Shown: positions 1-64,000 of the stretch, piece after piece | Numbering within the stretch: position 1 is the first letter of the stretch | Layout: each line of letters begins with the position of its first letter | NCBI GenBank assembly: GCA_009760855.2 | Contig: WPIO01000345.1 | Coordinates: forward strand, 1 to 64,000 | Length of the DNA: 64,000 bases | DNA from: Cristatella mucedo | Taxonomy: Eukaryota; Bryozoa; Phylactolaemata; Cristatellidae | Reading direction: 5' to 3' | Position numbers and translations under genes: made by a program | Notes under the pieces: model-generated | What the model was told of the DNA's origin: nothing | Databases searched by the model: none | What the model saw: the letters and a program-made list of their open reading frames with translations, nothing else

Positions 1-81
1 TTCAAATCTGCTCGTCGGAGCGTGTGGTAGCTTGCAGCAGAGTGCTGCACCTTTCTTTAAGCTATTCGCACTTCTATAATT
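1..81 (+). repeat. Partial 12-mer HOR copy at the left edge (tail of M12)
   Basis: This sequence matches the last 81 bp of monomer M12 as seen at 2,976-3,056. The HOR array therefore continues beyond the left end of the window, and its total length cannot be judged here. Confidence 0.95.
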
Positions 82-1570
82 CATTTCGCACGAGTTCGCA
101 GCAGATCGCGGATGATCTACACACTTTAAATCTGCTCGTCGGAGCATGTGGTAGCTTGCAGAAGAGCAATGCAATTCGCTTTAAGCCATTCGCATTTGGA
201 TAACTCATTTCGCACGAGTTGGCAGCAGATCCCCGAATATTGTTACACTGAAAATCTGCCCGTTGGAGCATAAGGTAGCTTGCAGAAAAGTGATGCAATT
301 CGCTTTAAGCCATTCGCATTTGGATAACTCATTTCGCACGTGTTCGCAGCAGATTGTTAAATATCTACACTTTAAATCTGCTTATCGGAGCTTGTGGTAG
401 CTGGCAGCTGAGTGCCGCACATTGTTTTAATCCATTCGCACTTGAATACCTCAGTTCGCACGACTTCGCAGCAGATCGCGGATTATCTACACACTTTAAG
501 TCTCCTTGACACACCGTGCTGTACCTCGCAGCAGAGTGCTGCACCTTCTCTTAGGCTATTCGCAATTGAATAACTCATTTCGTTCGAGTTCGCAGCAGTT
601 CGCGGAATATGTAGACACTTTTAATCTGCTCGTTGGCGCGTGTGAGAGCTGACAGAAGGTTGATGCAATTTGTTTTAAGCCATTTGCACTTGAATAACTC
701 TTTTCGCACGACTTCGCAGCAGATCGTGGAATATCTACCGACTTTCAATCAGCTTGTCGGAACGTGCAGTAGCTGGCAGCTGAGTGCTGCAACTTTGTTT
801 TAGTCCATTCCCACTTAAATAGATCATTTCGCACGAGTTCGCTGTAATTAGCGGAATACTTTTACACTTCAAATTCTCTCGTCGTACCGTGCGGTAGCTT
901 GCAGCAGAGTGCTGCACCTTGTTAAAAGCCATTCGCACTTGACTAACTCATTTCGTACGAGCTAGCAGCTGATCGCAGAATATTTTGAAATTTTAAATCT
1001 GCTCGTAGCAGCGTGCGGTAGCTGGCAGCAGAGTGCTGCACCTATTTTTAGGCCATTCGAACTTGAATATCTCATTTCGCACGAGTTCGCTGCAGATCGC
1101 GGAATATATTCACTATTTAAATCAGCTCGTCGAAGTGTGCGGTCACTTGGTGCAGAATGCTACACCTTGCTTTAAGCAACTTGCACTTCAATGATTCATT
1201 TCGCACGAGTTCGCAGACGATTGCGGAATATTTACAAAATTCTAATCTGCTCGTCAGAGCCTGCGGTAGCTTGGAGCAGAGTGCTACACCTTGCTTGAGG
1301 CCATTCGCACATGAATAGATCATTTCAATCGAGTTCGCAGCAGATCGCGGAATATCTACACGATTCAAACCTGCTCTTGGCAGCATGCGGTAGCTTGCAG
1401 CAGAGTGCTGCACCTTGTTTTAAGCCATTCCCACTTGAAAAAAACTCATTTCGCTCGAGTTGGCAGCAGTTCGCGGCATATGTAGACACTTCAAATCTGC
1501 TCGTCGGAGCGTGTGGTAGCTTGCAGCAGAGTGCTGCACCTTTCTTTAAGCTATTCGCACTTCTATAATT
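82..1570 (+). repeat. 12-mer HOR copy 1 (1,489 bp)
   Basis: Twelve monomers in order M1-M12. It is 3 bp longer than the standard 1,486 bp: one extra T in the AACTTTG run near 785-796 (end of M6) and two extra A in the A-run near 1,438-1,444 (end of M11). I saw no other difference from copy 2. Confidence 0.95.
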
Positions 1571-1694
1571 CATTTCGCACGAGTTCGCAGCAGATCGCGG
1601 ATGATCTACACACTTTAAATCTGCTCGTCGGAGCATGTGGTAGCTTGCAGAAGAGCAATGCAATTCGCTTTAAGCCATTCGCATTTGGATAACT
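1571..1694 (+). repeat. HOR monomer M1
   Basis: Diagnostic bases are GCGGATGATCTAC in the variable block and AGAGCAATGCAATTCG in place of the usual TGCTGCACC block, so the short GCAGCA/TGCTGC dyad is broken. The tail carries GCATTTGGATAAC. It is the second monomer after the distinctive M12 end CTTCTATAATT, which makes the M12/M1 boundary easy to find across the window. Confidence 0.93.
1589..1625. repeat. Inverted repeat AGCAGAT / ATCTGCT inside the monomer (representative, M1)
   Basis: Arms AGCAGAT (1,589-1,595) and ATCTGCT (1,619-1,625) flank a 23-nt spacer that holds the variable block. Allowing a 7-nt bulge in the left side, ACGAG upstream can pair with CTCGT downstream and extend the stem to about 10 pairs. 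The same arms recur in many monomers of the window. Confidence 0.6.
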
Positions 1695-1818
1695 CATTTC
1701 GCACGAGTTGGCAGCAGATCCCCGAATATTGTTACACTGAAAATCTGCCCGTTGGAGCATAAGGTAGCTTGCAGAAAAGTGATGCAATTCGCTTTAAGCC
1801 ATTCGCATTTGGATAACT
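1695..1818 (+). repeat. HOR monomer M2
   Basis: Diagnostic bases are GATCCCCGAATATTG in the variable block, TGCCCGTTGGAGCATAAGG in the core and AAAAGTGATGCAATTCG. Its second half resembles M1, with the same GCATTTGGATAAC tail. The M2 slot is the one lost as an M1/M2 hybrid in the 10-mer variant at 48-57 kb. Confidence 0.93.
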
Positions 1819-1940
1819 CATTTCGCACGTGTTCGCAGCAGATTGTTAAATATCTACACTTTAAATCTGCTTATCGGAGCTTGTGGTAGCTGGCAGCTGA
1901 GTGCCGCACATTGTTTTAATCCATTCGCACTTGAATACCT
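1819..1940 (+). repeat. HOR monomer M3 (122 bp)
   Basis: This is the only 122-bp monomer of the HOR. It has TCTACACTTTAAA where its neighbours have TCTACACACTTTAAA, a loss of one CA. Other diagnostics are GCACGTGTTCGC, GATTGTTAAATATC and GCTGAGTGCCGCACATTG. Confidence 0.93.
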
Positions 1941-2064
1941 CAGTTCGCACGACTTCGCAGCAGATCGCGGATTATCTACACACTTTAAGTCTCCTTGACA
2001 CACCGTGCTGTACCTCGCAGCAGAGTGCTGCACCTTCTCTTAGGCTATTCGCAATTGAATAACT
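1941..2064 (+). repeat. HOR monomer M4
   Basis: The start is CAGTTCGCACGACTTC instead of CATTTCGCACGAGTTC. The core is replaced by AGTCTCCTTGACACACCGTG. The tail has TTCTCTTAGGC and GCAATTGAATAAC. The GCAGCAGAGTGCTGC dyad is intact. The same monomer type marks the boundaries of the 9-monomer blocks in the 20-41 kb superunits. Confidence 0.93.
2017..2031. repeat. Short dyad GCAGCA-GAG-TGCTGC (representative, M4)
   Basis: This is a perfect 6-bp inverted repeat with a 3-nt spacer. It is intact in M4, M7, M8, M11 and M12 of each HOR copy, degraded in the others, and also present in the diverged dimeric family beyond 61.4 kb. It is the element best conserved between the two families. It could be a protein-binding site or hairpin; no function can be read from the sequence. 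Confidence 0.65.
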
Positions 2065-2188
2065 CATTTCGTTCGAGTTCGCAGCAGTTCGCGGAATATG
2101 TAGACACTTTTAATCTGCTCGTTGGCGCGTGTGAGAGCTGACAGAAGGTTGATGCAATTTGTTTTAAGCCATTTGCACTTGAATAACT
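2065..2188 (+). repeat. HOR monomer M5
   Basis: The start is CATTTCGTTCGAG. Other diagnostics are GCAGTTCGCGGAATATGTAG and GTTGGCGCGTGTGAGAGC, followed by GACAGAAGGTTGATGC. The dyad is lost. Confidence 0.93.
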
Positions 2189-2312
2189 CTTTTCGCACGA
2201 CTTCGCAGCAGATCGTGGAATATCTACCGACTTTCAATCAGCTTGTCGGAACGTGCAGTAGCTGGCAGCTGAGTGCTGCAACTTGTTTTAGTCCATTCCC
2301 ACTTAAATAGAT
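2189..2312 (+). repeat. HOR monomer M6
   Basis: The start is CTTTTCGCACGACTTC. Other diagnostics are ATCTACCGACTTTCAATCAG and a GCAGCTGAGTGCTGC variant of the dyad with 5-bp arms. The tail is TTAGTCCATTCCCAC. In copy 1 this monomer has one extra T. Confidence 0.93.
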
Positions 2313-2436
2313 CATTTCGCACGAGTTCGCTGTAATTAGCGGAATACTTTTACACTTCAAATTCTCTCGTCGTACCGTGCGGTAGCTTGCAGCAGAGTGC
2401 TGCACCTTGTTAAAAGCCATTCGCACTTGACTAACT
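2313..2436 (+). repeat. HOR monomer M7
   Basis: The 5' block is GTTCGCTGTAATTAGCGG, where the GCAGCAGAT block is destroyed. The core is TTCTCTCGTCGTACCGTGCG and the tail TTAAAAGCCATTCGC. Nearly the same monomer follows each A-run marker near 22.4, 27.2, 33.8 and 41.8 kb. In the 10-mer variant M7 is fused to M8. Confidence 0.93.
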
Positions 2437-2560
2437 CATTTCGTACGAGCTAGCAGCTGATCGCAGAATATTTTGAAATTTTAAATCTGCTCGTAGCAGC
2501 GTGCGGTAGCTGGCAGCAGAGTGCTGCACCTATTTTTAGGCCATTCGAACTTGAATATCT
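2437..2560 (+). repeat. HOR monomer M8
   Basis: The start is CATTTCGTACGAGCTAGC. Other diagnostics are GCTGATCGCAGAATATTTTG, CTCGTAGCAGCG and CTATTTTTAGGCC. The dyad is intact. Confidence 0.93.
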
Positions 2561-2684
2561 CATTTCGCACGAGTTCGCTGCAGATCGCGGAATATATTCA
2601 CTATTTAAATCAGCTCGTCGAAGTGTGCGGTCACTTGGTGCAGAATGCTACACCTTGCTTTAAGCAACTTGCACTTCAATGATT
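2561..2684 (+). repeat. HOR monomer M9
   Basis: Diagnostics are GCTGCAGATCGCGGAATATA, TCGTCGAAGTGTGCGGTCAC and TTGGTGCAGAATGCTACACC, which breaks the dyad. The tail is AAGCAACTTGCACTTC. Confidence 0.93.
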
Positions 2685-2808
2685 CATTTCGCACGAGTTC
2701 GCAGACGATTGCGGAATATTTACAAAATTCTAATCTGCTCGTCAGAGCCTGCGGTAGCTTGGAGCAGAGTGCTACACCTTGCTTGAGGCCATTCGCACAT
2801 GAATAGAT
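2685..2808 (+). repeat. HOR monomer M10
   Basis: Diagnostics are GTTCGCAGACGATTGCGG, TCGTCAGAGCCTGCGG and GGAGCAGAGTGCTACACC. The tail is GCTTGAGGCC and GCACATGAATAGAT. Confidence 0.93.
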
Positions 2809-2932
2809 CATTTCAATCGAGTTCGCAGCAGATCGCGGAATATCTACACGATTCAAACCTGCTCTTGGCAGCATGCGGTAGCTTGCAGCAGAGTGCTGCA
2901 CCTTGTTTTAAGCCATTCCCACTTGAAAAACT
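2809..2932 (+). repeat. HOR monomer M11
   Basis: The start is CATTTCAATCGAG, followed by ACACGATTCAAACCTGCTC and then TTGGCAGCATGCGG. In ten of eleven HOR copies the base after CTGCTC is T; in the right-edge copy and in related monomers elsewhere it is G. The tail A-run varies by 1-2 nt between copies. The dyad is intact. Confidence 0.93.
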
Positions 2933-3056
2933 CATTTCGCTCGAGTTGGCAGCAGTTCGCGGCATATGTAGACACTTCAAATCTGCTCGTCGGAGCGTGT
3001 GGTAGCTTGCAGCAGAGTGCTGCACCTTTCTTTAAGCTATTCGCACTTCTATAATT
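2933..3056 (+). repeat. HOR monomer M12
   Basis: The start is CATTTCGCTCGAGTTGGC. Other diagnostics are GCGGCATATGTAGACAC and CCTTTCTTTAAGCTATTCGC, ending in CTTCTATAATT. The dyad is intact. The CTATAATT end occurs elsewhere only where M12/M1-type monomers recur, so it is a good phasing marker. Confidence 0.93.
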
Positions 3057-4542
3057 CATTTCGCACGAGTTCGCAGCAGATCGCGGATGATCTACACACT
3101 TTAAATCTGCTCGTCGGAGCATGTGGTAGCTTGCAGAAGAGCAATGCAATTCGCTTTAAGCCATTCGCATTTGGATAACTCATTTCGCACGAGTTGGCAG
3201 CAGATCCCCGAATATTGTTACACTGAAAATCTGCCCGTTGGAGCATAAGGTAGCTTGCAGAAAAGTGATGCAATTCGCTTTAAGCCATTCGCATTTGGAT
3301 AACTCATTTCGCACGTGTTCGCAGCAGATTGTTAAATATCTACACTTTAAATCTGCTTATCGGAGCTTGTGGTAGCTGGCAGCTGAGTGCCGCACATTGT
3401 TTTAATCCATTCGCACTTGAATACCTCAGTTCGCACGACTTCGCAGCAGATCGCGGATTATCTACACACTTTAAGTCTCCTTGACACACCGTGCTGTACC
3501 TCGCAGCAGAGTGCTGCACCTTCTCTTAGGCTATTCGCAATTGAATAACTCATTTCGTTCGAGTTCGCAGCAGTTCGCGGAATATGTAGACACTTTTAAT
3601 CTGCTCGTTGGCGCGTGTGAGAGCTGACAGAAGGTTGATGCAATTTGTTTTAAGCCATTTGCACTTGAATAACTCTTTTCGCACGACTTCGCAGCAGATC
3701 GTGGAATATCTACCGACTTTCAATCAGCTTGTCGGAACGTGCAGTAGCTGGCAGCTGAGTGCTGCAACTTGTTTTAGTCCATTCCCACTTAAATAGATCA
3801 TTTCGCACGAGTTCGCTGTAATTAGCGGAATACTTTTACACTTCAAATTCTCTCGTCGTACCGTGCGGTAGCTTGCAGCAGAGTGCTGCACCTTGTTAAA
3901 AGCCATTCGCACTTGACTAACTCATTTCGTACGAGCTAGCAGCTGATCGCAGAATATTTTGAAATTTTAAATCTGCTCGTAGCAGCGTGCGGTAGCTGGC
4001 AGCAGAGTGCTGCACCTATTTTTAGGCCATTCGAACTTGAATATCTCATTTCGCACGAGTTCGCTGCAGATCGCGGAATATATTCACTATTTAAATCAGC
4101 TCGTCGAAGTGTGCGGTCACTTGGTGCAGAATGCTACACCTTGCTTTAAGCAACTTGCACTTCAATGATTCATTTCGCACGAGTTCGCAGACGATTGCGG
4201 AATATTTACAAAATTCTAATCTGCTCGTCAGAGCCTGCGGTAGCTTGGAGCAGAGTGCTACACCTTGCTTGAGGCCATTCGCACATGAATAGATCATTTC
4301 AATCGAGTTCGCAGCAGATCGCGGAATATCTACACGATTCAAACCTGCTCTTGGCAGCATGCGGTAGCTTGCAGCAGAGTGCTGCACCTTGTTTTAAGCC
4401 ATTCCCACTTGAAAAACTCATTTCGCTCGAGTTGGCAGCAGTTCGCGGCATATGTAGACACTTCAAATCTGCTCGTCGGAGCGTGTGGTAGCTTGCAGCA
4501 GAGTGCTGCACCTTTCTTTAAGCTATTCGCACTTCTATAATT
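3057..4542 (+). repeat. 12-mer HOR copy 3 (1,486 bp)
   Basis: Same order and lengths as copy 2. I saw no difference by eye, and the conceptual translations of its open frames are identical to those of copy 2. Confidence 0.95.
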
Positions 4543-6028
4543 CATTTCGCACGAGTTCGCAGCAGATCGCGGATGATCTACACACTTTAAATCTGCTCGT
4601 CGGAGCATGTGGTAGCTTGCAGAAGAGCAATGCAATTCGCTTTAAGCCATTCGCATTTGGATAACTCATTTCGCACGAGTTGGCAGCAGATCCCCGAATA
4701 TTGTTACACTGAAAATCTGCCCGTTGGAGCATAAGGTAGCTTGCAGAAAAGTGATGCAATTCGCTTTAAGCCATTCGCATTTGGATAACTCATTTCGCAC
4801 GTGTTCGCAGCAGATTGTTAAATATCTACACTTTAAATCTGCTTATCGGAGCTTGTGGTAGCTGGCAGCTGAGTGCCGCACATTGTTTTAATCCATTCGC
4901 ACTTGAATACCTCAGTTCGCACGACTTCGCAGCAGATCGCGGATTATCTACACACTTTAAGTCTCCTTGACACACCGTGCTGTACCTCGCAGCAGAGTGC
5001 TGCACCTTCTCTTAGGCTATTCGCAATTGAATAACTCATTTCGTTCGAGTTCGCAGCAGTTCGCGGAATATGTAGACACTTTTAATCTGCTCGTTGGCGC
5101 GTGTGAGAGCTGACAGAAGGTTGATGCAATTTGTTTTAAGCCATTTGCACTTGAATAACTCTTTTCGCACGACTTCGCAGCAGATCGTGGAATATCTACC
5201 GACTTTCAATCAGCTTGTCGGAACGTGCAGTAGCTGGCAGCTGAGTGCTGCAACTTGTTTTAGTCCATTCCCACTTAAATAGATCATTTCGCACGAGTTC
5301 GCTGTAATTAGCGGAATACTTTTACACTTCAAATTCTCTCGTCGTACCGTGCGGTAGCTTGCAGCAGAGTGCTGCACCTTGTTAAAAGCCATTCGCACTT
5401 GACTAACTCATTTCGTACGAGCTAGCAGCTGATCGCAGAATATTTTGAAATTTTAAATCTGCTCGTAGCAGCGTGCGGTAGCTGGCAGCAGAGTGCTGCA
5501 CCTATTTTTAGGCCATTCGAACTTGAATATCTCATTTCGCACGAGTTCGCTGCAGATCGCGGAATATATTCACTATTTAAATCAGCTCGTCGAAGTGTGC
5601 GGTCACTTGGTGCAGAATGCTACACCTTGCTTTAAGCAACTTGCACTTCAATGATTCATTTCGCACGAGTTCGCAGACGATTGCGGAATATTTACAAAAT
5701 TCTAATCTGCTCGTCAGAGCCTGCGGTAGCTTGGAGCAGAGTGCTACACCTTGCTTGAGGCCATTCGCACATGAATAGATCATTTCAATCGAGTTCGCAG
5801 CAGATCGCGGAATATCTACACGATTCAAACCTGCTCTTGGCAGCATGCGGTAGCTTGCAGCAGAGTGCTGCACCTTGTTTTAAGCCATTCCCACTTGAAA
5901 AACTCATTTCGCTCGAGTTGGCAGCAGTTCGCGGCATATGTAGACACTTCAAATCTGCTCGTCGGAGCGTGTGGTAGCTTGCAGCAGAGTGCTGCACCTT
6001 TCTTTAAGCTATTCGCACTTCTATAATT
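4543..6028 (+). repeat. 12-mer HOR copy 4 (1,486 bp)
   Basis: Same order and lengths as copy 2. I saw no difference by eye. Confidence 0.95.
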
Positions 6029-7515
6029 CATTTCGCACGAGTTCGCAGCAGATCGCGGATGATCTACACACTTTTAAATCTGCTCGTCGGAGCATGTGGT
6101 AGCTTGCAGAAGAGCAATGCAATTCGCTTTAAGCCATTCGCATTTGGATAACTCATTTCGCACGAGTTGGCAGCAGATCCCCGAATATTGTTACACTGAA
6201 AATCTGCCCGTTGGAGCATAAGGTAGCTTGCAGAAAAGTGATGCAATTCGCTTTAAGCCATTCGCATTTGGATAACTCATTTCGCACGTGTTCGCAGCAG
6301 ATTGTTAAATATCTACACTTTAAATCTGCTTATCGGAGCTTGTGGTAGCTGGCAGCTGAGTGCCGCACATTGTTTTAATCCATTCGCACTTGAATACCTC
6401 AGTTCGCACGACTTCGCAGCAGATCGCGGATTATCTACACACTTTAAGTCTCCTTGACACACCGTGCTGTACCTCGCAGCAGAGTGCTGCACCTTCTCTT
6501 AGGCTATTCGCAATTGAATAACTCATTTCGTTCGAGTTCGCAGCAGTTCGCGGAATATGTAGACACTTTTAATCTGCTCGTTGGCGCGTGTGAGAGCTGA
6601 CAGAAGGTTGATGCAATTTGTTTTAAGCCATTTGCACTTGAATAACTCTTTTCGCACGACTTCGCAGCAGATCGTGGAATATCTACCGACTTTCAATCAG
6701 CTTGTCGGAACGTGCAGTAGCTGGCAGCTGAGTGCTGCAACTTGTTTTAGTCCATTCCCACTTAAATAGATCATTTCGCACGAGTTCGCTGTAATTAGCG
6801 GAATACTTTTACACTTCAAATTCTCTCGTCGTACCGTGCGGTAGCTTGCAGCAGAGTGCTGCACCTTGTTAAAAGCCATTCGCACTTGACTAACTCATTT
6901 CGTACGAGCTAGCAGCTGATCGCAGAATATTTTGAAATTTTAAATCTGCTCGTAGCAGCGTGCGGTAGCTGGCAGCAGAGTGCTGCACCTATTTTTAGGC
7001 CATTCGAACTTGAATATCTCATTTCGCACGAGTTCGCTGCAGATCGCGGAATATATTCACTATTTAAATCAGCTCGTCGAAGTGTGCGGTCACTTGGTGC
7101 AGAATGCTACACCTTGCTTTAAGCAACTTGCACTTCAATGATTCATTTCGCACGAGTTCGCAGACGATTGCGGAATATTTACAAAATTCTAATCTGCTCG
7201 TCAGAGCCTGCGGTAGCTTGGAGCAGAGTGCTACACCTTGCTTGAGGCCATTCGCACATGAATAGATCATTTCAATCGAGTTCGCAGCAGATCGCGGAAT
7301 ATCTACACGATTCAAACCTGCTCTTGGCAGCATGCGGTAGCTTGCAGCAGAGTGCTGCACCTTGTTTTAAGCCATTCCCACTTGAAAAACTCATTTCGCT
7401 CGAGTTGGCAGCAGTTCGCGGCATATGTAGACACTTCAAATCTGCTCGTCGGAGCGTGTGGTAGCTTGCAGCAGAGTGCTGCACCTTTCTTTAAGCTATT
7501 CGCACTTCTATAATT
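6029..7515 (+). repeat. 12-mer HOR copy 5 (1,487 bp)
   Basis: It has one extra T in M1 (CACTTTTAAATC near 6,070-6,075) relative to copy 2. Otherwise it has the same monomer order. Confidence 0.95.
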
Positions 7516-9001
7516 CATTTCGCACGAGTTCGCAGCAGATCGCGGATGATCTACACACTTTAAATCTGCTCGTCGGAGCATGTGGTAGCTTGCAGAAGAG
7601 CAATGCAATTCGCTTTAAGCCATTCGCATTTGGATAACTCATTTCGCACGAGTTGGCAGCAGATCCCCGAATATTGTTACACTGAAAATCTGCCCGTTGG
7701 AGCATAAGGTAGCTTGCAGAAAAGTGATGCAATTCGCTTTAAGCCATTCGCATTTGGATAACTCATTTCGCACGTGTTCGCAGCAGATTGTTAAATATCT
7801 ACACTTTAAATCTGCTTATCGGAGCTTGTGGTAGCTGGCAGCTGAGTGCCGCACATTGTTTTAATCCATTCGCACTTGAATACCTCAGTTCGCACGACTT
7901 CGCAGCAGATCGCGGATTATCTACACACTTTAAGTCTCCTTGACACACCGTGCTGTACCTCGCAGCAGAGTGCTGCACCTTCTCTTAGGCTATTCGCAAT
8001 TGAATAACTCATTTCGTTCGAGTTCGCAGCAGTTCGCGGAATATGTAGACACTTTTAATCTGCTCGTTGGCGCGTGTGAGAGCTGACAGAAGGTTGATGC
8101 AATTTGTTTTAAGCCATTTGCACTTGAATAACTCTTTTCGCACGACTTCGCAGCAGATCGTGGAATATCTACCGACTTTCAATCAGCTTGTCGGAACGTG
8201 CAGTAGCTGGCAGCTGAGTGCTGCAACTTGTTTTAGTCCATTCCCACTTAAATAGATCATTTCGCACGAGTTCGCTGTAATTAGCGGAATACTTTTACAC
8301 TTCAAATTCTCTCGTCGTACCGTGCGGTAGCTTGCAGCAGAGTGCTGCACCTTGTTAAAAGCCATTCGCACTTGACTAACTCATTTCGTACGAGCTAGCA
8401 GCTGATCGCAGAATATTTTGAAATTTTAAATCTGCTCGTAGCAGCGTGCGGTAGCTGGCAGCAGAGTGCTGCACCTATTTTTAGGCCATTCGAACTTGAA
8501 TATCTCATTTCGCACGAGTTCGCTGCAGATCGCGGAATATATTCACTATTTAAATCAGCTCGTCGAAGTGTGCGGTCACTTGGTGCAGAATGCTACACCT
8601 TGCTTTAAGCAACTTGCACTTCAATGATTCATTTCGCACGAGTTCGCAGACGATTGCGGAATATTTACAAAATTCTAATCTGCTCGTCAGAGCCTGCGGT
8701 AGCTTGGAGCAGAGTGCTACACCTTGCTTGAGGCCATTCGCACATGAATAGATCATTTCAATCGAGTTCGCAGCAGATCGCGGAATATCTACACGATTCA
8801 AACCTGCTCTTGGCAGCATGCGGTAGCTTGCAGCAGAGTGCTGCACCTTGTTTTAAGCCATTCCCACTTGAAAAACTCATTTCGCTCGAGTTGGCAGCAG
8901 TTCGCGGCATATGTAGACACTTCAAATCTGCTCGTCGGAGCGTGTGGTAGCTTGCAGCAGAGTGCTGCACCTTTCTTTAAGCTATTCGCACTTCTATAAT
9001 T
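7516..9001 (+). repeat. 12-mer HOR copy 6 (1,486 bp)
   Basis: Same order and lengths as copy 2. I saw no difference by eye. Confidence 0.95.
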
Positions 9002-10488
9002 CATTTCGCACGAGTTCGCAGCAGATCGCGGATGATCTACACACTTTAAATCTGCTCGTCGGAGCATGTGGTAGCTTGCAGAAGAGCAATGCAATTCGCT
9101 TTAAGCCATTCGCATTTGGATAACTCATTTCGCACGAGTTGGCAGCAGATCCCCGAATATTGTTACACTGAAAATCTGCCCGTTGGAGCATAAGGTAGCT
9201 TGCAGAAAAGTGATGCAATTCGCTTTAAGCCATTCGCATTTGGATAACTCATTTCGCACGTGTTCGCAGCAGATTGTTAAATATCTACACTTTAAATCTG
9301 CTTATCGGAGCTTGTGGTAGCTGGCAGCTGAGTGCCGCACATTGTTTTTAATCCATTCGCACTTGAATACCTCAGTTCGCACGACTTCGCAGCAGATCGC
9401 GGATTATCTACACACTTTAAGTCTCCTTGACACACCGTGCTGTACCTCGCAGCAGAGTGCTGCACCTTCTCTTAGGCTATTCGCAATTGAATAACTCATT
9501 TCGTTCGAGTTCGCAGCAGTTCGCGGAATATGTAGACACTTTTAATCTGCTCGTTGGCGCGTGTGAGAGCTGACAGAAGGTTGATGCAATTTGTTTTAAG
9601 CCATTTGCACTTGAATAACTCTTTTCGCACGACTTCGCAGCAGATCGTGGAATATCTACCGACTTTCAATCAGCTTGTCGGAACGTGCAGTAGCTGGCAG
9701 CTGAGTGCTGCAACTTGTTTTAGTCCATTCCCACTTAAATAGATCATTTCGCACGAGTTCGCTGTAATTAGCGGAATACTTTTACACTTCAAATTCTCTC
9801 GTCGTACCGTGCGGTAGCTTGCAGCAGAGTGCTGCACCTTGTTAAAAGCCATTCGCACTTGACTAACTCATTTCGTACGAGCTAGCAGCTGATCGCAGAA
9901 TATTTTGAAATTTTAAATCTGCTCGTAGCAGCGTGCGGTAGCTGGCAGCAGAGTGCTGCACCTATTTTTAGGCCATTCGAACTTGAATATCTCATTTCGC
10001 ACGAGTTCGCTGCAGATCGCGGAATATATTCACTATTTAAATCAGCTCGTCGAAGTGTGCGGTCACTTGGTGCAGAATGCTACACCTTGCTTTAAGCAAC
10101 TTGCACTTCAATGATTCATTTCGCACGAGTTCGCAGACGATTGCGGAATATTTACAAAATTCTAATCTGCTCGTCAGAGCCTGCGGTAGCTTGGAGCAGA
10201 GTGCTACACCTTGCTTGAGGCCATTCGCACATGAATAGATCATTTCAATCGAGTTCGCAGCAGATCGCGGAATATCTACACGATTCAAACCTGCTCTTGG
10301 CAGCATGCGGTAGCTTGCAGCAGAGTGCTGCACCTTGTTTTAAGCCATTCCCACTTGAAAAACTCATTTCGCTCGAGTTGGCAGCAGTTCGCGGCATATG
10401 TAGACACTTCAAATCTGCTCGTCGGAGCGTGTGGTAGCTTGCAGCAGAGTGCTGCACCTTTCTTTAAGCTATTCGCACTTCTATAATT
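9002..10488 (+). repeat. 12-mer HOR copy 7 (1,487 bp)
   Basis: It has one extra T in M3 (ATTGTTTTTAATCC near 9,342-9,355). Otherwise it is as copy 2. Confidence 0.95.
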
Positions 10489-11975
10489 CATTTCGCACGA
10501 GTTCGCAGCAGATCGCGGATGATCTACACACTTTAAATCTGCTCGTCGGAGCATGTGGTAGCTTGCAGAAGAGCAATGCAATTCGCTTTAAGCCATTCGC
10601 ATTTGGATAACTCATTTCGCACGAGTTGGCAGCAGATCCCCGAATATTGTTACACTGAAAATCTGCCCGTTGGAGCATAAGGTAGCTTGCAGAAAAGTGA
10701 TGCAATTCGCTTTAAGCCATTCGCATTTGGATAACTCATTTCGCACGTGTTCGCAGCAGATTGTTAAATATCTACACTTTAAATCTGCTTATCGGAGCTT
10801 GTGGTAGCTGGCAGCTGAGTGCCGCACATTGTTTTAATCCATTCGCACTTGAATACCTCAGTTCGCACGACTTCGCAGCAGATCGCGGATTATCTACACA
10901 CTTTAAGTCTCCTTGACACACCGTGCTGTACCTCGCAGCAGAGTGCTGCACCTTCTCTTAGGCTATTCGCAATTGAATAACTCATTTCGTTCGAGTTCGC
11001 AGCAGTTCGCGGAATATGTAGACACTTTTAATCTGCTCGTTGGCGCGTGTGAGAGCTGACAGAAGGTTGATGCAATTTGTTTTAAGCCATTTGCACTTGA
11101 ATAACTCTTTTCGCACGACTTCGCAGCAGATCGTGGAATATCTACCGACTTTCAATCAGCTTGTCGGAACGTGCAGTAGCTGGCAGCTGAGTGCTGCAAC
11201 TTGTTTTAGTCCATTCCCACTTAAATAGATCATTTCGCACGAGTTCGCTGTAATTAGCGGAATACTTTTACACTTCAAATTCTCTCGTCGTACCGTGCGG
11301 TAGCTTGCAGCAGAGTGCTGCACCTTGTTAAAAGCCATTCGCACTTGACTAACTCATTTCGTACGAGCTAGCAGCTGATCGCAGAATATTTTGAAATTTT
11401 AAATCTGCTCGTAGCAGCGTGCGGTAGCTGGCAGCAGAGTGCTGCACCTATTTTTAGGCCATTCGAACTTGAATATCTCATTTCGCACGAGTTCGCTGCA
11501 GATCGCGGAATATATTCACTATTTAAATCAGCTCGTCGAAGTGTGCGGTCACTTGGTGCAGAATGCTACACCTTGCTTTAAGCAACTTGCACTTCAATGA
11601 TTCATTTCGCACGAGTTCGCAGACGATTGCGGAATATTTACAAAATTCTAATCTGCTCGTCAGAGCCTGCGGTAGCTTGGAGCAGAGTGCTACACCTTGC
11701 TTGAGGCCATTCGCACATGAATAGATCATTTCAATCGAGTTCGCAGCAGATCGCGGAATATCTACACGATTCAAACCTGCTCTTGGCAGCATGCGGTAGC
11801 TTGCAGCAGAGTGCTGCACCTTGTTTTAAGCCATTCCCACTTGAAAAAACTCATTTCGCTCGAGTTGGCAGCAGTTCGCGGCATATGTAGACACTTCAAA
11901 TCTGCTCGTCGGAGCGTGTGGTAGCTTGCAGCAGAGTGCTGCACCTTTCTTTAAGCTATTCGCACTTCTATAATT
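10489..11975 (+). repeat. 12-mer HOR copy 8 (1,487 bp)
   Basis: It has one extra A in the A-run at the end of M11 (near 11,843-11,848), the same run that is two A longer in copy 1. Otherwise it is as copy 2. Confidence 0.95.
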
Positions 11976-13461
11976 CATTTCGCACGAGTTCGCAGCAGAT
12001 CGCGGATGATCTACACACTTTAAATCTGCTCGTCGGAGCATGTGGTAGCTTGCAGAAGAGCAATGCAATTCGCTTTAAGCCATTCGCATTTGGATAACTC
12101 ATTTCGCACGAGTTGGCAGCAGATCCCCGAATATTGTTACACTGAAAATCTGCCCGTTGGAGCATAAGGTAGCTTGCAGAAAAGTGATGCAATTCGCTTT
12201 AAGCCATTCGCATTTGGATAACTCATTTCGCACGTGTTCGCAGCAGATTGTTAAATATCTACACTTTAAATCTGCTTATCGGAGCTTGTGGTAGCTGGCA
12301 GCTGAGTGCCGCACATTGTTTTAATCCATTCGCACTTGAATACCTCAGTTCGCACGACTTCGCAGCAGATCGCGGATTATCTACACACTTTAAGTCTCCT
12401 TGACACACCGTGCTGTACCTCGCAGCAGAGTGCTGCACCTTCTCTTAGGCTATTCGCAATTGAATAACTCATTTCGTTCGAGTTCGCAGCAGTTCGCGGA
12501 ATATGTAGACACTTTTAATCTGCTCGTTGGCGCGTGTGAGAGCTGACAGAAGGTTGATGCAATTTGTTTTAAGCCATTTGCACTTGAATAACTCTTTTCG
12601 CACGACTTCGCAGCAGATCGTGGAATATCTACCGACTTTCAATCAGCTTGTCGGAACGTGCAGTAGCTGGCAGCTGAGTGCTGCAACTTGTTTTAGTCCA
12701 TTCCCACTTAAATAGATCATTTCGCACGAGTTCGCTGTAATTAGCGGAATACTTTTACACTTCAAATTCTCTCGTCGTACCGTGCGGTAGCTTGCAGCAG
12801 AGTGCTGCACCTTGTTAAAAGCCATTCGCACTTGACTAACTCATTTCGTACGAGCTAGCAGCTGATCGCAGAATATTTTGAAATTTTAAATCTGCTCGTA
12901 GCAGCGTGCGGTAGCTGGCAGCAGAGTGCTGCACCTATTTTTAGGCCATTCGAACTTGAATATCTCATTTCGCACGAGTTCGCTGCAGATCGCGGAATAT
13001 ATTCACTATTTAAATCAGCTCGTCGAAGTGTGCGGTCACTTGGTGCAGAATGCTACACCTTGCTTTAAGCAACTTGCACTTCAATGATTCATTTCGCACG
13101 AGTTCGCAGACGATTGCGGAATATTTACAAAATTCTAATCTGCTCGTCAGAGCCTGCGGTAGCTTGGAGCAGAGTGCTACACCTTGCTTGAGGCCATTCG
13201 CACATGAATAGATCATTTCAATCGAGTTCGCAGCAGATCGCGGAATATCTACACGATTCAAACCTGCTCTTGGCAGCATGCGGTAGCTTGCAGCAGAGTG
13301 CTGCACCTTGTTTTAAGCCATTCCCACTTGAAAAACTCATTTCGCTCGAGTTGGCAGCAGTTCGCGGCATATGTAGACACTTCAAATCTGCTCGTCGGAG
13401 CGTGTGGTAGCTTGCAGCAGAGTGCTGCACCTTTCTTTAAGCTATTCGCACTTCTATAATT
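11976..13461 (+). repeat. 12-mer HOR copy 9 (1,486 bp)
   Basis: Same order and lengths as copy 2. I saw no difference by eye. Confidence 0.95.
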
Positions 13462-14947
13462 CATTTCGCACGAGTTCGCAGCAGATCGCGGATGATCTAC
13501 ACACTTTAAATCTGCTCGTCGGAGCATGTGGTAGCTTGCAGAAGAGCAATGCAATTCGCTTTAAGCCATTCGCATTTGGATAACTCATTTCGCACGAGTT
13601 GGCAGCAGATCCCCGAATATTGTTACACTGAAAATCTGCCCGTTGGAGCATAAGGTAGCTTGCAGAAAAGTGATGCAATTCGCTTTAAGCCATTCGCATT
13701 TGGATAACTCATTTCGCACGTGTTCGCAGCAGATTGTTAAATATCTACACTTTAAATCTGCTTATCGGAGCTTGTGGTAGCTGGCAGCTGAGTGCCGCAC
13801 ATTGTTTTAATCCATTCGCACTTGAATACCTCAGTTCGCACGACTTCGCAGCAGATCGCGGATTATCTACACACTTTAAGTCTCCTTGACACACCGTGCT
13901 GTACCTCGCAGCAGAGTGCTGCACCTTCTCTTAGGCTATTCGCAATTGAATAACTCATTTCGTTCGAGTTCGCAGCAGTTCGCGGAATATGTAGACACTT
14001 TTAATCTGCTCGTTGGCGCGTGTGAGAGCTGACAGAAGGTTGATGCAATTTGTTTTAAGCCATTTGCACTTGAATAACTCTTTTCGCACGACTTCGCAGC
14101 AGATCGTGGAATATCTACCGACTTTCAATCAGCTTGTCGGAACGTGCAGTAGCTGGCAGCTGAGTGCTGCAACTTGTTTTAGTCCATTCCCACTTAAATA
14201 GATCATTTCGCACGAGTTCGCTGTAATTAGCGGAATACTTTTACACTTCAAATTCTCTCGTCGTACCGTGCGGTAGCTTGCAGCAGAGTGCTGCACCTTG
14301 TTAAAAGCCATTCGCACTTGACTAACTCATTTCGTACGAGCTAGCAGCTGATCGCAGAATATTTTGAAATTTTAAATCTGCTCGTAGCAGCGTGCGGTAG
14401 CTGGCAGCAGAGTGCTGCACCTATTTTTAGGCCATTCGAACTTGAATATCTCATTTCGCACGAGTTCGCTGCAGATCGCGGAATATATTCACTATTTAAA
14501 TCAGCTCGTCGAAGTGTGCGGTCACTTGGTGCAGAATGCTACACCTTGCTTTAAGCAACTTGCACTTCAATGATTCATTTCGCACGAGTTCGCAGACGAT
14601 TGCGGAATATTTACAAAATTCTAATCTGCTCGTCAGAGCCTGCGGTAGCTTGGAGCAGAGTGCTACACCTTGCTTGAGGCCATTCGCACATGAATAGATC
14701 ATTTCAATCGAGTTCGCAGCAGATCGCGGAATATCTACACGATTCAAACCTGCTCTTGGCAGCATGCGGTAGCTTGCAGCAGAGTGCTGCACCTTGTTTT
14801 AAGCCATTCCCACTTGAAAAACTCATTTCGCTCGAGTTGGCAGCAGTTCGCGGCATATGTAGACACTTCAAATCTGCTCGTCGGAGCGTGTGGTAGCTTG
14901 CAGCAGAGTGCTGCACCTTTCTTTAAGCTATTCGCACTTCTATAATT
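13462..14947 (+). repeat. 12-mer HOR copy 10 (1,486 bp)
   Basis: Same order and lengths as copy 2. I saw no difference by eye. Confidence 0.95.
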
Positions 14948-16433
14948 CATTTCGCACGAGTTCGCAGCAGATCGCGGATGATCTACACACTTTAAATCTG
15001 CTCGTCGGAGCATGTGGTAGCTTGCAGAAGAGCAATGCAATTCGCTTTAAGCCATTCGCATTTGGATAACTCATTTCGCACGAGTTGGCAGCAGATCCCC
15101 GAATATTGTTACACTGAAAATCTGCCCGTTGGAGCATAAGGTAGCTTGCAGAAAAGTGATGCAATTCGCTTTAAGCCATTCGCATTTGGATAACTCATTT
15201 CGCACGTGTTCGCAGCAGATTGTTAAATATCTACACTTTAAATCTGCTTATCGGAGCTTGTGGTAGCTGGCAGCTGAGTGCCGCACATTGTTTTAATCCA
15301 TTCGCACTTGAATACCTCAGTTCGCACGACTTCGCAGCAGATCGCGGATTATCTACACACTTTAAGTCTCCTTGACACACCGTGCTGTACCTCGCAGCAG
15401 AGTGCTGCACCTTCTCTTAGGCTATTCGCAATTGAATAACTCATTTCGTTCGAGTTCGCAGCAGTTCGCGGAATATGTAGACACTTTTAATCTGCTCGTT
15501 GGCGCGTGTGAGAGCTGACAGAAGGTTGATGCAATTTGTTTTAAGCCATTTGCACTTGAATAACTCTTTTCGCACGACTTCGCAGCAGATCGTGGAATAT
15601 CTACCGACTTTCAATCAGCTTGTCGGAACGTGCAGTAGCTGGCAGCTGAGTGCTGCAACTTGTTTTAGTCCATTCCCACTTAAATAGATCATTTCGCACG
15701 AGTTCGCTGTAATTAGCGGAATACTTTTACACTTCAAATTCTCTCGTCGTACCGTGCGGTAGCTTGCAGCAGAGTGCTGCACCTTGTTAAAAGCCATTCG
15801 CACTTGACTAACTCATTTCGTACGAGCTAGCAGCTGATCGCAGAATATTTTGAAATTTTAAATCTGCTCGTAGCAGCGTGCGGTAGCTGGCAGCAGAGTG
15901 CTGCACCTATTTTTAGGCCATTCGAACTTGAATATCTCATTTCGCACGAGTTCGCTGCAGATCGCGGAATATATTCACTATTTAAATCAGCTCGTCGAAG
16001 TGTGCGGTCACTTGGTGCAGAATGCTACACCTTGCTTTAAGCAACTTGCACTTCAATGATTCATTTCGCACGAGTTCGCAGACGATTGCGGAATATTTAC
16101 AAAATTCTAATCTGCTCGTCAGAGCCTGCGGTAGCTTGGAGCAGAGTGCTACACCTTGCTTGAGGCCATTCGCACATGAATAGATCATTTCAATCGAGTT
16201 CGCAGCAGATCGCGGAATATCTACACGATTCAAACCTGCTCGTGGCAGCATGCGGTAGCTTGCAGCAGAGTGCTGCACCTTGTTTTAAGCCATTCCCACT
16301 TGAAAAACTCATTTCGCTCGAGTTGGCAGCAGTTCGCGGCATATGTAGACACTTCAAATCTGCTCGTCGGAGCGTGTGGTAGCTTGCAGCAGAGTGCTGC
16401 ACCTTTCTTTAAGCTATTCGCACTTCTATAATT
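14948..16433 (+). repeat. 12-mer HOR copy 11 (1,486 bp), right-edge copy
   Basis: Full-length and in order. It carries G at 16,242 in M11 (CTCGTGGCAGC) where the ten copies to its left have T. G is also the state in the related M11-type monomers at about 19.1, 22.9, 42.3 and 49.1 kb, so this edge copy keeps what looks like the ancestral base. Confidence 0.95.
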
Positions 16434-17181
16434 CATTTCGCACGAGTTCGCAGCAGATCGCGGATGATCTACACACTTTAAATCTGCTCGTCGGAGCATG
16501 TGGTAGCTTGCAGAAGAGCAATGCAATTCGCTTTAAGCCATTCGCATTTGGATAACTCATTTCGCACGAGTTGGCAGCAGATCCCCGAATATTGTTACAC
16601 TGAAAATCTGCCCGTTGGAGCATAAGGTAGCTTGCAGAAAAGTGATGCAATTCGCTTTAAGCCATTCGCATTTGGATAACTCATTTCGCACGTGTTCGCA
16701 GCCGATTGCGGAATATCTAGAAACTTCAAATCTGCTTATCGGAGCTTGTGGTAGCAGGCAGCTGAGTGCCGCAGATTGTTTTAATCCATTCGCACTTGAA
16801 TACCTCAGTTCGCACGACTTCGCAGCAGATCGCAGATTATCTACACACTTTAAGTCTCCTTGACACACCGTGCTGTACCTCGCAGCAGAGTGGCTGCACC
16901 TTCTTTTAGGCTATTCGCACTTCTATAATTCATTTCGCACGAGTTCGCAGCAGTTCGCGGAATATGTAGACACTTCAAATCTGCTCGTTCGCAGTGTGTG
17001 AGAGCTGGTGCAGAGTGTTGATGCAATTTGTTTTAAGCCATTTGCACTTGAATAATTCGTTTCGCACGACTTTGCAGCAGATTGTGGAACATTTACCGAC
17101 TTTCAATCAGCTCGTCGGAAGCGTGCAGTAGCTGGCAGCTGAGTGCTGCAATTTGTTTTAGTCCATTCCACTTAAATAGAT
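16434..17181 (+). repeat. Decaying right edge of the 12-mer HOR array
   Basis: M1 (16,434-16,557) and M2 (16,558-16,681) are intact. M3 (from 16,682) is chimeric: after GTGTTCGCAGC it switches to a CGATTGCGGAATATCTAGAAA variable block like that near 17,572, then returns to M3-like sequence. The M4, M5 and M6 slots (about 16,805, 16,931 and 17,058) still follow HOR order, but they are diverged and slightly lengthened (126 and 127 bp for M4 and M5). M4 ends with the CTTCTATAATT tail normally found on M12. At 17,182 the M7 slot holds a different monomer type and HOR order ends. Confidence 0.85.
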
Positions 17182-19288
17182 CACTTCGCACGAGTTCGCA
17201 GCAGATCGTGAAATATCTACACACTTTAAATTTGCTTATTGGAGCGTGCGGCAGCTGGCAGCGTAGTGCCACACCTTGTTTTAAGCCATTCGTTCTTGAA
17301 TACCTCATTTCGCACGACTTCGCAGCAGATCGTGGATTATCTACACACTTTAAATCTTCTTGACAAACCGCACTGTAGCTGGCAGCAGAGTGCTGCACCT
17401 TCTCTTAGGCTATTCGCAATTGAATAACTCATTTCGTTCGAGTTCGCAGCAGATCCCCGAATATTGTTACACTGAAAATCTGCCCGTTGGAGCGTGTGGT
17501 AGCAGGCAGCAGAGTGATGCAATTTGTTTTAAGCTCCGTGCACTTAAATAACTCATTTCGCAAGACCTCGCAGCCGATCGCGGAATATCTAGAAACTTCA
17601 AATCCCCTTGTCGCAGCGTGCAGTAGCAGGCAGCAGACTGATGCAAATTGATTTAAGCCATTCGCACTTGAATTACTCATTTCGCACGAGCTGGCAGCAG
17701 ATCGCAGAATACCTGGACACTTCATATCTGCTCGTCGCAGCGAGCAATAGCTGGCAGCAGAGTGGTTTAATTTAGTTTAAGCCATTCGAACTTGAATAAC
17801 TCATTTCGTACGAGTTCGCAGAAGATCGCGGAATATTTCCTCGCTTCCAATCAGCTCGTCGCAGTGTGAGGTCGCTGGGTGCAGAGTACTGCACCTTGCT
17901 TCAAGCAACTTGCACTTCAATAATTCGTTTAGCACGAGTTCGCGGCAGATTGCGGACCATTTACACACTTTTAATCAGCTCGTCGGAGCATGCGGTAACT
18001 TGCAGGAGAGTGATGCAATTTTTTTTAAACCATTCGAACTTGAATGACTCATTTCGCACGAGTTCGCAGCAGATCGTAGAATATCTACAAACTTTAAATC
18101 TGCTTATTGGAGAGTGCGGCAGCTGGCAGTTGAGTGCCACATCTTGTTTTAAGCCATTCGTTCTTGAATACCTCATTTCGCACGACTTCGCAGCAGATCG
18201 TGGATTATCTACACACTTTAAATCTTCTTGACAAACCGCACTGTAGCTGGCAGCAGAGTGCTGCACCTTCTCTTAGGCTATTCGCAATTGAATAACTCAT
18301 TTCTTTCGAGTTCGCAGCATTTCGCAGAATATGTAGACACTTTTTATCTGCTCGTCGGAGCGTGTGAGTGCTGACAAAAGGTTGATGAATTTTGTTTTAA
18401 GCCATTAGCACTTGAATAACTCTTTTCGCACGACTTCGCAGCAGATCGTGGAATATCTACAGACTTTCAATCAGCTTGTTGGAACGTGCAGTAGTTGGCA
18501 GCTGAGTGCTGCACCTTGTTTTAGTCCATTCGCACTTAAATAGGTCATTTCGCACAAGTTCGCTGCAGCTTGCTGAATATTTTACACTTCAAATCTGCTT
18601 GTCGTACCGTGCGGTAGCTGGCAGCAGAGTACTGCACCTTGTTAAAAGCCTTTCGCACTTGACTAACTCATTTCGTACGAGCTAGCAGCTGATCGCCAAA
18701 TATCTAGAAATATCGAATCTGCTCGTCGCCGCGTGCAGTAGCTGGCAGCACAGTGCTGCACCTTTTTTTAGGCCATTCGAACTTGAATGACTCATTTCGC
18801 ACGAGTTCGCAGCAGATCGCGGAATATTTTCATACTTCAAATCAGCCCGTCGCAGTGTGAGATCGCTGGGTGCAGAGTACTGCACCTTGCTTCAAGCAAC
18901 TTGCACTTCAATAATTCGTTTAGCACGAGTTCGCGGCAGATTGCGGAATATTTACACACTTTTAATCAGCTCGTCGGAGCATGCGGTAGCTTGCAGGAGA
19001 GTGCTGCACCTTCCTTGAGGCCATTCGCACATGAATAGATCATTTTAATCGAGTTCGCAGCAGATCGCGGAATATCTACACGATTCAAACCTGCTCGTGG
19101 CAACATGCAGTAGCTGGCAGCAGAGTGCTGCACCTTGTTTTAAGCCATTTGCAATTGAAAAACTCCTGTCGCTCGATTTGGCAGCAGTTCGCGGAAATGG
19201 TATACACTTCAAATCTGCTCGTCGGAGCGTGCGGTAGCTGGCAGCAGAGTGCTGCACCTTTCTTTAAGCTATTCGCACTTCTATAATT
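17182..19288 (+). repeat. Diverged monomer block, about 17 monomers
   Basis: These are single monomers of mixed type without a local HOR period. Several are collinear with 53.7-55.5 kb at an offset of about 36.3 kb. For example, the GATCCCCGAATATTG monomer near 17,450 corresponds to the one near 53,790, and the type spanning 18,682-18,885 corresponds to 55,014-55,217. Just before 19,289 lie M11- and M12-like monomers ending in CTTCTATAATT. Confidence 0.85.
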
Positions 19289-19799
19289 CATTTCGCACGA
19301 GTTCGCAGCAGATCGCGGATGATCTACACACTTTTAATCTGCTTGTCGGAGCATGGGGTAGCTTGCAGAAGAGTGATGCAATTCGCTTTAAGCCATTCGC
19401 ATTTGGATCACTCATTTTGCACGAGTTCGCAGCAGATTGTTGAATATCTACACTTTAAATCTGCTTGTCGGAGCGTGCGGTAGCTGGCAGCTGAGTGCCG
19501 CACGTTGTTTTAATCCATTCGCACTTGAATACCTCAGTTCGTACTACTTCGCAGCAGATCGCGAATTATCTACACACTTTAAATCTCCTTGACACACCGT
19601 GCTGTAGCTCGCAGCAGAGTGCTGCACCTTATTTTTGGCTATTCGCAATTTAGTAACTCATTTCGTTTGAGTTCGCAGCATTTCGTGGAATATGTAGACA
19701 CTTTTTAAGTGCTCGTCGGAGCGTGTGAGATCTGGATGAATAGTCATGCAATTTGTTTTAAGCCATTTGCACTTGAATAAATCTTTTCGCACGACTTCG
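19289..19799 (+). repeat. Link block of about 4 monomers, M1/M3/M4-like
   Basis: It starts with the M1 GATGATCTACACAC type, then GATTGTTGAATATC (M3-like), then CTTGACACACCGTG (M4-like). It is collinear with 56,735-57,250 and with the first half of the 10-mer variant near 48.1 kb. Confidence 0.8.
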
Positions 19800-22370
19800 C
19801 AGCAGATCGCAGATTCTCTGCACACTTTAAATCGTCTCGTCGGAGCGTGAGGCAGCTGGCAGCAGAGTGCTGCACCGGGTTTACAGCCATTCGAACTTAA
19901 TTAACTCATTTCGGACGAGTTAGCCGCGGATAGCGGAAAATTTTCATACTTCAAGTCAGCTCTTCCAAGCTTGCTGTAGCTGGCAGCCGAGTACAGCATC
20001 TTGTTTTATGCCACTCACACTTCAATAATTCATTTCGCTCGAGTTCGCAGCAGATCGCGGAATATCTAGACACTTTAAGTCATCTTCTCCCATCGTGCAG
20101 TAGCTGGGAGCAGAGTGATTTATTTGTTTTACGCCAGTCGCACTTGATTAACTCCTTTCGCACAAGTTCGAAGCAGATCGCAGATTATCTACACACTTTT
20201 TATTTGCTCCTGGCAGCGAGCAGTCTCTGGCAGCACAGTGCTGCACCTAGCACTAAGCCATTCACCCTTGAATAACTCATTTCGTACGAGTTCGCAGCAG
20301 TTTGCGGAATATGTAGACACTTTTAATCTGCTCGTCGGAGCATGCTGTACCTAGCAGCAGAGTGATGCAATTTGTTTTAAGCCGTTCGCACTTGAATAGC
20401 TCATTTCGCACGAGCTGGCAGCAGATCGCGGAATACCTAGACACTTTAAATCTGCTCATCGCAGCGTGCAATAGCTGGCAGCAGAGTGGTTTAATTTAGT
20501 TTAAGCCATTCGAATTTGAATAAGTCATTTCGTACGAGTTCGCAGCAGATCGCGGAATATTTTCACACTTCAAATCAGCTCGTCGTAGTGGGAGGTCGCT
20601 GAGTGCAGAGAGCTGCATCTTGCTTTAAGCAACTTGCACTTCAATAATTCGTTCCGCACGAGTTTGCAGCAGATTTCGGAACATTTACACACTTTTAATC
20701 AGCTCATCGGAGCATGCGGTAACTTGCAGAAGAGTGATGCAATTTTTTTTAAACCATTCGAACTTGAATGACTTATTTCGCTCGAGTTCGCAGCAGATCG
20801 CGGAATATCTACACACTCTAAATCTGCTTATTGGAGCCTGCGGCAGCTGGCAGCTGAGTGTAACACCTTGTTTTAAGCCATTCGTTCTTGAATACCTCAT
20901 TTCGCACGACTTCGCAGCAGATCGCGGATTATCTACACACTTTAAATCTCCCTGACACACCGTGCTGTAGCTCGCAGCAGAGTGCTGCACCTTCTTTTAG
21001 GCTAATCGCAATTGAAAAACTCATTTCGTTCGAGTTCGCAGCAGTTCGCGGAATATATAGACACTTTTAATCCGCTCGTCGGAACGTGTGAAAGCTGGCA
21101 GAAGAGTGATGCAATTTGTTTTAAGCTATTACCACTTGAATAACCCTATTCGCACGACTTTGCAGCAGATCTTGGAATATCTACAGACTTTAAATCAGCT
21201 TGTCGGAACGTGTAGTAGCTCGCAGCTGAGTGCTGCACCTTGTTTTTAAGCCATTTGCACTTAAACTGATCATTTCGCACGAGTTCGCTGCAGATCGAAG
21301 GAAAATTTCACACTTCAAATCTGCTCGTCGTACCGTGCGGTAGCTGGCAGCAGAGTGCTGCACCATGTTAAAAGCCATTAGCACTTAACTAATTCATTTC
21401 GTACGAGCTATCAGCTGATCGCGGAAAATCTAGAAACTTCAAATCTGCTCGACGCAGCGTGCGGTAGCTGGCAGCAGAGTGCTGCACCTTGTTTTAAGCC
21501 ATTCGCCCTGGAATGACTCATTTTGCACGAGTTTGCAGCAGATCGCTGAATACCTAGAAACTTCAAATCTGCTCGTCGCAGCGTGCAATAGCTGGCAGCA
21601 GAGTGGTGCAATTCGGTTTAGGTTAATCGCTTTTGAATAACCTATTTCGAACGAGTTCGCAGCAGATTGCGGATTCTCTACACACTTTAAATCTGCTTCT
21701 CGGAGCGTGCAGCAGCTAGATGCAGGGTGCTGCACCTAGTTTTGAGCAATTCGAACCTTAATAACTCATTTCGGACGAGTTCGCCGCTGATAGCGGAATA
21801 TTTTCACAGTTCAAATCATCTCGTCGCAGTTTGCTGCAGCTAGCTGCAGAGTACTGCACCCTTCTTTAAGCCACTTGCACTTTAATTATTCATTCCGCAC
21901 GAGTTCCTAGCGGATTGCAGGATATCTAAGCACTTTTACTTTGCTCGTCGGAGCGTGCATAGCTGGCAGCAGAGTGATGCAATTTTTTTTAAGCCATCCG
22001 CACTTGAATAACTCCTTTCGCACGAGTTCGCAGCAGATCGCAGATTATCTACACACTTTAAATCTCCTTGACACACCGTGCCGTAGCTCGCAGCAGAGTG
22101 CTGCACCTTATTTTAGGCTATTCGCAATTGAGTAACTCATTTTGTTCGAGTTCACAGCATTTCTCGGAATATGTAGACACTTTTTATCTGCTTGTCGGAG
22201 CGTGTGAGAGCTGGTAGAAGAGTGATGCAATTTATTTTAAGCCATTAGCACTTGAATAACTCTTTTCGCACGACTTCCCAGCAGATCGTGGACCTTCAAC
22301 AGACTTTCAACCAGCTTGTCGGAACGTGCAGTAGCTGGCAGCTGAGTGCTGCACCTTGTTTTAGTTCATT
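19800..22370 (+). repeat. Partial superunit U0
   Basis: From the GCAGATTCTCTGCACAC monomer near 19,810 onward, the order matches 24,640-27,211 at an offset near 4,838 bp, and also 57,610-60,190. It includes one 9-monomer block (20,946-22,061). To its left the match to U1 stops, so this is a truncated superunit at the left boundary of that array. Confidence 0.85.
20946..22061 (+). repeat. 9-monomer block, single copy in U0 (1,116 bp)
   Basis: It runs from one M4-like monomer with ATCTCCCTGACAC to the next with ATCTCCTTGACAC, exactly 9 x 124 bp. The same block is single-copy in U1 and near 58.8-59.9 kb, and multi-copy in U2 and U3. Confidence 0.85.
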
Positions 22371-22378
22371 CGCACCTT

Positions 22379-22387
22379 AAAAAAAAA
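22379..22387 (+). repeat. A9 run, superunit marker
   Basis: A short A-run replaces the usual TAGATCATTT spacing between an M6-like and an M7-like monomer. It recurs at 27,220-27,228 (A9), 33,807-33,818 (A12) and 41,752-41,760 (A9). The equivalent site near 60,193 reads CACCTTAATAGATCATT without the run, so the run arose before the superunits multiplied. Confidence 0.85.
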
Positions 22388-25300
22388 TCATTTCGCACGA
22401 GTTCGCTGTAATTAGCGGAATACTTTTACACTTCAAATTCTCTCGTCGTACCGTGCGGTAGCTTGCAGCAGAGTGCTGCACCTTGTTAAAAGCCATTCGC
22501 ACTTGACTAACTCATTTCGTACGAGCTAGCAGCTGATCGCAGAATATTTTGAAATTTTAAATCTGCTCGTAGCAGCGTGCGGTAGCTGGCAGCAGAGTGC
22601 TGCACCTATTTTTAGGCCATTCGAAGTTGAATATCTCATTTCGCACGAGTTCGCTGCAGATCGCGGAATATATTCACAATTTAAATCAGCTCGTCGAAGT
22701 GTGCGGTCACTTGGTGCAGAATGCTACACCTTGCTTTAAGCAACTTGCACTTCAATGATTCATTTCGCACGAGTCCTCAGCAGATTGCGAAATATTTACA
22801 AACTTTTAATCTGCTCGTCAGAGCCTGCGGTAGCTTTGTACAGAGTGCTGCACCTTGCATCAGGCCATTCGCACATGAATAGATCATTTCAACCGAGTTC
22901 GCAGCAGATCACGGAATTTCTACACGATTCAAACCTGCTCGTGGCAGCATGCGGTAGCTTGCAGCAGAGTGCTGCACCTTGTTTTAAGCCATTCGCACTT
23001 AAAAAACTTATTTCGCTCGAGTTGGCAGCAGTTCGCGGAATATGTAGACACTTCAAATCTGCTCGTCGGAGCGTGTGGTAGCTTGCAGCAAAGTGCTGCA
23101 CTTTTCTTTAAGCTATTCGCACTTCTATAATTCATTTCGCACGAGTTAGCAGCAGATCGCGGATGATCTACACAGTTTTATACTGCTCGTCGGAGCATGG
23201 GGTAGCTTGCAGGAGAGCGATGCAATTTGTTTAAACCATTCGCACTTGAATGACTCATTTCGCACGAGTTGGCAGCAGATCCCCGAATATTGTTACACTG
23301 AAAATCTGCCCGTTGGAGCGTGTGGTAGCAGGCAGCAGAGTGATGTAATTTGTTTTAAGCTCCGTGCACTTAAATAACTCATTTCGCAAGACCTCGCAGC
23401 CGATCGCGGAATATGTAGAAACTTCAAATCCCCTCGTCGCAGCGTGCAGTAGCAGGCAGCAGACTGATGCAAATTGATTTAAGCCATTCGCACTTTAATT
23501 ACTCATTTCGCACGAGCTGGCAGCAATCGCAGAATACCTAGACACTTCAAATCTGCTCGTCGCAGCGTGCAATAGCTGGCAGCAGAGTGGTTTAATTTAG
23601 TTTTAGCCATTCGAACTTGAATAACTCCTTTCGCACGAGTTCGCAGCAGATCGCGTAATATTTTCTCGCTTCAAATCAGCTCGTCGCAGTGTGAGGTCGC
23701 TGGGTGCAGAGTGCTGCACCTTGCCTAAAGACACTTGCACTTCAATAATTCGTTTCGCACGAGTTCGCAGCAGATTGAGGAACATTTACACACTTTTAAT
23801 CAGCTCGTCGGAGCATGCGGTAACTTGCAAAAAAAGTGATGCAATTTTTTTTTAACCATTCGAACTTGAATGACTCATTTCGCACGAGTTCGCAGCAGAT
23901 CGTAGAATATCTTCAAACTTTAAATCTGCTTATTGGAGCGTGCGGCAGCTGGCAGTTGAGTGCCACATCTTGTTTTAAGCCATTCGTTCTTGAATACCTC
24001 ATTTTGCACGAATTCGCAGCAGATCGCGGATTATCCACACACTTTGAATCTTCTTGACAAACCGCACTGTAGCTCGCAGCAGAGTGCTGCACCTTCTTTT
24101 GGGCTATTCGCAATTGAATAACTCATTTCTTTCGAGTTTGCAGCATTTCGCAGAATATGTAGACACTTTTTATCTGCTCGTCGGAGCGTGTGAGAGCTGA
24201 CAAAAGGTTGATGCAATTTGTTTTAAGCCGTTAGCACTTGAATAACTCTTTTCGCACGACTTAGCAGCAGATCGTGGAATATCTACAGACTTTCAATCAG
24301 CTTGTTGGAACGTGCAGTAGCTGGCAGCTGAGTGCTGCACCTTGTTTTAGTCCATACGCACTTAAATAGGTCATTTCGCACAAGTTTGCTGCAGCTTGCA
24401 GAAGATTTTACACTTAAAATCTGCTTGTCGTACCGTGTGGTAGCTGGCAGCAGAGTACTGCACCTTGTTAAAAACCATTCGCACTTGACTAGCTCATTTC
24501 GTACGAGCTAGCAGCAGATCGCGGAATATCTAGAAACTTCAAATCTGCTTGTCGCAGCATGCAATAGCTGGCAGCAGAGTGATGCAATTTGTTTTAAAGC
24601 CATTCGCAGCTGAATAACTTGTTTCGCACGAGTTAGCAGCAGATCGCAGATTCTCTGCACACTTTAAATCGTCTCGTCGGAGCGTGCGGCAGCTGGCAGC
24701 AGAGTGCTGCACCTGGTTTTAAGCCATTCGAACTTAAATAACTCATTTCGGACGAGTTCGCCGCAGATAGCAGAAAATTTTCACACTTCAAGTCAGCTCG
24801 TCCAAGCTCGCTGTAGCTGGCAGCCGAGTACAGCATCTTGTTTATATGCCACTCACACTTCAATAATTCATTTTGCTCGAGTTCGCAGCAGATCGCGGAA
24901 TATCTAGACACTTTAAGTCATCTTCTCCCATCGTGCAGTAGCTGGGAGCAGAGTGATTTATTTGTTTTACGCCATTCGCACTTGATTAAATCCTTTCGCA
25001 CGAGTTCGCAGCAGATCGCAGATTATCTACACACTTTTAATCTGCTCGTGGCAGCGAGCAGTCTCTGGCAGCACAGTGCTGCACCTAGCACTAAGCCATT
25101 CACCCTTGAATAACTCATTTCGTACGAGTTCGCAGCAGTTTGCGGAATATGTAGACACTTTTAATCTGCTCTTCGGAGCATGCTGTACCTAGCAGCAGAG
25201 TGATGCAATTTGTTTTAAGCCGTTCGCACTTGAATAACTCATTTCGCACGAGCTGGCAGCAGATCGCAGAATACCTAGACACTTTAAATCTGCTCATCGC

Positions 25301-25783
25301 AGCGTGCAATAGCTGGCAGCAGAGTGGTTTACTTTAGTTTGAGCCATTCGAACTTGATTAAATCATTTCGCACGAGTTCGCAGCAGATCGCGGAATATTT
25401 TCACACTTCAAATCAGTTCGTCGTAGTGGGAGGTCGTTGGGTGCAGAGTGCTGCATCTTGCTTTAAGCAACTTGCACTTCAATAATTCGTTCCGCACGAG
25501 TTTGCAGCAGATTGCGGAACATTTACACACTTTTAATCAGCTCATCGGAGCATGCGGTAACTTGCAGAAGAGTGATGCAATTTTTTTTAAACCATTCGAA
25601 CTTGAATGACTTATTTCGCTCGAGTTCGCAGCAGATCGCGGAATATCTACACACTTTAAATCTGCTTATTGGAGCGTGCGGCAGCTGGCAGCTGAGTGTA
25701 ACACCTTGTTTTAAGCCATTCGTTCTTGAATACCTCATTTCGCACGACTTCGCAGCAGATCGCGGATTATCTACACACTTTAA

Positions 25784-26901
25784 ATCTCCCTGACACACCG
25801 TGCTGTAGCTCGCAGCAGAGTGCTGCACCTTCTTTTAGGCTAATCGCAATTGAAAAAACTCATTTCGTTCGAGTTCGCAGCAGTTCGCGGAATATATAGA
25901 CACTTTTAATCCGCTCGTCGGAACGTGTGAAAGCTGGCAGAAGAGTGATGCAATTTGTTTTAAGCCATTACCACTTGAATAACCCTATTCGCACGACTTT
26001 GCAGCAGATCGTGGAATATCTACAGACTATGAATCAGCTTGTCGGAACGTGTAGTAGCTCGCAGCTGAGTGCTGCACCTTGTTTTTAAGCCATTTGCACT
26101 TAAGTTGATCATTTCGCACGAGTTCGCTGCAGATCGCAGGAAATTTTCACACTTCAAATCTGCTCGTCGTACCGTGCGGTAGCTGGCAGCAGAGTGCTGT
26201 ACCTTGTTAAAAGCCATTCGCACTTAACTAATTCATTTCGTACGAGCTATCAGCTGATCGCGGAAAATCTAGAAACTTCAAATCTGCTCGACGCAGCGTG
26301 AGGTAGCTGGCAGCAGAGTGCTGCACCTTGTTCTTAAGCCATTCGCCCTGGAATGACTCATTTTGCACGAGTTTGCAGCAGATCGCTGAATACCTAGAAA
26401 CTTCAAATCTGCTCGTCGCAGCGTGCAATAGCTGGCAGCAGAGTGGTGCAATTCAGTTTAGGCCAATCGCTTTTGAATAACCTATTTCGAACGAGTTCGC
26501 AGCAGATCGCGGATTCTCTACACACTTTAAATCTGCTTCTCGGAGCGTGCAGCAGCTAGATGCAGAGTGCTGCACCTAGTTTTGAGCAATTCGAACTTAA
26601 TTAACTCATTTCGGACGAGTTCGCCGCTGATAGCGGAATATTTTCACAGTTCAAATCATCTCGTCGCAGTTTGCAGCAGCTAGCTGCAGAGTGCTGCACC
26701 CTTCTTTAAGCCACTTGCACTTTAATTATTCATTCCGCACGAGTTCCTAGCGGATTGCAGGATATCTAAGCACTTTTAATTTGCTCGTCGGAGCGTGCAT
26801 AGCTGGCAGCAGAGTGATGCAATTTTTTTTTAGCCATTCGCACTTGAATAACTCCTTTCGCACGAGTTTGCAGCAGATCGCAGATTATCTACACACTTTA
26901 A
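25784..26901 (+). repeat. 9-monomer block in U1
   Basis: A single copy bounded by ATCTCCCTGACAC and ATCTCCTTGACAC monomers. It is collinear with the U0 copy at an offset of about 4.84 kb. Confidence 0.85.
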
Positions 26902-27851
26902 ATCTCCTTGACACACCGTGCCGTAGCTCGCAGCAGAGTGCTGCACCTTATTTTAGGCTATTCGCAATTGAGTAACTAATTTTGTTCGAGTTCGCAGCAT
27001 TTCTCGGAATATGTAGACACTTTTTATCAGCTCGTCGGAGCGTGTGAGAGCTGGTAGAGGAGTGATGCAATTTGTTTTTAAGCCATTAGCACTTGAATAA
27101 CTCTTTTCGCACGACTTCCCAGCAGATCGTGGACCTTCAACAGACTTTCAACTAGCTTGTCGGAACGTGCAGTAGCTGGCAGCTGAGTGCTGCACCTTGT
27201 TTTAGTTCATTCGCACCTTAAAAAAAAATCATTTCGCACGAGTTCGCTGTAATTAGCGGAATACTTTTACACTTCAAATTCTCTCGTCGTACCGTGCGGT
27301 AGCTTGCAGCAGAGTGCTGCACCTTGTTAAAAGCCATTCGCACTTGACTAACTCATTTCGTACGAGCTAGCAGCTGATCGCGGAATATTTTGAAATTTTA
27401 AATCTGCTCGTAGCAGCATGCGGTAGCTGGCAGCAGAGTACTGCACCTATTTTTTAGGCCATTCGAACTTGAATATCTCATTTCGCACGAGTTCGCTGCT
27501 GATCGCGGAATATATTCACACTTTAAATCAGCTCTTCGAAGTGTGCGGTCACTTGGTGCAGAATCTACACCTTGCTTTAAGCAACTTGCACTTCAATGAT
27601 TCATTTCGCACGAGTCCTCAGCAGATTGCGAAATATTTACAAACTTTTAATCTGCTCGTCAGAGCCTGCGGTAGCTTTGTACAGAGTGCTGCACCTTGCA
27701 TGAGGCCATTCGCACATGAATAGATCATTTCAACCGAGTTCGCAGCAGATCACGGAATTTCTACACGATTCAAAAATGCTCGTGGCAGCATGCGGTAGCT
27801 TGCAGCAGAGTGCTGCACCTTGTTTTAAGCCATTCGCACTTAAAAAACTTA

Positions 27852-28290
27852 TTTCGGTCGAGTTCGCAGCAGTTCGCGGAATATATAGACACTTTTAATC
27901 CGCTCGTCGGAACGTGTGAAAGCTGGCAGAAGAGTGATGCAATTTGTTTTAAGCCATTACTACTTGAATAACCCTATTCGCACGACTTTGCAGCAGATCG
28001 TGGAATATCTACAGACTATGAATCAGCTAGTCGGAACGTGTAGTAGCTCGCAGCTGAGTGCTGCACCTTGTTTTTAAGCCATTTGCACTTAAGTTGATCA
28101 TTTCGCACGAGTTCGCTGCAGATCGCAGGAAATTTTCACACTTCAAATCTGCTCGTCGTACCGTGCGGTAGCTGGCAGCAGAGTGCTGTACCTTGTTAAA
28201 AGCCATTCGCACTTAACTAATTCATTTCGTACGAGCTATCAGCTGATCGCGGAAAATCTAGAAACTTCAAATCTGCTCGACGCAGCGTGC
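27852..28290 (+). repeat. Inserted segment of about four monomers in U2, with chimeric ends
   Basis: At about 27,852 the M12-like monomer switches (TTATTTCGGTCGAG) to the 25,860-type GTTCGCAGCAG / ATATATAGACAC sequence. It continues collinear with 25.86-26.29 kb. At about 28,281-28,296 it returns to the CGTGCGGTAGCTTGCAG of an M11-like monomer. The U1-to-U2 shift is 502 bp, or four monomers plus small indels. Confidence 0.75.
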
Positions 28291-31045
28291 GGTAGCTTGC
28301 AGCAGAGTGCTGCACCTTGTTTTAAGCCATTCGCACTTAAAAAAACTTATTTCGCTCGAGTTGGCAGCAGTTCGCGGAATATGTAGACACTTCAAATCTG
28401 CTCGTCGGAGCGTGTGTGGTAGCTTGCAGCAAAGTGCTGCACTTTTCTTTAAGCTATTCGCACTTCTATAATTCATTTCGCACGAGTTAGCAGCAGATCG
28501 CGGATGATCTACACAGTTTTATACTGCTCGTCGGAGCATGGGGTAGCTTGCAGGAGAGCGATGCAATTTGTTTAAACCATTCGTACTTGAATGACTCATT
28601 TCGCACGAGTTGGCAGCAGATCCCCGAATATTGTTACACTGAAAATCTGCCCGTTGGAGCGTGTGGTAGCAGGCAGCAGAGTGATGTAATTTGTTTTAAG
28701 CTCCGTGCACTTAAATAACTCATTTCGCAAGACCTCGCAGCCGATCGCGGAATATGTAGAAACTTCAAATCCCCTCGTCGCAGCGTGCAGTAGCAGGCAG
28801 CAGACTGATGCAAATTGATTTAAAGCCATTCGCACTTTAATTACTCATTTCGCACGAGCTGGCAGCAATCGCAGAATACCTAGACACTTCAAATCTGCTC
28901 GTCGCAGCGTGCAATAGCTGGCAGCAGAGTGGTTTAATTTAGTTTTAGGCATTCGAACTTGAATAACTCCTTTCGCACGAGTTCGCAGCAGATCGCGTAA
29001 TATTTTCTCGCTTCAAATCAGCTCGTCGCAGTGTGAGGTCGCTGGGTGCAGAGTGCTGCACCTTGCCTAAAGACACTTGCACTTCAATAATTCGTTTCGC
29101 ACGAGTTCGCAGCAGATTGAGGAACATTTACACACTTTTAATCAGCTCGTCGGAGCATGCGGTAACTTGCAAAAAAAAGTGATGCAATTTTTTTTTAACC
29201 ATTCGAACTTGAATGACTCATTTCGCACGAGTTCGCAGCAGATCGTAGAATATCTTCTAACTTTAAATCTGCTTATTGGAGCGTGCGGCAGCTGGCAGTT
29301 GAGTGCCACATCTTGTTTTAAGCCATTCGTTCTTGAATACCTCATTTCGCACGAATTTCGCAGCAGATCGCGGATTATCCACACACTTTGAATCTTCTTG
29401 ACAAACCGTGCACTGTAGCTCGCAGCAGAGTGCTGCACCTTCTTTTGGGCTATTCGCATTGAATAACTCATTTCTTTCGAGTTCGCAGCATTTCGCAGAA
29501 TATGTAGACACTTTTTATCTGCTCGTCGGAGCGTGTGAGTGCTGACAAAAGGTTGATGAATTTTGTTTTTAAGCCGTTAGCACTTGAATAACTCTTTTCG
29601 CTCGACTTAGCAGCAGATCGTGGAATATCTACAGACTTTCAATCAGCTTGTTGGAACGTGCAGTAGCTGGCAGCTGAGTGCTGCACCTTGTTTTAGTCCA
29701 TACGCACTTAAATAGGTCATTTCGCACAAGTTTGCTGCAGCTTGCAGAATATTTTACACTTAAAATCTGCTTGTCGTACCGTGTGGTAGCTGGCAGCAGA
29801 GTACTGCACCTTGTTAAAAACCATTCGCACTTGACTAGCTCATTTCGTACGAGCTAGCAGCAGATCGCGGAATATCTAGAAACTTCAAATCTGCTTGTCG
29901 CAGCATGCAATAGCTGGCAGCAGAGTGATGCAATTTGTTTTAAGCCATTCGCAGCTGAATAACTTGTTTCGCACGAGTTAGCAGCAGATCGCAGATTCTC
30001 TGCACACTTTAAATCGTCTCGTCGGAGCGTGCGGCAGCTGGCAGCAGAGTGCTGCACCTGGTTTTAAGCCATTCGAACTTAAATAACTCATTTCGGACGA
30101 GTTCGCCGCAGATAGCAGAAAATTTTCACACTTCAAGTCAGCTCGTCCAAGCTCGCTGTAGCTGGCAGCCGAGTACAGCATCTTGTTTTATGCCACTCAC
30201 ACTTCAATAATTCATTTTGCTCGAGTTCGCAGCAGATCGCGGAATATCTAGACACTTTAAGTCATCTTCTCCCATCGTGCAGTAGCTGGGAGCAGAGTGA
30301 TTTATTTGTTTTACGCCATTCGCACTTGATTAAATCCTTTCGCACGAGTTCGCAGCAGATCGCAGATTATCTACACACTTTTAATCTGCTCGTGGCAGCG
30401 AGCAGTCTCTGGAGCACAGTGCTGCACCTAGCACTAAGCCATTCACCCTTGAATAACTCATTTCGTACGAGTTCGCAGCAGTTTGCGGAATATGTAGACA
30501 CTTTTAATCTGCTCTTCGGAGCATGCTGTACCTAGCAGCAGAGTGATGCAATTTGTTTTAAGCCGTTCGCACTTGAATAACTCATTTCGCACGAGCTGGC
30601 AGCAGATCGCAGAATACCTAGACACTTTAAATCTGCTCATCGCAGCGTGCAATAGCTGGCAGCAGAGTGGTTTACTTTAGTTTGAGCCATTCGAACTTGA
30701 TTAAATCATTTCGCACGAGTTCGCAGCAGATCGCGGAATATTTTTCACACTTCAAATCAGTTCGTCGTAGTGGGAGGTCGTTGGGTGCAGAGTGCTGCAT
30801 CTTGCTTTAAGCAACTTGCACTTCAATAATTCGTTCCGCACGAGTTTGCAGCAGATTGCGGAACATTTACACACTTTTAATCAGCTCATCGGAGCATGCG
30901 GTAACTTGCAGAAGAGTGATGCAATTTTTTTTAAACCATTCGAACTTGAATGACTTATTTCGCTCGAGTTCGCAGCAGATCGCGGAATATCTACACACTT
31001 TAAATCTGCTTATTGGAGCGTGCGGCAGCTGGCAGCTGAGTGTAA

Positions 31046-31060
31046 CACCTTGTTTTGTTT
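31046..31060 (+). other. Out-of-register deletion junction in U2
   Basis: ACACCTTG-TTTT-GTTTTAAGCC joins a monomer like the one at 25,706 to one like 25,951 and retains an extra GTTTT. The lost segment is 243 bp, that is two monomers (248) minus the 5 bp left behind. The sequence after the join reads CCATTACTACTTG, matching 27,957 and 34,550 rather than 25,970. Confidence 0.8.
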
Positions 31061-32000
31061 TAAGCCATTACTACTTGAATAACCCTATTCGCACGACTTT
31101 GCAGCAGATCGTGGAATATCTACAGACTATGAATCAGCTTGTCGGAACGTGTAGTAGCTCGCAGCTGAGTGCTGCACCTTGTTTTTAAGCCATTTGCACT
31201 TAAGTTGATCATTTCGCACGAGTTCGCTGCAGATCGCAGGAAATTTTCACACTTCAAATCTGCTCGTCGTACCGTGCGGTAGCTGGCAGCAGAGTGCTGT
31301 ACCTTGTTAAAAGCCATTCGCACTTAACTAATTCATTTCGTACGAGCTATCAGCTGATCCCGGAAAATCTAGAAACTTCAAATCTGCTCGACGCAGCGTG
31401 AGGTAGCTGGCAGCAGAGTGCTGCACCTTGTTTTAAGCCATTCGCCCTGGAATGACTCATTTTGCACGAGTTTGCAGCAGATCGCTGAATACCTAGAAAC
31501 TTCAAATCTGCTCGTCGCAGCGTGCAATAGCTGGCAGCAGAGTGGTGCAATTCAGTTTAGGCCAATCGCTTTTGAATAACCTATTTCGAACGAGTTCGCA
31601 GCAGATCGCGGATTCTCTACACACTTTAAATCTGCTTCTCGGAGCGTGCAGCAGCTAGATGCAGAGTGCTGCACCTAGTTTTGAGCAATTCGAACTTAAT
31701 TAACTCATTTCGGACGAGTTCGCCGCTGATAGCGGAATATTTTCACAGTTCAAATCATCTCGTCCCAGTTTGCAGCAGCTAGCTGCAGAGTGCTGCACCC
31801 TTCTTTAAGCCACTTGCACTTTAATTATTCATTCCGCACGAGTTCCTAGCGGATTGCAGGATATCTAAGCACTTTTAATTTGCTCGTCGGAGCGTGCATA
31901 GCTGGCAGCAGAGTGATGCAATTTTTTTTTAGCCATTCGCACTTGAATAACTCCTTTCGCACGAGTTTGCAGCAGATCGCAGATTATCTACACACTTTAA

Positions 32001-33489
32001 ATCTCCCTGACACACCGTGCTGTAGCTCGCAGCAGAGTGCTGCACCTTCTTTTAGGCTAATCGCAATTGAAAAACTCATTTCGTTCGAGTTCGCAGCAGT
32101 TCGCGGAATATATAGACACTTTTAATCCGCTCGTCGGAACGTGTGAAAGCTGGCAGAAGAGTGATGCAATTTGTTTTAAGCCATTACCACTTGAATAACC
32201 CTATTCGCACGACTTTGCAGCAGATCGTGGAATATCTACAGACTATGAATCAGCTTGTCGGAACGTGTAGTAGCTCGCAGCTGAGTGCTGCACCTTGTTT
32301 TTAAGCCATTTGCACTTAAGTTGATCATTTCGCACGAGTTCGCTGCAGATCGCAGGAAATTTTCACACTTCAAATCTGCTCGTCGTACCGTGCGGTAGCT
32401 GGCAGCAGAGTGCTGTACCTTGTTAAAAGCCATTCGCACTTAACTAATTCATTTCGTACGAGCTATCAGCTGATCGCGGAAAATCTAGAAACTTCAAATC
32501 TGCTCGACGCAGCGTGCGGTAGCTGGCAGCAGAGTGCTGCACCTTGTTTTAAGCTATTCGCCCTGGAATGACTCATTTTGCACGAGTTTGCAGCAGATCG
32601 CTGAATACCTAGAAACTTCAAATCTGCTCGTCGCAGCGTGCAATAGCTGGCAGCAGAGTGGTGCAATTCAGTTTAGGCCAATCGCTTTTGAATAACCTAT
32701 TTCGAACGAGTTCGCAGCAGATCGCGGATTCTCTACACACTTTAAATCTGCTCGTCGTACCGTGCGGTAGCTGGCAGCAGAGTTCTGTACCTTGTTAAAA
32801 GCCATTCGCACTTAACTAATTCATTTCGTACGAGCTATCAGCTGATCGCGGAAAATCTAGAAACTTCAAATCTGCTCGACGCAGCGTGCGGTAGCTGGCA
32901 GCAGAGTGCTGCACCTTGTTTGAAGCCATTCGCCCTGGAATGACTCATTTTGCACGAGTTTGCAGCAGATCGCTGAATACCTAGAAACTTCAAATCTGCT
33001 CGTCGCAGCGTGCAATAGCTGGCAGCAGAGTGGTGCAATTCAGTTTAGGCCAATCGCTTTTGAATAACCTATTTCGAACGAGTTCGCAGCAGATCGCGGA
33101 TTCTCTACACACTTTAAATCTGCTTCTCGGAGCGTGCAGCAGCTAGATGCAGAGTGCTGCACCTAGTTTTGAGCAATTCGAACTTAATTAAACTCATTTC
33201 GGACGAGTTCGCCGCTGATAGCGGAATATTTTCACAGTTCAAATCATCTCGTCGCAGTTTGCAGCAGCTAGCTGCAGAGTGCTGCACCCTTCTTTAAGCC
33301 ACTTGCACTTTAATTATTCATTCCGCACGAGTTCCTAGCGGATTGCAGGATATCTAAGCACTTTTAATTTGCTCGTCGGAGCGTGCATAGCTGGCAGCAG
33401 AGTGATGCAATTTTTTTTTAGCCATTCGCACTTGAATAACTCCTTTCGCACGAGTTTGCAGCAGATCGCAGATTATCTACACACTTTAA
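32001..33489 (+). repeat. 9-monomer block expanded to 12 monomers in U2 (1,489 bp)
   Basis: It is bounded by ATCTCCCTGACAC (32,001) and ATCTCCTTGACAC (33,490). It contains a direct 372-bp duplication: 32,381-32,752 and 32,753-33,124 each start at CGTCGTACCGTGCGG. The block to its left (about 31,055-32,000) is the 9-monomer block truncated by the junction near 31,050. Confidence 0.85.
32381..33124 (+). repeat. Tandem duplication of three monomers (2 x 372 bp)
   Basis: The two halves start at 32,381 and 32,753, exactly 3 x 124 bp apart. The second half has GAGTTCTGTACC (near 32,780) where the first has GAGTGCTGTACC. The same substitution marks the second half of the equivalent duplication at 39,580 in U3. 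Confidence 0.85.
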
Positions 33490-33798
33490 ATCTCCTTGAC
33501 ACACCGTGCCGTAGCTCGCAGCAGAGTGCTGCACCTTATTTTAGGCTATTCGCAATTGAGTAACTAATTTTGTTCGAGTTCGCAGCATTTCTCGGAATAT
33601 GTAGACACTTTTTATCAGCTCGTCGGAGCGTGTGAGAGCTGGTAGAGGAGTGATGCAATTTGTTTTAAGCCATTAGCACTTGAATAACTCTTTTCGCACG
33701 ACTTCCCAGCAGATCGTGGACCTTCAACAGACTTTCAACTAGCTTGTCGGAACGTGCAGTAGCTGGCAGCTGAGTGCTGCACCTTGTTTTAGTTCATT

Positions 33799-36700
33799 CG
33801 CACCTTAAAAAAAAAAAATCATTTCGCACGAGTTCGCTGTAATTAGCGGAATACTTTTACACTTCAAATTCTCTCGTCGTACCGTGCGGTAGCTTGCAGC
33901 AGAGTGCTGCACCTTGTTAAAAGCCATTCGCACTTGACTAACTCATTTCGTACGAGCTAGCAGCTGATCGCGGAATATTTTGAAATTTTAAATCTGCTCG
34001 TTGCAGCATGCGGTAGCTGGCAGCAGAGTACTGCACCTATTTTTTAGGCCATTCGAACTTGAATATCTCATTTCGCACGAGTTCGCTGCTGATCGCGGAA
34101 TATATTCACACTTTAAATCAGCTCTTCGAAGTGTGCGGTCACTTGGTGCAGAATCTACACCTTGCTTTAAGCAACTTGCACTTCAATGATTCATTTCGCA
34201 CGAGTCCTCAGCAGATTGCGAAATATTTACAAACTTTTAATCTGCTCGTCAGAGCCTGCGGTAGCTTTGTACAGAGTGCTTCACCTTGCATGAGGCCATT
34301 CGCACATGAATAGATCATTTCAACCGAGTTCGCAGCAGATCACGGAATTTCTACACGATTCAAAAATGCTCGTGGCAGCATGCGGTAGCTTGCAGCAGAG
34401 TGCTGCACCTTGTTTTAAGCCATTCGCACTTAAAAAACTTATTTCGGTCGAGTTCGCAGCAGTTCGCGGAATATATAGACACTTTTAATCCGCTCGTCGG
34501 AACGTGTGAAAGCTGGCAGAAGAGTGATGCAATTTGTTTTAAGCCATTACTACTTGAATAACCCTATTCGCACGACTTTGCAGCAGATCGTGGAATATCT
34601 ACAGACTATGAATCAGCTAGTCGGAACGTGTAGTAGCTCGCAGCTGAGTGCTGCACCTTGTTTTTAAGCCATTTGCACTTAAGTTGATCATTTCGCACGA
34701 GTTCGCTGCAGATCGCAGGAAATTTTCACACTTCAAATCTGCTCGTCGTACCGTGCGGTAGCTGGCAGCAGAGTGCTGTACCTTGTTAAAAGCCATTCGC
34801 ACTTAACTAATTCATTTCGTACGAGCTATCAGCTGATCGCGGAAAATCTAGAAACTTCAAATCTGCTCGACGCAGCGTGCGGTAGCTTGCAGCAGAGTGC
34901 TGCACCTTGTTTTAAGCCATTCGCACTTAAAAAACTTATTTCGCTCGAGTTGGCAGCAGTTCGCGGAATATGTAGACACTTCAAATCTGCTCGTCGGAGC
35001 GTGTGGTAGCTTGCAGCAAAGTGCTGCACTTTTCTTTAAGCTATTCGCACTTCTATAATTCATTTCGCACGAGTTAGCAGCAGATCGCGGATGATCTACA
35101 CAGTTTTATACTGCTCGTCGGAGCATGGGGTAGCTTGCAGGAGAGCGATGCAATTTGTTTAAACCATTCGTACTTGAATGACTCATTTCGCACGAGTTGG
35201 CAGCAGATCCCCGAATATTGTTACACTGAAAATCTGCCCGTTGGAGCGTGTGGTAGCAGGCAGCAGAGTGATGTAATTTGTTTTAAGCTCCGTGCACTTA
35301 AATAACTCATTTCGCAAGACCTCGCAGCCGATCGCGGAATATGTAGAAACTTCAAATCCCCTCGTCGCAGCGTGCAGTAGCAGGCAGCAGACTGATGCAA
35401 ATTGATTTAAGCCATTCGCACTTTAATTACTCATTTCGCACGAGCTGGCAGCAATCGCAGAATACCTAGACACTTCAAATCTGCTCGTCGCAGCGTGCAA
35501 TAGCTGGCAGCAGAGTGGTTTAATTTAGTTTTAGGCATTCGAACTTGAATAACTCCTTTCGCACGAGTTCGCAGCAGATCGCGTAATATTTTCTCGCTTC
35601 AAATCAGCTCGTCGCAGTGTGAGGTCGCTGGGTGCAGAGTGCTGCACCTTGCCTAAAGACACTTGCACTTCAATAATTCGTTTCGCACGAGTTCGCAGCA
35701 GATTGAGGAACATTTACACACTTTTAATCAGCTCGTCGGAGCATGCGGTAACTTGCAAAAAAAGTGATGCAATTTTTTTTTTTAACCATTCGAACTTGAA
35801 TGACTCATTTCGCACGAGTTCGCAGCAGATCGTAGAATATCTTCTAACTTTAAATCTGCTTATTGGAGCGTGCGGCAGCTGGCAGTTGAGTGCCACATCT
35901 TGTTTTAAGCCATTCGTTCTTGAATACCTCATTTCGCACGAATTCGCAGCAGATCGCGGATTATCCACACACTTTGAATCTTCTTGACAAACCGCACTGT
36001 AGCTCGCAGCAGAGTGCTGCACCTTCTTTTGGGCTATTCGCAATTGAATAACTCATTTCTTTCGAGTTTGCAGCATTTCGCAGAATATGTAGACACTTTT
36101 TATCTGCTCGTCGGAGCGTGTGAGAGCTGACAAAAGGTTGATGCAATTTGTTTTAAGCCGTTAGCACTTGAATAACTCTTTTCGCTCGACTTAGCAGCAG
36201 ATCGTGGAATATCTACAGACTTTCAATCAGCTTGTTGGAACGTGCAGTAGCTGGCAGCTGAGTGCTGCACCTTGTTTTAGTCCATACGCACTTAAATAGG
36301 TCATTTCGCACAAGTTTGCTGCAGCTTGCAGAATATTTTACACTTAAAATCTGCTTGTCGTACCGTGTGGTAGCTGGCAGCAGAGTACTGCACCTTGTTA
36401 AAAACCATTCGCACTTGACTAGCTCATTTCGTACGAGCTAGCAGCAGATCGCGGAATATCTAGAAACTTCAAATCTGCTTGTCGCAGCATGCAATAGCTG
36501 GCAGCAGAGTGATGCAATTTGTTTTAAGCCATTCGCAGCTGAATAACTTGTTTCGCACGAGTTAGCAGCAGATCGCAGATTCTCTGCACACTTTAAATCG
36601 TCTCGTCGGAGCGTGCGGCAGCTGGCAGCAGAGTGCTGCACCTGGTTTTAAGCCATTCGAACTTAAATAACTCATTTCGGACGAGTTCGCCGCAGATAGC

Positions 36701-39700
36701 AGAAAATTTTCACACTTCAAGTCAGCTCGTCCAAGCTCGCTGTAGCTGGCAGCCGAGTACAGCATCTTGTTTTATGCCACTCACACTTCAATAATTCATT
36801 TTGCTCGAGTTCGCAGCAGATCGCGGAATATCTAGACACTTTAAGTCATCTTCTCCCATCGTGCAGTAGCTGGGAGCAGAGTGATTTATTTGTTTTACGC
36901 CATTCGCACTTGATTAAATCCTTTCGCACGAGTTCGCAGCAGATCGCAGATTATCTACACACTTTTAATCTGCTCGTGGCAGCGAGCAGTCTCTGGCAGC
37001 ACAGTGCTGCACCTAGCACTAAGCCATTCACCCTTGAATAACTCATTTCGTACGAGTTCGCAGCAGTTTGCGGAATATGTAGACACTTTTAATCTGCTCT
37101 TCGGAGCATGCTGTACCTAGCAGCAGAGTGATGCAATTTGTTTTAAGCCGTTCGCACTTGAATAACTCATTTCGCACGAGCTGGCAGCAGATCGCAGAAT
37201 ACCTAGACACTTTAAATCTGCTCATCGCAGCGTGCAATAGCTGGCAGCAGAGTGGTTTACTTTAGTTTGAGCCATTCGAACTTGATTAAATCATTTCGCA
37301 CGAGTTCGCAGCAGATCGCGGAATATTTTCACACTTCAAATCAGTTCGTCGTAGTGGGAGGTCGTTGGGTGCAGAGTGCTGCATCTTGCTTTAAGCAACT
37401 TGCACTTCAATAATTCGTTCCGCACGAGTTTGCAGCAGATTGCGGAACATTTACACACTTTTAATCAGCTCATCGGAGCATGCGGTAACTTGCAGAAGAG
37501 TGATGCAATTTTTTTTAAACCATTCGAACTTGAATGACTTATTTCGCTCGAGTTCGCAGCAGATCGCGGAATATCTACACACTTTAAATCTGCTTATTGG
37601 AGCGTGCGGCAGCTGGCAGCTGAGTGTAACACCTTGTTTTAAGCCATTCGTTCTTGAATACCTCATTTCGCACGACTTCGCAGCAGATCGCGGATTATCT
37701 ACACACTTTAAATCTCCCTGACACACCGTGCTGTAGCTCGCAGCAGAGTGCTGCACCTTCTTTTAGGCTAATCGCAATTGAAAAACTCATTTCGTTCGAG
37801 TTCGCAGCAGTTCGCGGAATATATAGACACTTTTAATCCGCTCGTCGGAACGTGTGAAAGCTGGCAGAAGAGTGATGCAATTTGTTTTAAGCCATTACCA
37901 CTTGAATAACCCTATTCGCACGACTTTGCAGCAGATCGTGGAATATCTACAGACTATGAATCAGCTTGTCGGAACGTGTAGTAGCTCGCAGCTGAGTGCT
38001 GCACCTTGTTTTTAAGCCATTTGCACTTAAGTTGATCATTTCGCACGAGTTCGCTGCAGATCGCAGGAAATTTTCACACTTCAAATCTGCTCGTCGTACC
38101 GTGCGGTAGCTGGCAGCAGAGTGCTGTACCTTGTTAAAAGCCATTCGCACTTAACTAATTCATTTCGTACGAGCTATCAGCTGATCGCGGAAAATCTAGA
38201 AACTTCAAATCTGCTCGACGCAGCGTGAGGTAGCTGGCAGCAGAGTGCTGCACCTTGTTTTAAGCCATTCGCCCTGGAATGACTCATTTTGCACGAGTTT
38301 GCAGCAGATCGCTGAATACCTAGAAACTTCAAATCTGCTCGTCGCAGCGTGCAATAGCTGGCAGCAGAGTGGTGCAATTCAGTTTAGGCCAATCGCTTTT
38401 GAATAACCTATTTCGAACGAGTTCGCAGCAGATCGCGGATTCTCTACACACTTTAAATCTGCTTCTCGGAGCGTGCAGCAGCTAGATGCAGAGTGCTGCA
38501 CCTAGTTTTGAGCAATTCGAACTTAATTAACTCATTTCGGACGAGTTCGCCGCTGATAGCGGAATATTTTCACAGTTCAAATCATCTCGTCGCAGTTTGC
38601 AGCAGCTAGCTGCAGAGTGCTGCACCCTTCTTTAAGCCACTTGCACTTTAATTATTCATTCCGCACGAGTTCCTAGCGGATTGCAGGATATCTAAGCACT
38701 TTTAATTTGCTCGTCGGAGCGTGCATAGCTGGCAGCAGAGTGATGCAATTTTTTTTTAGCCATTCGCACTTGAATAACTCCTTTCGCACGAGTTTGCAGC
38801 AGATCGCAGATTATCTACACACTTTAAATCTCCCTGACACACCGTGCTGTAGCTCGCAGCAGAGTACTGCACCTTCTTTTAGGCTAATCGCAATTGAAAA
38901 ACTCATTTCGTTCGAGTTCGCAGCAGTTCGCGGAATATATAGACACTTTTAATCCGCTCGTCGGAACGTGTGAAAGCTGGCAGAAGAGTGATGCAATTTG
39001 TTTTAAGCCATTACCACTTGAATAACCCTATTCGCACGACTTTGCAGCAGATCGTGGAATATCTACAGACTATGAATCAGCTTGTCGGAACGTGTAGTAG
39101 CTCGCAGCTGAGTGCTGCACCTTGTTTTTAAGCCATTTGCACTTAAGTTGATCATTTCGCACGAGTTCGCTGCAGATCGCAGGAAATTTTCACACTTCAA
39201 ATCTGCTCGTCGTACCGTGCGGTAGCTGGCAGCAGAGTGCTGTACCTTGTTAAAAGCCATTCGCACTTAACTAATTCATTTCGTACGAGCTATCAGCTGA
39301 TCGCGGAAAATCTAGAAACTTCAAATCTGCTCGACGCAGCGTGCGGTAGCTGGCAGCAGAGTGCTGCACCTTGTTTTAAGCTATTCGCCCTGGAATGACT
39401 CATTTTGCACGAGTTTGCAGCAGATCGCTGAATACCTAGAAACTTCAAATCTGCTCGTCGCAGCGTGCAATAGCTGGCAGCAGAGTGGTGCAATTCAGTT
39501 TAGGCCAATCGCTTTTGAATAACCTATTTCGAACGAGTTCGCAGCAGATCGCGGATTCTCTACACACTTTAAATCTGCTCGTCGTACCGTGCGGTAGCTG
39601 GCAGCAGAGTTCTGTACCTTGTTAAAAGCCATTCGCACTTAACTAATTCATTTCGTACGAGCTATCAGCTGATCGCGGAAAATCTAGAAACTTCAAATCT

Positions 39701-41743
39701 GCTCGACGCAGCGTGCGGTAGCTGGCAGCAGAGTGCTGCACCTTGTTTGAAGCCATTCGCCCTGGAATGACTCATTTTGCACGAGTTTGCAGCAGATCGC
39801 TGAATACCTAGAAACTTCAAATCTGCTCGTCGCAGCGTGCAATAGCTGGCAGCAGAGTGGTGCAATTCAGTTTAGGCCAATCGCTTTTGAATAACCTATT
39901 TCGAACGAGTTCGCAGCAGATCGCGGATTCTCTACACACTTTAAATCTGCTTCTCGGAGCGTGCAGCAGCTAGATGCAGAGTGCTGCACCTAGTTTTGAG
40001 CAATTCGAACTTAATTAACTCATTTCGGACGAGTTCGCCGCTGATAGCGGAATATTTTTCACACAGTTCAAATCATCTCGTCGCAGTTTGCAGCAGCTAG
40101 CTGCAGAGTGCTGCACCCTTCTTTAAGCCACTTGGACTTTAATTATTCATTCCGCACGAGTTCCTAGCGGATTGCAGGATATCTAAGCACTTTTAATTTG
40201 CTCGTCGGAGCGTGCATAGCTGGCAGCAGAGTGATGCAATTTTTTTTTTTAGCCATTCGCACTTGAATAACTCCTTTCGCACGAGTTTGCAGCAGATCGC
40301 AGATTATCTACACACTTTAAATCTCCCTGACACACCGTGCTGTAGCTCGCAGCAGAGTGCTGCACCTTCTTTTACGCTAATCGCAATTGAAAAACTCATT
40401 TCGTTCGAGTTCGCAGCAGTTCGCGGAATATATAGACACTTTTAATCCGCTCGTCGGAACGTGTGAAAGCTGGCAGAAGAGTGATGCAATTTGTTTTAAG
40501 CCATTACCACTTGAATAACCTATTCGCACGACTTTGCAGCAGATCGTGGAATATCTACAGACTATGAATCAGCTTGTCGGAACGTGTAGTAGCTCGCAGC
40601 TGAGTGCTGCACCTTGTTTTTAAGCCATTTGCACTTAAGTTGATCATTTCGCACGAGTTCGCTGCAGATCGCAGGAAATTTTCACACTTCAAATCTGCTC
40701 GTCGTACCGTGCGGTAGCTGGCAGCAGATTGCTGTACCTTGTTAAAAGCCATTCGCACTTAACTAATTCATTTCGTACGAGCTATCAGCTGATCGCGGAA
40801 AATCTAGAAACTTCAAATCTGCTCGACGCAGCGTGCGGTAGCTGGCAGCAGAGTGCTGCACCTTGTTTTAAGCTATTCGCCCTGGAATGACTCATTTTGC
40901 ACGAGTTTGCAGCAGATCGCTGAATACCTAGAAACTTCAAATCTGCTCGTCGCAGCGTGCAATAGCTGGCAGCAGAGTGGTGCAATTCAGTTTAGGCCAA
41001 TCGCTTTTGAATAACCTATTTCGAACGAGTTCGCAGCAGATCGCGGATTCTCTACACACTTTAAATCTGCTTCTCGGAGCGTGCAGCAGCTAGATGCAGA
41101 GTGCTGCACCTAGTTTTGAGCAATTCGAACTTAATTAACTCATTTCGGACGAGTTCGCCGCTGATAGCGGAATATTTTCACAGTTCAAATCATCTCGTCG
41201 CAGTTTGCTGCAGCTAGCTGCAGAGTGCTGCACCCTTCTTTAAGCCACTTGCACTTTAATTATTCATTCCGCACGAGTTCCTAGCGGATTGCAGGATATC
41301 TAACCACTTTTAATTTGCTCGTCGGAGCGTGCATAGCTGGCAGCAGAGTGATGCAATTTTTTTTAGCCATTCGCACTTGAATAACTCCTTTCGCACGAGT
41401 TTGCAGCAGATCGCAGATTATCTACACACTTTAAATCTCCTTGACACACCGTGCCGTAGCTCGCAGCAGAGTGCTGCACCTTATTTTAGGCTATTCGCAA
41501 TTGAGTAACTCATTTTGTTCGAGTTCGCAGCATTTCTCGATATATGTAGACACTTTATATCTGCTCGTCGGAGCGTGTGAGAGCTGGTAGAAGAGTGATG
41601 CAATTTGTTTTAAGCCATTAGCACTTGAATAACTCTTTTCGCACGACTTCCCAGCAGATCGTGGACCTTCAACAGACTTTCAACCAGCTTGTCGGAACGT
41701 GCAGTAGCTGGCAGCTGAGTGCTGCACCTTGTTTTAGTTCATT
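33799..41743 (+). repeat. Superunit U3, about 64 monomers (7,945 bp)
   Basis: It shares with U2 the four-monomer insertion (start near 34,442, offset about 6,590) and the 12-monomer version of the 9-monomer block. It lacks the two-monomer deletion of U2. It has three versions of the 9-monomer block in a row: 37,712-38,827 (9), 38,828-40,320 (12) and 40,321-41,434 (9). Its A-run marker is longest, at A12. Confidence 0.85.
37712..41434 (+). repeat. Three consecutive 9/12/9-monomer blocks in U3
   Basis: The block boundaries are ATCTCCCTGACAC monomers at 37,712, 38,828 and 40,321, and ATCTCCTTGACAC at 41,435. The middle block contains the 372-bp duplication (39,208-39,579 and 39,580-39,951). The T-run near 40,230 is longer (11) than in the neighbouring blocks (8-9), and TTTTTCACACAG near 40,056 adds about 4 bp. 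Confidence 0.85.
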
Positions 41744-42505
41744 CGCACCTTAAAAAAAAATCATTTCGCACGAGTTCGCTGTAATTAGCGGAATACTTTT
41801 ACACTTCAAATTCTCTCGTCGTACCGTGCGGAAGCTTGCGGCAGAGTGTTGCACCTTGTTAAAAGCCATTCGCACTTGACTAACTCATTTCGTACGAGCT
41901 AGCAGCTGATCGCGGAATATTTTGAAATTTTAAATCTGCTCGTAGCAGCATGCGGTAGCTGGCAGCAGAGTACTGCACCTATTTTTAGGCCATTCGAACT
42001 TGAATATCTCATTTTGCACGAGTTCGCTGCAGATCGCGGAATATATTCACACTTTAAATCAGCTCGTCGAAGTGTGCGGTCACTTGGTGCAGAATGCTAT
42101 ACCTTGCTTTAAGCAACTTCCACTTCAATGATTCATTTCGCACGAATTCGCAGCAGATTGCGAAATATTTACAAACTTTTAATCTGCTCGTCAGAGCCTG
42201 CGGTAGCTTGGAGCGGAGTGCTGCACCTTGCTTGAGGCCATTCGCACATGAATAGATCATTTCAATCGAGTTCGCAGCAGATCGCGGAATTTCTACACGA
42301 TTCAAACCTGCTCGTGGCAGCATGCGGTAGCTTGCAGCAGAGTGCTGCACCTTGGTTTAAGCTATTCGCACTTGAAAAACTCATTTCGCTCGAGTTGGTA
42401 GCAGTTCGCGGAACATGTAGACACTTCAAATCTGCTAGTCGGAGCTTGTGGTAGCTTCCAGCAGAGTGCTTCACCTTTCTTTAAGCTATTCGCACTTCTA
42501 TAATT
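41744..42505 (+). repeat. M7-M12-like segment after the last A-run marker
   Basis: It begins with the marker and A9 (41,752-41,760) and then follows HOR order M7, M8, M9, M10, M11, M12. It is more diverged than the equivalent segments in U1-U3 and lacks the four-monomer insertion. It ends with CTTCTATAATT before 42,506. Confidence 0.85.
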
Positions 42506-44485
42506 CATTTCGCACGAGTTCGCAGCAGATCGCAGATTATCTACACACTTATAATCTGCTCGTCGGAGCATGCGGTAGCTTGCAGAAGAGCGATGCAATT
42601 TGTTTAAACCATTCGCACTTGAATGACTCATTTCGCACGAGTTGGCAGCAGATCCCCGAATATTGTTACACTGAAAATCTGCCCGTTGGAGCGTGCGGTA
42701 GCTGGCAGCAGAGTGATGCGATTTAATTTAAGCTCCATGCACTTAAATAACTCATTTCGCAAGACCTCGCAGCCGATCGCGGAATATCTAGAAACTTCAA
42801 ATCCCCTCGTCGCAGCGTGCAGTAGCAGGCACCAGACTGATGCAAATTGATTTAAGCCATTCGCACTTGAATTACTCATTTCGCATGAGCTGGCAGCAGA
42901 TTGCAGAATACCTAGACACTTCAAATCTGCTCGTCGCAGCGTGCAATAGCAGGCAGCACAGTGGTTTAATTTAGTTTAGGCCATTCGGATTTGAATGTCA
43001 TTTCGCACGAGTTTGCAGCAGATCGCGGAATATTTTTACACTTCAAATCACGTCGTCGCAGTGTGAGGTCGCTGGGTGCAGAGTGCTGCACCTTGCTTCA
43101 AGCAACTTGCACTTCAATAATTCGTTTCGCACGAGTTTGCAGCAGATTGCGGAACATTTACACACTTCTAATCAGCTCGTCGGAGCATGCAGTAACTTGC
43201 AGAAGAGTGATACAATTTATTTTAAGCCATTCGAACTTGAATGACTCATTTCGCACGAGTTCGCAGCAGATCGTGGAATATCTACACACTTTAAATCTGC
43301 TTATTGGAGCGTGCGGCAACTGGCAGCTGAGTGCCACACCTTGTTTTAAGCCATTCGTTCTTGAATACCTCATTTCGCACGACTTTGCAGCAGATCGCGG
43401 ATTATCTACACACTTTAAATCTCCTTGACACCCAGTGCTGTAGCTCGCAGCAGAGTGCTGCACCTTCTTTAAGGCTAATCGCAATAGAAAAACTCATTTC
43501 GTTCGAGTTCGCAGCATTTCGCAAAATATGTAGACACTTTTAATCTGCTCGTCGGAGCGTGTGAGAGCTGACGGAAGGTCGATGCAATTTGTTTTAAGCC
43601 ATTAGCACTTGAATAACTCTTTTCGCACGACTTCGCAACAGATCGTGGAATATCTACAGACTTTAATTCAGCTTGTCGGAACGTGCAGTAGCTGGCAGCT
43701 GAGTGCTGCACCTTGTTATAGTCTATTTGCACTTAAATAGGTCATTTCGCACATGTTCGCTGCCGATTGCGGAATGTTTTACACTTCAAATCTGCTTGTC
43801 GTACCGAGCAGTAGCTGGCAGCAGAGTACTGCACCTTGTTAAAAGCCATTCGCACTTGACTAACTCATTTCGTACGAGCTAGCAGCTGATCGCCGAATAT
43901 CTAGAAATATCAAATCTCCTCGTCGCAGCCAGCTGTAGCTGGCAGCAGAGTGCTGCACCCTTTTTTTGTCCATTCGAACTTGAATGACTCATTTCGCACG
44001 TGTTCGCAGCAGATCGCGGAATATTTTCATACTTCAAATCAGCTCGTCGAAGTGTGCGGTCACTAGGTGCCGAATGCTACACCTTGCTTTAAGCAACTTG
44101 CACTTCAATGATTCATTTCGCACGAGTTTGCAGCAGATTGCGAAATATTTACAAACTTTTAATCTGCTCGTCAGAGCCTGCTGTAGCTTTGTGCAGAGTG
44201 CTGCACCTTGCTTGAGGCCATTCGCACATGAATAGATCATTTCAATCGAGTTCGCAGCAGATCGCGGAATTTCTACACGATTCAAACCTGCTCGTGGCAG
44301 CATGCGGTAGCTTTCAGCAGAGTGCTGCACCTTGTTTTAAGCCATTCGCACTTGAAAAACTCATTTCGCTCGAGTTGGCAGCAGTTCGCCGAATATGTAG
44401 ACACTTCAAATCTGCTCGTCGGAGGGTGTGGTAGCTTGCAGCAAAGTGCTGCACCTTTCTTTAAGCTATTCGCACTTCTATAATT
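42506..44485 (+). repeat. Unit of about 16 monomers (1,980 bp)
   Basis: Measured between consecutive M12/M1 boundaries (CTATAATTCATTTCG). It includes the M2-like GATCCCCGAATATTG monomer, a CCCCTCGTCGCAGCG monomer and an M4-like monomer. It ends with M9-M12-like monomers. Confidence 0.8.
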
Positions 44486-46338
44486 CATTTCGCACGAGTT
44501 CGAAGCAGATCGCGGATGATCTACATATTTTTAATCTGCTCGTCGGAGCATGCGGTAGCTTGCAGAAGAGTGATGCAATTTGTTTAAACCATTCGCACTT
44601 GAATGACTCATTTCGCACAAGTTGGCAGCAGATCCCCGAATATTGTTTCACTGAAAATCTGCCCGTTGGAGCGGCAGGTAGCAGACAGTAGAGTGATGCA
44701 ATTTGTTTTTAGCTCCGTGCACTTAAATAACTCATTTCGCAAGACCTCGCAGCCGATCGCGGAATATCTAGAAACTTCAAATCCCCTCGTCGCAGCGTGC
44801 AGTAGCAGGCAGCAGAGTGATGCAAATTGATTTAAGCCATTCGCACTTGAATTACTCATTTCGCACGAGCTGGCAGCAGATCGCAGAATACCTAGACACT
44901 TCAAATCTGCTCGTCGCAGCGTGCAATAGCTGGCAGCAGAGTGGTTTAATTTAGTTTAAGCCATTCGAACTTGAATAAGTCATTTCGCACGAGTTCGCAG
45001 CAGATCACGGAATATTTTCACACTTCAAATCAGCTCGTCGCAGTGTGAGGTCGCTGGGTGCAGAGTGCTGCACCTTGCTTTAAGCAACTTGCACTTCAAT
45101 AATTCGTTTCGCACGAGTTTGCAGCAGATTGCGGAACATTTACACACTTTTAATCAGCTCGTCGGAGCATGCGGTAACTTGCAGAAGAGTGATGCAATTT
45201 GTTTTAAGCCATTCGAACTTGAATGACTCATTTCGCACGAGTTCGCAGCAGATCGTGGAATATCTACACACTTTAAATCTGCTTATTGGAGCGTGCGGCA
45301 GCTGGCAGCTGAGTGCCACACCTTGTTTTTAGCCATTCGTTCTTGAATACCTTATTTCGCACGACTTCGCAGCAGATCGCGGATTATCTACACACTTTTA
45401 ATCTGCTCGTCGGAGCATGGGGTAGCTTGCAGAAGAGTGATGCATTTTGCTATAAGCCATTCGCATTTGAATGACTCATTTCGCACGAGTTCGAAGCAGA
45501 TGGTTGAATATCTACACACTTTAAATCTGCTTGTCGGAGCGTGCGGTAGCTGGCAGCTGTGTGCCCCACCTTGTTTTAATCCATTCGCACTTAAATACCT
45601 CATTTCGCAGGAGTTCGTAGCAGATCGCAGAATATTTTCAGACTTCTAATTTGCTTGTCTTAGAGTGCAGAAGCTGGCAGCTGAGTGCTGCACCTGGTTT
45701 TAAGGCTTTCGCACTTAAATGACTCATTTTGCACGAGTTGGCAGCAGATCGCAGAATATTTTGAAATTTTAAATCTGCTCGTAGCAGCGTGCGGTAGCTG
45801 GCAGCAGAGTGCTGCACCTATTTTTAGGCCATTCGAACTTGAATATCTCATTTCGCACGAGTTCGCTGCAGATCGCGGAATATATTCACACTTTAAATCA
45901 GCTCGTCGAAGTGTGCGGTCACTTGGTGCAGAATGCTACACCTTGCTTTAAGCAACTTGCACTTCAATGATTCATTTCGCACGAGTTCGCAGCAGATTGC
46001 GAAATAAACTTTTAATCTGTTCGTCAGAGCCTGTGGTAGCTTTGTGCAGAGTGCTGCACCTTGCTTGAGGCCATTCGCACATGAATAGATCATTTCAATC
46101 GAGTTCGCAGCAGATCGCGGAATTTCTACACGATTGAAACCTGCTCGTGGCAGCATGCGGTAGCTTGCAGCAGAGTGCAGCACCTTGTTTTCAGCCATTC
46201 GCACTTGAAAAACTCATTTCGCTCGAGTTGGCAGCAGTTCGCCGAATATGTAGACACTTCAAATCTGCTCGTCGGAGCGTGTGGTAGCTTGCTGCAAAGT
46301 GCTGCACCATTCTTTAAGCTATTCGCACTTCTATAATT
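44486..46338 (+). repeat. Unit of about 15 monomers (1,853 bp)
   Basis: Phase is as in the preceding unit. A 6-bp loss in an M10-like monomer (GCGAAATAAACTTTTAATC near 45,999, where relatives have AAATATTTACAAAC) accounts for most of the shortfall from 15 x 124. Confidence 0.8.
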
Positions 46339-48051
46339 CATTTCGCACGAGTTCGCGGCAGATCGCGGATGATCAACACACTTTTAATCTGCTCGTCTGA
46401 GCATGCCCTAGCTTGCGGAAGAGCGATGCAATTTGTTTAAACCATTCGCACTTGAATGACTCCTTTCGCACGAGTTGGCAGCAGATCCCCGAATATTGTT
46501 ACACTGAAAATCTGCCCGTTGGAGCGTGAGGTAGCTGGCAGCAGAGTGATGCAATTTGTTTTAAGCTCCGTGCACTTAAATAACTCATTTCGCAAGACCT
46601 CGCAGCCGATCGCGGAATATCTAGAAACTTCAAATCTCCTCGTCGCAGCATGCAGTAGCAGGCAGCAGACTGATGCAAATTGATTTAGGCCATTCGCACT
46701 TTATTTACTCATTTCGCACGAGCTGGCAGCAGATCGCAGAATACCTAGACACTTCAAATCTGCTCGTCGCAGCGTGCAATAGCTTGCAGCAGAGTGGTTT
46801 AATTTAGTTTAAGCCATTCGAACTTGAATAAGTCATTTCGCACGAGTTCGCAGCAGATCGTAAAATATATACAAAATTTAAATCTGCTTATTGGAGCGTG
46901 CGGCAGCTGGCAGTTGAGTGCCACATCTAGTTTTAAGCCATTCGTTCTTGAATACCTCATTTAGCACGAATTCGCAGCAGATCGCGGATTATCCACACAC
47001 TTTGAATCTACTTGACAAACGGCACTGTAGCTCGCAGCAGAGTGCTGCACCTTCTTTGGGCTATTCGCAATTGAATAACTCGTTTCGTTCGAGTTCGCAG
47101 CATGTCGCAGAATATGTAGACACTTTTTATCTGCTCGTCGGAGCGTGTGAGAGCTGACAAAAGGTTGATGCAATTTGTTTTAAGCCATTAGCACTTGAAT
47201 AACTCTTTTCGCACGACTTCGCAGCAGATCGTGGAATATCTACAGACTTTCAATCAGCTTGTTGGAACGTGCAGTAGCTGGCAGCTGAGTGCTGCACCTT
47301 GTTTTAGTCCATTCGCACTTAAATAGGTCATTTCGCACAAGTTTGCTGCAGATTGCGGAATGTTTTACACTTCAAATCTGTTTGTCGTACCGAGCGGTAG
47401 CTGGCAGCAGAGTACTGCACCTTGTGAAAAGCCATTCGCACTTGACTAACTCATTTCGTACGAGCTAGCAGCTGATCGCCGAATATCTAGAAATATCAAA
47501 TCCGCTCGTCGCAGCGTGCTGTAGCTGGCAGCAGAGTGCTGCACCTTTTTTTAGTCCATTCGAACTGGAATGACTCATTTCGCACGTGTTCGCAGCAGAT
47601 CGCGGAATATTTTCATACTTCAAATCAGCCCGTCGCAGTGTGAGGTCGCTGGGTGCAGAGTGCTGCACCTTGCTTCAAGCAACTTGCACTTCAATAATTC
47701 GTTTAGCACGAGTTCGCTGCAGATTGCGGAATTTTTACACACTTTTAATCAGCTCGTCGCAGCATGCGGTAGCTTTCAGAAGAGTGCTGCACCTTCCTAA
47801 GGCCATTCGCACATGAATAGATCATTTTAATCGAGTTCGCAGCAGATCGCGGAATATCTACACGATTCAAACCTGCTCGTGGCAGCATGCGGTAGCTTGC
47901 AGCAGAGTGCTGCACCGTGTTTTAAGCCATTTGCACTTCAAAAAGTGCGCTCGATTTGGCTTTCTCGCGGAAAATGTATCGCACTTCATATCTGCTCGTC
48001 GGATCGTTCGCAGCGAGTTCGCACCTTTCTTTAAATCGCACTTCTATAATT
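46339..48051 (+). repeat. Unit of about 14 monomers (1,713 bp) ending in a degenerate monomer
   Basis: Starts with an M1-like monomer. The order then resembles 49.3-51.1 kb with some monomers missing. About 23 bp are missing relative to 14 x 124, mostly from the last monomer. Confidence 0.8.
47930..48051 (+). repeat. Degenerate monomer with clustered small indels
   Basis: After TTTGCACTTCA the sequence reads AAAAGTGCGCTCGATTTGGC, then TTTCTCGCGGAAAATG. The core GAGCGTGCGGTAGC and the dyad are replaced by GATCGTTCGCAGCGAGTTCG, and the tail is shortened to TTTAAATCGCAC. The GGAAAATGTAT and CTTCATATCTGC stretches match the monomer at about 51,050-51,080, which is only mildly altered. This one has therefore changed fast, or is misassembled. 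Confidence 0.75.
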
Positions 48052-49289
48052 CATTTCGCACGAGTTCGCAGCAGATCGCGGATGATCTACACACTTTTAA
48101 TCTGCTCGTCGGAGCATAAGGTAGCTTGCAGAAGAGTGATGTAATTCGCTTTAAGCCATTCGCATTTGGATAACTCATTTCGCACGAGTTCGCAGCAGAT
48201 TGTTAAATATCTACACTTTAAATCTGCTCATCGGAGCGTGCGGTAGCTGGCAGCTGAGTGCCGCACATTGTTTTAATCCATTCGCACTTGAATACCTCAG
48301 TTCGCACGACTTCGCGGCAGATCGCGGATTATCTGCACACTTTAAATCTCCTTGACACACCGTGCTGTACCTCGCAGCAGAGTGCTACACCTTCTCTTAG
48401 GCTATTCGCAATTGAATGACTCATTTCGTTCGAGTTTGCAGCAGTTCGCGGAATATGTAGACACTTTTAATCTGCTCGTTGGTGCGTGTGAGAGCTGACA
48501 GAAGGTTGATGCAATTTGTTTTAAGCCATTAGCACTTGAATAACTCTTTTCGCACGACTTCGCAGCAGATGTTGAATATCTACCGACTTTCAATCAGCTT
48601 GTCGGAACGTGCAGTAGCTGGCAGCTGAGTGCTGCAACTTGTTTTAGTCCATTCCCACTTAAATAGATCATTTCGCACGAGTTCGCTGTAATTAGCGGAA
48701 TACTTTTACACTTCAAATTCTCTCGTCGTACCGTGCAGTAGCTGGCAGCAGAGTGCTGCACCTATTTTTAGGCCATTCGAACTTGAATATCTCATTTCGC
48801 ACGAGTTCGCTGCAGATCGCGGAATATATTCACACTTTAAATCAGCTCGTCGAAGTGTGCGGTCTCTTGGTGCAGAATGCTACACCTTGCTTTAAGCAAC
48901 ATGCACTTCAATGATTCATTTCGCACGAGTTCGCAGCAGATTGCGAAGTATTTACAAAATTTTTAATCTGCTCGTCAGAGCCTGCGGTAGCTTTGTGCAG
49001 AGTGCTGCACCTTGCTTGAGGCCATTCGCACATGAATAGATCATTTTAATCGAGTTCGCAGCAGATCGCGGAATTTCTACACGATTCAAACCTGCTCGTG
49101 GCAGCATGCGGTAGCTTGCAGCAGAGTGCTGCACCTTGTTTTAGGCCATTCGCACTTGAAAAACTCATTTCGCTCGAGTTATCAGCAGTTCGCGGAATAT
49201 GTAGACACTTCAAATCTGCTCGTCGGAGCGTGTGGTAGCTTGCAGCAAAGTGCTGCACCTTTCTTTAAGCTATTCGCACTTCTATAATT
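48052..49289 (+). repeat. 10-mer variant of the 12-mer HOR, copy A1 (1,238 bp)
   Basis: It follows HOR order M1 to M12 but with two hybrids. An M1/M2 hybrid (GATGATCTACACAC start, GAGCATAAGG second half) and an M7/M8 hybrid (GTTCGCTGTAATTAGCGG start, CTATTTTTAGGCC end) each replace two monomers by one. Ten monomers of about 124 bp result. It also shows a small deletion in the M6-like monomer (GCAGATGTTGAATATC near 48,565). Confidence 0.85.
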
Positions 49290-51144
49290 CATTTCGCACG
49301 AGTTCGCAGCAGATCGCGGATGATCTACACACTTTTAATCTGCTCGTCGGAGCATGCGGTAGCTTGCAGAAGAGCGATGCAATTTGTTTAAACCATTCGC
49401 ACTTGAATGACTCATTTCGCACGAGTTGGCAGCAGATCCCCGAATATTGTTACACTGAAATTCTGCCCGTTGGAGCGTGCGGTAGCTGGCAGCAGAGTGA
49501 TGCAATTTGTTTTAAGCTCCGTGCACTTAAATAACTCATTTCGCAAGACCTTGCAGCCGATCGCGGAATATCTAGAAACTTCAAATCCCCTCGTCGCAGC
49601 CTGCAGTAGCAGGCATCAGACTGATGCAAATTGATTTAAGCCATTCCCACTTGAATTACTCATTTCGCACAAGCTGGCAGCAGATCGCAGAATACCTAGA
49701 CACTTCAAATCTGCTCGTCGCAACGTGCAATAGCTGGCAGCAGAGTGGTTTAATTTAGTTTAAGCCATTCGAACTTGAATAAATCATTTCGCACGAGTTC
49801 GCAGCAGATCGCGGATTATTTGCTCGCTTCAAATCAGCTCGTCGCAGTGTGAGGTCGCTGGGTGCAGAGTGCTGCACCTTGCTTAAAGCAACTTGCACTT
49901 CAATAATTCGTTTCGCACGAGTTCGCAGCAGATTGCGGAACATTTACACACTTTTAATCAGCTCGTCGGAGCATGCTGTAACTTGCAGAAAAAGTGATGC
50001 AATTTTTTTTTAACCATTCGAACTTGAATGACTCATTTCGCACGAGTTCGCAGCAGATCGTAGAATATCTACAAAATTTAAATCTGCTTATTGGAGCGTG
50101 CGGCAGCTGGCAGTTGAGTGCCACATCTTGTTTTAAGCCATTCGTTCTTGAATACCTCATTTCGCACGAATTCGCAGCAGATCGCGGATTATCCACACAC
50201 TTTGAATCTACTTGACAAACCGCACTGTAGCTCGCAGCAGAGTGCTGCACCTTCTTTGGGCTATTCGCAATTGAATAACTCATTTCGTTCGAGTTCGCAG
50301 CATGTCGCAGAATATGTAGACACTTTTTATCTGCTCGTCGGAGCGTGTGAGAGCTGACAAAAGGTTGATGCAATTTGTTTTAAGCCATTAGCACTTGAAT
50401 AACTCTTTTCGCACGACTTCGCAGCAGATCGTGGAATATCTACAGACTTTCAATCAGCTTGTTGGAACGTGCAGTAGCTGGCAGCTGAGTGCTGCACCTT
50501 GTTTTAGTCCATTCGCACTTAAATAGGTCATTTCGCACAAGTTCGCTGCAGATTGCGGAATGTTTTACACTTCAAATCTGTTTGTCGTACCGAGCGGTAG
50601 CTGGCAGCAGAGTACTGCACCTTGTTAAAAGCCATTCGCACTTGACTAACTCATTTCGTACGAGCTAGCAGCTGATCGCCGAATATCTAGAAATATCAAA
50701 TCTGCTCGTCGCAGCCTGCTGTAGCTGGCAGCAGAGTGCTGCACCGTTTTTTAGTCCATTCGAACTTGAATGACTCATTTTGCACGTGTTCGCAGCAGAT
50801 CGCGGAATATTTTCATACTTCAAATCAGCCCGTCGCAGTGTGAGGTCGCTGGGTGCAGAGTGCTGCACCTTGCTTCAAGCAACTTGCACATCAATAATTC
50901 AGTTAGCACGAGTTCGCTGCAGATTGCGGAATTTTTACACACTTTTAATCAGCTCGTCGGAGCATGCGGTAGCTTTCAGAAGAGTGCTGCACCTTCCTTG
51001 AGGCCATTCGCACATGAATAGATCATTTTAATCGAGTTCGCAGCAGATCGCGGAAAATGTATACACTTCATATCTGCTCGTCGGAGCGTGCGGTAGCTGG
51101 CAGCAGAGTGCTGCACCTTTCTTTAAATTCGCACTTCTATAATT
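49290..51144 (+). repeat. 15-monomer unit between 10-mer variants (1,855 bp)
   Basis: Starts with M1- and M2-like monomers (GATCCCCGAATATTG near 49,435), then diverged monomers and an M4/M5-like series. It ends with a GGAAAATGTATAC monomer whose tail is shortened by 5 bp (TTTAAATTCGCAC). It is collinear with 53,639-55,496 at an offset of about 4,349 bp. Confidence 0.85.
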
Positions 51145-52400
51145 CATTTCGCACAAGTTCGACGCAGATCGCGGATGATCTACACACTTTTAATCTGCTC
51201 GTCGGAGCATAAGGTAGCTTGCAGAAGAGTGATGTAATTCGCTTTAAGCCATTCGCATTTGGATAACTCATTTCGCACGAGTTCGCAGCAGATTGTTAAA
51301 TATCTACACTTTAAATCTGCTCATCGGAGCGTGCGGTAGCTGGCAGCTGAGTGCCGCACATTGTTTTAATCCATTCGCACTTGAATACCTCAGTTCGCAC
51401 GACTTTGCGGCAGATCGCGGATTATCTGCACACTTTAAATCTCCTTGACACACCGTGCTGTACCTCGCAGCAGAGTGCTGCACCTTCTCTTAGGCTATTC
51501 GCAATTGAATAACTCATTTCGTTCGAGTTCGCAGCAGTTCGTGGAATATGTAGACACTTTTAATCTGCTCGTTGGTGCGTGTGAGAGCTGACACAAGGTT
51601 GATGCAATTTGTTTTAAGCCATTAGCACTTGAATAACTCTTTTCGCACGACTTCGCAGCAGATCGTGGAATATCTACCGACTTTCAATCAGCTTGTCGGA
51701 ACGTGCAGTAGCTGGCAGCTGAGTGCTGCAACTTGTTTTAGTCCATTCCCACTTAAATAGATCATTTCGCACGAGTTCGCTGTAATTAGCGGAATACTTT
51801 TACACTTCAAATTCTCTCGTCGTACCGTGCGGTAGCTGGCAGCAGAGTGCTGCACCTATTTTTAGGCCATTCGAACTTGAATATCTTATTTCGCACGAGT
51901 TCGCTGCAGATCGCGGAATATATTCACACTTTAAATCAGCTCGTCGAAGTGTGCGGTCACTTGGTGCAGAATGCTACACCTTGCTTTAAGCAACATGCAC
52001 TTCAATGATTCATTTCGCACGAGTTCGCAGCAGATTGCGAAGTATTTACAAACTTTTAATCTGCTCGTCAGAGCCTGCGGTAGCTTTGTGCAGAGTGCTG
52101 CACCTTGCTTGAGGCCATTCGCACATGAATAGATCATTTTAATCGAGTTCGCAGCAGATCGCGGAATTTCTACACGATTCAAACCTGCTACACGATTCAA
52201 ACCTGCTCGTGGCAGCATGCGGTAGCTTGCAGCAAAGTGCTGCACCTTGTTTTAGGCCATTCGCACTTGAAAAACTCATTTCGCTCGAGTTATCAGCAGT
52301 TCGCGGAATATGTAGACACTTCAGATCTGCTCGTCGGAGCGTGTGGTAGCTTGCAGCAAAGTGCTGCACCTTTCTTTAAGCTATTCGCACTTCTATAATT
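51145..52400 (+). repeat. 10-mer variant, copy A2 (1,256 bp)
   Basis: Same ten-monomer order and same two hybrids as A1. It is 18 bp longer because of a small tandem duplication at 52,172-52,207. Confidence 0.85.
52172..52207 (+). repeat. 18-bp tandem duplication inside an M11-like monomer
   Basis: ACACGATTCAAACCTGCT occurs twice in direct succession (52,172-52,189 and 52,190-52,207). Other M11-like monomers have it once. It is private to copy A2. Confidence 0.95.
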
Positions 52401-53638
52401 CATTTCGCACGAGTTCGCAGCAGATCGCGGATGATCTACACACTTTTAATCTGCTCGTCGGAGCATAAGGTAGCTTGCAGAAGAGTGATGTAATTCGCTT
52501 TAAGCCATTCGCATTTGGATAACTCATTTCGCACGAGTTCGCAGCAGATTGTTAAATATCTACACTTTAAATCTGCTCATCGGAGCGTGCGGTAGCTGGC
52601 AGCTGAGTGCCGCACATTGTTTTAATCCATTCGCACTTGAATACCTCAGTTCGCACGACTTTGCGGCAGATCGCGGATTATCTACACACTTTAAATCTCC
52701 TTGACACACCGTGCTGTACCTCGCAGCAGAGTGCTGCACCTTCTCTTAGGCTATTCGCAATTGAATAACTCATTTCGTTCGAGTTCGCAGCAGTTCGTGG
52801 AATATGTAGACACTTTTAATCTGCTCGTTGGTGCGTGTGAGAGCTGACAGAAGGTTGATGCAATTTGTTTTAAGCCATTAGCACTTGAATAACTCTTTTC
52901 GCACGACTTCGCAGCAGATCGTGGAATATCTACCGACTTTCAATCAGCTTGTCGGAACGTGCAGTAGCTGGCAGCTGAGTGCTGCAACTTGTTTTAGTCC
53001 ATTCCCACTTAAATAGATCATTTCGCACGAGTTCGCTGTAATTAGCGGAATACTTTTACACTTCAAATTCTCTCGTCGTACCGTGCGGTAGCTGGCAGCA
53101 GAGTGCTGCACCTATTTTTAGGCCATTCGAACTTGAATATCTCATTTCGCACGAGTTGGCTGCAGATCGCGGAATATATTCACACTTTAAATCAGCTCGT
53201 CGAAGTGTGTGGTCACTTGGTGCAGAATGCTACACCTTGCTTTAAGCAAATTGCACTTCAATGATTCATTTCGCACGAGTTCGCAGCAGATTGCGAAGTA
53301 TTTACAAACTTTTAATCTGCTCGTCAGAGCCTGCGGTAGCTTTGTGCAGAGTGCTGCACCTTGCTTGAGGCCATTCGCACATGAATAGATCATTTTAATC
53401 GAGTTCGCAGCAGATCGCGGAATTTCTACACGATTCAAACCTGCTCGTGGCAGCATGCGGTAGCTTGCAGCAGAGTGCTGCACCTTGTTTTACACCATTC
53501 GCACTTGAAAAACTCATTTCGCTCGAGTTATCAGCAGTTCGCGGAATATGTAGACACTTCAAATCTGCTCGTCGGAGCGTGTGGTAGCTTGCAGCAAAGT
53601 GCTGCACCTTTCTTTAAGCTATTCGCACTTCTATAATT
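52401..53638 (+). repeat. 10-mer variant, copy A3 (1,238 bp)
   Basis: Directly follows A2, so A2 and A3 form a tandem pair. Same two hybrid monomers. Private changes include TTTTACACCATTCGC near 53,490. Confidence 0.85.
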
Positions 53639-55496
53639 CATTTCGCACGAGTTCGCAGCAGATCGCGGATGATCTACACACTTTTAATCTGCTCGTCGGA
53701 GCATGTGGTAGCTTGCAGAAGAGCGATGCAATTTGTTTAAACCATTCGCACTTGAATGACTCATTTCGCACGAGTTGGCAGCAGATCCCCGAATATTGTT
53801 ACACTGAAATTCTTCCCGTTGGAGCGTGCGGTAGCTGGCAGCAGAGTGATGCAATTTGTTTTAAGCTCCGTGCACTTAAATAACTCATTTCGCAAGACCT
53901 TGCAGGCGATCGCGGAATATCTAGAAACTTCAAATCCCCTCGTCGCAGCGTGCAGTAGCAGGCACCAGACTGATGCAAATTGATTTAAGCCATTCGCACT
54001 TGAATTACTCATTTCGCACAAGCTGGCAGCAGATCGCAGAATACCTAGACACTTCAAATCTGCTCGTCGCAACGTGCAATAGCTGGCAGCAGAGTGGTTT
54101 AATTTAGTTTAAGCCATTCGAACTTGAATAAGTCATTTCGAACGAGTTCGCAGCAGATCGCAGATTATTTGCTCGCTTCAAATCAGCTCGTCGCAGTGTG
54201 AGGTCACTGGGTGCAGAGTGCTGCACCTTGCTTAAAGCAACTTGCACTTCAATAATTCGTTTCGCACGAGTTCGCAGCAGGTTGCGGAACATTTACACAC
54301 TTTTAATCAGCTCGTCGGAGCATGCTGTAACTTGCAGAAAAAGTGATGCAATTTTTTTTTAACCATTCAAACTCTAATGACTCATTTCGCACGAGTTCGC
54401 AGCAGATCGTAGAATATCTACAAAATTTAAATCTGCTCATTGGAGCGTGCGGCAGCTGGCAGTTGAGTGCCACATCTTGTTTTAAGCCATTCGTTCTTGA
54501 ATACCTCATTTCGCACGAATTCGCAGCAGATCGCGGATTATCCACACACTTTGAATCTACTTGACAAACCGCACAATAGCTCGCAGCAGAGTGCTGCACC
54601 TTCTTTGGGCTATTCGCAATTGAATAACTCATTTCGTTCGAGTTCGCAGCATGTCGCAGAATATGTAGACACTTTTTATCTGCTCGTCGGAGCGTGTGAG
54701 AGCTGACAAAAGGTTGATGCAATTTGTTTTAAGCCATTAGCACTTGAATAACTCTTTTCGCACGACTTCGCAGCAGATCGTGGAATATCTACAGACTTTC
54801 AATCAGCTTGTCGGAACGTGCAGTAGCTGGCAGCTGAGTGCTGCACCTTGTTTTAGTCCATTCGCACTTAAATAGGTCATTTCGCACAAGTTCGCTGCAG
54901 ATTGCGGAATGTTTTACACTTCAAATCTGTTTGTCGTACCGAGCGGTAGCTGGCAGCAGAGTACTGCACCTTGTTAAAAGCCATTCGCACTTGACTAACT
55001 CATTTCGTACGAGCTAGCAGCTGATCGCCGAATATCTAGAAATATCAAATCTGCTCGTCGCAGCCTGCTGTAGCTGGCAGCAGAGTGCTGCACCGTTTTT
55101 TAGTCCATTCGAACTTGAATGACTCATTTCGCACGTGTTCGCAGCAGATCGCGGAATATTTTCATACTTCAAATCAGCCCGTCGCAGTGTGAGGTCGCTG
55201 GGTGCAGAGTGCTGCACCTTGCTTCAAGCAACTTTTACATCAATAATTCAGTTAGCACGAGCTCTCTGCAGATTGCGGAATTTTTACACACTTTTAATCA
55301 GCTCGTCGGAGCATGCGGTAGCTTTCAGAAGAGTGCTGCACCTTCCTTGAGGCCATTCGCACATGAATAGATCATTTTAATCGAGTTCGCAGCAGATCGC
55401 AGAATATCTACACGATTCAAACCTGCTCGTGGCAGCATGTGGTAGCTTGCAGCAGAGTGCTGCACCTTTCTTTAAGCTATTCGCACTTCTATAATT
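53639..55496 (+). repeat. 15-monomer unit (1,858 bp)
   Basis: It is collinear with 49,290-51,144 and, at an offset of about 36.3 kb, with the left flank block at 17.4-19.3 kb. It ends with an M11/M12 hybrid (ACACGATTCAAACCTGC start, then CTTTCTTTAAGCTATTCGC). Confidence 0.85.
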
Positions 55497-56734
55497 CATT
55501 TCGCACGAGTTCGCAGCAGATCGCGGATGATCTGCACACTTTTAATCTGCTCGTCGGAGCATAAGGTAGCTTGCAGAAGAGTGATGTAATTCGCTTTAAG
55601 CCATTCGCATTTGGATAACTCATTTCGCAAGAGTTCGCAGCAGATTGTTAAATATCTACACTTTAAATCTGCTCATCGGAGCGTGCGGTAGCTGGCAGCT
55701 GAGTGCCGCACATTGTTTTAATCCATTCGCACTTGAATACCTCAGTTCGCACGACTTTGCGGCAGATCGCGGATTATCTACACACTTTAAATCTCCTTGA
55801 CAAACCGTGCTGTACCTCGCAGCAGAGTGCTGCACCTTCTCTTAGGCTATTCGCAATTGAATAACTCATTTCGTTCGAGTTCACAGCAGTTCGTGGAATA
55901 TGTAGACACTTTTAATCTGCTCGTTGGTGCGTGTGAGAGCTGACAGAAGGTTGATGCAATTTGTTTTAAGCCATTAGCACTTGAATAACTCTTTTCGCAC
56001 GACTTCGCAGCAGATCGTGGAATATCTACCAACTTTCAATCAGCTTGTCGGAACGTGCAGTAGCTGGCAGCTGAGTGCTGCAACTTGTTTTAGTCCATTC
56101 CCACTTAAATAGGTCTTTTCGCACGAGTTCGCTGTAATTAGCGGAATACTTTTACACTTCAAATTCTCTCGTCGTACCGTGCGGTAGCTGGCAGCAGAGT
56201 GCTGCACCTATTTTTAGGCCATTCGAACTTGAATATCTCATTTCGCACGAGTTGGCTGCAGATCGCGGAATATATTCACACTTTAAATCAGCTCGTCGAA
56301 GTGTGCGGTCACTTGGTGCAGAATGCTACACCTTGCTTTAAGCAACTTGCACTTCAATGATTCATTTCGCACGAGTTCGCAGCAGATTGCGAAGTATTTA
56401 CAAACTTTTAATCTGCTCGTCAGAGCCTGCGGTAGCTTTGTGCAGAGTGCTGCACCTTGCTTGAGGCCATTCGCACATGAATAGATCATTTTAATCGAGT
56501 TCGCAGCAGATCGCGGAATTTCTACACGATTCAAACCTGCTCGTGGCAGCATGCGGTAGCTTGCAGCAAAGTGCTGCACCTTGTTTTAGGCCATTCGCAC
56601 TTGAAAAACTCATTTCGCTCGAGTTATCAGCAGTTCGCGGAATATGTAGACACTTCAGATCTGCTCGTCGGAGCGTGTGGTAGCTTGCAGCAAAGTGCTG
56701 CACCTTTCTTTAAGCTATTCGCACTTCTATAATT
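55497..56734 (+). repeat. 10-mer variant, copy A4 (1,238 bp)
   Basis: Same hybrids as A1-A3. Its M11/M12 part shares GCAGCAAAGTGCTGC and CTTCAGATCTGC with A2 (near 52,232 and 52,320), suggesting that A2 and A4 are the closest pair. Confidence 0.85.
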
Positions 56735-57609
56735 CATTTCGCACGAGTTCGCAGCAGATCGCGGATGATCTACACACTTTTAATCTGCTCATCGGAGCAT
56801 GGGGTAGCTTGCAGAAGAGTGATGCAATTCGCTTTAAGCCATTCGCATTTGGATAACTCATTTCGCACGAGTTCGCAGCAGATTTTTGAATATCTACACT
56901 TTAAATGTGATTGTCGGAGCGTGCGGTAGCTGGCAGCTGAGTGCCGCACATTGTTTTAATCCATTCGCACTTGAATACCTCAGTTCGCACGACTTCGCGG
57001 CAGATCGCGGATTATCTACACACTTTATATCTCCTTGACACACCGTGCTGTAGCTCGCAGCGGAGCGCTGCACCTTATTTTAGGCTATTCGCAATTGAGT
57101 AACTCATTTCGTTTGAGTTCGCAGCATTTCGTGGAATATGTAGACACTTTTTAAATGCTCGTCGGAGCGTGTGAGAGCCGGCAGAATAGTGATGCAATTT
57201 GTTTTAAGCCATTAGCACTTGAATAAATCTTTTCGCACGACTTCGCAGCAGATCGTGGAATATCTACAGACTTTCAATCAGCTTGTCGGAACGTGCAGTA
57301 GCTGGCAGCTGAGTGCTGCACCTTGTTTTAGTCCATTCACACTTAAATAGATCATTACGCACGAGTTCGCTGCAGATCGCGGAATATGTTTACACTTCAA
57401 ATCTGCTCGTCGTACCGTGTTGCAGCTGGCAGCAGAGTGCTGCACCTTGTTAAAGACCATTCGCACTTGACTAACTCATTTCGTACGAGCTAGCAGCTGA
57501 TCGCGGAATATCTAGAAACTTTAAATCTGCCCGTGGCAGCATGCAATAGCTGGCAGCAGAGTGATGCAATTTGGTTTAAGCCATTCGCTCTTGAATAACT
57601 TGTTTCGCA
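56735..57609 (+). repeat. Link block of about 7 monomers
   Basis: Starts with M1- and M3-like monomers collinear with 19,289-19,800. It then carries M6-, M7- and M8-like monomers (57,190-57,540), which precede the GCAGATTCTCTGCACAC monomer also seen at 24.6 and 36.6 kb. Confidence 0.8.
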
Positions 57610-60190
57610 CGAGTTAGCAGCAGATCGCAGATTCTCTGCACACTTTAAATCGTCTCGTCGGAGCGTGCGGCAGCTGGCACCAGAGTGCTGCACCTGGTTT
57701 AAGCCATTCGAACTTAAATAACTCATTTCGGACGAGTTCGCCGCAGATAGCGGAAAATTTTCACACTTCAAGTCAGCTCGTCCAAGCTTGCTGTAGCTGG
57801 CAGCCGAGTACAGCATCTTGTTTTATGCCACTCACACTTCAATAATTCATTTCGCTCGAGTTCGCAGCAGATCGCGGAATATCTAGACACTTTAAGTCAT
57901 CTTCTCCCATCGTGCAGTAGCTGGGACCAGAGTGATTTATTTGTTTTACGCCATTCGCACTTGATTAACTCCTTTCGCACGAGTTCGCAGCAGATCGCAG
58001 ATTATCTACACACTTTTAATCTGCTCGTGGCAGCGAGCAGTCTCTGGCAGCACAGTGCTGCACCTAGCACTAAGCCATTCACCCTTGAATAACTCATTTC
58101 GTACGAGTTCGCAGCAGTTTGCGGAATATGTAGACACTTTTAATCTGCTCGTCGGAGCATGTGGTACCTAGCAGCAGAGTGATGCAATTTGGTATAAGCC
58201 ATTCGCACTTGAATACGTCATTTCACACGAGTTCGCAGCAGATCACAGAATATCTACAGACTTTCAATCTGCTTTTCGAAGCGTGTGGTATCTGGCAGCT
58301 GAGTGGTTTAATTTAGTTTAAGCCATTCGAACTTGAATAAGTCATTTCGCACGAATTCGCAGCAAATCGCGGAATATTTTCACACTTCAAATCAGTTCGT
58401 CGTAGTGGGAGGTCGTTGGGTGCAGAGTGCTGCATCTTGCTTTAAGCAACTTGCACTTCAATAATTCGTTCCGCACGAGTTTGCAGCAGATTGCGGAACA
58501 TTTACACACTTTTAATCAGCTCATCGGAGCATGCGGCAACTTGCAGAAGAGTGATGCAATTTTTTTTAAACCATTCGAACTTGAATGACTTATTTCGCTC
58601 GAGTTCGCAGCAGATCGCGGAATATCTACACACTTTAAATCTGCTTATTGGAGCGTGCGGCAGCTGGCAGCTGAGTGTAACACCTTGTTTTAAGCCATTG
58701 GTTCTTGAATACCTCATTTCGCAAGACTTCGCAGCAGATCGCGGATTATCTACATACTTTAAATCTCCCTGACACACCGTGCTGTATCTCGCAGCACAGA
58801 GCTGCACCTTCTTTTAGGCTAATCGCAATTGAAAAACTCATTTCGTTCGAGTTCGCAGCAGTTCGCGGAATATATAGACACTTTTAATCCGCTCGTCGGA
58901 ACGTGTGAAAGCTGGCAGAAGAGTGATGCAATTTGTTTTAAGCCATTACCACTTGAATAAACCTATTCGCACGACTTTGCAGCAGATCGTGGAATATCTA
59001 CAGACTTTGAATCAGCTTGACGGAATGTGTAGTAGCTCGCAGCTGAGAGCTGCACCTTGTTTTTAAGCCATTTGAACTTAAGTTGATCATTTCGCACGAG
59101 TTCGCTGCAGATCGCAGGAAATTTTCACACTTCAAATCTGCTCGTCGTACCGTGCGGTAGCTGGCAGCGGAGTGCTGCACCTTGTTAAAAGCCATTCGCA
59201 CTTAACTAATTCATTTCGTACGAGCTATCAGCTGATCGCGGAAAATCTAGAAACTTCAAATCTGCTCGACGCAGCGTGCGGTAGCTGGCAGCAGAGTGCT
59301 GCACCTTGTTTGAAGCCATTCGCCCTGGAATGACTCATTTTGCACGAGTTCGCAGCAGATCGCTGAATACCTAGAAACTTCAAATCTGCTCGTCGCAGCG
59401 TGCAATAGCTGGCAGCAGAGTGGTGCAATTTGGTTTAGGCCAATCGCTTTTGAATAACCTATTTCGAACGAGTTCTCAGCAGATCACGGATTCTCTACAC
59501 ACTTTAAATCTGCTTCTCGGAGCGTGCAGCAGCTAGATGCAGAGTGCTGCACCTAGTTTTGAGCAATTCGAACTTAAATAACTCATTTAGGACGAGTTCG
59601 CCGCTGATAGCGGAATATTTTCACAGTTCAAATCATCTCGTCGCAGTTTGCTGCAGCTGGCTGCAGAGTGCTGCACCCTTCTTTAAGCCACTTGCACTTT
59701 AATTATTCATTCCGCACGAGTTCCTAGCGGATTGCAGGATATCTACACACTTTTAATTTGCTCGTCGGAGCGTGCATAGCTGGCAGCAGAGTGATGCAAT
59801 TTGTTTTAAGCCATTCGCACTTGAATAACTCCTTACGCACGAGTTCGCAGCAGATCGCAGATTATCTACACACTTTAAATCTCCTTGACACACCGTGCCG
59901 TAGCTCGCAGCAGAGTGCTGCACCTTATTTTAGGCTATTCGCAATTGAGTAACTCATTTTGTACGAGTTCGCAGCATTTCTCGGAATATGTAGACACTTT
60001 TTATCTGCTCGTCGGAGCGTGTGAGAGCTGGCAGAAGAGTGATGCAATTTGTGTTAAGCCATTAGCACTTGAATAACTCTTTTCGCACGACTTCCCAGCA
60101 GATCGTGGACCTTCTACAGACTTTCAATCAGCTTGTCGGAACGTGCAGTAGCTGGCAGCTGAGTGCTGCACCTTGTTTTAGTTCATTCGC
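57610..60190 (+). repeat. Partial superunit at the right flank
   Basis: It is collinear with U0 (19,800-22,370) and the second half of U1, including one 9-monomer block (58,763-59,878). The marker site near 60,190 has no A-run, the ancestral-looking form. A stretch near 58,150-58,310 differs: it has GTATAAGCCATTCGC and GCTTTTCGAAGCG monomers not seen in U0-U3. Confidence 0.85.
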
Positions 60191-61403
60191 ACCTTAATAG
60201 ATCATTTCGCACGAGTTCGCTGCAGATCGCGGAATGTTTTTACACTTCAAATCTGCTCGTCGTACCGTGCGGTAGCTGGCAGCAGAGTACTGCACCTTGT
60301 AAAAAGCCATTCGCACTTGACTAACTCATTTCGTACGAGCTAGCAGCTGATCGTGGAATATCTAGAAACTTCAAATCTGCTCGTCGCAGCGTAAAATAGC
60401 TGGCAGCAGAGTGATGCAATTTGGTTTAAGCCAATCGCACTCGAATAACTTATTTCGAACCAGTTCCCAGCAGATCGCAGATTCTCTACACACTTTAAAT
60501 CTGCTCGTAGGAGCGTGCGGCAGCTGGCAGCAGAGTGCTGCACCTTGTTTTAAGCCATTCGAACTTAAATAACTCATTTTGGACGAGTTCGCCGCAGATA
60601 GCGGAATATTTTCACAGTTCAAATCAGCTTGTCCCAGGTTGCAGTAGCTTGCAGCCGAGTGCTGCACCTTGCTTAGTGCCACTCGCACTTCAATAATTCA
60701 TTTCGCACGAGGGCACAGCGGATTGCTGAATATCTACACACTTTTAGTTCGCTCATCGGAGCGTGCATTGCTGGCAGCAGAGTGATGCAATTTGTTGTAA
60801 GCCATTCACAATTTATTATATTATTTCGCACGAGTTCGCAGCAGATCGCAGATTATCTACACACTTTTAATCTGCTCGTCGCAGCGAGCAATCTCTGGCA
60901 GCACAGTGCTGCTCCTAGCGTTAAGCCATTCACCCTTGAATATCTAATTTCGCTCGAGTTCGCAGCAGTTCGCGGAATATGTAGACACTTTTAATCTGCT
61001 CGTCGGAGAGTGTGAAAGCTGGCAGAATAGTGATGCAATTTTTTTTAAGCCATTACCACTTGAATAACCCTTTTCGCACGAGCTCGCAGCAGTTCGAGGA
61101 ATATCTAGAAACTTTAAATCTGCTCGTAGCAGCGTGCAGAAGGTGGCAGCAGAGTGATGCAATTTATTTTAAGCCATTCTCACTTGAATAACTCACTTTG
61201 CACGAGTTCGCAGCAGATCGCGGAATATCCACACAATTCAAATCTGCTAGTCAGGGCGTGTAGTAGCTGCCAGCAGAGTGCTGCACCTTGCTTTAAGCAA
61301 TTCGCACTTGAGTAAATCATTTTGCACGAGTTCGCAGCAGATCGCGGAATATTTACTCACTTTAAATCAGCTAGTCGGAGCGTGCTGTAGGTCGCAGCAG
61401 GGT
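60191..61403 (+). repeat. Diverged single monomers, about 10
   Basis: These are 124-bp-type monomers with many private substitutions and no HOR period that I can see. The last one (61,330-61,403) still has GCAGCAGATCGCGG but then runs into TGGTACGCCTTGC and GGCCAATCACACC, typical of the dimeric family that follows. Confidence 0.8.
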
Positions 61404-64000
61404 GGTACGCCTTGCTTTAGGCCAATCACACCTGATTACCTCATTTCGCATGAGTTCGCAGCAAACTCGGTATATCGAGACAGCTCGCACCAACTTGTCA
61501 GAGCTTGCCGTAGAGAGCAGCATAGTCCAGCATCTTGCTTTAGGTGTATCACGACTGTGTATGACAACTCGCATAAGTTCGCGGCAGACATCAAAATATT
61601 GAGACACCTCGAATTTGCTTGTGGGAGCGTGCCGTAGCTCCGAACAAAGTGCTGCCCCTTGCTTTAAGCCAATCAAACCTGATTTATTCATTTCAACTGA
61701 GTTCGAAGCAGAACTCGGTATATCGAGACAGCTCGTGTAAGCTTTTTGTAGCCATAGCGAGCAGCAGAGTGCTGCATCTTGCTTTAGGTGTATCACAACA
61801 GATTATGTACACTGGCATCAGTTTGCAGCATATCTCAAAGTATTGAAACACCTCAAATCTGCTTTTCAGAGCGTGCCGTAGCTCCCAACAGACTGCTGTG
61901 CCTTGCTTTAGTCTAATCGCATCTGAATAATTCAATTGACATGAGCAGGCACCAGAACTCGATATATCAAGACTGCTCATGTACGCTTGTCGGAGTTTGT
62001 GGTAGCGCCCAGCAGAGTGCTGCGTCTGTGCTTTAGGTGTATCGCGACTGATTATGACAACTCGCATCAGTTCGCCATAGATCTCGGAATATCGAGACGC
62101 CTCGAATCTGCTCGTCGGAACGTGCCGTAGCTTGCAGCAGAGTGCTGCACCTTGTTTTAGGCCAATCGCACCAGAATAACCCATTTCGCATAAGTTCGCA
62201 GAAGAACTCGGTATATCGAGACACCTCGCATCAGCTCGTATGAGCTTGCTATAGCGACCAGCAGAGTGCTGCATCTTGCTTTACGTGTATCGCGACTGAT
62301 TATGTAAACTCGCATCAGTTCGCAGCATATCTCGGAATATCGAGAAACCACGACTCTGGTCGTCGGACCGTGGCGCATCTCCCAGGAGGGTGCTTCGACT
62401 TGCTTTAGGCCAATTGCACCTGACTAATGTATTTCCCATGAGTTCGCTGCAACACTCGGTATATCGAGACGGCTCGCGTCAGCTCGTCGGAGCTTGCTGT
62501 AGCGGGCAGCAGAGTGCTACGTTTTGCCTTAGGTGTATTGCGACTGATTATGTCAACTAGCATCAGTTTGCAGCATATCTCAAAATATTGAATCACCTCG
62601 AATCCGCTTGTCAGAGCGTGCTGTAGCTCCTAACAGAGTGCTGAGCCTTGCTTTATGCCAATCATACCTGAATAATTTATTTGACGTGACCACGCAGCAG
62701 AACTCGATATGCCGAGAGTCCTCGTGTAAGCTTGTCGGAGCTTGCGGTCGCGCCCAGCAGAGTGCTGCGTCTTGCTTCACGTGTTTCGCCACTGATTACG
62801 TCAACTCGCATCAGTTTGCAGCATATCTCGGGATATCGAGACACCTCAAATCTGCTTGTCTGAGCGTCCCGTAGCTCGCAGCAGAGTGCTTCAACTTCCT
62901 TTAGGCCAATCCCACGTGACTAACTCATTTCGCATGAGTTCGCAGCACAACTCGGTACATCGAGACAGCTCGCATCTTATTGCCGGAGCTTCCCGTATAG
63001 CCCAGCAATGCAGGGTCTGGCTTTAGGTGCATCGCGACAAATTATGTCAGCTCGCATCAGTTCGCAGCGGATATCGGAATATCGAGACACGGCGAATCGA
63101 CTTGTTGGAGTGTGCCCTATCTCCCAGCAGAGTGCTGGGCCTTGCTTTAGGCCAATCGCACCCGATTAACTCATTTCGTATGAGTTGGTAGCGAAACTCG
63201 ATATATCGAGGCACGTCTCATGAGCTCGTCGGAGCTTTCCCAAGCGGGCTGCAGTGCTGGAACTTGCTTTAGGTGTATCGCGACTGATTATGACAACTCG
63301 CATTAGTTTGCAGTAGATGTCGGAATATCGAGGCACCTCAAATCTGCTCGTCGGTGCGTTCCGTAGGTCGAAGCAGAGTGCAGCGCCTTGCTTTAGGCCA
63401 ATTGTACCTGATTACGTCGTTTGGCATGAGTTCCCAGCAGCACTCGGTATATCGAGACAGCTCGTGTCAGCTCGTCAGAGCTTGCGGTAGAGAGCATGAA
63501 AGTGCTCCATCTTGCTTTAGGTGTATTGGGACTGGTTATGCACACTCGTATCAGTTTGCAGCATATCTCGGAAATTCGAGAAACCATGAATCGGCTCGTC
63601 GGAGCGTGCCGTAGCTCGGTGCAGATAGCTCTGACTTTCTTTAGGCCAATCGCACCTGACTAACTTATTTCGCATGAGTTCGCAGCAAAACGCAGTGTGT
63701 CACGACAGCTCGCGTCAGCTTGTCGGAGTTTGCCGTAGCGTGCAGAAGAGTGCTGCATCTTGCTTTAGGAGTATCACGACTGATTATGTACACTGGTATC
63801 AGTTAGCAGCATATCTCCTAATATTGAGAAACCACGAATCTGGTCGTCGGATCTTGCCGTAGCACACAGCAGAGTGCTGAGCCTTTTTTAAGCCTATCGT
63901 AAGTGATTATGTCAATTCACATCAGTTCGCGGCAGATCTCGGATTATCGAGACACCTTGAATCTGCTCGTCGGAGCGTGCAGTAGGTCGTAGCAAAGTGC
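61404..64000 (+). repeat. Diverged dimeric satellite, period about 247 bp
   Basis: Two monomer types alternate. Type A has ACTCGGTATATCGAGACAGC, a CGTAGCG core end and a TTAGGTGTATCGCGACTG tail. Type B has ATCTCGGAATATCGAGACAC, CTCGAATCTGCTCGTCGG and a TTAGGCCAATCGCACC tail. The type A GGTATATCGAG-like motif falls at 61,469, 61,717, 61,961, 62,210, 62,458, 62,706, 62,954, 63,200 and 63,446, spacings of 244-249 bp. The core CTCGTCGGAGCG and the GCAGCAGAGTGCTGC dyad are shared with the 124-bp family. Units differ from each other far more than in the 12-mer HOR, as expected of old, no longer homogenised sequence. Confidence 0.88.
63197..63210. repeat. Perfect 14-bp palindrome CTCGATATATCGAG
   Basis: This is the type A motif of the dimeric family in perfectly self-complementary form. 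Most other type A copies read CTCGGTATATCGAG, with one mismatched pair, and type B copies read CTCGGAATATCGAG. The near-palindrome sits where the 124-bp family has ATCGCGGAATATCTAC. Confidence 0.85.

Follow-up and report, generated by a model that had tools for sequence, protein, structure and literature searches.

Candidate parents of a young twelve-monomer HOR in the same 124-bp satellite array of Cristatella mucedo

Introduction

The start of an HOR is usually hidden because the founder sequence has been erased, and a locus in which a newly multiplied unit lies beside older relatives raises the question of where the new unit came from. The DNA analysed here, the first 64,000 nucleotides of contig WPIO01000345.1 from the bryozoan Cristatella mucedo (referred to throughout as the window), is almost wholly one satellite with a 124-bp monomer, and its left end carries a block of near-identical twelve-monomer units followed by ~45 kb of older satellite. 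Candidate parents of the unit and the joints between them (the head of monomer M3 and the M7/M8 joint) share the array with the new block, so that a model of in-register recombination can be checked from one locus. The reading favored below, with a probability of roughly 0.7, is that older arrangements recombined in register to give the unit, which was then amplified in tandem very recently, most likely within a centromeric or pericentromeric array.

The young twelve-monomer block

Eleven full tandem copies of a 1,486-bp, twelve-monomer unit (M1 to M12) occupy positions 1-16,352 of the forward strand, as delimited by shift identity, BLASTN, monomer identity and copy alignment; the left side is cut by the window edge. 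Shift identity within 1-16,433 peaks at 124, 1486, 2973, 4459 and 5946, i.e. at the monomer length and at multiples of ~1,486, with no other dominant period. The copies start at 1, 1490, 2976, 4462, 5948, 7435, 8921, 10408, 11895, 13381 and 14867, a spacing of 1486-1489. The first-pass annotation had described eleven copies that share twelve monomer types in the same order, and all eleven do so at a threshold of 0.94; its contrast between near-identical copies and strongly diverged monomers within a copy is equally well borne out. Monomers in the same slot are 0.9996 (99.96%) identical, with a minimum of 0.984 over 660 pairs, as against a mean of 0.759 (75.9%) and a maximum of 0.847 for monomers in different slots. 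The copies of the unit are thus far more alike than the monomers inside it, the feature by which an HOR is recognized, and this contrast supports the proposed HOR amplification.

Differences among the copies are few. When copy 1 is compared with each of the remaining ten by BLASTN, identity is 99.7-99.9% and mismatches are absent apart from one in copy 11. The alignment of all eleven has six variable columns. One holds the sole substitution, a T-to-G change confined to copy 11; the other five are indel columns, all in runs of T or A and carried by copies 1, 5, 7 and 8. Copies 1 and 11 accordingly differ by one substitution in 1,486 positions. The length of the unit is set by M3 (249-370, forward strand, in the first copy), which is 122 bp in all eleven copies (12 x 124 - 2 = 1486). 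This had been correctly noted, but the short form is not peculiar to the twelve-mer and must predate it, since flank relatives at 48,095, 51,188 and 52,444, and also at 55,540 and 56,778, already have 122 bp.

The right end of the block was previously placed at 16,433, which is too early, as exact identity to the unit reaches 16,702. A partial twelfth copy at 16,353-16,702 (forward strand), made up of complete M1 and M2 monomers plus the initial 102 columns of M3, is a 350-bp exact run identical to copy 11. The monomer at this edge, M3* (16,601-16,724, forward strand), equals young M3 over columns 0-101 and then continues in a tail like that of type 5, a group of nine flank monomers: its seven mismatches to M3 all lie past columns 0-101, and six type-5 monomers come within one mismatch of the tail, none of them exactly. 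Judged from this flank comparison, M3* is a further M3/type-5 joint and would mark a second switch at the block edge. At the other side the array runs off the window, and eleven copies are therefore a minimum.

Older layers of the array

TRF reports a period of 124 over 4-61,463 (495.8 copies), and cyclic alignment of the window yields 517 monomer rows, of which 401 have a length of exactly 124 bp. The older part of the array (16,725-61,463, forward strand; TRF, cyclic alignment and clustering) consists mostly of longer HORs rather than of plain monomeric satellite. Up to 61.4 kb no listed monomer falls below a match of 0.77 to the consensus, and the extremes of length among them are a gain of 18 bp (142 bp, at 52,054) and a loss of 14 bp (110 bp, at 47,985); since no monomer has gained more than 18 bp, it is probable that no mobile element is inserted there. 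Megablast with 24-base words at E 1e-30 found no minus-strand self match in the 64 kb, and no closed ORF in the window reaches 250 aa. The rightmost part (61,464-64,000, forward strand; TRF and cyclic alignment) also belongs to the satellite but is much more diverged than the rest and repeats as a 248-bp dimer. As a look for a methylation signature, transitions per site were counted among 39 flank clusters; they amount to 0.085 at CG, 0.033 at CHG, 0.057 at CHH and 0.033 at A/T sites, with no CHG excess, and CpG observed/expected is 1.09-1.15.

Average linkage clustering of all 517 monomers at 8% distance gave 95 types, 49 of them single, many of the flank types being absent from the twelve-mer. 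Over monomers 136-488 the commonest successor of a type was correct for 273 of the 315 steps that join repeated types, as compared with a fraction of 0.20 on average and 0.23 at most in 500 shuffles. Runs of monomers matching at 0.92 or more define several periods: 39 monomers at an offset of 53 (identity 0.996; 10 substitutions in 4,834), 22 at an offset of 43 (0.992; 14 in 2,723), 19 at an offset of 55 (0.997; 4 in 2,356), 24 at an offset of 35 (0.985; 45 in 2,971) and 26 at an offset of 39 (0.972; 81 in 3,225). By run matching and substitution counts, a long-period layer with offsets of 43, 53, 55 and 96 monomers and differences of ~0.2-0.5% in substitutions extends over about 22,928-41,059 (forward strand). 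A layer with a 35-monomer, 4,349-bp period, differing by ~1.5% in substitutions over its 24-monomer run, extends over about 48,095-57,147 (forward strand) and includes older runs M3'-M7 and the order M9-M12-M1.

The description of the left block as young holds against this background: one substitution among its eleven copies contrasts with 10/4,834, 45/2,971 and 81/3,225 in the flank layers. Having the fewest substitutions, the block is the latest of several amplification rounds. Younger and older layers are observed on the one side that lies within the window, and their ages do not form a smooth gradient.

Setting of the array

The window most likely samples a centromeric or pericentromeric array, of which the young block would be the youngest layer in view, an assignment that is plausible and drawn by analogy. 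It is favored because the youngest, homogeneous HOR adjoins older HORs, as in the layout of human centromeres described in PMC12321929, where the youngest and most homogeneous HOR has older HORs at its flanks; layered expansion is described for Papaver as well (PMC11406182). The serious competitor, held to be the less probable one, is that the HOR is real and belongs to a non-centromeric satellite, e.g. subtelomeric or interstitial heterochromatic, that has no role in segregation and is maintained by unequal exchange alone; HORs can form in such satellites too. The CENP-B box core, TTCGNNNNANNCGGG, has no exact match in the window, a result that fits the non-centromeric alternative. Matches within two mismatches number 130 against an expected 102.4 (sd 9.7), a count reached by one of 100 shuffles and a weak signal in a repeat array.

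Periodicity near 10 bp also lends something to the non-centromeric alternative: power in the consensus is not significant for GC (p 0.41), WW (p 0.12) or SS (p 0.53), and many centromeric satellites are reported with WW periodicity in PMC12321929. Nucleosome positioning from a 10-bp period is accordingly not claimed. Base identity of the consensus at shifts of 10, 20 and so on to 60 is nevertheless 0.325 as against 0.245 in shuffles (p 0.0007), and reaches the same level in the diverged dimer part. The 124-bp monomer may have a decamer origin.

Against a non-centromeric location stand the homogeneous young HOR beside older ones and the lack of any large insertion up to 61.4 kb, both of which resemble centromere cores, together with short dyads, such as GCAGCAGAGTGCTGC in the satellite consensus. 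Perfect dyads with arms of 6, overlaps counted, number 101 in 1-16,433 against 61.4 (sd 8.5) in 20 shuffles, and 280 in 16,434-61,463 against 163.7 (sd 13.7); since copies of one motif are not independent, repetition inflates the contrast and the excess is weaker than it appears. The dimer part has 12 against 8.5 (sd 4.1), which is not significant. A centromeric or pericentromeric setting remains the preferred reading.

Candidate parents of the twelve-mer

Pieces from which the unit could have been assembled are likely present in the older flank, where two partial versions of its cycle are found. Lineage (i) has the order M3' M4 M5 M6 M7 M9 M10 M11 M12 M1, without M8. At 48,095-49,332 it is followed by M2', and at 51,188-53,681 (forward strand) the ten monomers occur twice as a tandem pair with 11 substitutions in 1,238 and no M2' between the units, a close relative of the twelve-mer order. 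Lineage (ii), at 22,305 and 41,678, has the order M7 M8 M9 M10 M11 M12 M1 M2'. Young M7 recurs unchanged in lineage (i), at 48,588, 51,682 and 52,938, sites that lack M8, and young M8 recurs unchanged in lineage (ii), at 22,432.

M3 is a chimera of a type-5 head (columns 0-15) and an older M3 body, as seen in the comparison with flank monomers and, at a switch penalty of 4, in a copying model. Exact matches to its columns 0-15 are found in seven flank monomers, every one of type 5; the remaining two type-5 monomers show one and two mismatches there; over the other 108 columns type 5 differs from M3 by 25-30 mismatches. The six monomers of the older M3 type show the converse, with 5-6 mismatches in columns 0-15 and 3-7 in the other 108. 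Moreover older M2 is followed by type 5 in all eight flank cases. If the pattern is defined as a nearest own head with at least 5 mismatches, an own body with at most 7 and an exact foreign head, it occurs in M3 only, one of the twelve slots, the nearest own-type head of the remaining eleven being 0 or 1 mismatch away, and in none of the 332 flank monomers that have a same-type partner. On a plain reading of these comparisons, M3 would be an in-register crossover between the monomer that follows M2 and an older M3, by which the cycle is closed from M2 to M3.

The copying model treats the unit as copied from 353 flank monomers that serve as templates, at a switch penalty of 4 or 8. A penalty of 4 gives five segments, with switches at M3 columns 15/16, M7 78/79, M10 93/94 and M12 97/98; at a penalty of 8 there are three, the M3 and M12 switches vanishing, that in M7 staying and that in M10 moving to 65/66. 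The nearest template from M3 column 16 to M7 column 78 lies at 52,444-53,061 (forward strand; 12 mismatches in 559 columns), and that from M7 column 79 to M10 column 93 is the older run M7-M8-M9-M10 at 22,305-22,803 (forward strand; 2 in 387). As a control, 57 flank stretches of twelve monomers were each copied from the remaining flank at a penalty of 4 and needed one segment (22 stretches), two (19), three (6), four (5), five (3) or six (2). With 5 of 57 needing at least five, the unit stands toward the upper end of this range without being unique, and the number of segments is not special by itself. The nearest templates lie ~6-37 kb from the young block and do not follow a smooth gradient of age, which speaks against the favored origin, as far as the one visible side goes.

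Formation of the unit

The favored reading would then comprise two joining events, whose order and direction we infer. In one, the head of type 5, the normal successor of M2, would have been joined to an older M3 body to close the twelve-unit cycle; in the other, M8 and its neighbors from the second lineage (as at 22,305-22,803) would have been placed beside M3-M7 (as at 52,444-53,061). Tandem multiplication of the new twelve-mer would have followed very recently, whether through out-of-register exchange or through break-induced replication. The same marks are expected of both in this array and the two are inseparable here; break-induced replication is a route that has been tested elsewhere, changes in HOR copy number being reported in PMC11034957 to require RAD52 and PIF1 in an ALT-positive human cell line. 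The order containing M8 could also be ancestral, with absence of M8 representing a loss. A stronger version can be put forward only tentatively: that the birth of a centromeric HOR has been captured, with two older lineages and the joining monomer within 60 kb, and that template switching inside in-register monomers, not amplification of a pre-existing unit, created the new HOR.

If instead the twelve-mer were ancestral, the longer flank HORs would be its rearranged descendants and the left block would owe its uniformity to gene conversion. Pieces of the cycle do occur in the flank in the same order, as this would require, but the M3 head is of type 5, and older M2 is succeeded by type 5 in every flank case, so that the M2-M3 joint looks derived, and the flank holds many monomer types that the twelve-mer lacks; an ancestral twelve-mer is consequently unlikely. 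Slighter still is the chance that the near identity of the copies is partly an assembly artefact, with a different true copy number or a copy repeated by the assembler: near-identical copies are where assemblies err, five of the six variable columns are T- or A-run indels, and one of eight flank comparisons has more indel events than substitutions (15 against 10), a pattern that read error could produce. Against an artefact, the variants are patchy (copies 1, 5, 7, 8 and 11, i.e. 5 of 11), the block passes cleanly into a related monomer at its 16,702 edge, and divergence is graded among the longer flank HORs. Recombination between older arrangements, followed by amplification, is retained as the probable origin of the block.

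Comparison with known systems

Searches with the satellite produced no named family in the collections and papers covered, which says little on whether the family has already been described. Exact scans of genome contigs and viral contigs with a 29-mer and a 20-mer, words that occur 6 and 60 times on the forward strand of the window, gave no matches; one unit searched by BLASTN against plasmids and phages gave none at 1e-5; Rfam at gathering thresholds (4227 families) gave none; and a literature search with consensus words returned nothing related by title.

Several satellites share the number 124. The one centromeric 124-bp satellite met in the literature searched is Lusy1, the holocentromeric satellite of Luzula sylvatica, for which short dyad symmetries are likewise reported in PMC11538461; its published FISH oligo, the part of Lusy1 that was compared, matches the window no better than its own shuffles, 83 of 100 of which score as high. 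RproSat03-124 of Rhodnius prolixus also has a 124-bp monomer and is set apart by composition, at 62.1% A+T (PMC8199985) versus about 54% for most of the window. The "124 bp" given for Tribolium madens measures a chimeric transition element rather than a monomer. Macro-dyad arrays of the Tribolium type have inverted subarrays, whereas megablast found no minus-strand self match, and hence no such subarrays, here.

In comparison with human alpha satellite, whose monomer is about 171 bp, the likeness is one of features; the 124-bp period and the absence of an exact CENP-B box, which differs from alpha-type satellite with that box, are consistent with the unrelated satellite family proposed in the first-pass annotation. 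Local homogenisation is likewise described for Arabidopsis CEN180, although HORs there are mostly of 2 or 3 monomers, as opposed to 12 and 35-53 here (PMC12321929), and layered expansion is common to this array and to the cenSats of Papaver as described in PMC11406182. HORs, long HORs and layered arrays are already known kinds: on human chromosome 21 there are a 52mer with two copies and a 23/25mer HOR, of which the 25mer is cascading (PMC12385485). With human alpha-satellite HORs the array shares units built of diverged monomers, copies of the unit that are near-identical, length variants that come from repeated monomer types, and layered ages (PMC12385485, PMC12321929); to such systems it adds one in which HORs of 12, 35 and 43/53 monomers are nested in a 124-bp satellite.

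Older flank of the satellite array

The nearest templates of the young block (1-16,702; eleven copies of the 12-monomer, 1,486-bp HOR and a partial twelfth), that is, the flank monomers best matching its segments in the copying model, lie ~6-37 kb away. Yet in the neighbouring stretch (16849-17844) single types, represented by one member only, account for five of the eight monomers at the 0.94 threshold.

Within the long-period layer of the flank, where HOR offsets reach tens of monomers, 38080-41059 is a further tandem duplication of 12 monomers, its two copies differing by 8 substitutions in 1,487 bp. Its monomer types mostly differ from those of the young 12-mer; only E (the M5 type) is common to both. 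Two 39-monomer runs at the 53-monomer offset (26153-37580) differ by 15 indel events and 10 substitutions, the only one of eight flank comparisons in which indel events outnumber substitutions; this excess possibly reflects homopolymer read errors. The monomer at 52054-52195 carries an 18-bp tandem duplication (52,170-52,207) and is 142 bp long, versus 124 bp for the M11-type monomers at 48,961 and 53,310.

Divergent right end and internal periodicity

At 61464-64000 the same satellite is abruptly far more diverged and has a 248-bp dimer period, with a GC content of 0.507 over 62,001-64,000; words resembling CTCGGTATATCGAG and CTCGGAATATCGAG appear, as judged by eye, to be repeated within this region. 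Across 1-64000 the monomer displays an internal 10-bp periodicity (shifts 10 to 60), equally strong in the diverged dimer part and the young block, and a decamer ancestry of the satellite monomer is possible.
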